Assembly (NCBI GenBank): GCA_963931925.1
Contig: OZ007581.1
Span: forward strand, 16,858,450-16,922,449
Source: Onchidella celtica
Taxonomy: Eukaryota > Mollusca > Gastropoda > Systellommatophora > Onchidiidae
Reading direction: 5' to 3'
Length of the DNA stretch: 64,000 nt
A program made the translations under genes and the position numbers. Below are positions 1 to 64,000 of this stretch, in pieces. Every line of letters begins with the position of its first letter. The first letter of the stretch is position 1. The notes under the pieces were generated by a model. The model saw nothing but the letters and a program-made list of their open reading frames with translations. It ran no database searches and had not been told where the DNA came from.

Positions 1-2583
1 CCACACCCTTTTTGAGAGTTTGCCAAAAGCTGTGGCCGCCTTTCCTATTCTGGCATTTATTTCAGTTGTTAGGTCTGTGCTACCACTGATGGTTGAGCCT
101 AGGTAGCAGAATTTTCCCACTTGCTCCAGAGGAGAGCCATTCAGCATGATTGGGTTGGGGTTTCTCAAGCCTTGTGTCAAAACTACAGTTTTTGAGACAC
201 TGATCTTTAGCATGAATTTGTCACAGGCTTTGGCAAGGCTATTGATGAGAGCCTGGAGCGTGGTTTCATCGTGGGCCACGATTGCAGCATCATCTGCGAA
301 GAGGAGCTCTTGTAACATAAAATGCTCTGTACGAGATTTTGCTTTTAGTCTGGCAACATTAAAAATGGAGCCGTCCACTCTGGTGTTAATAAGTACTCCA
401 CCTGAACATTGACCAAAGGCATTCTTGAGTAGGGCTGCAAAATATATACCAAATAAGGTAGGAGCAAGAACACATCCCTGCTTCACACCGCTGTTTACAG
501 CAAATGAATTGGATGTGCAGCCCTCAAAGTTGACACATGCCCTCATGTCAGTGTGGAAGGATGCAATAAGTTTTAGCAATGTTGGTGGACAGCCTATGGA
601 TTTAAGGACTGCATACAGGCCAGATCGGCTTACGGTGTCGAAAGCCTTTGTTAGGTCCACAAAGCATGTTATAAGCGGCCTGTTTTGTTCTTTACATTTT
701 TCTTGGATTTGCCGAAGTGCAAATATCATGTCAATAGTTGATCGTTTGCTTCGAAAGCCACATTGTGTTTCTGGTAAGACTTTTTCCGCCAGTTGTTGAA
801 GGCGGCAGAGGATGACGCGAGCAAAAGCCTTTCCAGTAATGCTGAGGAGGGATATGCCTCGATAGTTGTTGCAGTCGCCTTTGTCTCCTTTGTTCTTGTA
901 AAGTGTGACAATTTTGGCGTCTCTCATATCATGTGGTATCACGCCTTCTTTCCAACACTGCAGTAACAGATTATACAGGTGTGGTAATAGTGGGCCTTTT
1001 AGGTCTTTTAATACCTCTGCAGGAATGTTGTCACTTCCTGTGGCTTTTCCAGCAGACAGGTGGTCGATTGCATTGGAAAGCTCGACTAAGGAAGGTTCAG
1101 CGTCAAGTTCGGCCATTATTGGCAGTTTTTGGAGGTGTTCCTCAAAATCTGGTGGAATATTTTTCTCAGTTGAATACAACAGAGAGTAATGCTCTACCCA
1201 CCTATTCAGTTGTTCATTTTTATCTGTGATGGGTTCACCATTTACAGACTTAAGTGGGGCGCTTTTGGTGATGATTGGCCCAAGAGCTACTTTCATCTGA
1301 CTAAAGGCGGTTTTCATATCTCCCTTTTCATTTGCCTCTTGTATGCTGTTACACAAGTCTGTCCAGTATTTGTTGGCGCAACGTCTTCCCTCCAGCTGAA
1401 GTTTAGCTTTTGCATTTTTCAAACAAGTTTTTGTACTCTGATTGCAATTTTTGTTATACTCATTGAAAGCAGATTTCTTTTGCTCAATGAGAGGTAGGAG
1501 AATTTCGCTGTTCTGGGCTACCCAGTCGTTGTTTGAAACTTTATGCTGTCCAAAAGACTTGATGGCACAGTCATGAATTTTTGAACTGAGAGTGTTCCAT
1601 GTTTCATCTACCGAGTCACATTGGGTGACATTATCCATGCTTTCAGCAAATAACTTTTCAAATGACTTTCTATTTGATCCATCTCTGATTGCTGTTACAT
1701 TGATCTTAGGGATTGAAGGGGCTTTTGATCTGTATATTTTCTTGGCCGAAATTTTGATTTTGCTGACTACCAGTGCATGGTCGGTGTCACAGTCAGCACT
1801 GTGGAGGGAACGAGTTATTTTTATACAGCCCAAACTCTTCCTCCTTGAGAGAATAAGATCTAATTGATGCCAATGGCCAGACATGGGATGGCGCCATGAT
1901 GTTCTTTGGCATCTCTTAAGGTCAAAGTACGTGTTTGTAACACATAATGAGTTTACAGAGCATAGCTCCAGAAGGCGCTGCCCGTTTTCGTTGATGTTGC
2001 CAATGCCGAAGTGCCCAATGCACTTTGGCCATGCGGAGTGATCTGCTCCCACTCGAGCGTTAAAGTCACCCAGAATTAGCAGGCCTTCGGTGAGAGGGAT
2101 GTTGTGGAGAGTCCTCTGCAATCCCTCGTAGAAAATGTCTTTGGTTTCGTCAGAGGAGGTAAGTGTTGGGGCATAGACACAGATAATGTTGGTAAAACCA
2201 GACCGGGTGTTCAGTCTGAGTGTCATGATGCGTTCTGACACTCCAATTGGAGTTGCGATCGAATTGATAAGGGAGTTTTTTATGGCGAAGCCCACGCCGT
2301 GGATTCTCGGCTGTTCGCTGCTAAGGCCCTGCCAGAAGAAGGTGTAGTTTTCTTCTTTGACTGACCCGGAGTCGGGAAGTCGAGTTTCTTGAAGGGCAGC
2401 GATGTCGATGTTTAGTAGCTGAAGTTCTCGATCAATAATTTGGGATTTCCTGATGGAGTCAATATCAGTGAGATCTTGCTGTTGCAAGCCTGGGCGCATT
2501 GTTCTGACGTTCCAGGTACCAAGTTTTAGTATTTTTCTGTTTTTGCCAGGTGCACACTTTACGTCAGCTTTTCGACTTTTGGT
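1..2583 (-). CDS. LINE endonuclease-reverse transcriptase ORF, copy A (partial)
   Basis: Single polyprotein of a non-LTR retrotransposon that nicks target DNA and reverse-transcribes its own RNA there. One minus frame stays open from an in-frame stop at 2584-2586 to the window edge, checked at the endonuclease, linker and RT regions, so the C-terminus lies outside. The N-terminal APE-type endonuclease shows LGTWNVRTM, LQETRLPDSG, LGDFNARVG and DTDHALVV. The RT domain follows with YKNKGDKGDCNNYRGISLL, GFRSKRSTIDMIF, VDLTKAFDTV, SGVKQGCVLAPTLF and the catalytic LLFADDAA. No ATG precedes the endonuclease motif; the first in-frame Met is at 2497-2499, so the true start is unclear. It matches copy B motif for motif but differs at many residues, so it is a separate subfamily. 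RTE-like clade is inferred from domain order and C-terminal style. Confidence 0.88.
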
Positions 2584-3347
2584 CTAGCTCCAACCACCTT
2601 ATGAAGCAGGCTGACGTGGCGGAACAACACCCAACTGCCTGGGGGCTGCCCAGGTTACGGCGGGCGGTAGTTGATCAATGCAGCTGAAAAGCCGCTCCCA
2701 CCGACAGAGGGGACCCCTGGCGCTCATCCGTACGCCAAATGGATTGAGCTTATCACCGGTAACTGCCACCTCCCGTGTTGTGCCCATCCGTAACTGATGG
2801 CTGGAGTGTCCTCTCCAAATCGGAAATGGGTGGGCTTATAGAGGAGAGACAGACGCTTGCCAAGCCCGAGCAAACGCCTCCTCGTTTTGCTGCCTTGCCT
2901 GGGCTATTTTTAAGAGATGGTGCTTTGCCCAGAGGCACCACCCCTCTCTCTGCCATTCTAGTTAAACCCAAGGGAGAGACCAGGTCAATACATTTGGAAC
3001 TAGTCCGGCTGCAGGAGATGCTGGAAGCCAGTTTGATGCAGTTCTCCCTGACAACCACCTTCGGGTCTCCACTCCTGATTTTCTGTCTGGGTTTACTCCC
3101 ATAGCCTTTGCTATCATAGCAACACACAAGGCAGTGTGGTATTTGTATTCAGGGTTACCTTCCCCTAGTCTTCCTCTCTCCCGAAATGACCCACAAGACA
3201 GTGGGGGTGACAGTAGCAGGCTGTATTGTGTACTGTCATACAATAGCAGAAAACTCTGGCCTGACAGAGTATTGCCAACGAATATAGCTTTCAAAAATAT
3301 ATCCAAAGTATCTGTCTTTTCAGAATGTAATTTTTGTTGCATTTTTT
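2584..3347 (-). mobile_element. Probable 5' region of LINE copy A
   Basis: GC-richer stretch directly upstream of the copy A reading frame, ending where the 3' tail of copy B begins. A 62-codon frame at 2599-2787 is in phase with the main ORF but separated from it by stops, so it reads like a decayed leader or 5' UTR. I recognise no domain in it. It does not resemble the 5' region of copy B by eye. The 5' limit is set only by the AAT repeat of the neighbouring element and is approximate. Confidence 0.4.
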
Positions 3348-3504
3348 TATCGAAATAATAATAATAATAATAGTTCGTCCATCAGGTATGATGGTGACCT
3401 TAACAACACCAGAGGAATAAAGAACAGAAATTGTTGAGAATTTCAACACATGGACAATAAAGAGAACTAAAGGACACAGAGGACAGAATGGAAAGACTGT
3501 TCTT

Positions 3505-5655
3505 TCATGACTTATGGCTTCTCATGTGACTGATAAGTCCTATTTTTGCCCTGCAGACCCTTCCGCATAAATGACAAGAGTGCTCCGTTGGTTCAGTACC
3601 ACTGGGCCTTTTCTTGCGCCGTTCTCTTTTTTTGATAGCCTGCTGGACTCTGTCAGCTTCCCATGCTTTGCTGCCTCTGGTAAGGGCCGCCCTCCAATTT
3701 GCACGATCAAGCGAGAGCTTTTCCCACTCACTCACATCAATGGCAAAGGCCTTCAGTGATTGCTTGAGAGTGTCTTTGTAACGTCTCTTTGGGGCCCCAA
3801 CATTCCTCGTTCCATTGGAGAGCTCAGAGAAGAAGATTTGCTTAGGGAGTCTGGAGTCGGGCATTCTGACAACATGTCCTGCCCAACGTAGCTGAATTTT
3901 TTTCAGGTGGCAGAAGATGCTCAATTCCTTGGCACGATTGATGACCTCAGTGTCTGGAATTTTATCCTGCCATTTGATCCTTAGGATCTTTCTAAGGCAG
4001 GCCAGATGAAAGTGATTTAGCTTTCTGGCATGCGATTGGTACACTGTCCAGGTTTCAGCCCCATAGAGTAGGGTGGGAAGGACCACAGCATTGTACACTT
4101 TCAGCTTAGTGTCTGTGCGAATGCCGGCAACATCCCATACTCTCTTTCGAAGCCTGCCAAATGCAGAGCTGGCTTTGCTGATTCTTGAGAGAATTTCAGT
4201 ATCAACACGAGCCGCGGAAGACAGTGTACTGCCAAGATAGGTGAAGTTCTCCGACACCTTCAGAAGACTGTCATGGACTTTGATATTTGGGGTCACAGGA
4301 TACTTGTCGTCTGGAGTAGGCTGATGGAGCACTTCCGTCTTCTTTGTGCTTATTGTGAGGCCAAAGTTGTCACAGGCACTAGAGAACTTATCAACACAGT
4401 TTTGCATGCTATCCTCATCGTGTGCCAGAAGTGCACAATCATCAGCAAATAGTAGGTCACAGACTTGAGTACTTTTGGTTTTGGTTTTTGCCTGAAGTTT
4501 CCTGAGGTTGAATAGACTGCCATCAGTTCGGTACTTGATGCTTACCCCTTGAGAAGGAGAGCTAAAGGCTTCTTGTAGCATTGCAGAGAACATGATGCTG
4601 AACAGAGTTGGGGCTAAGACACAACCCTGTTTTACCCCATTTGTGACAGCAAAGGGCTCTGAAACACTGCCGTTGCTTTTGACTGCAGCTTGCATGCCAT
4701 CATGAAACTGGCGCACTATTGTGATGAATTCGGGTGGACACCCAAACTTCGCCAAGATTTTCCAGAGGCCTTCACGACACACTGTGTCAAATGCTTTTGT
4801 GAGGTCAACAAATGTGATATACAGCGCTTTATTTTGTTCCATGCATTTTTCCTGAATCTGTCTGGCAGCAAAAATCATATCCGCCGTTCCCCTCTCTTTA
4901 CGAAAGCCACATTGGCTCTCGGGAAGCAAGTCATTTGACGAGAGGTGATCAAGAAGGCGATTCAGAAGCATTCTTGCCAATATTTTGCCAGCAATTGAAA
5001 GTAGAGAGATTCCCCGATGGTTGTCACAGACTTGGCTGTCCCCTTTGTTTTTGTACAGATGGATGATTGAAGCATCTTTGAAGTCCTGTGGCAGCTTCCC
5101 TGCTTTCAACATATGATTGAACAACTCGGTCAACCTTTCAATAAGCTTTTCTCCACCGAAGGCATACACCTCAGCAGGAATTGAATCCACGCCTGGTGAT
5201 TTGTTAAAGGACATCTGATTTGTGGCAGTTCGGGTCTCATTTGCTGTGAATGGCTTGGCAAGAGCTGCATTAATAGGAGTCTGAGGGAGGAGGTCAATGG
5301 ACTCAGTATTTATATTTGATGGCCGATTTAGCACACCTCCGAAATGTTCTGCCCAACGCTGAATTATGGCATTCAATTCAACAATGCGTGTTGAACCATC
5401 TGTCGCAAGAAGTGGCGTAGTGCCAGAGCGGGATGGTCCAAACACAGCTCGGAGGCTCTCAAAGAACTTTCTAGTGTTGTTTGTGTCGGCATATTTCTGA
5501 GTTTCTCTTACTCGCTCTTCAAGCCAGTCATTTTTCATTTTCCTCAGCTTCTTCTGGAGTACACCCTTACATGCACGCAGTGCATCAGCTTTTGCTGTGG
5601 AAGAGGGGTCACTGCAGTGAGCTTGGATGAGACTATTTTTTTCTTTGATGAGCAC
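3505..5655 (-). CDS. LINE reverse transcriptase with C2H2 finger (downstream frame, copy B)
   Basis: A 716-codon frame beginning at an internal Met; the frame is open further upstream to about 5755. RT landmarks in order are LYKNKGDSQVCDNHRGISLL, GFRKERGTADMIF, VDLTKAFDTV, NGVKQGCVLAPTLF and the catalytic LLFADDCALL. The thumb/C-terminal region carries FTYLGSTLS, LLYGAETWTVY, CLRKILRIKWQDKIPDTEV and RWAGHVVRM, typical of RTE-like LINEs. The last 25 residues form a C2H2 zinc finger (C-x2-C-x12-H-x3-H), a plausible nucleic-acid contact. The frame itself has no internal stop. It is separated from its endonuclease only by the 5-bp insertion near 5756-5765. Confidence 0.9.
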   Translation of the reverse strand: MLIKEKNSLIQAHCSDPSSTAKADALRACKGVLQKKLRKMKNDWLEERVRETQKYADTNNTRKFFESLRAVFGPSRSGTTPLLATDGSTRIVELNAIIQRWAEHFGGVLNRPSNINTESIDLLPQTPINAALAKPFTANETRTATNQMSFNKSPGVDSIPAEVYAFGGEKLIERLTELFNHMLKAGKLPQDFKDASIIHLYKNKGDSQVCDNHRGISLLSIAGKILARMLLNRLLDHLSSNDLLPESQCGFRKERGTADMIFAARQIQEKCMEQNKALYITFVDLTKAFDTVCREGLWKILAKFGCPPEFITIVRQFHDGMQAAVKSNGSVSEPFAVTNGVKQGCVLAPTLFSIMFSAMLQEAFSSPSQGVSIKYRTDGSLFNLRKLQAKTKTKSTQVCDLLFADDCALLAHDEDSMQNCVDKFSSACDNFGLTISTKKTEVLHQPTPDDKYPVTPNIKVHDSLLKVSENFTYLGSTLSSAARVDTEILSRISKASSAFGRLRKRVWDVAGIRTDTKLKVYNAVVLPTLLYGAETWTVYQSHARKLNHFHLACLRKILRIKWQDKIPDTEVINRAKELSIFCHLKKIQLRWAGHVVRMPDSRLPKQIFFSELSNGTRNVGAPKRRYKDTLKQSLKAFAIDVSEWEKLSLDRANWRAALTRGSKAWEADRVQQAIKKRERRKKRPSGTEPTEHSCHLCGRVCRAKIGLISHMRSHKS

Positions 5656-5747
5656 TTTGATTTCATTATCATTATCATTGAACCAGTCCTGGTGCTTGCG
5701 GACAGGAAAACCAACTGTGCTGCTGGCGCAAGAGTGTACAGTCGTAT

Positions 5748-6737
5748 TTAGGTCAGTCCAGTCCAGCTCTGTTCAATGTTCTCAGGGTCAAAAGTCACGC
5801 AATCCAATTTTGAGGAGAGTTCTGATGAGAGCTCGCTCTGTTTCTCAGCTGAGCAGAGTTTTGAAACATTTAGGCGTTTAGGTGGCGCTTTCCCTTGAGG
5901 GCGTCTATTGCGCCTCAATGTTAGTCTGAGCTTACAAACAATGAGTCTGTGGTCAGTTCCACACTCGGCACCACACATCGCCTTTGTTACAAGGACATCC
6001 TTTCTGTCAGTCTTCCTCACAATGACATAGTCTATGAGATGCCGATGCTTTGAGCGGGGATGCATCCATGACGTTCTGTTTCTCACGGGGAGACTAAAAT
6101 TTGTGTTGGTAATGAACAGGCCAAATTCAGCGCACAAAGTAAGTAAGCGCAACCCATTGTTATTGCATGAACCAACTCCATGAGGGCCCAAAACATTTGG
6201 CCACGCTGAGATTTCGGAGCCAACCCTAGCATTGAAGTCCCCCAAGAGAATCAGCTTATCAGCTGCCGGGACAGAGCATATGACAGATTCTAGATCAGAA
6301 TAGAACTTGTCTTTGGCTTCATCTGGGTTTGTCATGGTGGGCGCATATGCGCTAATGAGGGTGGCTGACTGGCTTTTCCCAACTGGGATCCTGTGTGTCA
6401 TTAGCCTGTCATTTATTTCAATTGGCATGGACTGCAAGTTTCTGACAAGGTCATTTTTAATTGCAAACCCAACACCATGCTGTCTCGGTTCGACTGCACC
6501 CTTGCCTTTCCAGAAGAAGGTGTATCCACCACTGAGCTCTTTGAGTTGGCCACTATCAGGGAGTCTGGTCTCACTGAGTGCCACTATGTCCAGGTTGTAC
6601 CTGCTGAGCTCAATGGCAATAAGTGCAGTGCGTCTTTCCGGGTTGTTTGAGTTGTCCTGTAGTGTGCGTATATTCCAGGCTCCTAGCCTGAGTAAGCTGA
6701 ATTTCTTTTTGTTTCGACCGCAAAAAGTGATCCCCAC
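5748..6737 (-). CDS. LINE AP-like endonuclease (upstream frame, copy B)
   Basis: A 329-codon frame starting at an ATG, MGITFCGRNKKKFSLLRLGA. It contains the endonuclease/exonuclease/phosphatase fold motifs LGAWNIRTL, LSETRLPDSG (catalytic Glu), LGDFNARVG (Asp-x-Asn) and GTDHRLIV (Asp-His). In a working element this domain makes the first-strand nick that primes reverse transcription. It stops at 5748-5750 just after NIEQSWTGLT. A 5-bp unit is duplicated there; reading it once brings the frame into the RT frame. The protein is therefore truncated before the RT in this copy. Confidence 0.88.
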   Translation of the reverse strand: MGITFCGRNKKKFSLLRLGAWNIRTLQDNSNNPERRTALIAIELSRYNLDIVALSETRLPDSGQLKELSGGYTFFWKGKGAVEPRQHGVGFAIKNDLVRNLQSMPIEINDRLMTHRIPVGKSQSATLISAYAPTMTNPDEAKDKFYSDLESVICSVPAADKLILLGDFNARVGSEISAWPNVLGPHGVGSCNNNGLRLLTLCAEFGLFITNTNFSLPVRNRTSWMHPRSKHRHLIDYVIVRKTDRKDVLVTKAMCGAECGTDHRLIVCKLRLTLRRNRRPQGKAPPKRLNVSKLCSAEKQSELSSELSSKLDCVTFDPENIEQSWTGLT

Positions 6738-7604
6738 TGGTCGTGGTATACCAGTCAGGGTGATGTGAAGTGGGCTTTCTTTAGGGCACCTTTTCTAGCC
6801 CCTTCCTCAGTTGAGGTGAGCAGTGCTATCCTTAAATAAGGCTGCTCAGCTACTGTGGGTGCTGCCTCCCCACGCCTCCACTTCAATCGACGATGAAGCG
6901 ACCATAGCCCACAGCCACCAACGTGTAGGTCTGTGCTAACAGCTTCCAGTCTATCCAAACCTGCTGCCACCGCACTCGCCCATCGCCGTTGGAATTTTGA
7001 GAGGAAAGAAGACGAGACAAAGATGAAAGAAGACGAGGTGAGTGTTAAGACTGGCGCAAAGAATTTGTTTTTAGTGAGAAAGAGCTGCGCAAACATCAGA
7101 CTCACTCTCTCGCCTGGACACAACTTATCCAAGTGGCAAGAAAGGGTCAAGACGACTGGAAATGTATCCAGGTGCAGGAGGATGCCAGAGGGACAGTTAT
7201 ATTGCCTGACCGGCTGCCTGTAGGCTACTCCACAGCCTCGCAGTCCCAACTGACTAGGGTGAAAGACCCAAACCAAAGAACACCAATACTGGTGGATGCT
7301 CTGTGTCACGATATCCAGGCCAGAGTGACGGTATATTGCCATCTGCCCTATCAATCAACCACTGGCCTGCTGCCGCCAGCTTCGAAGCTGCGTCCGGGAA
7401 GTTTGCTCAATTCTTCGTCTGTGATTTAGGCAAACAAGCCTATGACCACACCGCTACCGGGGGCCAATATGAAGGACTCAATTACTGAGGGTCACATTGT
7501 GCCCTAGCATGTGGCCGTTGGGTTAGATGAAACCTCCTCCGCCCTGGCCGTTTGCACCGACAGGTGCACGCCCACTGATACCATGCTAGCGTACCAGTTC
7601 ATGA

Positions 7605-8415
7605 AACAGGTTGTACTGGATTACATGTTACCAGTAGTAGATTTTTCTGACCTGACAATATCGAAATACTAAAATGCAAATCAACACCAGCACGCCTTAA
7701 AGTTAATGAAAAATTACTGTTGCACCGATGGTTGAAGTAAAACTAGTGGAATAGAGCTGAAATTCAGTGGATTTATAATAATAGATGCAGTTATATTTTA
7801 ACTGGCCTTTCAGATGAACCGCATCCAGATCACAATAAATAACACCTTGCTTGGATTTTTCTTTCAATAGTAATTTATGTATTTTATAGACAAAGACTCC
7901 AACACTACATAATTCATGCTTCAGATTGAAAATAATAATAATAATAATCACTTGGAGAAACACTGCATACAAGCATAAAGTTATATGTCGGCAGAGTCAA
8001 CAGTGCCTATCTTGTCTCTAAATCGCACACCTGCCATCAGTATTAGTGTCCTTTCATTCATATGGAAGGTTCGACACAGTGCCTGCGTCACTTTCGTTTC
8101 AGAACATTATCTTCACGGTATTTTGAAATTATTAGTTGCATTCAAACTAAAACTTAACGAAACAATCTGAACTACGCCCTAAAAGTATTGAGGGGTTTAT
8201 ATGTGGGAGGTGGGGGGCGAGGATGAAATCCACCGTAATCAACAGTTCAGCATTCTGTGTGAAAATATTTAAAGTAGGTGTGGGGGGGGGGGAGAGAGAA
8301 AAAGATCAGGTAACCAAATTTAGGCTAAACATATGACAGCTAGGCCAGCTTTTCAGAAGCCACCATCATCTACGATCATTATTAATTTTATTTATCTATA
8401 TTTATTTATCCATCT
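7605..8415. other. Stretch without recognisable gene
   Basis: AT-rich sequence with no convincing ORF. It includes an AAT microsatellite at about 7927-7948 that could be the tail of a lost minus-strand LINE, and a short G-run near 8280-8291. Confidence 0.5.
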
Positions 8416-8420
8416 ATTTG

Positions 8421-8795
8421 TTTCATCATCATCATCATTGCCTTTCTCACCCTGGATCAGGGTATAGGCCACCAACAAACACTTTCCATCCCTCTCTATC
8501 ATGGGCCAGCCTCTTTACATTATTCCAAGTCTTTCCGCTTCGTTGCACATCATTTTCTCTGGCTCTTCTCCACGTTCCGCGCGGCCTTCCTCTTGATCTC
8601 TTGCCCTGGGGATTCCAATCCAATACCTTCTTCGCGATGCTGTTTCCTGGCCTCCTGAGAGTGTGGCCGATCCATCTCCATCGCCTCCTACCAATTTCCT
8701 CTCTGACTGGGCTCTGTCTTGTTCTTTTCCAAACAATTTCATTGCTGACCTTGTCTGTCCATCTGATCTTAAGTAGCTTCCTCAAACATCTGTTG
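8421..8795 (-). mobile_element. 3' end of a second RTE-like LINE (5'-truncated)
   Basis: A minus frame at 8785-8447 gives the C-terminal end of an RTE-type polyprotein: MRKLLKIRWTDKVSNE, then RRWRWIGHTLRR, GKRSRGRPRGTWRR and W-x-VFVGGLYPDPG before the stop. No RT catalytic core remains, so this is a dead 5'-truncated copy. It ends in an ATG/ATC trinucleotide tail at about 8425-8440, as expected of the 3' end. It belongs to a different subfamily from the two large LINEs to its left. Confidence 0.8.
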
Positions 8796-9049
8796 ATGAA
8801 AACTTGGTATTTGTTTACTTAATGATTTATTTATTTATTGTACGGCAGCATATTATTACACGGTTGACACGGTATTACCATGGACAAACTGGCAGTCAAA
8901 TAATCAGTCAATGGAATATTTACCTCCTCACCTTGTACAATAAATACAGTCAGAGATCCTCATGGACTTCACCGTGTAACGAAAGGTTTCAAAGTACTTG
9001 TAGCTTACTTAACACTGCAGATAACACGTTTACTTGGAGTATAATCGAC

Positions 9050-9071
9050 ATATATATATATATATATATAT
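9050..9071. repeat. (TA)n microsatellite
   Basis: Uninterrupted alternating TA tract. Confidence 0.9.
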
Positions 9072-9228
9072 GCAACACACCTGACTTCTGAAGTATGAAA
9101 CATAGAGAGAGGGCGGGCATTTTTCTCTTAAAATATTCAGAGAGACACCCCTGAAATGCAGAGATTCTGTGCAACACATTAAACTTAATGAGCTGATAAA
9201 ACATACTTGTGAGCATGTCTTTTGGGCA

Positions 9229-9498
9229 AGTTGGGGGGGGGGGGGGCTTTGTGGTGAGCGGTTCAGTTTTCTCATGACACATCTTGCACTGTGGAGCTTC
9301 GCCAATTGATTAAAACCCACTCGTCTCTCACTCTCACCTTCTCTTTCTCCATCCCTGTCCTTCTCTCACTCTCTCTCGGGCATGTAAAAAAAAAAAGGTA
9401 TGTGTATGGGGGAGGGCTCGATGGTGAGCGATTCAGTTTTCTCGTGACTCACCTTACACTGTGGGGCTTCACAAATAAACCCACTTCTCTCGCTCTCT

Positions 9499-9539
<41 letters not shown>

Positions 9540-9545
9540 TTCTCT
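9229..9545. repeat. Direct repeat pair with G-run and (TC)n tract
   Basis: A segment beginning GTGAGCG-TTCAGTTTTCTC and ending in an ACTGTGGAGCTTC-like string occurs twice, at about 9251-9335 and 9421-9500, offset by 170 bp. The first copy follows a long G-run (from about 9233) and the second is followed by a TC/CT dinucleotide tract (about 9498-9537). No coding potential beyond low complexity. Confidence 0.65.
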
Positions 9546-9834
9546 CTCTGCCCCCTCCACTGGAAATTGTTTGGAGGGCTGTTGGCCCCCATTTTTTTTT
9601 CATCTGATTTTTGTTAATAGCCCCTTCCCCCACCCCGACAGGTTTTGCTTCATAGGTGACATAATCTTTCTGCGTCCCATCTCAGCGGCATCCTTTTAAC
9701 TTATGACTGCCAATTATTTAGAATAGAGAAAAATTTAATCAACATATTGTTTTCTGTGTTCGTTTCGTTGCCTTTCATCTTCCGCGTCAGCTGCATTAAG
9801 AGCCTCTTCACATGAGGCGATTTACCAGCTTTTT

Positions 9835-9936
9835 GGGGGGGGGGGCGTATTAGAGAGAGAGAGAGAGAACGAGAGGGACACAGAAAGAGAGAGAGAGAGA
9901 GAGAGACATAGAAAGAGAGAGAGAGAGAGAGAGAGT
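9835..9936. repeat. G-run followed by (GA)n
   Basis: A G-run at about 9835-9845 is followed by interrupted GA dinucleotide tracts. Purine-rich simple repeat. Confidence 0.85.
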
Positions 9937-10141
9937 TATCGTTTTGATTTAGATCTAGCTACATCTACAATTTGTATTTTGTATTATATATTACAATATA
10001 TATGTTTTATGCTGGCTGTTAATTTTATCTGTGCCATGAGGAAACAGAAAAGTACTGAATGAAGACAAAACTGAGAAAGACAAAATTTAATGTCTGACTA
10101 ATGTTATCTGTATTTTGTATACTATACATCTTTAATTTTAT

Positions 10142-10400
10142 GTGGGAAATTTGCCTTAGTGTCATTGCAGCCGTTACAACTGGAGCAGTCACGTCGTCGC
10201 CACAGTAGGCTACAACGCCGGTCTGCGGTTGTTTTAGGTTTTTTTGGGGGGGGGGGGGGTGGTAGGTTAAATTTTATTCAATTTTGCCCGGACAGCGGCC
10301 TGTTCGGCCTGCTCTTTTCGATTTCCAACTGCCAAGGTATATCTTTAACGTGCACCACGTGCACACGGGCCCTCCGAGTTTTCCGTCCTTGGTCATGAGA
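10142..10400 (-). mobile_element. SINE family S3, headless copy (intact at the piggyBac target)
   Basis: Read on the minus strand, this matches the SINE halves flanking the piggyBac at 30122-33838. Shared strings include the GGAGGGCC block, TACCTTGGCA, AATTTTGCCC (complement) and the end before GCAAATTTCCC. It lacks the tRNA-like head present at 29917-29990, so it is 5'-truncated or diverged there. A G-run of about 14 bases (near 10245-10258) interrupts the body. It serves as the unoccupied reference: the piggyBac site falls at the TTAA equivalent near 10338-10342 here. Confidence 0.7.
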
Positions 10401-10469
10401 TGATATGGTCTCAATTCACACCATTACAAAGCTTGAAATTCTTTCTTATTCACCTTTTATATTCTACAA

Positions 10470-10654
10470 GAAACAGTGCGAGGAGGCAGAAGGAGAGGAA
10501 GACAGAGAAAGAGATGGGAGGATAACATCAGTGAATGGACTGGCCTCACACTCAGCAACTGCATAGGAGCGTGTGAGATTGAGAACCGGGAGGAATGGAG
10601 GAGGCTGTTTGGGAAGTCTTTTGTTGCGCCCCAACGGTCTTCTCAGACTCTGGG

Positions 10655-10660
<6 letters not shown>
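10470..10660 (+). mobile_element. 3' end of a third RTE-like LINE
   Basis: The plus frame 10476-10658 reads GGRRRGRQRKRWEDNISEWT, then NREEWRRLFGKSFVAPQRSS and a stop. The RGRQRKRWEDNI-EWTGL and RR-W...KS-V-PQR pattern is the C-terminal end of an RTE-type LINE polyprotein as I know it from other animals. Only the last 60 residues remain. A GA/GATA-rich tract follows directly and may have grown from its tail. Confidence 0.7.
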
Positions 10661-10686
<26 letters not shown>

Positions 10687-10779
10687 GGAGAGAGAAAGAG
10701 ATAGATAGATACATTGATAGATAGATAGATAGAGAGAGAGAAAGAAAAAGAAAGAGAGAAAGAGATAGATAGATACATT

Positions 10780-10813
<34 letters not shown>

Positions 10814-10930
10814 AAGAGATAGATACATACATTGATAGATAGATAGATAGAGAGAGAGAGAGAAAAAGAAAGAGAGAAAGAGATAGATAGATAGAGAGAC
10901 AGACAGAGGGAGAGAGAGAGAGGGTAAAAG
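10655..10930. repeat. GA/GATA compound satellite
   Basis: About 275 bp of GAGA tracts alternating with GATAGATAGATACATTGATA blocks. The GATA/ACATTGATA block recurs three times. The long minus-strand frames here encode only Ser/Leu/Tyr low-complexity repeats. Confidence 0.9.
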
Positions 10931-10984
10931 AATGAAATCAGGAAGAAAAAGAAAAAGGGAATGAAGGAGGAGATAATAGGAGTA

Positions 10985-13002
10985 CAATAGTCTCCGTCTA
11001 AGAACTCGCCGCCTTAGAACCCGCCGCTGCTGCCGCGAAACCGAATTTTTTCACTGTAATTTACATGCGTAAGAACCCGCTCTGAAACGAAAAATCCGCC
11101 TAGGAACCCGGCATTTGACCGAGAGATGAGCACACTTTTATGTAAAATGTCCATATTAAACGCAAAATTCTCTTTCAAGTAGACTGGATAGACCAAAGTC
11201 ACACAGTACAGTGAAAGAGAACGGGTGGAGGGAAGGTAGGGGGAGGCGAACCGTACAGAGGATGGAGCCCAGTTACGTCTTTAGTGTGCAAGCAGGCCAC
11301 TCCTAGACTAAATTAGCATAGTCATTGTCACAAATCCCAGACTGGGAGATGTAATAGTTTATGACAGGACGACAATCACGAACACGCGAGTTTAACACTT
11401 AACAAAACAACCCATCAGACTCACACATTTATTAAACATAAGTATACATATAATAGCGCAATTACATACATTATATTATTGAAATGACTGCCGTACAACG
11501 GCCTTATTCTCACACACACTCTCCCGCGGATCCACAATCCGGTAGTCACTCCTAAAGGCACTTCGGCCTCAGCCTCTCCCCTCAGGGTCTTAATAGCACA
11601 TTAATAATTTACTGGCACCGCAGTCTCTCAATATCCCCTCCCTATTGTCATACACCTTAGCACTCCCCTAGCACCTCAGCAGGGCAACAACACATTATTA
11701 TTTCCATAGCCATCAACATGGCAACAACATAGTATCAGTTCACTAGCCTATCAACATGGCAACAATATAGTATCTCATTCACTCTCATATCTACGTCCCT
11801 GTCCGTGGCCTGACTGCCACGACTTTATGTGCCTCTACTGTCCTGTACTGACAGCCTCACTTCTGGCCTATGTGTGGCCTCCGGCCCTAGGCTGGCCTAT
11901 CCCTTGTGCTCATCGAGGGGGCTCTTCGGCCCGTCCCCGACACCTACAAGAATAACATTACATTGGTATAATACCCTACCATTTCTATTCACTCCACCTC
12001 TCCTTACAATCCATGAAGCGTACACACACTAGTTCACCTTTCACTCACCACACATCTTACGGTAACACACCTCCATCGGAGTACACACTACTCACTCGCG
12101 CTACAAATCCATGAACTCACTTTCATCTATCGCTCATGGCGCACATTGCTATATCCAATATCAAGGACTTCCACATTCCTCACATATACTTATTTACATC
12201 ATGGTAATAGACGAATATAATATAATACATCAATCATAATAATCAATCAACGTTCTACATACCAGTCATTACTGGAACAACACTCATCCGTCTCCCGACT
12301 GCTTTCACTTATGTCCGCCCGCTGGGCTCTTATTCACAGGTCCGCTCCGTCGGACCTTCTAACTTGCAGTGATAGTTATACAGCGCTTTCGCCTCATTCA
12401 GACCCCCCCCCTCCCCCCCACTACTCACAACAGCACGCTTAACTTGCTGTCTACTGTGAGTCCTTCTTACTCTACACCCGCTCTGTAGCAATCCCCTTAA
12501 TTGCACTCACTCCACTCGTGACAGTCATTACCTAACAATACTAACATCTATTGTTGTCTGACTCGAGGGGCAGAATTTTATACGTAACTGACCAAGTGCT
12601 TGGTTTGCACGGCACATCTACTTGTGGCTGATTGTTGTTATTACACAGGGTATCACTGGGCCTCGTGTCGTCTAAAATCGGCATCTGTGATTCACAACTT
12701 GATTGTGCAGTCTGAAGCATTGCATTCATTACACAATCATCACTGTAAGAAAACAGCATTCTGCTAGCCATAAGTCGTAACTTTGACCATTCCCCCCCCA
12801 AAAAAATTTTTTTTTAAAAAATGTTCAACGCTTAATTTTCATCACGAGGTCACGACCCAGGTCCGGGCAATCAAGGGGGATAAGCAATGAACACGGGACG
12901 TCAAATATGAGTGGCATCTTTTGATATCCGCCTGTGCCCGGTCCGCCTAAGAACCCGCTTTTTCTGTCTCATGTTGACCGGGTTCTTAGACGGAGACTAC
13001 TG
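10985..13002. mobile_element. Pogo/Tigger-like nonautonomous DNA transposon
   Basis: Near-perfect terminal inverted repeats beginning CAATAGTCTCCGTCTAAGAA (left) and CAGTAGTCTCCGTCTAAGAA (right, complement), flanked by TA at 10983-10984 and 13003-13004. TA target duplication with a CAGT-type end fits the pogo/Tigger branch of Tc1/mariner. The motif TAAGAACCCG recurs just inside the ends (about 11014, 11069, 11100, 12950 and in the right TIR), like a reiterated transposase-binding site. No transposase is recognisable. A minus frame of 86 codons at 12541-12801 is of unknown origin. Without the nested LTR the element is about 0.8 kb. Confidence 0.8.
11326..12523. mobile_element. Solo LTR nested in the pogo-like element
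   Basis: A 1,198-bp block starting TGTCACAAATC and ending ACTCGTGACA, so it has TG...CA ends and a 6-bp terminal inversion (TGTCAC/GTGACA). It is flanked by the perfect 5-bp direct repeat GTCAT at 11321-11325 and 12524-12528. Those are the marks of a retrotransposon LTR left after LTR-LTR recombination. No gag, pol or primer-binding site is present. The TGTCAC start is common in Gypsy-type LTRs, but family and strand are not settled. A TTTATT at 11427 would be a minus-strand AATAAA about 100 bp from one end. Confidence 0.82.
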
Positions 13003-13099
13003 TATAACGGAAAAATGGATGGGGAAGGGGAAAGAGGTGGAATTTACACATTTAAATACAAATCAAAAGTAATATGTAACAACAACAACCACAAAAGAT

Positions 13100-13133
13100 C
13101 CATAGCGTTCTAGAGGACTCTAGAACGCTATGG
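13100..13133. repeat. Perfect 16-bp palindrome with 2-base spacer
   Basis: Arms 13100-13115 and 13118-13133 are exact reverse complements around GA. The right arm runs directly into GGTTCAATCCC, close to a Pol III B-box (GGTTCGANTCC). This could be a decayed tRNA-like head with a self-complementary arm; no full tRNA fold is evident. Confidence 0.85.
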
Positions 13134-13139
13134 TTCAAT

Positions 13140-13570
13140 CCCACGACGGAGTTGTTTTGTTTGTTTTTTTTAAACCTAGTACTGCTCATTATTAGGAATC
13201 ATTTTGTTTCCTAAGGATTTTGCAGAATTGATGTCGTGGAGAAACTGAACATTACTAGCGTGCTCCAGATTACGGTACTTCTTTTATTTAATCCTGTTCA
13301 TTTTATTTAAATATTCCTTCATTAAACGGAACAGTTGCTAATTAGAAATAAAAATGTAAATCAAATCTTAAACATGTAAATGATTCTTTAGTCATAGTGA
13401 ACTGAAAATTTCGTCTCTCTCTGTCGTGACTTAGATCTATCCTGTATTTACTGAAAATATATTTTGGAGGTCTTCTGCTTCAGCCATTTGTCATGTTTTG
13501 TTTTATTACTTGTTTTTTTGCATGGAAGTTTTATTTCACTTTTATCTGCCCAGGCAGACTTCACACCCGA
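13140..13570. other. Stretch without recognisable gene
   Basis: AT-rich, no convincing ORF or repeat structure seen. Confidence 0.5.
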
Positions 13571-13575
13571 CAAAA

Positions 13576-14045
13576 GAATCCTAGTCACAATTTTATACTC
13601 TGGGGCAAAGCAACGATGATTTGGGGGGGGGGGGCATGAAAAAAAAAGTGACGACAACAAAAAACAAAAAGTCAGCTCTTGCGGAGATTCGAACCCCCCT
13701 TACCTACTCGGCAGGCGAGTTTACTTGGCATGCCACGGGCGAACTAAGCAGGGTCTCTGCTGCCGAGGACACGATAACCAATAAGTATATAAATACATGT
13801 ATCGCTAAAAAAAGACAACCTGGTGCATCATTAGGCTACCACAACCTAAGATTAAGAAACACCATGCGTTAGCTACTCCGAATTGAGCCATAGAGTGAAG
13901 AGCCTAATTATTCAACAAAACAAGCCAGAATTGTGATCTAAAAAAAGGAGCTTTTTCTAAATAAAATCACATAACCAAAAATCCATCTGCGAATTAAGAT
14001 TCTGATCTTATTCTGATCCGCAGACGTTTGCGAATAAGTGTGGCC
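13576..14045 (-). repeat. Dispersed repeat S1, copy 1 (tRNA-like core)
   Basis: About 470 bp shared with 21555-22025 in the same orientation, including TATACTCTGG, CAGCTCTTGCGG, ACACGATAAC, AAAGACAACCTGGTG and CAAAACAAGCCAGAATTGTG. On the minus strand a central stretch (about 13750-13680) resembles a tRNA: a CTCG-loop-CGAG-type arm followed by GGTTCGAATCTCCG, a good B-box. The right edge carries inverted TCTGCGAAT...ATCCGCAGA. The tRNA-like part is internal rather than at an end, so this is not a standard head-body-tail SINE. It may be a composite. Confidence 0.75.
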
Positions 14046-14051
14046 TGAAAA

Positions 14052-14410
14052 TAATACCAGAGAGTATAGCCTAGAGAGATACTTCCGTCAAACCGCGAAA
14101 CTAGGTCGCTGCGGTAAACAATACCCATGTAGTAGAACTGAAAGAGACCGCCGTCACCAAAGATAGTGTGCATATATCTGTTTACTGTGGTTTGATCATA
14201 TTTTTGGACTGATTGAAACTAGAATCTATTTAGGGTCGTTTGTAAGCTCTTAGTCTCACGCCCCGTGGAAACGCACAAACCGGTATTGTTTACCGCAGCG
14301 ACCTATTTTCCGCCCCATGCTAACAATGGTTTCGCGAAGACTTCCGTGTCGCGCAGTGCAACTCGACCAATGGTGAAACCTCTCTATACATCTATACTCT
14401 CTGATAGTGA
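14052..14410. mobile_element. Inverted-repeat element (MITE-like)
   Basis: Two sets of matching inverted arms. Outer arms are AGAGAGTATAG at about 14060 against CTATACTCTCT at about 14392. Inner arms are a 23-bp perfect inverted match at about 14103-14125 and 14281-14303. A CTTCCGT-plus-CGCGAAAC block also appears on both sides. The centre is unmatched. No ORF. Superfamily unknown. Confidence 0.65.
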
Positions 14411-14424
14411 TAATACCCTGAGTC

Positions 14425-15197
14425 TCATACTTATGTCAGCCCTACATTTAGAAAGGGAAAGGGTGCTGCCAAAATCACCGTCCCGTATACATGTAATTTG
14501 TGTTGGTGTAGAGTAGAACTGATATGAATATGATGAAGCCAAGCTCCTCCCTCCCATTTAAAAAAAAAAAAGACAACCCACAGTCAAGTTGTTACTGTTC
14601 TCACCCCCCCACCCCACAACCCCGTGTGCGCCCCCACCTCCCTCGTCGAAATTTTAATGCTTAGGCCATGGCTCTGACCTGTGAAAAAGAACATCGAGCG
14701 CCAGCTATCCTGAAAGAAACTTTGGAGGGGAATCACTGAAACTAGTTAAATGTACATTTAGGCCAAGATGGCCCATGTAATCCAGTGAAATCAAATTTAA
14801 CAGAATAAATGACAACGATGTGAGGAAGTAAACGAGGGGACAATGGGTACAGGTAGCTGAATTGAGTGAAAATGGACATACACACAGTTATAGGCCTATT
14901 TTGACCCCTATTACATTACATAATCTAAGTTTTCTGGTCTCTTGCCATTTGCACCTCTGAATTATGTGAGATGGCATAGATCCATCTCTATGCATAGATC
15001 AGATACATGTACAATACATGAAATTAGAAACGTATATGTAGAACCGCTTCTTTATCAAAAAGGAAAAAAACGGCGAAAACAGCTCAGGCCAATGGTCGTG
15101 TACACGGATGATTTCCATGTAAACACAACAGCGTACGCATCGCTTTATCGGCCAATAACATGTGCTGTTATTATCTCGGGACAAAATAATGCAACCG
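14425..15197. other. Stretch without recognisable gene
   Basis: Contains a C-rich patch near 14604-14640 and A-runs but no supported gene or repeat boundary. It ends at the TTA target site of the Harbinger element. Confidence 0.5.
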
Positions 15198-15421
15198 TTA
15201 AGCCGGTCCCAGTGTAGCTCTGTAGGTCTGTGTCTGCGCTAGCGCGAAGCACGCTGGCCGCGTGTCACCCCAGCCGCACATTGGGTTATCGTCTGCGGCG
15301 TCTGTAACTGACAGGGCTGCCTTGCTATTTTTAGGTACCGTGTAACCGCGGCCCCCCCGCAACAGGCTCAGTTGACCTAGATTTCGAATTGAGTGCAGTT
15401 GGAGTGAGTATCAGTATCACA

Positions 15422-18117
15422 ATGGCTTCATCATCAGACGAAGATGTTGGAATCGGTCTTGCACTGTATTTGCTTTCGGATGGAAAAAGAAAGCGACGCT
15501 TTCGCGCACACCCAATAAACAAAGAGAGAGAGCACAGAGGGGTCATGTCCAAGCTGTATCCTCAACTGTGTGATGATGAGGATAAATTTCATAATTATAC
15601 TCGGATGAGCAGAGTCGCTTTCGAGGAGCTCTTGACTGCTGTGCAAGATGATATTCGAAAGCCAGACACCAACTTTCAGCGGGCAATACCCCCACGAGAA
15701 AGACTTCTATTGACCCTTAGGTAAGTTTTTGTTAAGTTTTGGTTTAACGCCACATGCAACACTGTAAGGTCATTTACGAGGCAGAACCTTCGAATTTAAG
15801 GTACATCTCCAATAGGACGGGGTCGGAGCCATGAAAACTCCGAAAAAAATCTCAGTAAACCTCCACGGATTCGAACACAGGATCTCCTCGTCAAAAGGCG
15901 GGCGCACTACCGCTCGGCCATCGACACCCCCTTTGTAGACTACTTTCGGCCATTCCAGGTTTCATGTAATGATAAATAACATTGTTTTGGTTTGACTTGT
16001 GTGCTTATCAGCTTATTTTTGTTGTTGTTTCTTTTGTGTGTGTGTGTGTGTGCATTATACTGTCCCCGCGGTTTTATGCAATTTTATGCAATAACTCAAA
16101 ACACCCAAAATCGACTTTGATGCCGAATCGAAGAATCAGGTCACAAATCTGCAATGTCTTGTTAGTTATTAATTAATAATATTGAAGCTATTAAATGCTG
16201 TGATTAGTATGAATGTTAATTTGAATATATAAGCAATTTAAAAACTGCATAGCAATGATATTCTGGGAGACTGATAAAAACAAAAAAGTCTTGCAAATAT
16301 ATCTTTTAATAACACAAACAATTTAACAAAAAATCAAATATACACAATAGTAGCACTAGCAGCATTTTCATCTTCCTCCTCCTCCACCATCTCAAACAAT
16401 AAATTGTAAATTTTGCGGAGGTAGGTCCTTTTCCTCCTACCCGAGAGGGTGGCCATGTGAGGCAGAAGGCCCCTGAGACTCTCGAGGTCTTCTTTGTGCA
16501 TTGAGTTTGATGCACTGTCTTGCATCTTTGCTTCCAAGAAGCGGGCCGCCTTCTCCTTGAAGAGGTCATCTTTTTCGGGAGTAGGGGTCGCTCTCTTCCG
16601 CTGTTTGTTGACAGGGGCAGGTGTGGCTGGTTCCAGAGGCTGTGACTCTAGCTCGTCAGATGGTGAAGGGGATGGGGATGATGTGCTGGGAGTGGTTTCC
16701 TCAAAGTCACCCTGGCTGCCACTCACCGAGGCGCCCTCCTCCCACAGTGGCTCAGGCTCGGAGGAGCCTAAATTGCCCAGCATAGAGCCATGCTGCATGT
16801 GTGGCTCCAGGAAGCTCATCTGTTGAGCCAGGTAAAACTGGGGCTTCTTTTTCCCAGGTGCACCTGAGCCACTGGGTAGATTCTGGCTTGACCGACTTCG
16901 GCTGTATGAGCCTCTCAAATTCTGCCACCTTTTCTTGGCAGAATCAGCTGAAAGTGAAAGTAAAAAGATGTTATGTAGAATAATATTTTTTTTTAACCCA
17001 TAAGTTGGCAGAATCATGGTTTACATGGGTACAGTCAGTCCCTGTCAGAATAGATAATATGGTACTACAGGGAGTGTTGCAATTGAGGGAATGGGTTGTG
17101 CTGTAGAGAAGTAAGGCTGGAGCATGATATATATATGTATCATGCAAACACAAATTTAGGAACTTTCAACATCTTTTTTTCCCTTCCAGATATCTTGCCA
17201 CTGGAGAAAGTGCAAGGAGCTTGCACTACCAGTTCCGAATGGGCGACAGCACTGTGCGCAGCATTGTGTACGACACATGCGAATGTCTCTGGCAGAAACT
17301 GTTGGACAAGGAAATGCCTCGCCCTACTGAGGAGACTCTGAAGGAAGAAGCAAATGCCTTTGAAAACATTTGGCAGTTTCCCCATTGTTTGGGAGCAGTG
17401 GATGGGAAGCATATAAACATTGAATGCCCCCCCAACTCTGGAAGTGCTTTTTTTAACTATAAAAAACATTTTTCTATTGTTTTGCAAGGTGTGGCTGACG
17501 CAAAAGCCAACTTCCTTGCAGTTGATGTAGGGGATTCAGGAAGGCACTCGGATGGTGGGATACTGAGACATTCTTCCTTTGGTAAGGCTTTAGTACAGCA
17601 GCAGCTGCCTCTCCCACAACCTGATGAGATTATGGGAGAAGTCTTGCCATACGTGTTTGTGGCTGATGAGGCGTATCCACTTCACCCAAACATCATGAGA
17701 CCCTTTCCTGCCAGAGGGCTTGATGACGTACGTAGGATTTTTAATTACAGGTTGTCGAGGGCACGGCGGATTGTGGAGTGTGCTTTCGGCATAATGGCAC
17801 AGAGGTGGGGGATTTTAAAGACAACTCTGAGGATCAACCCTGACAATGCTAGGAAAGTTGTACTAGCGTGCTGCATACTCCATAATTTTGTGCGGAGACG
17901 ACAACCTGCGAGTGTGGATTCTGCTGCCGAGGAAGCATCAACAGATGAAAACCTCTTCCAGCTACAACACGGTACAGAAAGGTCCATGTCCAGTACCGGA
18001 AGGCCAACCCAAGAGGCAATGGTAGTGCGAGAGAAATTTGCAAATCTCTTCATGACAGGCCTTGCTGTCCCCTGGCAGTATGAAAGGGCTCATGTTCGCC
18101 CTGCTGCAAATGCATAA
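15422..18117 (+). CDS. PIF/Harbinger DDE transposase (HARBI1-like), two exons
   Basis: Exons 15422-15720 and 17190-18117 join AG|GTAAGT to TTCCAG|A in frame to give 408 residues. The start is the ATG of MASSSDEDVG; an upstream in-frame TTG is not needed. Residues 1-100 are the N-terminal region with RMSRVAFEELL and PPRERLLLTLRYLATG. The DDE nuclease core (DDE_Tnp_4) follows: GAVDGKH (Asp about 171), AVDVGDSGRHSDGG (Asp about 212/221), VADEAYPL and VECAFGIMAQRWGIL (Glu about 296), then CCILHNFVRRRQ. The length is typical for HARBI1-like proteins, and all catalytic motifs are present. The family needs a Myb/MADF partner for DNA binding and nuclear entry, which is the minus-strand gene interleaved with it. 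Confidence 0.92.
15726..15931 (-). mobile_element. tRNA-derived SINE in the transposase intron
   Basis: Minus-strand element starting GGGGGTGTCGATGGCCGAGC, with A-box TGGCCGAGCGGT at 15920-15909 and B-box GTTCGAATCC at 15877-15868, both near consensus. The head resembles a tRNA of the Leu/Ser class. The body ends GTGGCGTTAAACCAAAACTT, a 3' end style common to molluscan SINEs. Its 3' tip abuts the GTAAGT splice donor at 15721, which is retained. Confidence 0.82.
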
Positions 18118-18659
18118 ATAAAGTATGTACATATGTACAGATCTATAAGTATAATATGTATTTTTTCTTTTCAATATCAAAAATGTTTAAGCATATTATG
18201 CATCTGTGAAAATATATGATGAGTAAAGCGCCTTGAGCTCATTTTTCTTTCTGAGGGAAGGCTGCAGTAACATTATTATTATTATTATTATTATTATATT
18301 TATTAATATATTATAAGCATACAGTCGGGTTTGGATAAAAAATCATTTAAGCTTAAGATAATTATTTTTTTTATTGGTTAAAATAAAAGTGTTGCCAGGT
18401 CCTGTTCTGACTTTCTGAGCACAGTTGAAAAATACTGAGATTGTAGGCCTAAATAAACTAGCTTTGAAATCTCACCTGTGCAACCCGCGCAAGAGGCTAC
18501 TGCTTTCCATTCTGCTTCAACCTTGAAGCGGTCCTTGTACCCTGGTTCCCTCGGGTTGTATAGGACAGGATGTTTTTTAACTTCCTCAATTAGTCTTTCA
18601 GTGAAATCCCGATCAGACATTGACTGGGTACCGGTAGCCATTCTAAATTTTCCTGACAT
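16334..18659 (-). CDS. MADF/Myb-SANT-like Harbinger partner protein, two exons
   Basis: Exon 18659-18476 ends at CACAG|GTGAG and exon 16947-16334 begins after TTTCAG. They join in frame to give 265 residues. Residues about 18-95 form a MADF-type trihelix: FTERLIEEVKKHPVLYNP, AEWKAVASCAGCT, then ADSAKKRWQNLRGSYSRSRS across the junction. A Ser/Pro/Glu-rich linker and a helical tail (KEKAARFLEAKMQD, MATLSGRRKRTYLRKIYNLL) follow. That layout matches the second protein of Harbinger elements, which binds element ends and recruits the transposase. The start Met at 18659 is the first in frame; an upstream noncoding exon is possible. The two exons straddle the transposase's second exon on the other strand. 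Confidence 0.88.
18215..18298 (+). repeat. LINE/SINE-type 3' tail with (ATT)n
   Basis: AAAGCGCCTTGAGCTC followed by an ATT microsatellite at about 18272-18297. It resembles the 3' end of the CR1-type LINE at 25768-25836, where AAAGCGCCCAGAGCTTG is also followed by ATT repeats. Confidence 0.55.
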
Positions 18660-18972
18660 AAAAAAGAAAAATATTTAACCTCAGGCTTATCTGGTGGAAC
18701 TGCTGTTTTAGTGTAACTACAATCTTAAGTCTAAAAGCTAGTACATTTTAATTGTTTTATCTTTACCATGTTACCAAAATGCTATCCTGTATTCATACAT
18801 ATTTCTTTTTTTGACTACGTTTAGTTCCATTTTATCCTAGGAATTTGCAATGGTTCTAACATTAAACGTTGTACACAATAAATTGGCATACATGTATGCG
18901 TCATACTGCCATCATCATAAATTTAATCAAATGTGCCTTGGCTTTTTATTATACATGACATATTAAATTTTG

Positions 18973-19185
18973 CGCGCGTTGTGTGTGTGTGTGTGCGCGC
19001 GCGCTCACCCGTGGGCGGTAGGGATGAATGTAGTCCGAACAGCATGGATGGATAACCGCTACCTGTCTATGTGTATTATTATGTAACTACATGTGTGTAC
19101 TATGTACTATGAAACACCAAGCCAATGTGCCAGTGACTGGACAATAAACGTTGATCTTATCTTATCTTTTCTTATCTTAAATTAA
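18973..19185. repeat. GT/GC dinucleotide tract and (CTTAT)n tail
   Basis: A GTGTGTG/GCGCGC tract at about 18978-19003, and a TCTTAT-type tail at about 19153-19180 following GGACAATAAACGTTG. Related tails occur at 51690 and 55690, so this is probably the 3' end of a third repeat family inside the Harbinger element. Confidence 0.6.
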
Positions 19186-19845
19186 CTAATTCCAGTCTCC
19201 TCAATTCTTCTACTTTCATCCTTACCTAGCCCTTGCTTCGAGATTTGTCTATGGACACTGCACACCAGATACTTTTTATTAGAGATTTGGATAGATTCTG
19301 TAGTGAATACTTTAAAATTAAATGTAGATCAAGATCAAGATCAGATTTATCTATCTAGAATCTAGGCCTTTATAGAGATTATTCCTCTGCATCCCAATTC
19401 CTGAACTATCAATCTAGATCTAGATTCTAGAACCAGAGGCCAGAAGCACACAGTCCACAGTTTTCACTACATGTGAAAAGTAGGTCAACCTTTCGATTGG
19501 AAATTTTAATGTATGATAAAGTGCATTTCTTGGGATTTTGTGGTCAGGTGTCGATTCTAGCACCAATATCTAATAGTAAAGCACCTAATAATACTTACTT
19601 CTTGCTGATTTTGATGACTTGTGAAGGATTTCGGTAGAAAATGCTCAAGAAGCGAGGCTGCTCTGACAGACGTGTTTTACGACACAGTTGAATGGGCCGT
19701 CTGACGAGTCGTGCAAGCCCGCTGGTCACAGACGAACCACACAGCGACGCTGTTCAAGAACACAGCTTGTATCGTGTTCATTTGCATGGTGCGTGCGAGG
19801 TCAGCTAGACTACAGAGCTACAGAGCTACGCTGCTTCCAGCCTTA

Positions 19846-20313
19846 GGCGGATTAATCATTCAACAATCCTTTCGGTTTCGTTCAGTCACTTAACCCACTT
19901 GGCCTTATAGCTTTGTCTCTTCCGGTTAACTTCCGGATAGCTACCGATACTATTGGTTTGAATATTTTTACTTTGCCTCTTGACTACAAAACCGTGTCAA
20001 CTGTTTTATTCAAACTGTTCTACAGTCTAAACAATATTTGTAATGCACCGGGGGGAAAGTGTTGGGAATTCATGGAAATAATGCTAAAATCCAAATCTGA
20101 GCACTGAAAACGTACTATGAATGTTCCATTCGAAGTAATCGAGTATTTACGCCAATGATAATTTGGTTTGGTATTGGGAATGGTAACCACTGTCAGTGTC
20201 ACACTCATGGTTTGAATAGAATGTAATGTCTAAAAACAGACCACTGCGACAGTTTTAGAGGCCGTTTTCCATAGTGTGTCATCCTGATCCCCTGGATGTG
20301 TAGACATTCAGCG
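19846..20313 (+). promoter_or_regulatory. Upstream region of the Ig-domain membrane gene
   Basis: The 468 bp between the Harbinger right end and the first coding ATG must hold the 5' UTR or an upstream noncoding exon and perhaps the promoter. I see no clear TATA box at a defined spacing and no CpG island. Assignment is positional only. Confidence 0.3.
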
Positions 20314-20374
20314 ATGGAAGGAAAAATGTTCGTCGCGTACTATTCATTAATAGTTGTTATATTATATTTTGAAG
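20314..20374 (+). CDS. Ig membrane protein, exon 1 (signal peptide)
   Basis: Encodes MEGKMFVAYYSLIVVILYFE, a short charged N-terminus and a hydrophobic core, ending in phase 1 at G|GTAGGT. An in-frame ATG at 20296 (MCRHSA...) would add six residues; the downstream ATG gives the more typical signal peptide. Confidence 0.75.
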
Positions 20375-23300
20375 GTAGGTACCCAACATGTCACGTCGTC
20401 TTTAGACTTGGATCATTTGATTTGTTGATTTTGGAGGAACTGGTGTGGAATTTGGAAATAGCATTGCTATTAGTATTAGCAAAGTTGTGATTAATTTTGA
20501 GGTCAAAATGTGATTGTTAGAGTATAATATAATCGCACGATGGCACGCAGGAAATGTTCCCCTTTCCCCGTTTAATAATCTGTGACAGTGAATTTGTCTG
20601 TAAATGGTTTGGCACCCCGGTTTCTTGCATGTCATGTTGGTCACCACGATCATTAAACCAGCCACCATATTAAATTTTATTAATAATATTATTAATATTA
20701 TAAAGGAAGTAAGGACTCCAATGTAATGAAAGGCATTTTGACAGTCCATGTTAGAAGTAGACAGGACTTACTTAGTGACAGTCAGTATTAGTTTAGTATT
20801 ACTATTATTTAATCCATTGTCAGGCCCACTTCTTAAACTTGCCTAGATCTGGTCTAGACCTCTAGATCAATTTTTTTTAATTTTTCAAGTAGCTACAAAG
20901 GCAGACAAACTTGCTAATTAACAATGAATTTTCCCCAATTTTTTTTGTGTACAACATACCAACACATTAGGCCCACTTTATTAAAGAATACCTGGGGTAT
21001 TGGCACTGCCCGGGATAAATTTTATCTGTTTTTTCAGTTTCAGTTCTGGGTGATTATAATGGATCTGCTTAACCTTGCTCATTCCTTTAAATTTATTTTG
21101 TTTTTGCAGTTGTTGAACTGTTCTAGACTGTCTCATCATATTGTATCTCTAATCTAGGATCATTGGTCTTAAAGTACATTACTCCTACACACCCCGTCGG
21201 CGTCAGCAGCCATGAAATGACAGTGAACTAAGCACTGAGTAGTTTATGTAATAATGAACACATCCTAAGGAAGTAATGACATCACAGACTCATGCGTTTG
21301 TGAAAAGGACAACTGGAGGCGAATGGTCAGCCACACAAAGCAAACTGAAAAAAAATACTTCCCTACCATTTAGAGCCTCCAAATGTAAAAAAGAAATTTC
21401 TGCAGAGCAGAAGGAAGGCATCTTCAAAATTTCATGTAAATCCGAGCTGTATCATGAGCCAGTATGAGTATTTTTTGTGAACACACAGACACTTTCTCTG
21501 TGATTTCACACCCACAAAATTGGCTAATAATTCATTAAAAAAATATATTATAAAAATCCTAGCCACAATTCTATACTCTGGAGTAAAGCAACGATGATCA
21601 GTGCGGGGAAAAAGCCGAAAAAAATAACAACCCCCCCAAAAGTGTCAGCTCTTGCGGGGATTCCAACCCCATTTACCAACTCGGCAGGTGGGTTTACTTA
21701 GCATGCCACCAGGGAACCTGAGTAAAAGCATTACTAAGCAGGGCCTCTCTAGTGCTACCAAGGACACGATAACTGATATTAGTGATAAGTATCAGTATCA
21801 CTAACTTTACTAAGAAAAAAGACAACCTGGTGTATCATTACCATAAGAAACACCATGCGTTACTCCAAATCGAGCCATCTTAGCGAGTGAAGAGCCTAAT
21901 TATTCAACAAAACAAGCCAGAATTGTGATCTAAAGGAGCTCTTCCTAAATAATCACAAAACCAAAAATCCATCTGCGAATAAGATACAGATCTTATCCGC
22001 AGACATCTGTGAATAAGCGTGGCCTTTTATTGAAACTTATATTAAATTATTATTAGGCCAAGATCAAGTGCTGTCATTATTCTCACTGTGAAAGTTTTTG
22101 ACATGTAGGGGCCTACACATGCATTCTACAGCATAGACCTAGATCAACCTTTTGTCAGTCCATTTGAATCCCGATTTCATAAGACTAATGTAATGTTGAT
22201 AAATTATGGGAGTAAAATTGTTTGTTGGGTACTGTAACACTAATTTTATGCTTCACATGTCCAGAATCTATTATTATAAAAGTGAATTTTGGATGCTATG
22301 TTAGCCTACTCCTCCGTTAATACTTAGCCCACACGCTTCAAATTTTACACACGTCGACAGTATGATCTACATACCCAGGTTTTCGTCACATAAAATGTAC
22401 GAAAACTCCTGGTCCCGAATTTATCAAAATAAGATTTATTTGGTAATTCTATTTTAATTCACTATTTTGAGTGAACCGGAAGAATGATACCATTTTGACG
22501 CGCCGACTGAACGCGAAAGTTTGATTCCGCACCAAGAAACGAAACCGTTCATAGAACGGGTAATTAAATAAAATAATTCTGTGTGAAATTGTGGAGTAAT
22601 GGTAAGTTCTATTAGTCATAGCATGGAATCCAAATGTCGTTTTAATGTAGCCTAGATCTAGATATATACTGTTGCGCTTAGTACATGGAAAATTTACAAG
22701 ATATTATATCTTGCGCGTGTTGGCTAGTGTTATTTAAAAGGTGATGTGATGGCATTCTGGTTTGGCAAGTGTCATCAACTTTTATTAACGCTCAGAGTCA
22801 GGCTATGTCAATATGTATACCCAATAGCTGTAAATTGTAGGGCACTAAACTAATAAAACAATTAAACAATAAAAAAAAAAATCAGCTATTCAAAAGCTGT
22901 GAAAGAGGGTCTATCAGTATCACACATGAAATTGGTGTTGGAGCTAAGAGCAGGCACTAAACTCTGCAGGTTTTATGCCTTTTGTTGTGTGGCCCAGATG
23001 CTGCTGTTCATTGTTCATTTATTTTAAACACTTCAGCTGAGTTACTTGAGAGCAATTGCCTAGCAAGAAAAATACTAATTCAGATATTTTTCATCCATGA
23101 ACTATGAAGGTTAAATTTGTGATCCTTGTCATAATAGAGAAGAGTAGTGATAGTACATGGCATTTACAGCACTTCATCCTGTTAACTCTTTTGGGACGTA
23201 TCCCCGATTTATCGGTGCCTGTGAAAAATGCATTTGGTCATGTTGCCGATTTAGATAGTATTCTACATTCAATATTATTTTATTTGATGTGTAACATTTT

Positions 23301-26300
23301 ACTTTACTATTAGTACTTTTTTTTCTGTAGTATTATAAGTATTTTTCTGAAGGCCGCGTTCTTTCTCACCGCTTTGGAGAGGTGCAAAACAGCCGCCGTT
23401 CTTTCTCACCGCTTTGGAGACGTGCAAAACAACCGCCGTTCTTTCTCACCGCTTTGGAGGGGTGCAAAACAACGTTGTTGTTGGCCGCGTTCTTTCTCAC
23501 CGCTTTGGAGGGGTGCAAAACAACGTCGTTGTTGGCCGCGTTCTTTCTCACCGCTTTGGAGAGGTGCAAAACAACCACCGTTCTTTCTCACCGCGTTGGA
23601 GAGGTGCAAAACAACCGCCGTTCTTTCTCGATTTTCATTTTGCTACAAATTCGATCCTCGAGTTTTCTCTTCTGGATTTGTTTTTTCCTTCAAGCGTTTC
23701 GGAATTTGAGATTGAAAAACAAGTGTATGTTGACTCGTCAGTCTTTCAACGCTCGTGAGAAGCCAAAACTTGCAAACGAACTTCCAACCTTCATAACAAA
23801 ACTGGTGAAATTTCAAGTTTTAAAATTGAGTGTGCTGCCGTTCACAAATGAATCAGTGAAGATTGACGAGATCAACTAATCAAGTGCAGATGTGTGACTC
23901 TGTGTAAGCCTAGGCTCCTTTGTATCGTTTATAAACTGCGGGCGAAAATGAAGTATAGTCACAACAATGTGTTTGCGCATGCGGTAAAAGCGGTGTGAAA
24001 AAACGCTGGTTTTTTTTACACCGCTGAGAAGCGGTGCAAAAGGACAGTGCCTTTTCTGAAGCATGCTGTTTTTTTCCAAAGTGGGAAAAAATTAATTACA
24101 TCCAGACTTAACCAAAGCCCCGAACACTGATGTCCTGAAAGAGTTATCGACCAGGCTCAGGGGAGTCAAAAGCTCTTCATGTACCATTTGTTTCATGCCT
24201 GTATTGTGCCTAATAAATAATAAAGAAAAACTAAAACATTCATGGATATTCAGAGTGTCAAAAAGATGTGTCGTTCTGTCCCCTGAGTTGACTTAAATTT
24301 TCTTTTATTCCTTCTGAAAAAAACGACTCTTGATCAAAACATGTTGAAAAATTATAGACCCGTCTCAAACCTTCCTTTTCTTTCAAAAATCCTTGAAAAG
24401 GTGATATTACAACAACTAATGTGTCATTTGAGAAATAATGACCTGTTGGAACCATTTCAATCTGCTTACAGAAGTAACCACAGTACTGAAACTGCACTAT
24501 TAAGAATCATGAATGACATATTAGTAAAGGCAGATTCTGGAAATATTACTCTGCTAAATTTGTTGGATCTATCAGCAGCGTTCGACACCATCGATCACGA
24601 AATCCTGCTCAGAAGGCTAGAAACATCGTTTGGAATCAGAGGGGTCGCCCTTAAATGGGTCGAATCTTACCTGTCAAATCGCCACCAATTTGTTGTAACC
24701 AACAAAATAAGATCTTTTTCTTATGCGCTTCAGTATGGCGTACCACAAGGCTCAGTGCTTGGTCCTATTTTGTTTACTATCTATACTATTCCACTTGTAC
24801 ATGAAATAAAGAAATTTAATTTACAATATCATTTCTATGCTGATGATACCCAGCTCTACAGTTCTGCCTTGCCATGCGATGTTGACAGCCTTCTGCAGCA
24901 GGCTGGAAACTGTATAACAGAAATTAAAAGCTGGATGAACCAAAACAAACTGGCACTAAATGAGGATAAAACTGAGGTTATTTTATTAGGCCGTGAGCGG
25001 GTTCTGCAAGAAGTGGACAGAACTGAGATGATAATTGGCACTAATTCAATAGAAATTTCAAAAAAAGTAAAAAACCTAGGGGTTTACATTGATTCAAATC
25101 TTTCTATGTCATCTCAGGTTAGTCACCTCATTCGTATTCTATACATGGAAATCTGGAAAATTGGTAAAATCAGACATCTTATTTCAACTGAAACTGCGGC
25201 TGTTTTAGTAAATTCTTTTGTACTTTCAAAGCTTGCCTATTGCAACTCCCTTTTGGCTGGAATTTCACAAAAAAATATTAGAAAACTCCAAATTGCTCAA
25301 AACAACGCAGCGAGACTTGTTTTGAAGAAAAAGAAAAGAGATTCAGCACTGCCACTTCTGCAGAGTTTGCACTGGCTGCCAGTCGAGAAAAGAATAATGT
25401 ACAAATTGTCATCCATTTGTCACAAATGTGTCAATAATACTGCTCCATCGTACCTAGTTGATTTAACTGATTACTATGTTCCATCTCGTCAACTAAGATC
25501 ATCATCTGACACTACAAAATTGAAAGTACCTAAAATGAATCTGTCCACTGTAGGAGAAAAGTCCTTTTCATTTCTTGGCCCTACCATCTGGAACACTCTT
25601 CCAAAGACAACCAGGGAAATTAATGACATTGGTTCTTTCAAACGCCATCTGAAGACCCATTTCTTTCAGACAAACTAGGCTAGGTGTTTTTCGGCAGCAA
25701 CAATAGTAAATATTTTTGAATTTCTTTTGTGTATGCGTGTGTGTGTGTGTGTGTAAGAGTTTGTTAAAGCGCCCAGAGCTTGTCATCGACGGGGTTGGGC
25801 GCTATATAAATGCAATATATTATTATTATTATTATTTTCTTTCATGCTGTTTATAGCTGGTCAAGGAAGAAGAGCTTGTTTCTTTTCCATCAAAGTCGCA
25901 AAAGGAATAGTATGATGGCTGAATATGTTGTTTCAAATGATAATTTTAAACTGCTCATATTTCTAGTGAATTGTGGTAAAAGTTTAGGTACCCCAAAGTG
26001 ATTTTGAAAAGGGGCTATATCAATAAGTTTTGTCTTCCAATGGATAGATCTCAGTATTCGAAGAATTTTGATACCAAATTTGTCTCTGTATCTCCATATT
26101 TAAGAAAGTTGTGTCATTTTGAATGTTTAAAAATTTGTGGTAATTGTGTCATCAGCCGCGAAGCCAACTTTGGCCTCCCATAAAATGACGGTTTATTGAG
26201 CCATGACATTAAAAATTCTCAGTATCAAAGTCAAGAGGGTGTACACTATGCTTATTTTTTTTGCGAGGGGTACAAATAAAATACAAGCATCTCATTTTAC

Positions 26301-29300
26301 ATTTTTTAGTCAGCAAACGACACCTGACGTAATTTTTTTGTGAACTCTAACAGGGGAGACAAAAATTATGTTTTTGTTTTTTTTTTAATTGAAAAGAAGG
26401 TCAGACGTGTTACCATTGACTTAGCACTGAATGTCCGATAAAGGTGACGAAATCAAGCATTGGATGGGTCTCTAAAAACAGTTGGCGCTGTGATCCCAAA
26501 CATGCCCCATGTCTCATTTTGGCATCCCCTTACAATACAAAGGCTGGGGTTTATTTGCATATTATTTTGCTCCTGATCAATAAAAGTTTCCGCTAGTTTC
26601 TTGGTCTACAAACTTTTCAACAAATAATTTTCAAAAGAATGTCAACTTAAAACGAAAAATACATTGAATTAAACCTCATTTATCTGGCTTTCTGTGTGAG
26701 TTATTTTCAAACACGTGCGCTACATCAGATTGGCCCGCCGCGCCCCTTTGTTATGAAGGGGGTCAATTCGGTAGGCACAGCACAGTAAAAATGGCAAGAC
26801 TATGTCCTGTTCAAGCTATAAAAACACATAGCTAAACATTTTGTCAGAGGAAGGATTGAACTTTATTTTAATGTAGGATACATGGCGTTTCACATAAATA
26901 CACAGCAGTAATAGCCTTGTAATGTTGGCCTAAAATTATGCTAAAACTGGATTTCGCCCCTTTAGCGGTCCAGTTTGGGGTACCTAGTAATAGGTCAATG
27001 AAACTTGTTGTAATTTATTTCTTTTTTGTCTAATAATAATTAATATGAACCCTTTCAGTGCCTTTAGCCGTTACATTGACATATATACATGAAGTATACT
27101 TTCTTTGTAGTGGATTGTTCACTGACATATCTTGCCACATTGATTTATTAGAAGCTGTCTTACAAAGTCTAAAATCATGTCAAACCTTTTTTGCATGTTA
27201 TGTCTAACCTCTGTACCCCATACAAGGGCGTATTAAGAATTTTAATTTTTGTAAACATACCATTCACAAATACGTTAAGTGAAAACGAATCAGCCATTTA
27301 AAGTAGTACTCCTCGTGAAAATATGCCTGTGGACAATGCCCCACAGGGGGAATTAGCAGTGGTAGGGAAAATGTTAAGTGTGCTATCTTTGTCTTCCTGT
27401 ATTTTGTAGGAGCCAGAGGGACTCCAGTGGAGGTGCATCCAGAATCTAGCAATGCACAGTACACTCATTGCTTGGCCAAGAACGAGCCCATACAGCTGAA
27501 GGATCCATTTAATTTTTTCCTATCTCAAAGCCAGGACCTCATTTTGATGTCCTGGACTCGGATCAAGCCTGGCCAAAAGGAAGAAAGATTGTATGAGTAT
27601 GTCCAAAACGAAGGGAAAATGATTTGCAGCAAGTGTCAAGTCTTTGAGAAGTGGGGACTGCAGGTAAAACATGATTTTTCCTCTTCATCCATATATTTTG
27701 TCATTCCAGCTTTTTATCTCATCATAGTCCTTGTCTTCATCTTTTACCTCTTCTTCTTTCATTTGATTTTTTTTTTTATCCTTGTCTTCCATTGCCCTAT
27801 TAATCAGTAAATCTAGTGATTCAGTTAGGCCCATGGTTGGAATCATGAGGATCCTGTATAAGAGTTAACAATAAATGCAGTTTTGATTGTCATGTATGGT
27901 CGTCTCTTTCCACCCCTGGGACTAAGTTAAACTCAGATTCACTAAGAAAAACTTTTACACTTTAATGCATTATCCCGGGACATCAGGATGCTGTTTTAAA
28001 CGACATAGATAACACGAAAGACAGACATGATCATTATACAATAGTTAATGACAATGCAGGTATGATCATCATACAAGAATGCAGATATGATTGTCTTGTA
28101 TGAGTTGAAAAGAAATGTTCAGAAAGAAATGCGGGTATGATAGTTACATCATAAGAGATAGATCTAGCAAGAAATGTTTGATTGCCATTTCAGGAGAAGT
28201 TTAGTTGCCTCTGCTGAGTCAGAGGAAGTAATTATTGAGCTTCAGATCCCAGCCAGAAATGTTTGGAAAGCCACTGGTTTTCTCACAGTTAGCAATATTT
28301 AGGAAGTTAATTTTGTCTGGTCGATTGCGGTATTTCCCAAAATTCATTCAAAGGACTCATCGTGAAAACATCCTCTGCTTGAACAAATTAATGATCAATG
28401 GGGAAACCAGGAATGGAAGAAGAGTTAGAAGAGAAGAATTACCACTGTAGTGGGAACATAATTACTCTGAGACTTTTCAGAAGCACTTACAATTAGTAAA
28501 ACCATATAAGCCAATATACAGCCTAGTAAAACCATATAAGCCAATATACAGCCTATGTCACTTTTCATTGTTTTGAGGAAAGCAAATGAAATTGTTTGTC
28601 AAGTAGAAAAATTTATCATATAATATAGCATCATTAGTTTAGGTGATTATTGCCTAGGAATGGAAGAAGAGTTAGAAGAGAAGAATTACCACTGTAGTGG
28701 GAACATAATTACTCTGAGACTTTTCAGAAGCACTTACAATTAGTAAAACCATATAAGCCAATATACAGCCTAGTAAAACCATATAAGCCAATATACAGCC
28801 TATGTCACTTTTCATTGTTTTGAGGAAAGCAAATGAAATTGTTTGTCAAGTAGAAAAATTTATCATATAATATAGCATCATTAGTTTAGGTGATTATTGC
28901 CTGTTTTTGCATACGTGGCAGTGTTGTTTGGTACAAAGTTAAATGAACACGAAAGTTTAGATCAGTTCAGTTTTGTCCATTAATTAAGCACAGTGATTTT
29001 AGTGACGATAGTTATTTTGAACTATTATTAGTATTAATGTTTGATTTTGAATCACACTTTTATGATATATATCCAATCTAATTTAAGAAAGTGAACTTAC
29101 TTCAGCTTAAAAAATAGTGGCGGTAGTATTTTAATGTGGTATAATTTTGATGTTTTTTGTATTTTTTTTGTTCAGTGCTACAGGCTTAATGACAGTTTCA
29201 ATAATTACAAAGTGAATTTTCTCAATCTGACCCAATAGCTTTTGTTGGTTGTATTAAAGTTTTTGGGAAATTTTTTTTTTTTTTAAAAAGTTGTCAGGTT

Positions 29301-32300
29301 GATAAAATATTACAATTATCTCTTTTTGTCCTCCTTTTAAAAGCCAATGGCACGGGAGACTACATTTGGCACACATTCAGTTTGGTGGGAAGTCTTGTCT
29401 CAGAAATGAGTGCGCATGTGAGATCCGCCGTAAGACTAGATTTTATAGTGGTGAACTCCCTAGACCAGAGAGGAAAAAGGGGAGTTTGGCAGCAAGGTTT
29501 ATCTCTGGCAGTGCCAGGTTCCTCACCTAGTTTATTTATATAATTTTGTAAACAATTAGCCTATGATATTAGCACAGTAGCAAATTGTCAGTTTCATGAT
29601 GAAGGGGGGAATTGATATCAACAGCTGCACAACACAGAGGCGAAAGCTGGACTTCTGTGTGATATAGGGGTGAACCACTAAAATCGGTGTTGCAAGAAAT
29701 TTGGTTTTGAAAATTTTGTGCTACTCTTATCATTGATTTCTCGCCTTTTCGTCATACTATATAACTTAAAAAATTATGTGAGATTTAACAAAGTTGCTCA
29801 TGTTGGGTAAAGCCCCCCGCAATGTACTTTTGATAACCACAAAAAAGTATATATATATATATATATATCTCAAATTTTGACCTTTTCACCCCTTTTTCAT
29901 ACAGATAACTTAACAAGGGGACACGGGTGGTCAAGAGGCAAGGTGCTCGCCTCTCGTGCCAAAGGTGCTGGGTTCGAATTCTGGCGGTGCAAGCATGCTT
30001 GAATTTTGGGATTTTTCTCATATTTTCCTGTCCCTGATCCTATGGTAGATAGGGTCTAGGATTGAGCACCTAGACTTCTCAAATAAGGATGAAAAGCTCG
30101 GAGGGCCTGTGTGCATATTAACCCTTTCGTGTTTCTATTCTGGCCACTTGTGAAGCGCTCTAACTCTCAATCTTCTTTTACCAAAGATTTCGATCACCGG
30201 TGATCGACGCTTGTATCCCTCATTATTTTAATGAAAAACTGTTCAAAACTGCTTGAAAATCGTTTGTTTTGAAAGGCGAAACTGGTTTTTAACGAAAACA
30301 GGTGAAAAAATTGTAAAACGAAGCCTTTTAAGTGAATAGAAAGAAAGAGAAATAAGATGATCGCGTCTCTTCGGTTCTGCCGCCATCTTGGATTTTTATC
30401 TACTGCTGAGTTACCATCATTGTCAACAAAGCGCAATAAAATGGCTTCAAACAATCTTTCTGATGAAGAAATTGAATATGAGTCAAGCGAGGATGAAGTC
30501 TGGGATGAAGAAGACGTCTCAGATTCCAGCTCTGATGAGAATGAAGCCCCATCAACCGGCCGGAACATACGAGAACGAAGGTGAAGGTTTTTTCTTCTTT
30601 AGCCTATGTAATCATAACACAAACATTTTGGATCTAGATCTAATTACAGGTATCACAGGTAATTATATTTATTGTAGTTGGCTCCTTCAATCATTGCTGA
30701 GCACCAGTCAGTCAGGATTTAGGCTTTGATCTGCTTTTTTATTTGTTCAGGCTGATTACAACTTTCCACGTACTGCACCTAGTAACCAAGGCCTATGTTT
30801 TGTTTACTGTGGTTACCATCTCTTGTCAGTGGCTTCTTGTATCTACTATTATGATCTTCTAGAGCTAGATTTCAACATAATTTTAGGTATATTGTATTAT
30901 ATTGCTACACATTATTTCTATTAATTTTTTATTATTAGGTTTGGGTATAAATGATTCTTGTAACACATTTTTGTTTCTTTTTCTATTCCTCATATATAGC
31001 TTTGGAGACTATGACAACTGGTCTAGGACGTCCGTCCCAAACTTTAACCCTGAACGACCACCCGGAGCCCACTTCCCCGATTCCATGACAAGAGGGTCCA
31101 GAAGAAAGTACCTGACACCATTCACTATTTTCCAGCTGTTCATCATGTGTTGTGCAGCAATTATGTTCATGGACAAATGAGAACGCCAGGGAGGTGGGAC
31201 CGACAAAAGTCAGCATGTACAAAGGCTGGGTTCCTCTAGAAGAAGAAGAGTTTTATCGTTTTATTGGACTGCTTATGTACATGGGAATGATTCAAGTACC
31301 AGGAGTAGAAATGTATTGGAGTAAAAAGAGTCTATTCAATGGCCTTTGGGCGCGATCATTTATGACAAGATTTCGATTTCAACAAATTATGTGTTTTTTG
31401 AAAGTATCCGACAGAAAAACTGAGAAACAAGGAGACAAGTTATGTAAAGTTCGTTTTTTGTTTGATATTATGAGGAGAAAATGCATGAATCTTTATCAGC
31501 CAGGTTTGAATATTTCTGTTGATGAGAGGATGGTAAAAAATAAAGGAAGGTTTTCATTTAGGCAATATATACGTGACAAGCCTACTAAGTGGGGCATGAA
31601 GCTTTGGGTTTTAGCAGATTCTTTGTCTGGTTACACTTACAATTTTGAGGTTTATTTGGGAAAGACAGGGTCTGGGAAAGTTAGTGGAAATGGTTTAGCC
31701 TATGAAGTTGTTATGGATCTCTTGAAATTTCTTTTAGCTCGTGGCAATAAGGGTTACCGTCTTTTTGTTGATAATTTTTATTCAAGCATTCATTTGTTTC
31801 TTGATCTGTTGAAGAAAGGGATTTTAGCTTGTGGTACTATTATTTCCAATAGGAGGGGATTTCCAGCAGAATTGAAAAATGTGAAACAGTGGGAGAAACA
31901 GAATGAGAGAGGGGCAATGAGATGGTGTAGACAAGGGAATATTTTAGCACTTCAGTGGAAGGACAATAAAACTGTGTCTGTGATTTCTACCATGCATGGG
32001 GCAAATGAATTTTGTATGGCTAATTATAGGAGAACTAAAACAAATGGAGCTTTTCAAACTTTGGAACTTAGACAACCTAAAGTCATAACAGATTATAATA
32101 TGCATATGGGTGGAGTTGATAAAAGTGACCAATTACTAACCAAATACAACATGTTGCGTAAGACAAATAAATATTGGAAGACATTGTTTTTTCATTTTCT
32201 AGATATTGCCAGAGTAAATAGTTATATTTTGTTTCAGGACTGGAGAAAGCAAAACCCTGATTTGAAAGAACTAGATAGAAGTAACAAGTTTAATCAGCTT

Positions 32301-35300
32301 GCATTTACAGAAGAACTAATCAGGCAACTCGGGAAAATTGACGACTTTGCAGATGTTCCAACAGCCTCAAAACCAAAGATTTTTACTAATCACCCAATTA
32401 TTCCTGATATCGTTCCAACTTCTCAGAGAAAGAACTGTAAGCTATGTTATGATAAATTACATGTTGAACAGAAAAGCAGATACTTCTGCAGAACTTGTAA
32501 TGTTTTTCTGTGTCTGCATGACACACGGAACTGTCTTGTAGACTACCACAAAATATAATTTTATACATATTCATCATTGAATATAAGCCTCAGATGTTTG
32601 TCTGTACATGATGAAGTTAATCCTGATTCTGTTTAAAATTAAGGTTGTTTCCCTGTATAAAATTCAAATGAATAACAAAATATTTATATAACATGACAAG
32701 TTGTACAACTTTTTCCGTTGTGGTTTGTGGCAGTTCTCGGCACAAATAGTTCACATATATGCATTTCAATTTTTAAAATATTTCAGTCATTTACTGACAG
32801 AATGTCTTGAAATTTGGATATATGTTGTAAAATTGGATGTAGTTTGTTAAGATAATAAAGTTTTTCAGTTTCCTTCAAATACTTTTTTTTTCTTCTATCA
32901 CAGTGTCCACTGTGGTTGTAAATTTTTGTACTTTTCAAATTTTTTTTTCCATAAAATTTGGACCCCAGATCTTTTTATTGTCATTATAATTAGTCAAAAC
33001 TATCATCAAATGGCAGCTAATTCAACTTGCTACTCTATCTTAAATAGAAAAAGAAATAGGGCTCTTTATCTGTCGGCAACATTCAGTTTCCATAAATATG
33101 CCATAAAAACCAAAGAAGATTGAGAGCTAATGGCCGACTTCTGGCTGCGCGGCTGCCCTGATTTGTTTACATTTTTCAGCCCTATGGCCGCCGCTGCTGC
33201 ATGCCTTCACTGAATTGGAAATTGTAGCCGCCATGTCGCATCTATGATAATGAATTTTGGCATACTTATTGAGAAATGAATGAACTAAAAGAGGAACCTA
33301 TTTACATCAGAATGCCGAAATGTGCTTGTTGGTTTTGTGAACATGAAATGCTGAACGGGGATGTATGACATTACCTCTGAGACAGAGGGACAATACACGT
33401 ATTACACACTATTGCATCGCATCCCCTTTGTTATCCAAGCATACAACACTACCAAAACAAAGGCACCACACTAGTACATGCATGTACTATGCACACAAGT
33501 GTGTGTCGATCAATACATGATGTAGGCTTAGAGGGAGGAATAGGCCTGTTGGATGACCATGTGTAATACAATACATTACTTGCAGGCCTAACCCACGCTT
33601 TACGGTTCAAACTGGGTCAGTGGGCATCTGAAGATTACCTAGTGATATCATTTACGATTTATAGCTATTCATGTACTGTTCTTCCTCTCAAAATTGTATA
33701 CAAAATGGGGGTACACTGGCCGGTCGGATACAGACGGATTGAACACATAGGGGCATTATAGACAAAGCCGGATTCGGCCGGGTTGAACAAATCGCTGGCC
33801 ACATTGAAAGCGGTTCGGCCGGGTTAAACAGGAAGGGGTTAACATACCTTGGCAACTAGAAATTGAGAAGAGTGGGCTGAACAGGCTGCTGCCTGGGCAA
33901 AATTAAATACCCCCACACACACACACATAAAAAAACAACTGCCAACTGGTGCTGCACTGTGGCGATGATGTGTCTGCTCCACTTGTAACTGGGCTGCTGT
34001 GACACTAAGGCAATTTCCCAAATAGACTTTAAAAAAGTATACAAAATACAGAAAATGAAAATAAGCATTCTCCTTTTCGTTGTATAGCGGTTCTTATCTA
34101 TTCGCCCCTTCGTCATGAAATTGATGACAATATGAAATAAGCACTTGGTTTCTGAATTCCAGAACAAAGAAAAACAACAGAAACATGATTTATACCTTAT
34201 AAATGAAAATTATTTCGATAACGTTTTTCACAGATCAACAACGTCAACTTTGAAGACTCGGCCACATATAAAGCCGTAGCATTGAAGGCCAGCGGCAGTG
34301 AAACTAAAGTTATCCAGATTGACGTAGCAGGTAAGTGGTCAGAAAGTGGTTTCTACAGTGGTCACTGTGAAGTGTTTTCCTTTTTACAGGGCTGTCAGAG
34401 TTCCGCGGATACGCGAAAATCCGGGATTGAGAAAGGTCCGGTCATCCGCGTTGAAATGTCAGTTTCTTTGCTATCCAGCTACAGCCAGGTACATTGTATC
34501 GTGAACAGAACTGTAATCAAGGGATTTTAAAATAACCCGTTCATCTACAAAACTGCAAGAATTTTTCAAGTCAAACGGGGAAGTTGTTTGGTTTTACATA
34601 CTCATGTCATGAGATAAAGTCTTAGGCATTGGACAGAAGTTGATCGCGCTTGCGTGAACAGCAAATTGCTAGGCCGAGTTCAGGGGTTGGCTTCATTATC
34701 CACTGACAGCCCTGTTTTTAGTAATTTTAGCTATGTGGAAAAAATTCCATCGCTATTTTCAACTTTATAGCACATTTTTGTTTTGTTTCGGCTTTTTTTT
34801 AAGGTAAAAATTAATATTTGATTCAAATGAACAACTGTGTCAACCTGTTCAGTGAACACTTTGAACAAGAGTGAGAACTGCGCCTGGTTTTAAATCTGTG
34901 ACGGTGAGTACTAGTGTGAAGAGAAATTCTATGTGTTTACAGAGGGTGATAAGATTATTAAACCTCACCCTGTGAGGGGCGGCAATTGTCGTTATTTACT
35001 CGCAAGCGCTCACGCTGCACGGGCGGCAAAAGTAGGGAAGGTCAAGCTGACCGCGCCACACGCAAGCCGTATTTTCACGCATCAGGTCACTGACCTTTTT
35101 GAGACGTAACCACCGTGTTATTGTTCACTCTATCTCTTCTAAATCAAACGCATTGTGACATGGACATGTTAACCAGTGAACCACTGGTCGGAATCACAAA
35201 GACTAAGCTTTCAAAGGCTCTCCCCACACTTTCAAAAGATGTAACATCGACATGCGAACTGTTGCTCAACAAATTTGCAATATTATCTCATTTTCTCACA

Positions 35301-38300
35301 AGCTGACCACCATCTGGAGTTGTCTGTATCTAAGAACCAATCAGAAACAAGCTCTGAAATAATCTTTGCCCCAAATGCCCACATTGGTTTATTAGTATGT
35401 GTCAATCGGGATGAAACCATTTGTGTAGGGCTTGGGAGGGCGTGGCTAGTTATCATGCTTCATTCTCAAGAAAACTACAGCTGTCAGTTTGGAATCATAA
35501 GTCAGATCATTAGAGACTGACAGACTAAGGTTTTACTGGTTAATTCATTATCAAGTGTGATAAGGCATAGCAGCGAATGTTTTCATACCGATCAATAAAA
35601 ACCGAACTACGTGGACAGCGTTTGTGGTCATCGTATAGCGGCACGGGTCAGTCACCCCAGATAAGATTCTCTGTGAGTAAGGTCACTGACCGTGCGGCGG
35701 GCTTTACGGGTAGCGCGCGGGGTATGGGTTAACTCTCTAGCAATTCAAGTGCCATATTATAATGTGAAACCTTATTCAGGCACAGAAATCTGACTTTTTA
35801 ACCAAGACTAGAGCAGTATCTTATGGCTACATGCTTTAATTATCAACACTGGCATGATTTTGTAGGCATTTTTAGAAATAGGAAAAAGCAGTGCAATGTG
35901 AAAGCTATAATCGATAGATGCATTAAGGGCATCTATATAGTTTGGTAACTCGAAACTTTGGTCACTTAAGGCTCAGGAACCGCAGTCTGGCTTCAAACTT
36001 TGCACAACAGCATATTATCAGTGCGAAATTAACATGGGCTATATAGAAATTATGAAATGTTCAGGCTTCTACGTTTCATTGTTCATTGTTTCGGCATCAT
36101 TTAGATCTATTTCGAGCCATGGTTCGCCATTTTAAGGTTTCATTGAAGCTGCGCATTATCGGCCCATGACATCATCACTTCCTGAAAATTTTCGGTGCGC
36201 ACCACTGCACACTGTATACTGTCCTATTGCTGAGTTTTGGGGATGATCCTATGCATCTCGGCTTTTGTTCTTATTCCTTTTGGTCTGAAGTGGTGGTGTC
36301 CTTTGTGGTTGCATCTGTTCTTATAAGCTATCTATGCAGCATTAATGCCTTTCTTAGTTCATAGGCGTTTTAAGTTTTACCAAAAAAACCCAAAAAACTA
36401 CACAAACCTGTTCATCGAACGGGTACTCAGCTAGTATATACATAAATGCTTCTCTATCGATCCACTCCTGACGCTTGGAGGGTTAAATTGTTAAATTCAA
36501 ATTCACTAAAAACACTTTAACACTATTCCTCCCAAGTATTGTTCACATGAGTGTTTTCCCCTGCCCAAGTAATTTTTGTCAAATTTGATCACTGTGTGGT
36601 TGGTATAGAAAAAAGAGCATTAAATGATTATTTATCGATTGTTTTTTAAAAATTTTTGTGCTAAAAGTACAGAATTGGTTACTGTTCAATATAAAACTGT
36701 GTTTTTGTCATATTTCAATGCAGAGAATTGTTGTGTGGAGGTGCAAAATGAAAAAAGTACAAAATTATAAAATGTTGACAACATCAGTGATTTCAGAATC
36801 ACTAGATCTAGATCCAGATGTCTATGTCTAAATCTAGATCCAGAACCATCTGCAACAAATTCTTCATCACTGTCGTCCTCCATCATCTCTTCATTACTGT
36901 CACTATCCACGAAGACTTTCTGCAAAGTTTCGGATGTTGACAGAAATTTTGAAAAATTGCCTCGCCGTGGTTAGAATCGCGAAAAAATACAGTTAATTGC
37001 ACGAAAACAGTTCCCTATTATTATTAGAGTAGCGTCCCTTCAATATCCATCAAGGGAAATCATTGTGAATAAAAACTACAGACTGTAGACCACTGTAGAG
37101 TAATGAAACCTCAAAAACGGGTAATACCCGTTTGCGGGCGGCCGCGTCGTTAATACCATCGACCATGCTATTTTGTTAGAACGCCTCGAAACAACATTTG
37201 GGATTTCAGGAGCGGCTTTGCGTTGGTTTGGGTCATATATAACCAATAGGTATCAATGTGTAACCATTGGGAATGAGTCATCTGATGAGGTTCTTTTAGA
37301 TTGTGCTGTACCTCAGGGCTCTGTCCTAGGTCCCATTTTGTTTGTCATGTACACTCAGCCTCTCACTGATATTTTGACAAGCTTTGATATGAAATATCAC
37401 CTGTATGCAGGCGATAGTCAAATTTATAAAAGTTCTCACGTAGATCATCTTTCAGATCTAATTTCTTGTACCAACAATTGTATCATCAAAGTAAAAGAAT
37501 GGATGAACAGCAATAGATTAAAACTTAATGAAGATAAAACTGAAGTCATGTTGTGTACGAACCCCTATGTTGCTAAGATAAGTGATCTACCAAACATCCA
37601 ATTGAACATCAACGGACATATCATACAATCATCTTTGTGCATAAAAAATCTAGGCGTTCTTTTTGACTCTGATATGTCTTTCACATCCCAGGTAAATAAT
37701 ATTTGCAGAAATGCACGTTTCCAACCAAGAAACATCAGCAGGGTTCGAAATTTCCTCACAGAAGCCATTACCAAAACTTTAGTTACTTCACTCATTTTAT
37801 CTCGAATAGATTATTGCAATTCTCTTCTTGCTGGAATAACATCAGATAAACTGTCTAAAATTCAAGCCATTCAAAACAACGCAGCCAAATTGATTACCAA
37901 GAAAAAACAAGCTGACCACGTTACTGAGCTGTTAAAAGAACTGCACTGGCTTCCTATAACAGAAAGAATTACATACAAAATTGCTGTTTTTTGCTATAAA
38001 TGTTTAAATAACACCGCACCCAGCTATCTCAAAAATTCTTTACAAGTTTACACACCATCTCGTTCACTAAGATCATCAAGTGACAAAACAATCCTAAGAA
38101 TCCCATCTAAAAACTATAAAACTATAGGCCATAGATCCTTCAACTATTTTGGACCTTTTGTCTGGAACCAGATACCCTTGAACATTCGTGAATCACCGAA
38201 TCTTGAAAGCTTTAAGAAAAGCGTAAAACATCACCTTTTCCTCCGAAACTTTTAAATGTTCATAATTCTATTCTGTACTTTGATGTTACAATTGATTATA

Positions 38301-41300
38301 TAAGCTAGTGTTATATGACTAAGAACGTCTATGTGTGTAAAACTGAAAGTTTGTATGGATGAGAGTGCGTGTTTTAGTATGAGATTTGGAAAGTGTATGC
38401 ATGAGTTATTGATGCAATGTACAGCGCATTGAGTAATAATTTTATTAGAAATGCGCTATAGAAATTCTATTTATTATTATTATTATTATTAACTGGAGAA
38501 CGGGTAGTACCCGTTCGCGGGAGGAAATGTGTTAAGACTTTGGATGCATTACTCCAATACATCAGTATACTTCTTTGGGTTTCCGACATTGGGGGGAATT
38601 CCAGGCATGACTTTGTAACCTTGTGGAAACACAATGATGGTTAGCTCCAACTCAATCAAAAGTGTAGCTATCTGATACTGTATACCAAATGTAACTAATG
38701 ATTAATCAGTCAAGGTCCGTGATGATCACTTGTAAAGTCAAGTAGTTGACAGACATACAGCGAGGTTAATGAGAACATGTGCCAGACATGGCTTGTCCCT
38801 GCAGTTGCAGTTGTACTCCTTGTATGATGTATTTGACAAATTATAAGCAAAACTGAGGCAAGTGTTATTTTGAAAAGTACAGTGATTCCGTTTAAATGTT
38901 TAATCTAGAGCAGAAGTTTCCAGCCTTTTTCGCTGTGCAATGCCTTTCAAAGTTTTGATCTATGGGGAGAAGAGAGGAATACAGACATACATATTTTCTT
39001 TGCTGTACGATAATGGCATATGTCAGACTTATGCCAAGGGCAACTGACAGTTCATTGCATTCCTAGATCCTGAGCATGAGGGCTGTCAGGTAGTGTTATA
39101 GAAAAAGAAATGCGCCAGTAGGAATATGTGAGGATCCAATCGAATCATGATGGCATAAATGACCACAAGACAGGAAAAAGAAACAATTTTTTCTTAATAT
39201 CTCAAAAGTGTCAAAATGATTTATGGCCATTAGCATAGAGCAGTGACTATCATAGAGCAGTGATGATAGTTCACAGAGCGCATACACTGTGGTATTTAGT
39301 TCATAACATGCCACCTAAGCCATCTCACCAACTAAGAGTTAATTATTTGCGCATTTTGCAGATTATTCCTTGGTCATGCCGAATTATAGGCTTTTGAGTA
39401 GATTATTTGGTCCTCAACCACATTTCACTTCTTCCTGCCAAATTTCAGAAAGATTGGTTCAGTACTTTTTCAGCCCATATTGGTAACAGAGGAGTTTTCT
39501 TGGTTTTGTATGCTAGACTAGCGTGAAACCCATTCACATGAATGGTTTAGTAAGTGAAAAAATGAAGTTTGCAGAGCAGAGTAGAATCCAAAGACAATAA
39601 TTCCACAGCTATATATGGCAAAGATTCAGTGCGCACTGAGCATTTCATTCACAGAATGTCAGAATGCATACGTGCTTGAGTGTCCCGTTCATAATAGACT
39701 GTCACCTAAACCTTCTCATGAGCAGAGTTTCATATATATGCAAATTTTGTGGATTATTCCTTTGGTCGAATCGGATGGTATAATATCCACTTATATGGCC
39801 CATGTCCTCTGCAACTATTTCACGTCCCCATGCCAAAGTTCAGAAAGCTGCCTTTGGTGAATTTTGAGTCTGTTTGTAACAAAGGGGTTATCTCTGAGTT
39901 TGATATTATAGCTCAGGCTGTCGTGTTTCAATGTCAAAGGAGTTTATCATTGTTGAACTACGACATATTTTGCCTACATTCTTTCAGAGCCACCTCAACT
40001 CGAGTCTGAGAAATTGTCGGTGACACGTACGGACAATGAAATGGACCAGTCGGTGACCTTCTCGTGTGGGCACATAGCAGACCTTGGACGCCCACCTGTC
40101 GATGTTGTATGGAAGGTAATGCATTTCATACTTACACTATCAATATTATTTGTTGTCTTTTCATTCAACAGCTCAAGTGCAGATCTGCTTCTCATGTCTT
40201 TTTTTCACTTTCATATTCTTCTTTTTTGCTTGTGTTTTGTTCTAACTTTTATGAACTTCTCACTTTTATCGGTATCTTCTTCTGTGTTGTTCTATTTACA
40301 TTTCATCTCTTCTTTTCTGAATAATGTCCTATGTACTTTTCATCTTTATTATTTTTTTTCTGTGTTTTGTTCTACATCCATTTCACCTTTATCATCTTCA
40401 GTGTTTTTGTTCTGTTTACTTTTCACTTTTGCTTCTTCTGTGTTTTGTTCTGTTTACTTTCATATTTATCAGCTCTTGTCTCGTTGCATTTAACCATTAC
40501 TTTATCCTCTTCTGTGGTTTGTTCTATATTTACTTTTCAGTTCTACCATCTTCTGTGTTTTGTTCCGTGTATACTGCATGTCATATTAAAATTGTTCTGC
40601 ATGGAGACAAGACATGAGGAATACGTTGCAGGGAATGATAATGGTTCATTTAAACATTGAACATTTTGGCTACCTCTATTGCATTTGATGTCATTCGGTT
40701 GTTTACAGATCATCAGTTTTTAATTCAGACCCGGTGCGCCTTGTGAACATTTGAGAACCATTCATATCAAACATAAAAAAATGTTTCAATATGCTTTTAC
40801 TTTTACAGGGGTCAAGAATTTCTGCAGATATGTAGAATTACATGGTTTTTGCTGTCTTTGCTTTGGAAGTATGTACCCCTGTAAGACCACATGGACACAC
40901 CTTTATGTCTTATGTGTGTGTTGGCAGGCCTATACTGATGAGCCGCGTGGTTCAAATAGAGTTCAGTGGCTTTTAGATTTACTTTTCACGTTGAGCCCTG
41001 GTCGTCATGTTAGTGTTTTCAGCAAGTTGAGAACCTTTTGCCTGCATTTTATTGGTATTTAAGCCCCTGACCTTTTATTTACATTTTTCTTTCCAGGCAA
41101 GTAATGGCTCAGTGCTTCCTTCTCGGTACGAGAATGGGTACATAGTATTAACACTGCCTGCACGTGAAGGTAAGCGATCTATAGTGGTTTCAATATTGCT
41201 TAACCCTCACCCTGCGCGGGGCAGCAATTGTCGGTATTGACTTGCAAGCGCTCACGCCGCACGGGCGGCAAAAGTCGTCCAGGTCAAGCTGACCGTGCCA

Positions 41301-44300
41301 CGCGCAAGCCGTATTTTCACGCGTTGAGACACTGACCTTTTTGAGACGTAACCACCGTGTTATTGTTCACTGTATCTCTTCTAAATCAAATGCATTGTGA
41401 CATGGACATGTTAACCAGTGAACCACTGGTCGGAATCACAAAGACTAAGTTTTCAAAGGCTCTCCCCACACTTTCAAAAGATGTAACATCGACATGCGAA
41501 CTGTTGCTCAACAAATTTGCAATATTATCTCATTTTCTCACAAGCTGACCACCATCTGGAGTTGTCTGTATCTAAGAACCAATCAGAAACAAGCTCTGAA
41601 ATAATCTTTGCCCCAAATGCCCACATTGGTTTATTAGTATGTGTCAATCAGGATGAAACCATTTGTGTAGGGCTTGGGAGGGCGTGGCTACGAAAACTGC
41701 AGCTGTCAGCTTGGAATCATGAGTCAGATCATTGGTTAGAGACTGACAGACAGATTTTGCTGGTTAATTCATTATCAAGCGTGATAAGGCATAGCAGCGA
41801 ATGTTTTCATACCGATCAATAAAAACTGAACCACGTGGACAGCGTTTGTGGTCATCGCATAGCGGCACGGGTCAGTGACCACAGATAAGATTCTCCGTGA
41901 GTAAGGTCACTGACCGGGCAGCGGGCTTTATGGGTAGCGCGCGGGGTATGGGTTAATATTATAAAACCACAGAAAAACTGTGGGGTTGGAGCAGGGCTAT
42001 AAGCAATGTCAAAATTGGGCAAAAAGAAAAAGTTGTATGTGGCAAAGCCCCGCGTAAGAAATAATACCCAATACCCAACAATACCGAAATATCAAACATT
42101 TTCTGTCTTCTCTTTTAGTTTGCATTGTATCCTTTGTATCCGTTGTATCCTTGCCAGTGAAAAGGTGATTGTGGCCAGTTAGCTAAACCTGATCCTAGCC
42201 CTAACTTGAACCTAAAACTTTCTAAAAAAAGTTCAACGCACAAACTCCATTTTGGTTACATCACGCAATTGTCACTTCATTGTATTTTTTTGCTTCCGTC
42301 CCAGAAACAGGGAAGATGACATGTGAAATTAACAAGACATCCCCTGCAGTTCAGTGCATTCTTCCCGAGGACAAGCCTAAATGGGAGGAGGGCTCTATTG
42401 TCCTGTCTTCCAAAGCATCTTCTGGAGGTAGGTTATGGGCAAGGATAAGACTGCCAAGCCCATCTGAAATCATTCTTTTTTAAATGTGGTTGAGGATGAT
42501 GAAGGAATTGCTTTCAGAAGTCTGTAGTGCATCTTTTTTACCAAAGTTAATAGAAGTGAGCAGAAGCTTGGGGGGAGCCAGAGCACTAAGATGTAAGCAG
42601 AAGCTTTGGGGGAGACAGAGCACTAAGATGTAAGCAGAATACTGGGGGAAGACGGAGCACTAAGATGTAAGCAGAAGACTAGGGGAAGGCGGCACACTAA
42701 GATGTAAGCAAAAGCTTTGGGGGAGACAGAGCACTAAGATGCAAACAGAAGCTTTGGGGAGACAGAGCACTTAGGTGTATTAGCAGAAACTTTGGGGGAG
42801 ACACTAAGATGTAAGCAGAAGACTGGGGGGAGACAGAGCACTAAGGTGTATTAGCAGTAACTTTGGGGGAGACAGAGCACTAAGATGTAAGCAGAAGACT
42901 GGGGGGAGACAGAGCACTAAGGTGTATTAGCAGAAACTTTGGGGGAGACAGAGCACTAAGATGTAAGCAGAAGACTGGGGGGAGACAGAGCACTAAGGTG
43001 TATTAGCAGAAACTTTGGGGGAGACGGAGCACTAAGATGTAAGCAGAAGACTGGGGGGAGACAGAGCACCAAGTTGTATTAGCAGTAACTTTGGGGGAGA
43101 CAGAGCACTAAGATGTAAGCAGAAGACTGGGGGGAGACAGAGCACTAAGATGTATTAGCAGAAGCTTTGGGGGAGACAGAGCACTAAGATGTAAGCAGAA
43201 GCTTTGGGGAGACAGAGCACTAAGATGTAAGCAGAAGCTTTGGGGAGACAGAGCACTAAGATGTTAGCAGAAACGTTGGGGAGACAGAGCACTAAGATGT
43301 AAGCAGAAGCTTTGGGGAGACAGAGCACTAAGATGTAAGCAGAAGCTTTGGGGAGACAGCAGTAAGATGTAAGCAGAAGCTTTGGGGCGACAGTAGTAAG
43401 ATGTAAGCAGAAGCTTTGGGGAAACAGCAGTAAGATGTAAGCAGAAGCTTTTTGAAGACGGAGCACTAAGATGTAAACTGAAGTTTGGGCGAGGCAGAGC
43501 ACTAAGATGTAAACTGAAGTTTGGGCGAGGCAGAGCACTAAGATGTAAACTGAAGTTTGGGCGAGGCAGAGCACTAAGATGTAAACTGAAGTTTGGGCGA
43601 GGCAGAGCACTAAGATGTAAACTGAAGTTTGGGCGAGGCAGAGCACTAAGATGTAAGCAGAAGCTTTGGGGAGACAGAGCACTAAGATGTAAGCAGAAGC
43701 TTTGGGGAGACAGAGCACTAAGATGTTAGCAGAAACATTGGGGAGACAGAGCACTAAGATGTAAGCAGAAGCTTTGGGGAGACAGAGCACTAAGATGTAA
43801 GCAGAAGCTTTGGGGAGACAGCAGTAAGATGTAAGCAGAAGCTTTGGGGCGACAGCAGTAAGATGTAAGCAGAAGCTTTGGGGAAACAGCAGTAAGATGT
43901 AAGCAGAAGCTTTTTGAAGACAGAGCACTAAGATGTAAACTGAAGTTTGGGCGAGGCAGAGCACTAAGATGTAAACTGAAGTTTGGGCGAGGCAGAGCAC
44001 TAAGATGTAAACTGAAGTTTGGGCGAGGCAGAGCACTAAGATGTAAACTGAAGTTTGGGCGAGGCAGAGCACTAAGATGTAAACTGAAGTTTGGGCGAGG
44101 CAGAGCACTAAGATGTAAACTGAAGTTTGGGCGAGGCAGAGCACTAAGATGTAAAATGAAGTTTGGGCGAGGCAGAGCACTCACATGAAAGCAGAAGCTC
44201 AGGGGGAGGCAGAGCACTAAGGTTTTCTCTGAATCGCTTTTACCATTAGAGAAGTCAACTGATTTGCTCAAAATCTATCTATTGGATTTATTTCAAGTTT

Positions 44301-47300
44301 TGCCTGGGCTTAGATTTGACACTTATTCTTATGGAGCTGATATTTTTTTATTTGTTATCATGTTGCTGGAATGTGGGAGGCTTAGCTGTTGAGGGTTAAG
44401 TGTCAGACTGCCGGGGTGGCATTCCATCACTGCTCTATGATAGTGGCACATATCAGACTTATGCTAAATGGCAATTGACGGTTCATTGCGTTCCTGAGCA
44501 TGAGGGCTGTCAGATAATATTATAGATAAAGAAATGCGCCAAAAGGGAAATGTAATAATTCAATAGAATCATAATGGCATAAGTCACCACATGACAGGAA
44601 AAGGAACAGTTTTTTCTTAATATCACAAAAGTGTCAAAAATGACTTATCACCCCTTTACAATGAGAAGGTTATACATCCCCTTTTTGGCTGAACTGAATT
44701 GCACACCACACACTACTCGTAGAGGCCTTCTCCATTGTGGGTCAAAGTTTCAAGGGGATTCGATGTGTAATTTGTAGGTATTACTAAGAAGAAAAAAACT
44801 CCTATCTCTAAAAGCTATGGGCCAGATGAAAATTCAATCATGAAGTTCTCAAACATTGATGGAAGGGAGTTAGAGCCTTGTGCCTCAGTTATTCTAAGGG
44901 GACATTATGTCATAAATGTAGAGCCTTGACGATTTGGCATTTCAGAGATGACAGCAGATGAATATTGTTTTTATTCTTCCTACAGACATGACAGCCATTA
45001 TTGCTGGTGTTGTGGTAGCAGTGGTAGTCCTCATCATTATTGTCGTAGTTATCATCGTCATTGTGAGGAAAAAAAGGAGGAGAGGACAAACCTACAATGC
45101 GTATGTAAACTTTCTTTCCTTTCTTCTGTTTTCATGTCCCAGACCTGCCAACCGTCCCAGATTTTACAGGAAAATCCATTATTTAGTTAATTAAATGGGG
45201 GACAGGAATTAAGTATTGCAAGTATGCACGTTTTACTAACATACAGATTGTGCATTATGCAACATGTGAAATGTGCGACTGGGTTTAATGTTCATGTTCT
45301 CCTTTCTGCTGCAGTCATAACAAACAGTAGATATAGACAAGAATAAGATAGGACAGCGTCTTCCTTGGGACTTTAAAAAAAGTGGACACAGTGCTCTCTG
45401 GGCATGGCCGGGTCCATGGTTTGTGTGCAAAATGTGGCATATTGACCAATATCTTATAATGTTTTAAACTTGGTGGGTTAACCTCGTGAAGATGGTGGGT
45501 TGATAGACTTCTGAATTTTGTCGCTTTCCACCTTTGAAGCAAGTGAAAATATCTCTGAGGATGACCGTAAGTGAATATTCTGTAGACCAAATAGGCAAGT
45601 TACAATTTCTGCTTTACAAGTTCTGTGGGTGTTTTGTATGATAAGCTAATAACACTGTTTTGTTAATGCTACCATGACATTAAAAAAATAATAAAATTTA
45701 AAGTACTTAGTGAAAATAAAAGACAGGAAAATGTCAGTTTTTTTACAGCAGTTTAAGTTATAATTAGTAATTACAAAGTAGAGTGATAACTGAACACTTC
45801 TCAGTATTTTCTTTGGTCAACTTTGAAAATGGCGCAATTATTTATGTCAATGTGCATTAACCGTCAGGTAGTCATGATTGCAAAACGTCCTGGCTGTCCG
45901 ATCTTATTATATTTGTCATAACAAACCAAGAGTTGAGGTTTTTTCCTTATATTGCATGGTTATGCTCACATGAGGGGGTGTCCCTTATTAAAATGATCAT
46001 GTGGTTGGCAGGTCTACATAACTATATCCCCTGGTCTGTGTCCTGTCAGTATGCTCTTTTCACTCCTAGTTATCCCCTCTACCATCATTGTCATTCCAAC
46101 CCACACTTGCTTAGATTTCTTACTTGTCGCAATGTCCCACTGGTGATGTCCTTACGTGAACAGCTGTGATGATGTAGACGGAAGCAAAAAGTACATTAAG
46201 GACAGCTGTTCACCTAATGACATGACATGCATCAGAGTTTCGGTGTTTATGTAATGTTTTTTTGCCTGTCATTATTTCTTTCCTCTTTTGTCTGATCATC
46301 TTCTCAATGTTTTGTCTATCATACAGAGATGTAAGTTTGCCAATTTTAGTCAGTTTTCTGATTTTTGGGGCAAGGTTCCTGCACACCCCTGGAAAACCCC
46401 TGGAATTTTAAATTTTTATAAAAAAATAAACCTGGAAAACCCCTGGAAAAAGTGAATGACCCCTGGAATAGCCCTGAAATTTGCCCCGGATGAAAAAAAC
46501 AACAACAAAAAAAGCGGGAGAATCAGAGTTACCGTTTTTTTCTTCTCTTATTTTTCGACCTTTAAGTAGCCCTGGAATGTAACATTTTACCCCTGGAAAA
46601 CTCCTGGAAAAAATTCCTTAAAGAGGCGCAGGAATCCTGTTTGGGCTCAATGTTCCAGGTATCTTTGTTCAAATGTATATTGATCTGGTTCACTGCAGCT
46701 GTGTTCGGCAATAATTGTGTGTACTGGTAGTTCCCTTTTGGAATTGAATTTTATAACTTTTTACTGAAAGGCCACTTACGTTTCTGTATGTAATTGACCT
46801 CTGCTTCATTGACCCACAGCACAGGTCATGCTCTTGCCTAAAGTGGAAAAGAGAAGGGAAACAATTTTTAAACATCCTTTGTCTTGCATTATCCTCATCC
46901 TCGACCCATCCACTTATCCACCTTCCCATTTTGTTAAAACAAATAAAGGCATCACACCACCCATAGGTTCCTGTGACTCAATGTATGATAAAGAAATGGA
47001 AAAGAACGGTTGTAATTTTGGCAAAGCCCCACGGTAGAAACCAGCAATCAGAAAACATGACAAATAAGTTCTGAAAGAATGAAAATAAAAGAAAGCTTTC
47101 AATCACCACCAAGGGCCTGTGTATGGTGAAATGAAACAATAGTTGCGACAAAAAAATAGTCATGAAAATATCCAGAAACTGATGTAGAAACCTCGGAAGC
47201 ATTTTGAGTTCATTGAGTCTTTATAGATGTTCTCTTACCCATTTTGTCATAGTTCTCATCCAGTTGCCTGTATTGTTACCCTTTTTTCCCTGCTTCTTGT

Positions 47301-50300
47301 GCATTTGCTATAAGCATGTTGCAAGTGTGCTGATCACTAGTTTTTGAGTTTTTAAAATCGGACTAAAATATCAGAAGTTATGATTCTTTAAAGATTTCCG
47401 CAATAAGTAGGGCAACGTTACCTTGTAATATAAAATCCTGTCGTCTTTTAATTTTATGGTGACTTTAGTTTGTCCTTTGCACAGTGCAGCTTGTACTGAT
47501 CACAGCAGTTAGTTGATTTTGAAATTTATTAAAAGCTGCAAAAGTTATAACCCTGTACAGTTTTCCATAAAAGCAGGGTAATACATAATGTGTCTAGTAT
47601 TATATAGGATTATAATGCTGTGCAGTCTCTTTAATCTTTTGAGTACAATTCTGACTTAATAGTCGTATTCATCCTAAAATTGTCTTTCAGTGCACAATAT
47701 TTCAGGATCAGTAAATGTTTTACACATTTTTGAAAGCCAGACATTGCAGAATTTATTTAACAGGTTCCTGGAGTTTTCATGAGAAATGTAATTGAGTTCC
47801 TTGGATTCAAAAAGCCATAAACTTTATTATATACATAGAATATATCTGACTTTAAAAATTTAAAAAGCCATAAATTTTATTATGGACATGGAATATAGTT
47901 TGTTTTTTTTGTCCGACTTTAAAAATTCAAAAACTGGCATGCTTGAAATTGCATGGACTTTCACTCAGTGCAATAAAAAATATCTTTGTAATACCTTCGC
48001 CGTATGTCGTGGGTCTGATGGACCCAAGAGCAATTAAAAATGTTGTAATCATCTTATGTCTGGGAATTTTTTCTTGAAATTTCAGGGATTCCTCGGTGAC
48101 ATCATTGTCCATCTTCTCAGAGTTTTAAAATTTTAGAATATACAAGTGCATGCTCACCAATGCATATGCAGTTTTACTATTCCTACTGGTATGTCCTGGG
48201 GTCTTGCGGACATCATACATGTAAAGAGCATGTTATTTTGTAGGATTTTATTCTCATGTCCTTAGTGACGTTCTGGGGTATGAGATACATCACATTCCTA
48301 AAGAAGTATTTTCTTGTCATATCCCTACTCGTATAATTCGGGCTTTGACAGGCATCATACTTTTAAAGAGGTAATATTAATAATTTGTTCTTCATTCAAA
48401 AATGAGCCCATGCTAGTTTTTAATGACGTACGGCGAAGGTTAAACAATGGAAAAAGTGCTTTGGCCTTTGCTACATGTTGTTCAGGCATGATGTGTGTTG
48501 TATGTGATCATGGAAAAGGATGTCATTTACTTCTCAAACATTTGATGTTGGTAAATGACAGGACTCACAAGGTTAAAAAAAAAAAAAACCCCAAAAACCT
48601 GGCAATTAAGTCACATACGGCATTTGGCCGAAGCTACATTGACTGTTCCTATAGCTTACACTGGTGATGGGAAAAAAAAAAATTAAGTAGCACTCTTTGC
48701 TCCCACTGTCATTGATTATTGCTATGATCATTAGTAGTTAAGAGGAAATATAATTTTACAGAACAGCACAGAGTATTTACCTCCGACGTGTTTCATCCGA
48801 CAGAAAGGAGCACGAGAAGAAACGGGAAGATCAATTTGATTATGACAATGATGAGCGTCTTTTGCCTAATGACAGCCACTACGATAGACCAAACGTGGGC
48901 TCAGGAGACCGTCCTCCCATATATAAAGGTAGCGGCGGGCCTGGTCCGTATATGGTGTCAAACATATCTCAAGGTAAATGGTGTTTTCAGTGTGAAACTT
49001 ATTTTTGTCGTGGCATCAAGCAACTGCTCACCTGTGATTTAAAATGTTTAGAGATGAATAATACGTTGGGTATTTTCCATATTGTTATAATATATGTGGA
49101 TTTTTGCCTTTTCAGGAAAATGAGCATTGAAAGTTTGAAGAGTTGTGTAGAATCATGGTTTTTGTTCAATATGCTTCAAAGGCAAAACTTGCATAGAAAT
49201 GCCCATGACAAACACACCCATGTGACATGTACATAAAATTAGGAGTGAGAGAACCCGTTTCATGATAAAACCTGAAAATCCGCAAAATTTTGCATACAGC
49301 AATATTGAAAATAGCCCTTGAATGTTCCGTTCAAAAATTATTGTCGTGTGTGCGACAAAAGATTATCCATCGTTTAACCTATCATGAACCAGCACAAAGT
49401 ATGAAGGACCACATTTTTACTGGAAAACTCTGTTTTAATCCTCTTTTACTCTCCCTGGTTGATATTTTGATTGTACCTCGCGGGTCCTGTAAGGGCCAGA
49501 CTCTCAAATAGAAAAAAATGGCTAAATACTACTGCTTCGTACAGTTTTATGATAAACTGGGCCTGACAGACCCCATGAGTGCATAATAGGAATAAACCAA
49601 AGTGATGGTCAATCTTCACTTACTTTGGTAAAGAAATGGTATCCCCAGTAATTATGTTATAACATTTTAGGAGAACAGTCCCAATTACAGGAGAAAGAAA
49701 AAAACCCAGTTTTCTGCAAAATTATTGGGGGAAAAAAGTGTGATCTGGTCTGACAGATTCCTTATCTGAAACACATATTTAGTCATAAACATTTGAAATA
49801 CTAAAACTCTCCCTTTATCAGTAGCAAAAGAAAAATTCCTTTAAGTAATTTGTAAAAATATTAAGTTAAAAGATGTGTCCTCTGCAGTTGTGGGAATACA
49901 TTCGTGTGCTTTCATGATTTGGCTAGCGATATCCCTTTGTAAGGAATTTCATGATAACTGAAGCTTTTCAACAGCACCGAGCAGCTTATGCATGATGTTG
50001 TAAAATTTTGTAAGTGTTGAGTTGCAGTCTCTGCACAACACTGGACTTTTCTCACAGGAAAGAATTGTGGAGTTTATTGCATTTGAAGCCTTTGCAAAAT
50101 CTGTTGTATATAAAAACTGAGACCTTGTTGCACACAGTTGTGATGAAGTGATTTGCTAAGTTAGGAGCAAAATGCATGATAATATTTTAGCTATCTTGCT
50201 TAAGTCATGCAGAGTGGAAATTACACAAACACATAATGATATTGTCACTGTTCCCTAAGACTGTAGTATCTCAAAAATTCGAAAAATCAATTTTTACATT

Positions 50301-52050
50301 CAACTCTATATTCAAAGATGTATTGAATGGTCTTGGTTCTACTCTCTAGATTCCTAAGCTGAAAAATAACCAAAGAGCGAACTTTCAGTTAGTCGTCATA
50401 ACCAGACCAATCGTGCTAAAATAAACCAGTTTTTTTTTGCTTCTCCTGGAAGGTAGTCAAAACCAATTTACTACAGGTTTAGGGAACACTGATGATATGG
50501 CTATGTTACAGATGCTTTTTCAGATGTTGTGAGTTGCAGTAAATAATATTTCATGTTAAATTGGAACAGAGGTCATTGTTATGATAAGAATGTTGTTAGG
50601 GCGTGTAGTCTGATTACTCTAATCTGAAAAGATCATTGATTAAAAGAATAAGACAGAGGCAACTGAAATTTCTAGGACACATCTGTCGCCTCAGGAGTCT
50701 CAAACATCTAGCAGTCACAGGGAAGATCGAAGGCAGGAAAAGCAGGAGTAGACAGAGAAAGACTTTCACTGAGTCTTAATTCATGGACAACAAATCAACG
50801 TCACAACAACGACTCCTTCTTGAGGTTGGCTGATGACAGATCCGAGTGGAGAGCCTTGATCGCCAGTGTCTGTTCCAGATAGGGCAAATGATGATGATGA
50901 GTCTAATTACAAAGCCAAATAGAGAAAATACTGAATTATGCTCATAATTCAGCAATGGCTTATAAAGTGAAATACTACATGCCCATAATGACAGCCTTGT
51001 GGTAAACCTTGCCCAAGATTCAGAATGAATAAACAAGAGTTTTCTGGAAACTTTTAAGACTTGCTTCGTCAGCTTCCTCTGTTGGGACGAAAACTTTTTA
51101 GGGCTCAGATGCAGCGGATACGCAATATGTTTGCCCCCGGCCAAGCAGAGCAAATCATTTTGAAGCCTTTCTGTTTGACTCGTGCAGTGATGACCAGATC
51201 TTTTATGACCTGTAGGTGACTTCGGATGGCTGTAATTTTGCTAAACATTGCTTCTCAGACTTGCAATTCAGTGGTCTTTTGTAAAATTCATTTCACCATG
51301 CCATATTTTGTCATGTGTTATATCTGTTATTGAGTTATGACATGTACATATAGTAATATGTAAGATGTATGTATCATTGTATCACAGGTATAGAGCAAAA
51401 TTGTTGTATTTCCAGTGATATGATTTGGGGTTCATAATGGCAATACTGTAATAATGACAAACTGCTTCTTGCAAGTTTTTCGTTATTCCGCTATCTTTAA
51501 CCAGTTCCAAGTTGCAGAGAAGCAGTATTGTTGTATCTCCCTTAAAAATGAGATCATTGAGAGCAATATTGTGGTGTTTCCGAGTAAGCTCCCATTATTC
51601 GTAAACCTGGAGATACAACAATGATGCTCTATACCCACGGTAGGTGCTCTTAAAGACTGTGAAAATGAATTTCCCTCACGGGATAATAAACTGATTCTTA
51701 TCTTGTCCTACTATAGACCGATAAAAAATGAATGAATCATAAGGCTATAACGTATGAATTCTTTTGCAGAAAGCATAGATCCTCAAACAAAGAAGATCAA
51801 AGCACCGAAAGCCCACTCAGAGGACACGGACATCGTGAATGGTGATAACTCAGCCCCGGCCAAATCAGGAAAATTTTTCAAGCGAGGAGAGAAGAAGAAG
51901 GAAGGTGAAGACGGATCTCAACCACCAAAAGCTAAACCCAGAAGTATTTTCCTCACCCCTAGCATGGAAGAATTAGATAAAATTACGGCAGCAGTGGCGG
52001 GAGGGCCAGGCAGTGGAGCGCCAGGAAGTGGTGATGGCACACAAGTGTAA
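20314..52050 (+). CDS. Two-Ig-domain type I membrane protein, nine coding exons
   Basis: Join 20314-20374, 27410-27663, 34234-34330, 39988-40115, 41097-41169, 42305-42427, 44986-45100, 48762-48973, 51770-52050. Every junction is GT-AG and in frame; the sum is 1,344 nt (447 residues plus stop). Residues 1-21 are a signal peptide. Residues 22-137 are a V-like Ig fold with SWTRIKPG and NVNFEDSATYKA, where Ala replaces the usual F-strand Cys. Residues 138-245 are a C2-like Ig fold (Cys164, Trp179, Cys211). Residues 249-272 are a transmembrane helix, then RKKRRR. The 175-residue tail has several Tyr motifs (QSIYL, FDYDN, SHYDRP, PPIYKG) and ends GTQV, a class I PDZ-ligand pattern. Ig exons keep phase 1 boundaries. 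Likely an adhesion or immune-type receptor; a V-without-disulphide plus C2 pair recalls the CD2/SLAM layout, without implying orthology. I cannot name the gene. Confidence 0.85.
21555..22025 (-). repeat. Dispersed repeat S1, copy 2 (tRNA-like core)
   Basis: Second copy of the repeat at 13576-14045, same orientation, colinear with small indels and an extra CCTGAGTAAAAGCATTA block. The tRNA-like core is more decayed here (GGATTCCAACCCC). At the right edge CTGCGAATAAGATACAGATC pairs with the following TTATCCGCAG to form a hairpin. Confidence 0.75.
22267..22575 (+). mobile_element. Helitron-like 5' terminus (fragment)
   Basis: Starts TCTATTATTATAAAAGTGAA after an A, and continues with CTCCGTTAATAC, CACACGCTTCAAATTTTACA and ATGATCTACATACC, a wording I know from animal Helitron 5' ends. 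A hairpin ACCGTTC-ATA-GAACGGGT lies near 22545-22562 but no CTRR end follows it. No Rep/helicase is present. Family call is from memory of such termini. Confidence 0.5.
23357..23635. repeat. Tandem repeat, 40/51-bp units
   Basis: Just over six copies of a unit beginning TTCTTTCTCACCGCTTTGGA. Unit starts are spaced 40, 40, 51, 51, 40 and 40 bp; the two 51-bp units contain an extra GTTGTTGTTGG-type insert. Open frames in several phases arise because the unit lacks stops, not because of coding. A related GCGGTGTGAAAA / TTTTTACACCGC inverted pair and AAGCGGTGCAAAAGG lie at 23988-24042. Confidence 0.9.
24288..25837 (+). mobile_element. 5'-truncated CR1-type LINE (copy 1)
   Basis: Homology begins inside the RT region (FLLKKTTLDQN) and runs through a 3' UTR with GTTAAAGCGCCCAGAGCTTG and GGGCGCTATATAAATG to an ATT microsatellite tail at about 25817-25836. 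The endonuclease half and 5' UTR are missing, the usual result of incomplete reverse transcription. It lies in intron 1 of the Ig gene, sense orientation. Confidence 0.85.
24341..25678 (+). CDS. CR1-type LINE reverse transcriptase (partial)
   Basis: A 445-codon open frame from an ATG inside the RT domain; homologous sequence extends about 17 codons upstream to a stop. Motifs are LKNYRPVSNLPFLSKILEKV, FQSAYRSNHSTETAL, LLDLSAAFDTIDHEILLRRL, YGVPQGSVLGPILF and the catalytic YHFYADDTQLY. Downstream are CITEIKSWMNQNKLALNEDK, KVKNLGVYID, YCNSLLAGIS, LHWLPVEKRIMYKL and the C-terminal FLGPTIWNTLP. That order is characteristic of CR1/Rex1-related LINEs. The RT core looks undamaged, but without its endonuclease the copy is not autonomous. 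Confidence 0.9.
   Translation: MLKNYRPVSNLPFLSKILEKVILQQLMCHLRNNDLLEPFQSAYRSNHSTETALLRIMNDILVKADSGNITLLNLLDLSAAFDTIDHEILLRRLETSFGIRGVALKWVESYLSNRHQFVVTNKIRSFSYALQYGVPQGSVLGPILFTIYTIPLVHEIKKFNLQYHFYADDTQLYSSALPCDVDSLLQQAGNCITEIKSWMNQNKLALNEDKTEVILLGRERVLQEVDRTEMIIGTNSIEISKKVKNLGVYIDSNLSMSSQVSHLIRILYMEIWKIGKIRHLISTETAAVLVNSFVLSKLAYCNSLLAGISQKNIRKLQIAQNNAARLVLKKKKRDSALPLLQSLHWLPVEKRIMYKLSSICHKCVNNTAPSYLVDLTDYYVPSRQLRSSSDTTKLKVPKMNLSTVGEKSFSFLGPTIWNTLPKTTREINDIGSFKRHLKTHFFQTN
25987..26984. mobile_element. 1-kb DNA transposon with GGTACCCC ends, TA target site
   Basis: Left end GGTACCCCAAAGTGATTTTG and right end (complement) GGTACCCCAAACTGGACCGC, both followed by AAAGGGGC, giving imperfect inverted repeats of roughly 36 bp. 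TA flanks both sides (25985-25986 and 26985-26986), which could be the target duplication. No ORF of note inside; one internal CCCCTTTGTTATGAAGGGGG hairpin. Nonautonomous; superfamily not certain. Confidence 0.68.
27410..27663 (+). CDS. Ig membrane protein, exon 2 (V-like Ig domain, first part)
   Basis: Follows TTTTGTAG and ends CTGCAG|GTAAAA. Encodes residues 21-105, starting ARGTPVEVHP and including SWTRIKPGQ and FEKWGLQ. Enters in phase 1 and leaves in phase 0. Confidence 0.85.
28409..28902. repeat. Perfect 247-bp tandem duplication
   Basis: 28409-28655 and 28656-28902 appear identical over all 247 bases. Each copy also contains a 30-bp unit (TAGTAAAACCATATAAGCCA...) twice in tandem. The lack of any mismatch in noncoding sequence implies a very recent event or an assembly error. 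Confidence 0.9.
29917..30121 (+). mobile_element. tRNA-derived SINE S3, 5' half (interrupted by piggyBac)
   Basis: The tRNA-like head has A-box TGGTCAAGAGGC (29928-29939) and B-box GGTTCGAATTC (29971-29981). The body runs through AGGATGAAAAGCTCGGAGGG to TTAA, where the piggyBac begins. The other half resumes after 33838, and a second family member at 10142-10400 spans the same point uninterrupted. Confidence 0.8.
30122..33838 (+). mobile_element. piggyBac transposon inserted in a SINE
   Basis: A 3,717-bp element bounded by TTAA at 30118-30121 and 33839-33842. Terminal inverted repeats are CCCTTTCGTGTTT (left) and CCCCTTCCTGTTT (right, complement). A 16/17-bp subterminal inverted repeat lies at 30161-30177 and 33113-33129. 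The right copy sits about 700 bp from the tip against about 40 bp on the left, so the right arm has been expanded or carries a nested insert. It contains one spliced transposase gene with a frameshift. It lies in the sense orientation in intron 2 of the Ig gene. Confidence 0.88.
30441..32558 (+). pseudogene. piggyBac transposase, two exons, one frameshift (PGBD-like)
   Basis: Exon 1 (30441-30580) encodes an acidic N-terminus, MASNNLSDEEIEYESSEDEV, and splices at AAG|GTGAAG to ATATAG|C at 31000 in frame (REER-like junction into SFGDYDNWSRTSVPNF). The exon 2 frame ends at TGA 31178-31180, while the domain continues in the +1 frame (QQLCSWTNENAREVGP...) to 32558. One extra base near 31145-31150 explains it. 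Catalytic Asp motifs are all present: ISVDERMVKNKGR, LFVDNFYSS and MGGVDKSDQLLTKYNML. The C-terminus is a Cys-rich zinc-binding domain (NCKLCYDKL, YFCRTCNVFLCLHD). Apart from the shift the protein looks young. A sequencing error is possible. Confidence 0.85.
33839..34020 (+). mobile_element. tRNA-derived SINE S3, 3' half
   Basis: Continues the SINE from TTAA through CATACCTTGGCAACTAG, GGGCAAAATTAAATA, a (CA)n tract and ACACTAAGGCAATTTCCC. The complement matches 10142-10340 closely, including TTGCCTTAGTGTCA at the far end. Its 3' end falls about 215 bp before exon 3. Confidence 0.75.
34234..34330 (+). CDS. Ig membrane protein, exon 3 (V-like Ig domain, second part)
   Basis: Follows TTTTTCACAG and ends GTAGCAG|GTAAGT. 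Encodes INNVNFEDSATYKAVALKAS and a final strand, KVIQIDVA. DSATYKA is the Ig D-x-A/G-x-Y signature without the following Cys. Phase 0 in, phase 1 out. Confidence 0.85.
34962..35728. mobile_element. piggyBac-type MITE, copy A
   Basis: 767 bp flanked by TTAA (34958-34961, 35729-35732). Ends ACCTCACCCTGTGAGGGGC and, complement, CCCATACCCCGCGCGCTAC. It matches copy B (41204-41952) nearly base for base, with one extra short block. The first base is A where copy B has the expected C. No transposase; small frames are shared by both copies but carry no recognisable domain. Confidence 0.82.
35932..36434 (+). mobile_element. Short nonautonomous Helitron
   Basis: Begins TCTATATAGTTTGGTAACTC after an A and ends with hairpin ACCTGTTC-ATC-GAACGGGT, then ACTCAG and CTAG, followed by T. 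A 5' TC, a 3' hairpin six bases before CTRR, and insertion between A and T are the Helitron hallmarks. No terminal inverted repeats or target duplication, as expected. 503 bp, noncoding. Confidence 0.72.
37116..38524 (+). mobile_element. 5'-truncated CR1-type LINE (copy 2) with target-site duplication
   Basis: LINE homology runs from about 37146 to the ATT tail at about 38469-38490. Flanking 26-bp direct repeats at 37116-37141 and 38499-38524 agree at 23 positions and are read as the target duplication. Each repeat contains the palindrome AACGGGTA-n-TACCCGTT. The element is in intron 3 of the Ig gene, sense strand. Confidence 0.8.
37146..38255 (+). pseudogene. CR1-type reverse transcriptase, catalytic motif mutated
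   Basis: The open frame starts within RT (NTIDHAILLERLETTFGI) without an initiating ATG, as expected of a 5'-truncated copy. It runs through CAVPQGSVLGPILFVMYTQP and YHLYAGDSQIY to FNYFGPFVWNQIPL and the stop. The catalytic YADD is YAGD here, so the enzyme would be inactive even if full length. It is related to, but clearly diverged from, the copy at 24341-25678. No frameshift, so the truncation and point change are the only visible damage. Confidence 0.88.
39001..39225 (+). repeat. Dispersed repeat R4, copy 1
   Basis: About 220 bp matching 44432-44645 in the same orientation: TCAGACTTATGC, CTGAGCATGAGGGCTGTCAG, AAGAAATGCGCCA, GACAGGAAAA and TTTTTTCTTAATATC are shared. A further related segment (TTAATTATTTGCGCATTTTG plus AAATTTCAGAAAGAT) follows at 39338-39470 and again at 57674-57800. 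Origin unknown. Confidence 0.7.
39515..39545 (-). mobile_element. Possible Helitron 3' terminus (minus strand)
   Basis: Complement reads CCATTCA-TG-TGAATGG hairpin, GTTTCACG, CTAG, then T. This has the 3' Helitron layout but no matching 5' TC end was found, so it may be a remnant. Confidence 0.4.
39988..40115 (+). CDS. Ig membrane protein, exon 4 (C2-like Ig domain, first part)
   Basis: Follows CTTTCAG and ends TGGAAG|GTAATG. Encodes EPPQLESEKLSVTR, DQSVTFSCGHIADL and PPVDVVWK, giving the B-strand Cys164 and core Trp179. Phase 1 in, phase 0 out. Confidence 0.87.
40116..41096 (+). other. Ig membrane protein intron 4
   Basis: A 981-bp T-rich intron. Its first 470 bp repeat strings like TTCTGTGTTTTGTTCT, a low-complexity pyrimidine-rich pattern that opens long meaningless frames. 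Confidence 0.75.
41097..41169 (+). CDS. Ig membrane protein, exon 5 (C2-like Ig domain, middle)
   Basis: Follows TTTCCAG and ends GTGAAG|GTAAGC. Encodes ASNGSVLPSRYENGYIVLTL then PARE. It contains a possible N-glycosylation site at Asn183 (NGS). Phase 0 in, phase 1 out. Confidence 0.85.
41204..41952. mobile_element. piggyBac-type MITE, copy B
   Basis: 749 bp with perfect TTAA flanks (41200-41203, 41953-41956) and ends CCCTCACCCTGCGCGGGGC and, complement, CCCATACCCCGCGCGCTAC. Its left end lies 34 bp after the exon 5 splice donor. The TIRs differ from those of the 3.7-kb piggyBac in the same gene, so it was probably moved by another source. Confidence 0.85.
41960..42068 (+). repeat. Foldback-family arm F5, copy 1
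   Basis: Hairpin CCACAG-AAAAA-CTGTGG, then a body ending GGCAAAGCCCCGCGTAAGAA. The same wording, forward or reversed, occurs at 52240-52432, 60945-61015 and 61493-61625, and partly at 47000-47035. Confidence 0.65.
42305..42427 (+). CDS. Ig membrane protein, exon 6 (C2-like Ig domain, end, and stalk)
   Basis: Follows CGTCCCAG and ends CTGGAG|GTAGGT. Encodes ETGKMTCEINKTSPAVQC (F-strand Cys211, N-glycosylation site Asn214, extra Cys222) and a stalk, DKPKWEEGSIVLSSKASSG. Phase 1 at both ends. Confidence 0.87.
42556..44222. repeat. 36-bp minisatellite array in intron 6
   Basis: About 1.67 kb of units built on GCACTAAGATGTAAGCAGAA and a GGGGAGACAGA or GGGCGAGGCAGA half. The left part alternates two unit types; the right part has a higher-order block of about 462 bp seen twice (the variant ATGTTAGCAGAAAC at 43261 and 43723). 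Because 36 is a multiple of 3, two minus-strand frames stay open (341 and 181 codons), giving LCLAQTSVYILV and LPRPNFSLHLSA repeats. Both frames being open points to composition, not coding. Confidence 0.92.
44432..44645 (+). repeat. Dispersed repeat R4, copy 2
   Basis: Same family as 39001-39225, colinear, with numerous substitutions and small indels. Confidence 0.7.
44986..45100 (+). CDS. Ig membrane protein, exon 7 (transmembrane helix)
   Basis: Follows TTCCTACAG and ends AATGC|GTATGT. Encodes DMTAIIAGVVVAVVV, LIIIVVVIIVIV and the stop-transfer RKKRRRGQ, then TYNA. A 24-residue uninterrupted hydrophobic run. Phase 1 in, phase 2 out. Confidence 0.9.
45101..48761 (+). other. Ig membrane protein intron 7
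   Basis: A 3.7-kb intron with one hAT-type MITE (46371-46639) and an F5-like arm near 47000-47035. No other feature seen. Confidence 0.7.
46371..46639. mobile_element. hAT-type MITE
   Basis: Inverted ends CAAGGTTCCTGCACACC and, complement, CAGGATTCCTGCGCCTC. Internally CCCCTGGAAA recurs several times in both arms. Flanks TTTTGGGG and TTTGGGCT are only an approximate 8-bp duplication. 269 bp, noncoding. Ends are related to those at 61994-62325. Confidence 0.6.
48762..48973 (+). CDS. Ig membrane protein, exon 8 (cytoplasmic tail, Tyr-rich)
   Basis: Follows TTTTACAG and ends CTCAAG|GTAAAT. Encodes TAQSIYLRRVSSDRKEHEKK, EDQFDYDNDERLLPNDSHYD and PPIYKGSGGPGPYMVSNISQ. Five Tyr in acidic or Pro context suggest phosphorylation-dependent docking; that is inference. 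Phase 2 in, phase 1 out. Confidence 0.85.
50630..50902 (+). mobile_element. RTE-like LINE 3' fragment
   Basis: A decayed plus frame reads SLIKRIRQRQLKFLGHICRL, GKIEGRKSRSRQRKTFTESL and LADDRSEWRALIASVCSR before a stop. A GATGATGATGA tail follows at about 50888-50900. RQLKFLGH, GKIEGRK-RGRQR and DR-W are the RTE-type C-terminal landmarks. 5'-truncated. Confidence 0.72.
51658..51712 (+). repeat. LINE/SINE-like 3' end with TCTTAT tail
   Basis: GAAAATGAATTTCCCTCACG, GGATAATAAACTGATTCTTATC. A close match occurs at 55660-55715 and a looser one at 19135-19180. Confidence 0.6.
51770..52050 (+). CDS. Ig membrane protein, exon 9 (tail and stop)
   Basis: Follows CTTTTGCAG. Encodes SIDPQTKKIKAPKAHSEDTD, a basic patch GKFFKRGEKKKEGEDG, SIFLTPSMEELDKITAAV and a Gly-rich end closing GDGTQV, stop TAA at 52048-52050. 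The final T-x-V fits a class I PDZ ligand. Phase 1 in. Confidence 0.87.
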
Positions 52051-55000
52051 AAAATAGGATAAGATAGAAATTTCTTTTTACTGATGTTTAAGGAAGGCTC
52101 CGTTTATCTTCATAAGTCTCAAACCTTTTCCGTCAGTCAATCAAGCTACAATAAAATACCCCCAAAAATCTGTGTGAATGATGTAAAGTGGCCATTATCA
52201 TGCCAACATGCCAACCCCAAACTCAAACTCAAACCCACCAGGGTGAAAAATTTGGTAAAAAGAAAAATTTTGTGTAGCAAAGCCTTGCATCAGAAATGAT
52301 ATAATAAAATTATTTCATACTTGTGGCTATGCTACATACAACTTTTTCATTTTACCATGTTTTATCTTTGCTTCAAGCCTGACTGCGACCCCATAGATTT
52401 TCTGTGGTGTATATATTTTGTCAAACCTGCAAGTCATGGGTAAAATCCGGTAGATAAAAAAACAACAGAATTTGACACTTTTTCACCCATAAGAAAAACA
52501 AGTAACAAATTTCTTGTTTTCTTCCATCATTCTTATGTGACAGTCACTCTGTTCACTGGGCCACCCATGGGTGGGCTTAGCTTTAGATAACGAGTGGCGG
52601 AAAGGGTGAAAACTGTCTGAACCTAATCGTAAACTCCTCCCTGAGTTGATTACAAACGTGGAAATGCAGTGGGGTTGTTATCTCATGCATCTTCATGAAC
52701 CACAGTGTACGGAGAGACCCGTTGATTTTTTTGTATTTGTTTAATTTCCTAAATCAACTGACATGAACAGAGGAAAGCTGTCCACAATCAAACATTGGGC
52801 AGTTTCTAAATTTTGACAAATTAGCCTAGAGAAAAACCAAACAGCATTGTTTATCACTGTTTCAACATCAGGCAAATACAGCTGTATTCTATTTGTCTTC
52901 AAATGAACAGCGAGCAAGCACTACTCCAGCACTGTTCTGTGCTGAACCAAATGTTTTAGATCCTATTGGAAACTTTTCAGTTGTCTATTAGCATGAGGAT
53001 TATAAACAATGATTCTGATAGTATTTCTGAGTAGAAAATGCCACCAGAATCTCTTAGAATCTCCATCAACATCACTGCATGAAGCATATCCCTCCCTCCT
53101 TTTTCTATATGTTATGAATATTTTACTTAACTTAAATATTAGAGGCAATAATAATTTCATAAACTAACTTTGTGCTTTGTTGATATGGCGAGTAGACATT
53201 TTGTATCAGAGTACACATAGCATTCATAGTATTGTAGTTTCCCTTCATTTTCTAATTGTCATACATTGTATTCAAGTTCAGTTAACACTTAAGTATCTTT
53301 TTTTAATGATTTGTTTCCTTTTGTGGCATTTAGAAAGTAGTTAATTTATGTTCTGTCCCACATGTGCTTTCAAAATGCTGGAGGGAACCAATGAAAGTGA
53401 AGCAGAAGGAAGCCCCAACCTAGTTACATAACAATTATGTTTTTCCAATAATTCTCATAAATTTATTTGCAAGTCAGATTTGTTAAAAAAATTACAACTC
53501 ATCACGTTTATGTAAAAAGAAACTTATGCTTTTGGTATGATCCGTGTTCTAGTCGATATGGGCTTATCAACTAGGCCCCAAGAAAGTGAGAACACAAATT
53601 TGTGGCCTTATCGTTGGTGGACAAGGGACCCAACCATGATATTGTTTGCTTTACAACTGGGACATGGGAAGAGAGGACCAAAATATCGTGGCCCAAACAC
53701 CGCGAGGGTTAAAGATATCAGGATCAAAACGATACTGGCACAAGAACCTGGAAGGATGACATTGTTGATATAAAACCTTTACCTTCTTATGGTCACGTGT
53801 AAAAAAGATCTCAGAAACAAAGTTGGGACTTTTCCTGTAGCGAAGTGCTGAAAGAACAAGACTTGAGATGCTGCAAATGCGTGGAATTCAGTGTCTACAC
53901 GAATCCTTTTTTTTTTTTTTTGTCTTTAAAGCAGTATCATTTGGGTGTGGTTGTACAGCTCACTTGTAGCTCTGAGGAAGTGCTTTTTAGAGCAGTGAGT
54001 TGCTGTTTTGTAATTGTTTTGTTTGAGCCTGTAGTAGTGCCGATATCATTTTGTCCTCTGTCCAAAGTTTTGTTGTTGTTTTTTTCCTAATCTGGAGGCG
54101 CCATATCTTCCATGTAGTATTTCTTTATGAGGCTTTCTGTTGCAAGAAATTCTTCCTTGCCAATAATCAAGCTCATTATCTCTGCCTTTTCAGGGAACCA
54201 GCTGCATATCACTATTGCATATTCCTATTCACCAGCTAATTCAGATTTTGGAGATACACTGGTTTAGCCTGTAAGTAGAGAATAGATCACCACTGGTATG
54301 CTATATTCTGAACAATATTAGACATTTGAAGTGTGACGTTTTCAATCAGCTGACCCATTTCCTGGAATCTGAACATTCTTCCCCTGAGAATGAAATTGAT
54401 TACATGTATTGAAGTTCCATGTGCTCATAACTTTTAGAGATACGACGTTTTTTTCTTTTTAGTAATACTTGCAGTGTGTTGTATGTAACTCATTTCCGCC
54501 TTCTAATGGGCAGATTTGTGGGCCACTCTGATCACTTTATTTGTCCCTCCTATAAAAGTTTCAAAATCAGAGCTGGGTGGATAGTGAAAACAGTAATGTT
54601 ATAATGAAAAAAGTGGACCTCGCTAGACCCACCTGCTTGGCTCTGCATTGTGACCTAGATCTGTCAAATGGCCATGTGACCCAGTCATTTCCCATACTTT
54701 CTTCATTACTAGACAAAATATCAGTCATTCTGTCAGTTATTTACATACATAAATGAAAGTTTAGCAAAATGGGCATATTACTGGTACTTGTATGTGGGCC
54801 CACTTCTGTCTCACAAGTGCTAATATCCCATGGAATATAACATAAGACTTACACCATACCTCATGAGTCTTTACAGACCCTCCTGACACTGCAATCATAT
54901 CATGTCTCCTTCAGACTCATAATTGAAGGGCTTAGTTCCACATCCTACCTAAGTCAGAAAGAAAAAGAAAGCTGAAAATGAGCACGAAGCATTCTTTTTG

Positions 55001-55160
55001 TGTGCTTTGATTCTGCAAGCCTCAGCTCTTTCAAGATGTCAGGCTTTTATAATTGTTAATAACAATCCTGGGTTAATGTGCTTTGCACAGAAGAAATTAT
55101 CTTGCTGATCTGTCCGTACAACTAAACAGCTTGTTTTAGAGTCCAGGTAGACTTACAGAC
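52051..55160 (+). other. 3' UTR and downstream of the Ig gene
   Basis: The 3' UTR length is unknown. AATAAA occurs at 52150 and 52303, either of which could be the polyadenylation signal. The rest is AT-rich without a convincing exon. F5 repeat arms occupy 52240-52432. Confidence 0.5.
52240..52432. repeat. Foldback-family F5, back-to-back arms
   Basis: A forward arm (GGTAAAAAGAAAAATTTTGT, GCAAAGCCTTGCATCAGAAA) is followed within 15 bp by the reversed arm (ATTTCATACTTGTGGCTATG, CTACATACAACTTTTTCATT, TTACCAT). The reversed arm ends in the conserved CCATAG-ATTTT-CTGTGG hairpin. Together they form a long imperfect hairpin. Confidence 0.6.
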
Positions 55161-55167
55161 CTGTAAA

Positions 55168-55226
55168 ATTTCCGACTATAATCAGATTTCCGACTATAGT
55201 CGGATAGTCGGATTTCCGACTATCTT
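55168..55226. repeat. Cluster of TTCCGACTAT repeats and their complement
   Basis: TTTCCGACTATA occurs three times directly, interleaved with ATAGTCGGA in inverted form, including the palindrome CCGACTATAGTCGG. Compact cruciform-capable cluster. Confidence 0.85.
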
Positions 55227-55659
55227 ACCACGTCCAATAAAAAAGTCGCCTTTTATGCTGAATATAAGTACTCACATGCCCATGTATTCTTGCTGCGCTG
55301 CTATGGTACCGAAAAAATTTCAGACTGTTTTGTCACCAGCCACTTACAGGTCTGGACTTGGGTATAATAAGGAACTAACCCCTTCAATTGTAATCCCTCT
55401 GTCTGTGTTTGGATATTCAGTATTCATATCGGTTTTAATAATCATTTGTCCAGCTGGAATCTCAGAATTTGATCAGTGATAGTTCCCCTTCCCACCTCAT
55501 ATCTCTGGCTGTGAAAGCAAGGATAGTGAAGTGTCAAAGACAGAGCTATCGGATTAAAAAAAAAATGTTTTGGTATTATCGTTATGATTGTGTTTCTTGA
55601 AGGAAAACGAAGTAGAGAAGATGGAAGGATTTTTATTTTGTAATATGCATCAAACACTC

Positions 55660-55715
55660 TATGAAAATGAATTGTATCTCACGGGATAATGAAGTGATTC
55701 TTATCTTTCATTTCT
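55660..55715 (+). repeat. LINE/SINE-like 3' end with TCTTAT tail, second copy
   Basis: GAAAATGAATTGTATCTCAC, GGGATAATGAAGTGATTC, then TTATCTTTC. Same family as 51658-51712. Confidence 0.6.
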
Positions 55716-55719
55716 TTTA

Positions 55720-58475
55720 TTTGTTTCACAATTCCCAAGTTTGTCATTGTGGCACTATAAAACTTGATCAGTTGATGTAATCATCTATCCATTGGCTGTA
55801 TATGTATTATATGTAGCATATATATATATAATATTTGCCAGTGTTGTGGATGAGGATAATGAATGTGCCAATATCCCTTCTGTGTTGTGGCTGGGTCGTA
55901 TTTACTGGTATGCTGAATTTTACACAGTTTATTGTAAATCATGCCAACTCCTTTTTAAAAATTTATTTTGTGTATATGTGTGAGAAATTCTGGCCGGAAC
56001 AAATTTTCGCTGAAACAAAATAACCAAGAACTCTGCTAACATCAGTATCAATCAGAGTTAAAAAATATGTCATTCATTTCTTGTTGCAAGCAAGTTTGAA
56101 TGAAAATTTGTTGCTGTAAGTTGTATAATGGGCAGATCAGGTGTGATGTAAATTGATTCTTCAGTGATTTGTACAGACCCTCAGAGTTAATTCAGAGGGT
56201 TTTCAAAATTTTGACGTGGCTCTACTGATTAAAAGGGACCAACATTTTCCAAAGGTATTTGGAGTAAGAGCGTATAGGTCGCTCTACTTATACCCGAGTT
56301 TCACTTACTCTTAAATGTTTTAATCATTTTGTTAGCAATAAATAGTTCATATTCACATGTTTGCTACATACCAGCTTTTGTCCAAGCACCATGAAATTTT
56401 ATTCCATGCATTGTTGTATCTTGTAAAGTTAACACTTTTTTTTTTCCTTTTAATTTCAAAATGTCATGAATATGTGTAAATTTGTGTCCGAGAATGTTTA
56501 GGGAATTTAATCTTTCAGCTACTGGACTGATTGATACTGACCAAGAGAGAAGTTCAGAATGAAGGAATACTAGAGAATCTGATGAATTTATTTCAGATTT
56601 ACATTTGAAACATTACAAGTAAGGATCTTAGGCATGTTTAATTAAAAAGTTCTCATTTTACAACAAAACATCATCCACTTCATGTATGCTCATATTGATT
56701 TTGGTGGTTGTGAGATATGTCAATCTTATCTTTGTTCATGGTGAGACTGCACTGCCATGCAAAGGCTGAGTGATGTAACTGACAACATGGCTTTTTTCTA
56801 CTTTATTGTCTCTGTGAACTTGTCTCACACATAATTCTTTTATGTCAAAGGCAGATAGAAGTATCTGCTACTGAAATAATAGTTTCTAGTGTGGCAAACA
56901 CATAAATAAAAGTATTTTACTGTAGGCTTGCTGTGCTACACAAGTTAAATGTGTTTTTCTCAGAACTGTGAAATGAGCACATACATCACTCTCCCTGTGC
57001 ATGGCAGCATATTCTCACAAAGTGAGGCACAAACAGTTTTTGAGTTATGAGCAGGATCCTTTTTATCACATCCAAGAATAACAAAAGTGACCAAAGCTTT
57101 GAAATGCTCTCGTGTAAATTTGCGAAAATTGTTGGCACATTAGTATGTGAGATGAACGCAGAAAAGATTCAAGCCTAAAGCTGGGTTTTCAAGTGTGCAG
57201 AAACAGCAAAAGAAGAGTCAGAAACTCTTCAAATGGTGAAATAGAATGTTCTCATGTGTATATGGAAATGCGATTGCGCACCCATGGTAATACTTTTTAC
57301 TAGTTGATGGATTTTTGCCATTACCTTTTCTGTTTCTTTGCACATGAAAACACAGCTAGATTCATTAAACCATGAAGTGGAGGTCCCACATGGAAATTTA
57401 GTGGCCATTCATTTACAATACACACTGACGCAGAAATAACAAGCTGAATGTTATAAATGTTTTACAGTAACAACAATAAAGGCCAGGTGGAGCATATCCT
57501 GCAAATGTTTTCATTGGGGATAGCAATAAGCATGCACCTTCACACAGTCACTCTATCCTGCTGTCCTCGCCTCTCCCTAGTTTTAAACCACTCTTCCGTT
57601 CACAGACGGATGTGTTGAATGTCAAAGTGGACACCAGTATTGTGTTCATAACATATGAAAATTCTCTCACAATTAAAGGGTCAATTATTTGCGCATTTTG
57701 CAGATTACTCAGATTACTCATCAATCGCACCTAATTGTATGTTCTTATCCACGAACACCTGCAATCATTTTTCACATCCTCATGCTAAATTTCAGAAAGA
57801 TCTATTTGTAGTTTTTGAGTTGATTCATTACAAAAGGGTTTTCTGTATGGATATATGTCATTCAAGGGATTTCATTGTCAGGATCTTTTTACCGTCCATT
57901 TGTTTGTGTGTTGGCCGAGACTTTGGAGTTATTGATGTACATGTTTTCCATGTGTTTCCACTGTCTTGCTTTCTGTGTGTATCAAGGATACATTCTTTTG
58001 TTGTTATTTGATGTTTGAATGTCAGAACAGGAACTCAAGTCTTATGTGTGAGAATCTTGCTTGTGTTGAACATAACACAGTCCTGCCAACCGTCATATAT
58101 CCTATGGCACTATCCTGTATTTAGGGTGTTACGGCATTTTATTTTTGTATGCTCCTTTCCGTAGCAGTTGTAACAAGCTGATAGCTGCAGTTTACTTTTT
58201 TATGCAAGTTGTCCCTTACTGACATGGTCATGAGTTGGCAGGTCTGAGATACGCAGTGATGCTGTGTTTAACACTAGCTGAGTGTTTACGTAATTCATAA
58301 TGTTACACTTGATGTCCTATGAGACTTGAAAGTAGGTATGACAGGTGCTTGTAATAAAGGGTAATTAACAGTATATGAAGAAAATTCTGTGAATATTCGA
58401 TTGTGGTTTTTATTTTCGTTTTGGCTATTCACTTTTTTGCAATTGTTAGGGGGACTGTAGTCGAAGCTCATATAA
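55720..58475. other. Stretch without recognisable gene
   Basis: AT-rich. Only an R4-related segment near 57674-57800 (CAATTATTTGCGCATTTTGC and AAATTTCAGAAAGAT) was noticed. No exon-like block with domain content was seen. Confidence 0.5.

Positions 58476-58479
<4 letters not shown>

Positions 58480-58506
<27 letters not shown>
58480..58506. repeat. (TA)n microsatellite
   Basis: Alternating TA tract following AATGATA. Confidence 0.9.
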
Positions 58507-58510
<4 letters not shown>

Positions 58511-58623
58511 CTGTAAAGTGATGCACATCGGAGACCAACAACATTTGGAAAGACAGAGGTGTACCTTTAGTTCTCAAACTGAAAATACTGAAAGTTTGAT
58601 ATGTCCAGTGTTAATATATATAT

Positions 58624-59036
58624 GGCTGGGTAAGAATGATTAAAAGAGCAAAAATTGATGCAGCAGAAATGTGGTTATACAGATGTCTTTTGAAAATTCA
58701 TTGGACTGACAGAAAAACAAATGAAAGCATTTTATCATATCAGTCAATCAAATGACAACTGCCCATTTTCATCAGCAAAAGAAGGCTTAAATATGTAGGA
58801 CATGCAATGAGAAATAAGAAAACCAATCTCATGAAAACCATACTGCAAGGAAAAACAGAATCAAAGAGAAAAAGAGGAAGACCATCAATCACATATGATA
58901 GCAACATCAAGGATGTCAGCAACTTATCAGTGCAAGAAATAAGTCAGAAAAGTGAAGATTGCAGCCAATGGAACACCTTTGGATCCTCACGTATGCAGGC
59001 AAACTTTGAAAGCGGGGATGCCCACAGATGAACAGA
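58624..59036 (+). mobile_element. RTE-like LINE 3' fragment
   Basis: The plus frame has one stop: AKIDAAEMWLYRCLLKIHWT, DRKTNESIL, then after a TGA RRLKYVGHAMRNKKTNLMKT, KRKRGRPSITY, and W near the end. MW-R-L-KI-WTD and KYVGHA-R...KR-RGRP are C-terminal LINE landmarks. 5'-truncated and decayed; a DNA transposon follows directly. Confidence 0.7.
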
Positions 59037-59042
59037 TGAAGA

Positions 59043-59545
59043 TTTATACCATAAAGTTTGGCCTATAAGCCACGGCTTTTCCCCCCAGCTTTAAACCCTG
59101 CGGCTTAACCAACGATGCAGCTTATTTGTGGAATTTTCTGATTCCAAGAGCATCACTCCCTTGTCTGTTCTTAACTCCATGTCAAGTGTTAACTGTTCAC
59201 TTTCATGCTCCATGTTAAAGTGTTATTTGTTCACGTTGTTATAATGTTAACTGCTCGCATTTCTACTGGTAAATCAAAGCTGCAGCAGGCGACAGTGCAA
59301 GCAATGGAGCAGCAGCGACCTTCACCATGCCTCAAGAGGAAAGCGAGTGTGACAATGAGGCTGAAGTTGATGACAGTGACAAAATGATGGAGGAAGCGCG
59401 ACTAGGACCGGTGCATACCTGTATTGTATATATCTGCTGCGGCTTATAAACCAGTGTGGCTTATTTGTGAAAAATGTTCAGATTTTAAAAAAAATTAGTG
59501 GATGCGGCGTGTATACAGGTACGCTCAATAGACTGAACTTTGGGG
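59043..59545. mobile_element. Nonautonomous DNA transposon with CGGCTTAT repeats
   Basis: Left end ACCATAAAGTTTGGCCTATA and right end (complement) AAAGTTCAGTCTATTGAGC form imperfect inverted repeats. GCGGCTTA/GTGGCTTA strings recur inside both ends. A CAG-rich internal stretch (59275-59390) has short frames but no domain. I know this wording from widespread nonautonomous DNA elements but cannot fix the superfamily. Confidence 0.55.
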
Positions 59546-59549
59546 GGAA

Positions 59550-60940
59550 TGGAAAATACTGAGATTTGGTAAGTTCATATAATATAGTTCGCTATGTAAA
59601 ATGCCCTGGTCCATAAACAACCGCCCTACTTCTTTTATTGATTTTTTAAAAATCTTTTAAATTCATCTTTAGGCAGTATCGATGCATTCATATATGATTT
59701 CTTCTGCTGTGAAAGGGGGTACAGTGTAATCATTTCTCATATGGTGAAAAAAGAGGAAAAAAAAAGATTGCGAGAAAGATTTTTATCAAGATGTTGGTCA
59801 TAGTGGACGGAAATTGAAATAAAAAAAGAATACATGTATATTACTGGAGATACAAAATGTCTGTCCGTTTTGTACTGCGGAATGGTTGAAAGCACTCTAG
59901 AAGCTTCTAGAATCTCCTCTTTTTCTCCTAGAAAGTTTTAAAGTTTCTGCCCAATTTGATTTCTACTCACCCGTGTTGAAAATACTTGCGATGTTTATCT
60001 TTTATATGGGATGTTTCAGTAATTTTGTTCCCACAAAATGAAGGGCATTGCAAGTGCTTGGCAGTACTAATGGTAACATCTGCTAGATCTAGCTCTGTAG
60101 ATAAATAGAATGGCCAATTTGCTGACTTGTTACTGCTTTTAGCCAGTTAAATAGACTGGCTGATTTTTCGCTGAAGTGCTGCCAGAGCCAGTGAAATGAG
60201 TTTTCCAGAAATATATAACTTTGTTGTGATTTCCAAACCAAGTATCAAATACCAAGTTTGCAAGATTTTAAAACCCACGGCAGGGAACAGTAACTTCTCC
60301 CTGGCAGTACTACGGTTTATGTGGTTTCATCATACCCCTCTGCATGTAAACCCCCCCCCCCCCCCCCCCTCTTAAAAACAGTCTCTTGCGCTGTTCATGC
60401 TATGGAAATTGAACACTCTGGAAAGGCAGTCAAATAAAAACCACAAAACCTGTTAACAAACACTGGGCGAGGGCAAAATGAGTAAAAAAAGAAAAATTAA
60501 AAAAATTAGATGCCTTCGTATGGATAATTATCATCAGCGGTATTATGATCTGGGTATCAGTTACAACCTGTATAAAAAATTTTAAGCCTGTAATGTTTGC
60601 AGTTTAGTCAGTAACTGGTGGCAAGCATTGGCAAGCCCTGAAATACATACATGATTAGAGTATGAACTTGCCTGCAGACGGTGCTCCGAGGTACCATGTT
60701 AACCCTTTTGTCTTCCCGCTGCAGTCAGTTTACCCAAGAAACTGTAAAATTGATAACCTCCAGAAGTTTATTTTGGGGCACAAGAATTTTGACTGATCTG
60801 TGTTACACAAGACATTGCTCACTTATAATCAGGACGATGAAAGAAACTTTTCCTTTTACATTTAACTGTGTATAATTTACACATACACACATTCATTCCA
60901 AGAACAAATTTGATGAAAGAATAAAGACATTCAGTTTCTG
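59550..60940. other. Stretch without recognisable gene
   Basis: AT-rich; contains a C-run of about 19 bases at 60351-60369 and no supported gene. Confidence 0.5.
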
Positions 60941-60944
60941 TGTC

Positions 60945-61625
60945 GAAATATGGCAAAGAGCAAAAGTTATATGTAGAAAGGCCTCGCGTAAAAAATAATA
61001 CAGAAACGATACAATAAACACAAAGGCAAAGGTGGGACAAATCAAGCTTTCGGACTTGACCTTCTTCAGGAAAAACAATGAAACAGGATAGAAACTTTAA
61101 CAAATAAAATGAATTGTAGAATGTTAACACTTTACCGCCGGGGGGTTTTTCACAGTTTTAACTTTTCTCAAACTACGTATAGTCTATGCTGTAAACGAAG
61201 CCGGAAATACTATTGATCAAAACAGTCAGAAATGGCCGAAAAATATAAAGGAAGTCACTCTAAAATAACAAAATAGAGAGGTACTCATGCTTCTTGCCGA
61301 TCGGTGTCAGCAGGTAGAAAGGGTAATGCTGGAAACGTCGCTCGTTGGTGACGCCGGGCAGCAAAGTGTTAAAGGCGGATGCTTGTCATCTGCGAGTGCA
61401 AGACTTGGATTCTCGGAACGCAGCCGGTTAAATTTTTTTCCTGAAGAGGTCAGTAGACAGAAAGCTTCATTTGTCTTCCATTTACATTTTATTGTGTCAT
61501 TTCTGTATTATTTCTTATGCGAGGCTTTGCTACATACAGCATTTTCTTTTTGCCTCATTTTGACTTTGCTTCTAGCTTTTGCTGCGACCCCACAGATTTT
61601 CTGTGGCTTTATATATAATGTATAA
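60945..61625. mobile_element. Foldback-type F5 element with separated arms
   Basis: The forward arm at about 60945-61015 (GGCAAAGAGCAAAAGTTATA, GGCCTCGCGTAAAAAATAAT) faces the reversed arm at about 61493-61625 (TATTATTTCTTATGCGAGGC, CCCCACAGATTTTCTGTGGC). Between them are about 480 bp, including a second inverted pair, CAAGCTTTCGGACTTGACC-TTCTTCAGG against CCTGAAGAGGTCAGT-GACAGAAAGCTT. No transposase. Confidence 0.55.
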
Positions 61626-61993
61626 TATTTTGTCAAGTTGTTTCCTTGTGCACAAAATTTACATGATGTAATCTGTGAACTTTAGTCTTTGTTTGACCAT
61701 GTTTATGTAATCAGAATGTGTTTTTATTCAGGATATGATTTCACAAACCTAATTTGACTATTTTGTCACTGTTTCATTATGCACGCATTACATAATTTAA
61801 ACTTCCTTATCTTAATATCATCTGTCCACCTTCCAAATAATTATTCAGTTTTCAATCAGCAACGTTTGTATTCAGTGCAAATCGGCATTTATATATTATT
61901 TTAGCTATCATTTAAAGCTATGCTGTGCATGATCTGCGTGAAGATTTTGCTTTGATTCATTGTCAAGCTAACAGCTCTATCATTTTTGTCACA

Positions 61994-62325
61994 CAGGGTT
62001 CCTGCCCCAATCCTAAAACCATTTCCAAGGAGATTTTTTTTTGAAATTCAAGGAAGTTATTCAAGCATATTTTTTTTTCACGTTGTGTGTAAAATTAACA
62101 GCACTGATCTGGTCTCTCACTGAGCCTGTACTATGTATGTGTCTGGTTACTGTTGAAAGATGAATTTTGACCTGATGCTTCAATGGAGGGTCCTCATGAG
62201 GCTGTTTTTCAAGATTTAAAATTTTTTTTTTTAATGCAAGTATTTTTCAGGGAGATTTCTCCCTTGGGCTAAATTTAAGAAGTTTTCAAAGACTCCTTGA
62301 ATTTGAGGAGGTTGCTGGAACCCTG
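61994..62325. mobile_element. hAT-type MITE
   Basis: Ends CAGGGTTCCTGCCCC and, complement, CAGGGTTCCAGCAACC. Flanking octamers TTGTCACA and TTGACATG share five of eight bases, consistent with a decayed 8-bp duplication. 332 bp; interior rich in AAATT-TCAAGGA-like inverted strings. Confidence 0.65.
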
Positions 62326-62949
62326 TTGACATGTGGATTCATCCTTTCCGTTCATTCTTCATTCTTAAACATTTTGTATTCCATGCTATTGAAAAATCAA
62401 GACATGTTGAGATATTTAGCCCGAGCCAAATAGTCATGCCTTTCATATTGTCCATTCCATGAAAATATGACTTCTTATCATTTGGAAGTTCAAAGGTTCG
62501 TTCCAGGCCATCCACAGAATTTTGACCTGAAGTGGACCACTGAGAAAATCAGTTCATCCTCTAATTTTTTTAAATTCTGGGTATTGTGTTATAAGATTTG
62601 CACTAGATGTAATATCTTTGACTGGAGAATGAAAAATTGTGTTGTACTGGCATAACTTGTTGCACATGCCTACCAACTGTATGAAGTCTATGCCACCACC
62701 TTGATTAAGTAATGTCAAAGATGCTGAATCTAAGATCTTTGTGAAATATTGTTTATTCTCAGATATGTATATATAAAGACAGGCCAAGCAGTTTTCAAAG
62801 CTGAATGAAAGTAGCCGAAGTGGCTGTATAAATGGTAGATTGAGATGCCTCTATCAGTATGCACAATGTTATGTTTCTCTCCCAGTGTTGTGAAGAGGAA
62901 ATAAAGTAGGAATTCGTGATTCTTAAAAAGTGATCTTAATGGTAACATG

Positions 62950-63129
62950 CAGAGCCGTCTTAACGCAAGGGCACTCTGGGCAGCTGCGCAGGGGCCCCAA
63001 TGGTGTAGGGGGCCATTCAAATTTTAGGGGGCATGCAAATTTACATTGGTTTTTTGACACGAGGAAGAAAATCCCGCACATTACAAAAGAATCTGCCCAG
63101 GGGCTTATAATTATGTTAAGGCAACCCTG
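62950..63129. mobile_element. hAT-type MITE with perfect 8-bp duplication
   Basis: 180 bp starting CAGAGCCGTCTTAAC and ending, complement, CAGGGTTGCCTTAAC. Flanked by identical GTAACATG at 62942-62949 and 63130-63137. An internal GGGGCCCC...GGGGGCC block is present. Noncoding. Confidence 0.85.
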
Positions 63130-63139
63130 GTAACATGTA

Positions 63140-64000
63140 ATCAGCTGTGGGTGTTTTCTCTCCAAAATTGATGAGATTTTGATCTTTCAATTGGTTTTTA
63201 AGTCTTAAAATTTGGACCTTGTAGACTGTAAAATGTAATTTTTATTTTTTTATTTTTTTCAGTTTTCGCAGGGTTCATAATTTTGTCATGTTTGTGGTGG
63301 TGTTGGATTTTGCCTGTCACACTTTGTATAAATTGTTGATTCAGCAAACATGAGAAAGCTCAGTTTGTCCAAATCTGATGCTCATATATAATGAAAACAA
63401 AAATGTTGTCAAATCATAAGCTGTGCCCTTTGACCTCAAGTATTCTTGGTGTTGTCTTACATAGAGAATGTTAAATATTACTTGTATCGTGATGCATGGC
63501 AAATCGTTGAAAAATAAGTAATGATAATAATGTTATCCCTGTTAGCAAATTGATGTATGAGCAACTTGATGTATTATAAACAAGAAACGTTTCACTTGGG
63601 TCGGTTCTTTTTATTACATCTTTCCAGAAAAAAATCTTAAGAATGTTGAGGAGGGGGAGAAGGGGGGTCCCAGGGGGTTATTTTTCTAGATCAAAGGTCA
63701 GTAAAGTGATTATCCAAGGGTTCAATGATGTCTTGGGGTCAAGGGGTAGGTCAGTAAAAAGTAAGTAAATTTTTAATGTTCTTTTTCAAATTCTTTAAAT
63801 ATTTTCATAAAAATTTCTTTAAATATTTGTTATCGAGAAGCAGTAATGAAGTAAAAGGGTGAAGGAATTATTATCTTGAAATTGAGAAGTTTATTATTGA
63901 TAACCTTTGTTCATTTATTTTACATGATGGGGGTCGATGAGGGATCAAGAATTCTAAAGGGGGGGGGGGGGGGGGAAGAGGGGGTCAATGATCTAAAAAA
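63140..64000. other. Stretch without recognisable gene; terminal G-run
   Basis: AT-rich with G-rich patches (GGAGGGGGAGAAGGGGGG near 63649) and a G-run at about 63959-63975 close to the window edge. No gene seen. Confidence 0.5.

Follow-up and report, generated by a model that had tools for sequence, protein, structure and literature searches.

Can the two genes of one transposon each be threaded through an intron of the other, and is such an arrangement an accident of one copy or a property of a lineage? The question is raised by 64,000 nucleotides of DNA from the gastropod Onchidella celtica (GenBank assembly GCA_963931925.1, contig OZ007581.1, positions 16,858,450 to 16,922,449; the window), in which a first-pass annotation had described a plus-strand Harbinger transposase gene and a minus-strand MADF gene, each holding the second exon of the other within its intron. 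We found this mutual interleaving as described (Table 1): the exon order along the DNA is transposase exon 1 (plus), MADF last exon (minus), transposase exon 2 (plus), MADF exon 1 (minus). Both splice models are in frame at consensus GT..AG sites, giving open frames of 408 aa for the transposase and 265 aa for MADF, and the complete domains that had been claimed were recovered with Pfam, namely DDE_Tnp_4 (4.7e-33, 158/158 positions) on the spliced transposase and MADF_DNA_bdg (3.5e-18, 84/84 positions) on the spliced MADF protein. The donors match CAG/GTAAGT at 8 of 9 positions in the transposase gene and at 7 of 9 in the MADF gene. Because the MADF domain is split by the MADF intron, the MADF splice is needed for the domain. 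The DDE domain is confined to transposase exon 2, and the transposase splice is crossed only by a sub-threshold HTH match (residues 90-137); a BESS match on the MADF protein was likewise sub-threshold.

The MADF model needs one amendment, since the splice at 18476/16947 stands but the start of the gene probably lies elsewhere. A minus-strand acceptor occurs at 18652 and a 5' splice site, AAGAA/GTAAGT, at 19599, and in a related family (L029) a short 5' coding exon, ATGGCAAG, is spliced to an acceptor matching the one at 18652 in the window. Together, these sites and this comparison make it probable that MADF has an additional 5' exon and that translation begins at the ATG of position 18641, for a product of about 259 aa, instead of at 18659. 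In the window, the coding exons of one gene stay clear of those of the other, with 358 bp between the transposase stop and the MADF exon. If the polyadenylation-like signals AATAAA at 18117 (plus) and ATTAAA at 16310 (minus) mark the transcript ends, the predicted pre-mRNAs would overlap by about 1,840 nt; that both genes are spliced and expressed at the same time is a prediction. Inside the transposase intron, a stretch at 15740-15970 looks by eye like a tRNA gene on the minus strand, with a box B-like TTCGAA. It is present in 16 full copies of the element and is perhaps a SINE; ARAGORN reported no tRNA in it.

Table 1 Features of the interlocked element in the window (window coordinates)
Feature	Position	Strand	Evidence or remark
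Target site duplication TTA, left	15198-15200		Flank comparison of copies
Left terminal inverted repeat	15201-15231	+	Inverted-repeat arms 15210-15231 / 19812-19833, 91%
Transposase exon 1, coding part	15422-15720	+	Donor TTAG/GTAAGT
Transposase intron, phase 2	15721-17189 (1,469 nt)	+	Holds MADF exon 2 on the opposite strand
MADF last exon (exon 2)	16334-16947 (614 nt)	-	Second half of MADF domain, linker, weak BESS-like C terminus, stop
MADF intron, phase 1	16948-18475 (1,528 nt)	-	Encloses transposase exon 2, which is on the plus strand
Transposase exon 2 (DDE domain) and stop	17190-18117 (928 nt)	+	AATAAA at 18117
MADF exon 1, first half of MADF domain	18476-18659	-	Donor CAG/GTGAGA; start codon 18641 or 18659
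MADF 5' untranslated exon, putative	19599-19800 (ends at 19599; 19800 nominal)	-	Donor AAGAA/GTAAGT and comparison with L029
Right terminal inverted repeat	19812-19842	-	Paired with left arm
Target site duplication TTA, right	19843-19845		Flank comparison of copies

The inverted terminal arms and the comparison of copies delimit an intact element of 4,642 bp (15201-19842), with 24 of the 34 outermost terminal bases matching between its two ends. TTA or TAA stands on both flanks of all 17 full copies (the window and 16 others), and both sides are the same in 14 of them; in the other three (L011, L024 and L027) the two sides differ at the middle base of the duplication, one reading TTA and the other TAA, which might mean that copying of the central W of the 3-nt stagger is not always faithful. 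An intact-frame DDE_Tnp_4 transposase, a MADF second gene, terminal inverted repeats and a 3-bp TWA duplication place the element in PIF/Harbinger, which forms the PHIS superfamily with ISL2EU, Spy, Pangu and Nuwa and combines this type of transposase, a Myb/SANT/MADF second gene, inverted repeats and this duplication. It is apparently a young, autonomous DNA transposon. Membership in NuwaI, NuwaII or Pangu was rejected, as their target sites are CWG, C/TNA/G and ANT, respectively, in the available text of PMC4482050, whereas the element here has TWA with no constant flanking C and G by eye. ISL2EU was rejected as well, because its YqaJ exonuclease partner is absent, the partner being MADF, and because the tree described below separates the two. 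The usual side-by-side gene layout of PIF/Harbinger, which is not strictly defining, is replaced by interleaved exons. The accessible parts of the literature describe two-gene coding in PIF/Harbinger (PMC9710019; PMC4482050), with the second ORF upstream or downstream of the transposase in Medicago (PMC2213677), and these parts mention no interleaving of exons, whereas the element in the window alternates exons on opposite strands.

To see whether the layout is conserved, as the first-pass annotation had proposed, other copies were sought in the genome (1.14 Gb in 43 contigs). The search with transposase exon 2 gave 128 scored matches out of 1,211 candidates, so that the counts are lower bounds, and at least 18 of the 128 are identical in protein, the window included. 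Sixteen of the 17 further near-identical copies could be read whole. Over 4,641 bp, 13 of these show no difference from the window, and the other three share one SNP, at 18787. The seventeenth (L015) runs into N and an assembly gap on its left and was omitted from this count, and a 97-98% copy (L028), which lacks the exon 1 region and carries an insertion and a stop in MADF, was not counted as full. The 16 full copies and the window occupy different flanks. Thus, the interlocked form was mobile, and multiplied, very recently; each copy may still make both proteins, or one copy may have served the others in trans. One could still suppose that one gene model is false, or that the copy in the window was rearranged or misassembled, but we find this hardly credible. 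Near-identical copies at 16 other sites, each with its own TWA flanks, rule out a rearranged or misassembled copy, and the same order recurs in other families. Both genes also differ from those of a family at 57% transposase identity (L029/L030) in the manner of protein-coding sequence, with an excess at third codon positions: 147/105/250 differences at the three positions over 407 codons of the transposase and 106/91/162 over 241 codons of MADF. Together with the Pfam matches, this pattern rules out MADF as a spurious ORF.

The interlock is also not private to the family in the window. Among the 109 transposase matches of greater distance, 13 (L029-L041) were fetched and counted as 12 families; with the window they make 13 families at 37-70% amino-acid identity in the transposase. 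All 12 further families fit the same threading, several of them with damaged frames, and because the order recurs in them, that of the window is not due to chance. All four parts are in view in nine of the 13 families (the window, L029, L031, L033, L034, L035, L037, L038 and L039). The exon order of the window is found in L029/L030 and also in L031, L035, L037, L038, L039 and L040, the last with only the final 18 residues of transposase exon 1 at the edge of the piece (E 0.1-0.2). L032 and L036 have the same order with a weak or decayed MADF exon 1, frameshifted and spotted by eye in L032 and weak (E 0.12) in L036. In L035, MADF exon 2 (tblastn E 0.10) was located by eye; the joined protein gives 4.9e-14 for the MADF domain, and the spliced MADF pieces of L029, L031, L033, L035, L038, L039 and L040 all match this domain at 4.9e-14 or better in Pfam. 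Frames are damaged in the MADF gene of L031 (end of exon 2), L032 and L035 (a stop) and by a stop in transposase exon 2 of both L036 and L039; the MADF exons of L037 do not join in phase as read. A GT donor lies at the same transposase site (LLLTLR^YLATGES) in all 12 families with the site in view. In L029, the last 65 bp of the transposase frame (4932-4996) are antisense to the coding end of MADF exon 1, a coding-on-coding overlap shared by L029/L030.

A nested subgroup (L033, L034 and L041) departs from the window in detail: the MADF intron that houses transposase exon 2 is a later one, and only the last MADF exon lies 5' of transposase exon 2. That exon is inside the transposase intron in L033 and L034, and the piece of L041 is without transposase exon 1. 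The two genes of the subgroup are still interlocked. The MADF gene of L033 has four exons, and MADF introns other than the host intron vary between families. On the scale of the genome, MADF exon 2 of the window gave 101 matches, and 55 transposase loci out of 128 have a MADF match within 8 kb. In 55 of 55 cases this match is on the opposite strand and lies upstream of transposase exon 2. The identities of these 55 matches fall at 98-100% (19), 56-61% (13) and 41-50% (23). The count covers neither the 73 transposase loci without a MADF match at the sensitivity used nor the 46 MADF matches without a listed transposase nearby, and exceptions to the layout may exist among the 73. Relatives in which the two genes do not overlap, which the first-pass annotation had named, together with a rearrangement of this copy, as what would speak against its reading, were sought within the lineage and found at none of the 55 loci with a nearby MADF match and in none of the 13 families.

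Outside the lineage the picture is different. Eight elements for comparison, seven of ISL2EU type and one classical Harbinger (L044), were fetched from the 150 DDE_Tnp_4 matches listed by a Pfam search of the same genome, and all eight have convergent genes lying side by side, which bears out the contrast that had been drawn with side-by-side gene pairs. The ISL2EU elements (L042, L043 and L045-L049) have a related DDE_Tnp_4 transposase and, like the element in the window, a second gene on the opposite strand in convergent orientation; however, their transposase is a single-exon ORF, the genes stand tail to tail with no interlock, and the partner is exonuclease-like rather than MADF (YqaJ at 5.6e-17 for the partner of L042, the one scanned, and by eye for the other six). 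In one of them (L048), the convergent frames end at adjoining bases, 2967 on the plus and 2966 on the minus strand, stops excluded. The single-exon transposase of L044 runs uninterrupted through the position of the intron, and its presumed Myb-like partner is convergent and separate, the scanned piece being without a Pfam hit. In a maximum-likelihood tree of the exon 2 proteins, in which L044 with its long branch is the only classical Harbinger, the 13 interlocked families form one group with 98/99 support; the layout changes once on the tree, and none of 500 shuffles was as low. In this sample, therefore, the plain convergent arrangement is the default, and the interlock characterizes one Harbinger/MADF lineage, in which it seems to have had a single origin. 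Viral contigs scanned for relatives of the transposase gave eight pattern hits and no relatives.

We consider it probable that the window holds a young autonomous element whose interlock arose once in the Harbinger/MADF lineage, from an ordinary tail-to-tail convergent pair, and has been kept as a structural ratchet. Two promoters near the element ends would fire inward, with the genes transcribed towards each other. Each pre-mRNA would be spliced on its own strand, each intron would remove the antisense of the partner's exon, and the result would be two separate mRNAs without coding overlap. Besides L029/L030, the coding exons are 11-1,290 bp apart in the nine families measured, and the coding messages would thus be mostly unpaired. 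The transposase would supply DDE catalysis. By analogy with zebrafish Harbinger3_DR and its Myb-like protein, the MADF protein may bind the element and carry the transposase into the nucleus. For the Harbingers of rice and zebrafish, both proteins are reported to be necessary for transposition, with the Myb-like one delivering the transposase to the nucleus (available text of PMC9710019). The simplest route to the interlock that we see would start with a tandem duplication of the central block, made up of transposase exon 2 and the last exon of MADF, after which complementary pieces, one copy of each exon, would be lost; no inversion would be needed, and this route has no relic to show. Once formed, the arrangement would act as a ratchet, as loss of either host intron, or a move of either gene, would destroy the partner gene. 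Loss of the transposase intron would take a MADF exon with it, which fits the transposase donor kept in every family with the site in view. We think it most likely that the lock was retained because it is hard to undo, and its maintenance would then be neutral rather than regulatory.

The later-intron position in L033, L034 and L041 records at least one shift of the arrangement. A strict lock would not lead one to expect such a shift, which shows that the topology can move while staying interlocked. The interlock can be read more boldly, as the mark of a whole animal Harbinger lineage defined by mutually threaded genes, which arose once, stayed interlocked despite a change of host intron, and represents a selected device that makes the two-gene unit indivisible and ties the output of each gene to convergent transcription through the other. 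We regard this stronger reading as unlikely, although worth keeping in view. A separate rival explanation holds that the interlock was selected because both proteins are needed, and internal deletion, capture or recombination cannot remove one gene alone; defective copies would fail outright and no one-gene parasites would form. The need for both Harbinger proteins in rice and zebrafish speaks for it, as does the fit of all 13 families to the interlock. However, the products act in trans, and a single-gene copy would gain little, while non-interlocked relatives thrive in the same genome, where the 523-aa frame found in L042, an ISL2EU element, occurs in 35 among the 150 matches listed. We therefore hold selection for linkage to be improbable.

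Another alternative to the ratchet is antisense self-limitation, in which convergent transcription through about 1.8 kb would make the pre-mRNAs antisense to each other and, at high activity, would throttle both genes by way of colliding polymerases, double-stranded RNA in the nucleus or small RNAs; on this view, the interlock is kept since it tunes copy number. The pre-mRNAs must overlap if the predicted ends are right. The interlock recurs across deep divergence, and L029/L030 have the antisense coding overlap mentioned above; in the other nine families, however, the spacing of the coding exons means that the mature coding sequences are mostly not complementary, and the family in the window amplified to 18 near-identical copies, so that any brake must be weak. 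Maize MuDR, which belongs to a different superfamily from PIF/Harbinger, offers a comparison. It also carries two convergent genes (mudrA and mudrB) in one DNA transposon and gives rise to antisense transcripts, but an intervening region separates the genes and there is no mutual threading of introns in the available text of PMC3440606. According to the same text, MuDR is insensitive to its own and to transgenic antisense RNA, which leaves the element unsuppressed, yet silencing of MuDR accompanied antisense transcripts from Mu killer, and the comparison thus cuts both ways. Antisense pre-mRNA may regulate the pair, in line with the suggestion of the first-pass annotation that it could couple or limit expression, but as the reason for keeping the interlock we rate it as rather improbable, and we prefer the structural ratchet.

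To our knowledge, most mutually interlocked gene pairs are isolated examples, for which it is difficult to tell how real and how stable the arrangement is. Nested or overlapping opposite-strand genes of animals are similar in that one gene lies inside an intron of another on the other strand, but in the parts of that literature available to us the nesting is one-way, whereas each gene of the pair in the window holds an exon of its partner and both belong to one mobile element. We found no account of interlocked Harbinger genes in the literature searched, which did not extend to Repbase and key subscription papers, where the layout may be carried unremarked. The interlocked layout may therefore be a new form of PIF/Harbinger, although it may be annotated somewhere without comment. 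Its recurrence in 13 families, with 18 near-identical copies in one of them (17 and the window, one gapped), makes a comparative study possible of the origin of the interlock, its reversibility, and any cost or regulatory effect of convergent transcription, and this bears on how two-gene transposons hold their genes together. It is also a warning for annotation, because such elements will be broken up by gene finders that do not allow two genes to lie in introns of one another.

The window contains other repeats and mobile sequences. Just outside the element, 14055-14406 is a possible MITE with short inverted arms (14055-14069 / 14392-14406 and 14097-14125 / 14282-14310). LINE reverse transcriptase frames lie within 3505-6794, 24287-25678 and 37125-38255; RVT_1 was matched in Pfam at 1.9e-37 for 3505-5772 and at 1.9e-36 for 24287-25678, and 37125-38255 was recognized by eye, as was an endonuclease-like frame at 5748-6794. 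An uninterrupted piggyBac-like transposase frame of 480 aa (DDE_Tnp_1_7, 1.4e-80) occupies 31116-32558, a 36-bp tandem array of about 46 copies extends over 42552-44221, and a 247-bp unit is repeated twice with 100% matches at 28409-28902.
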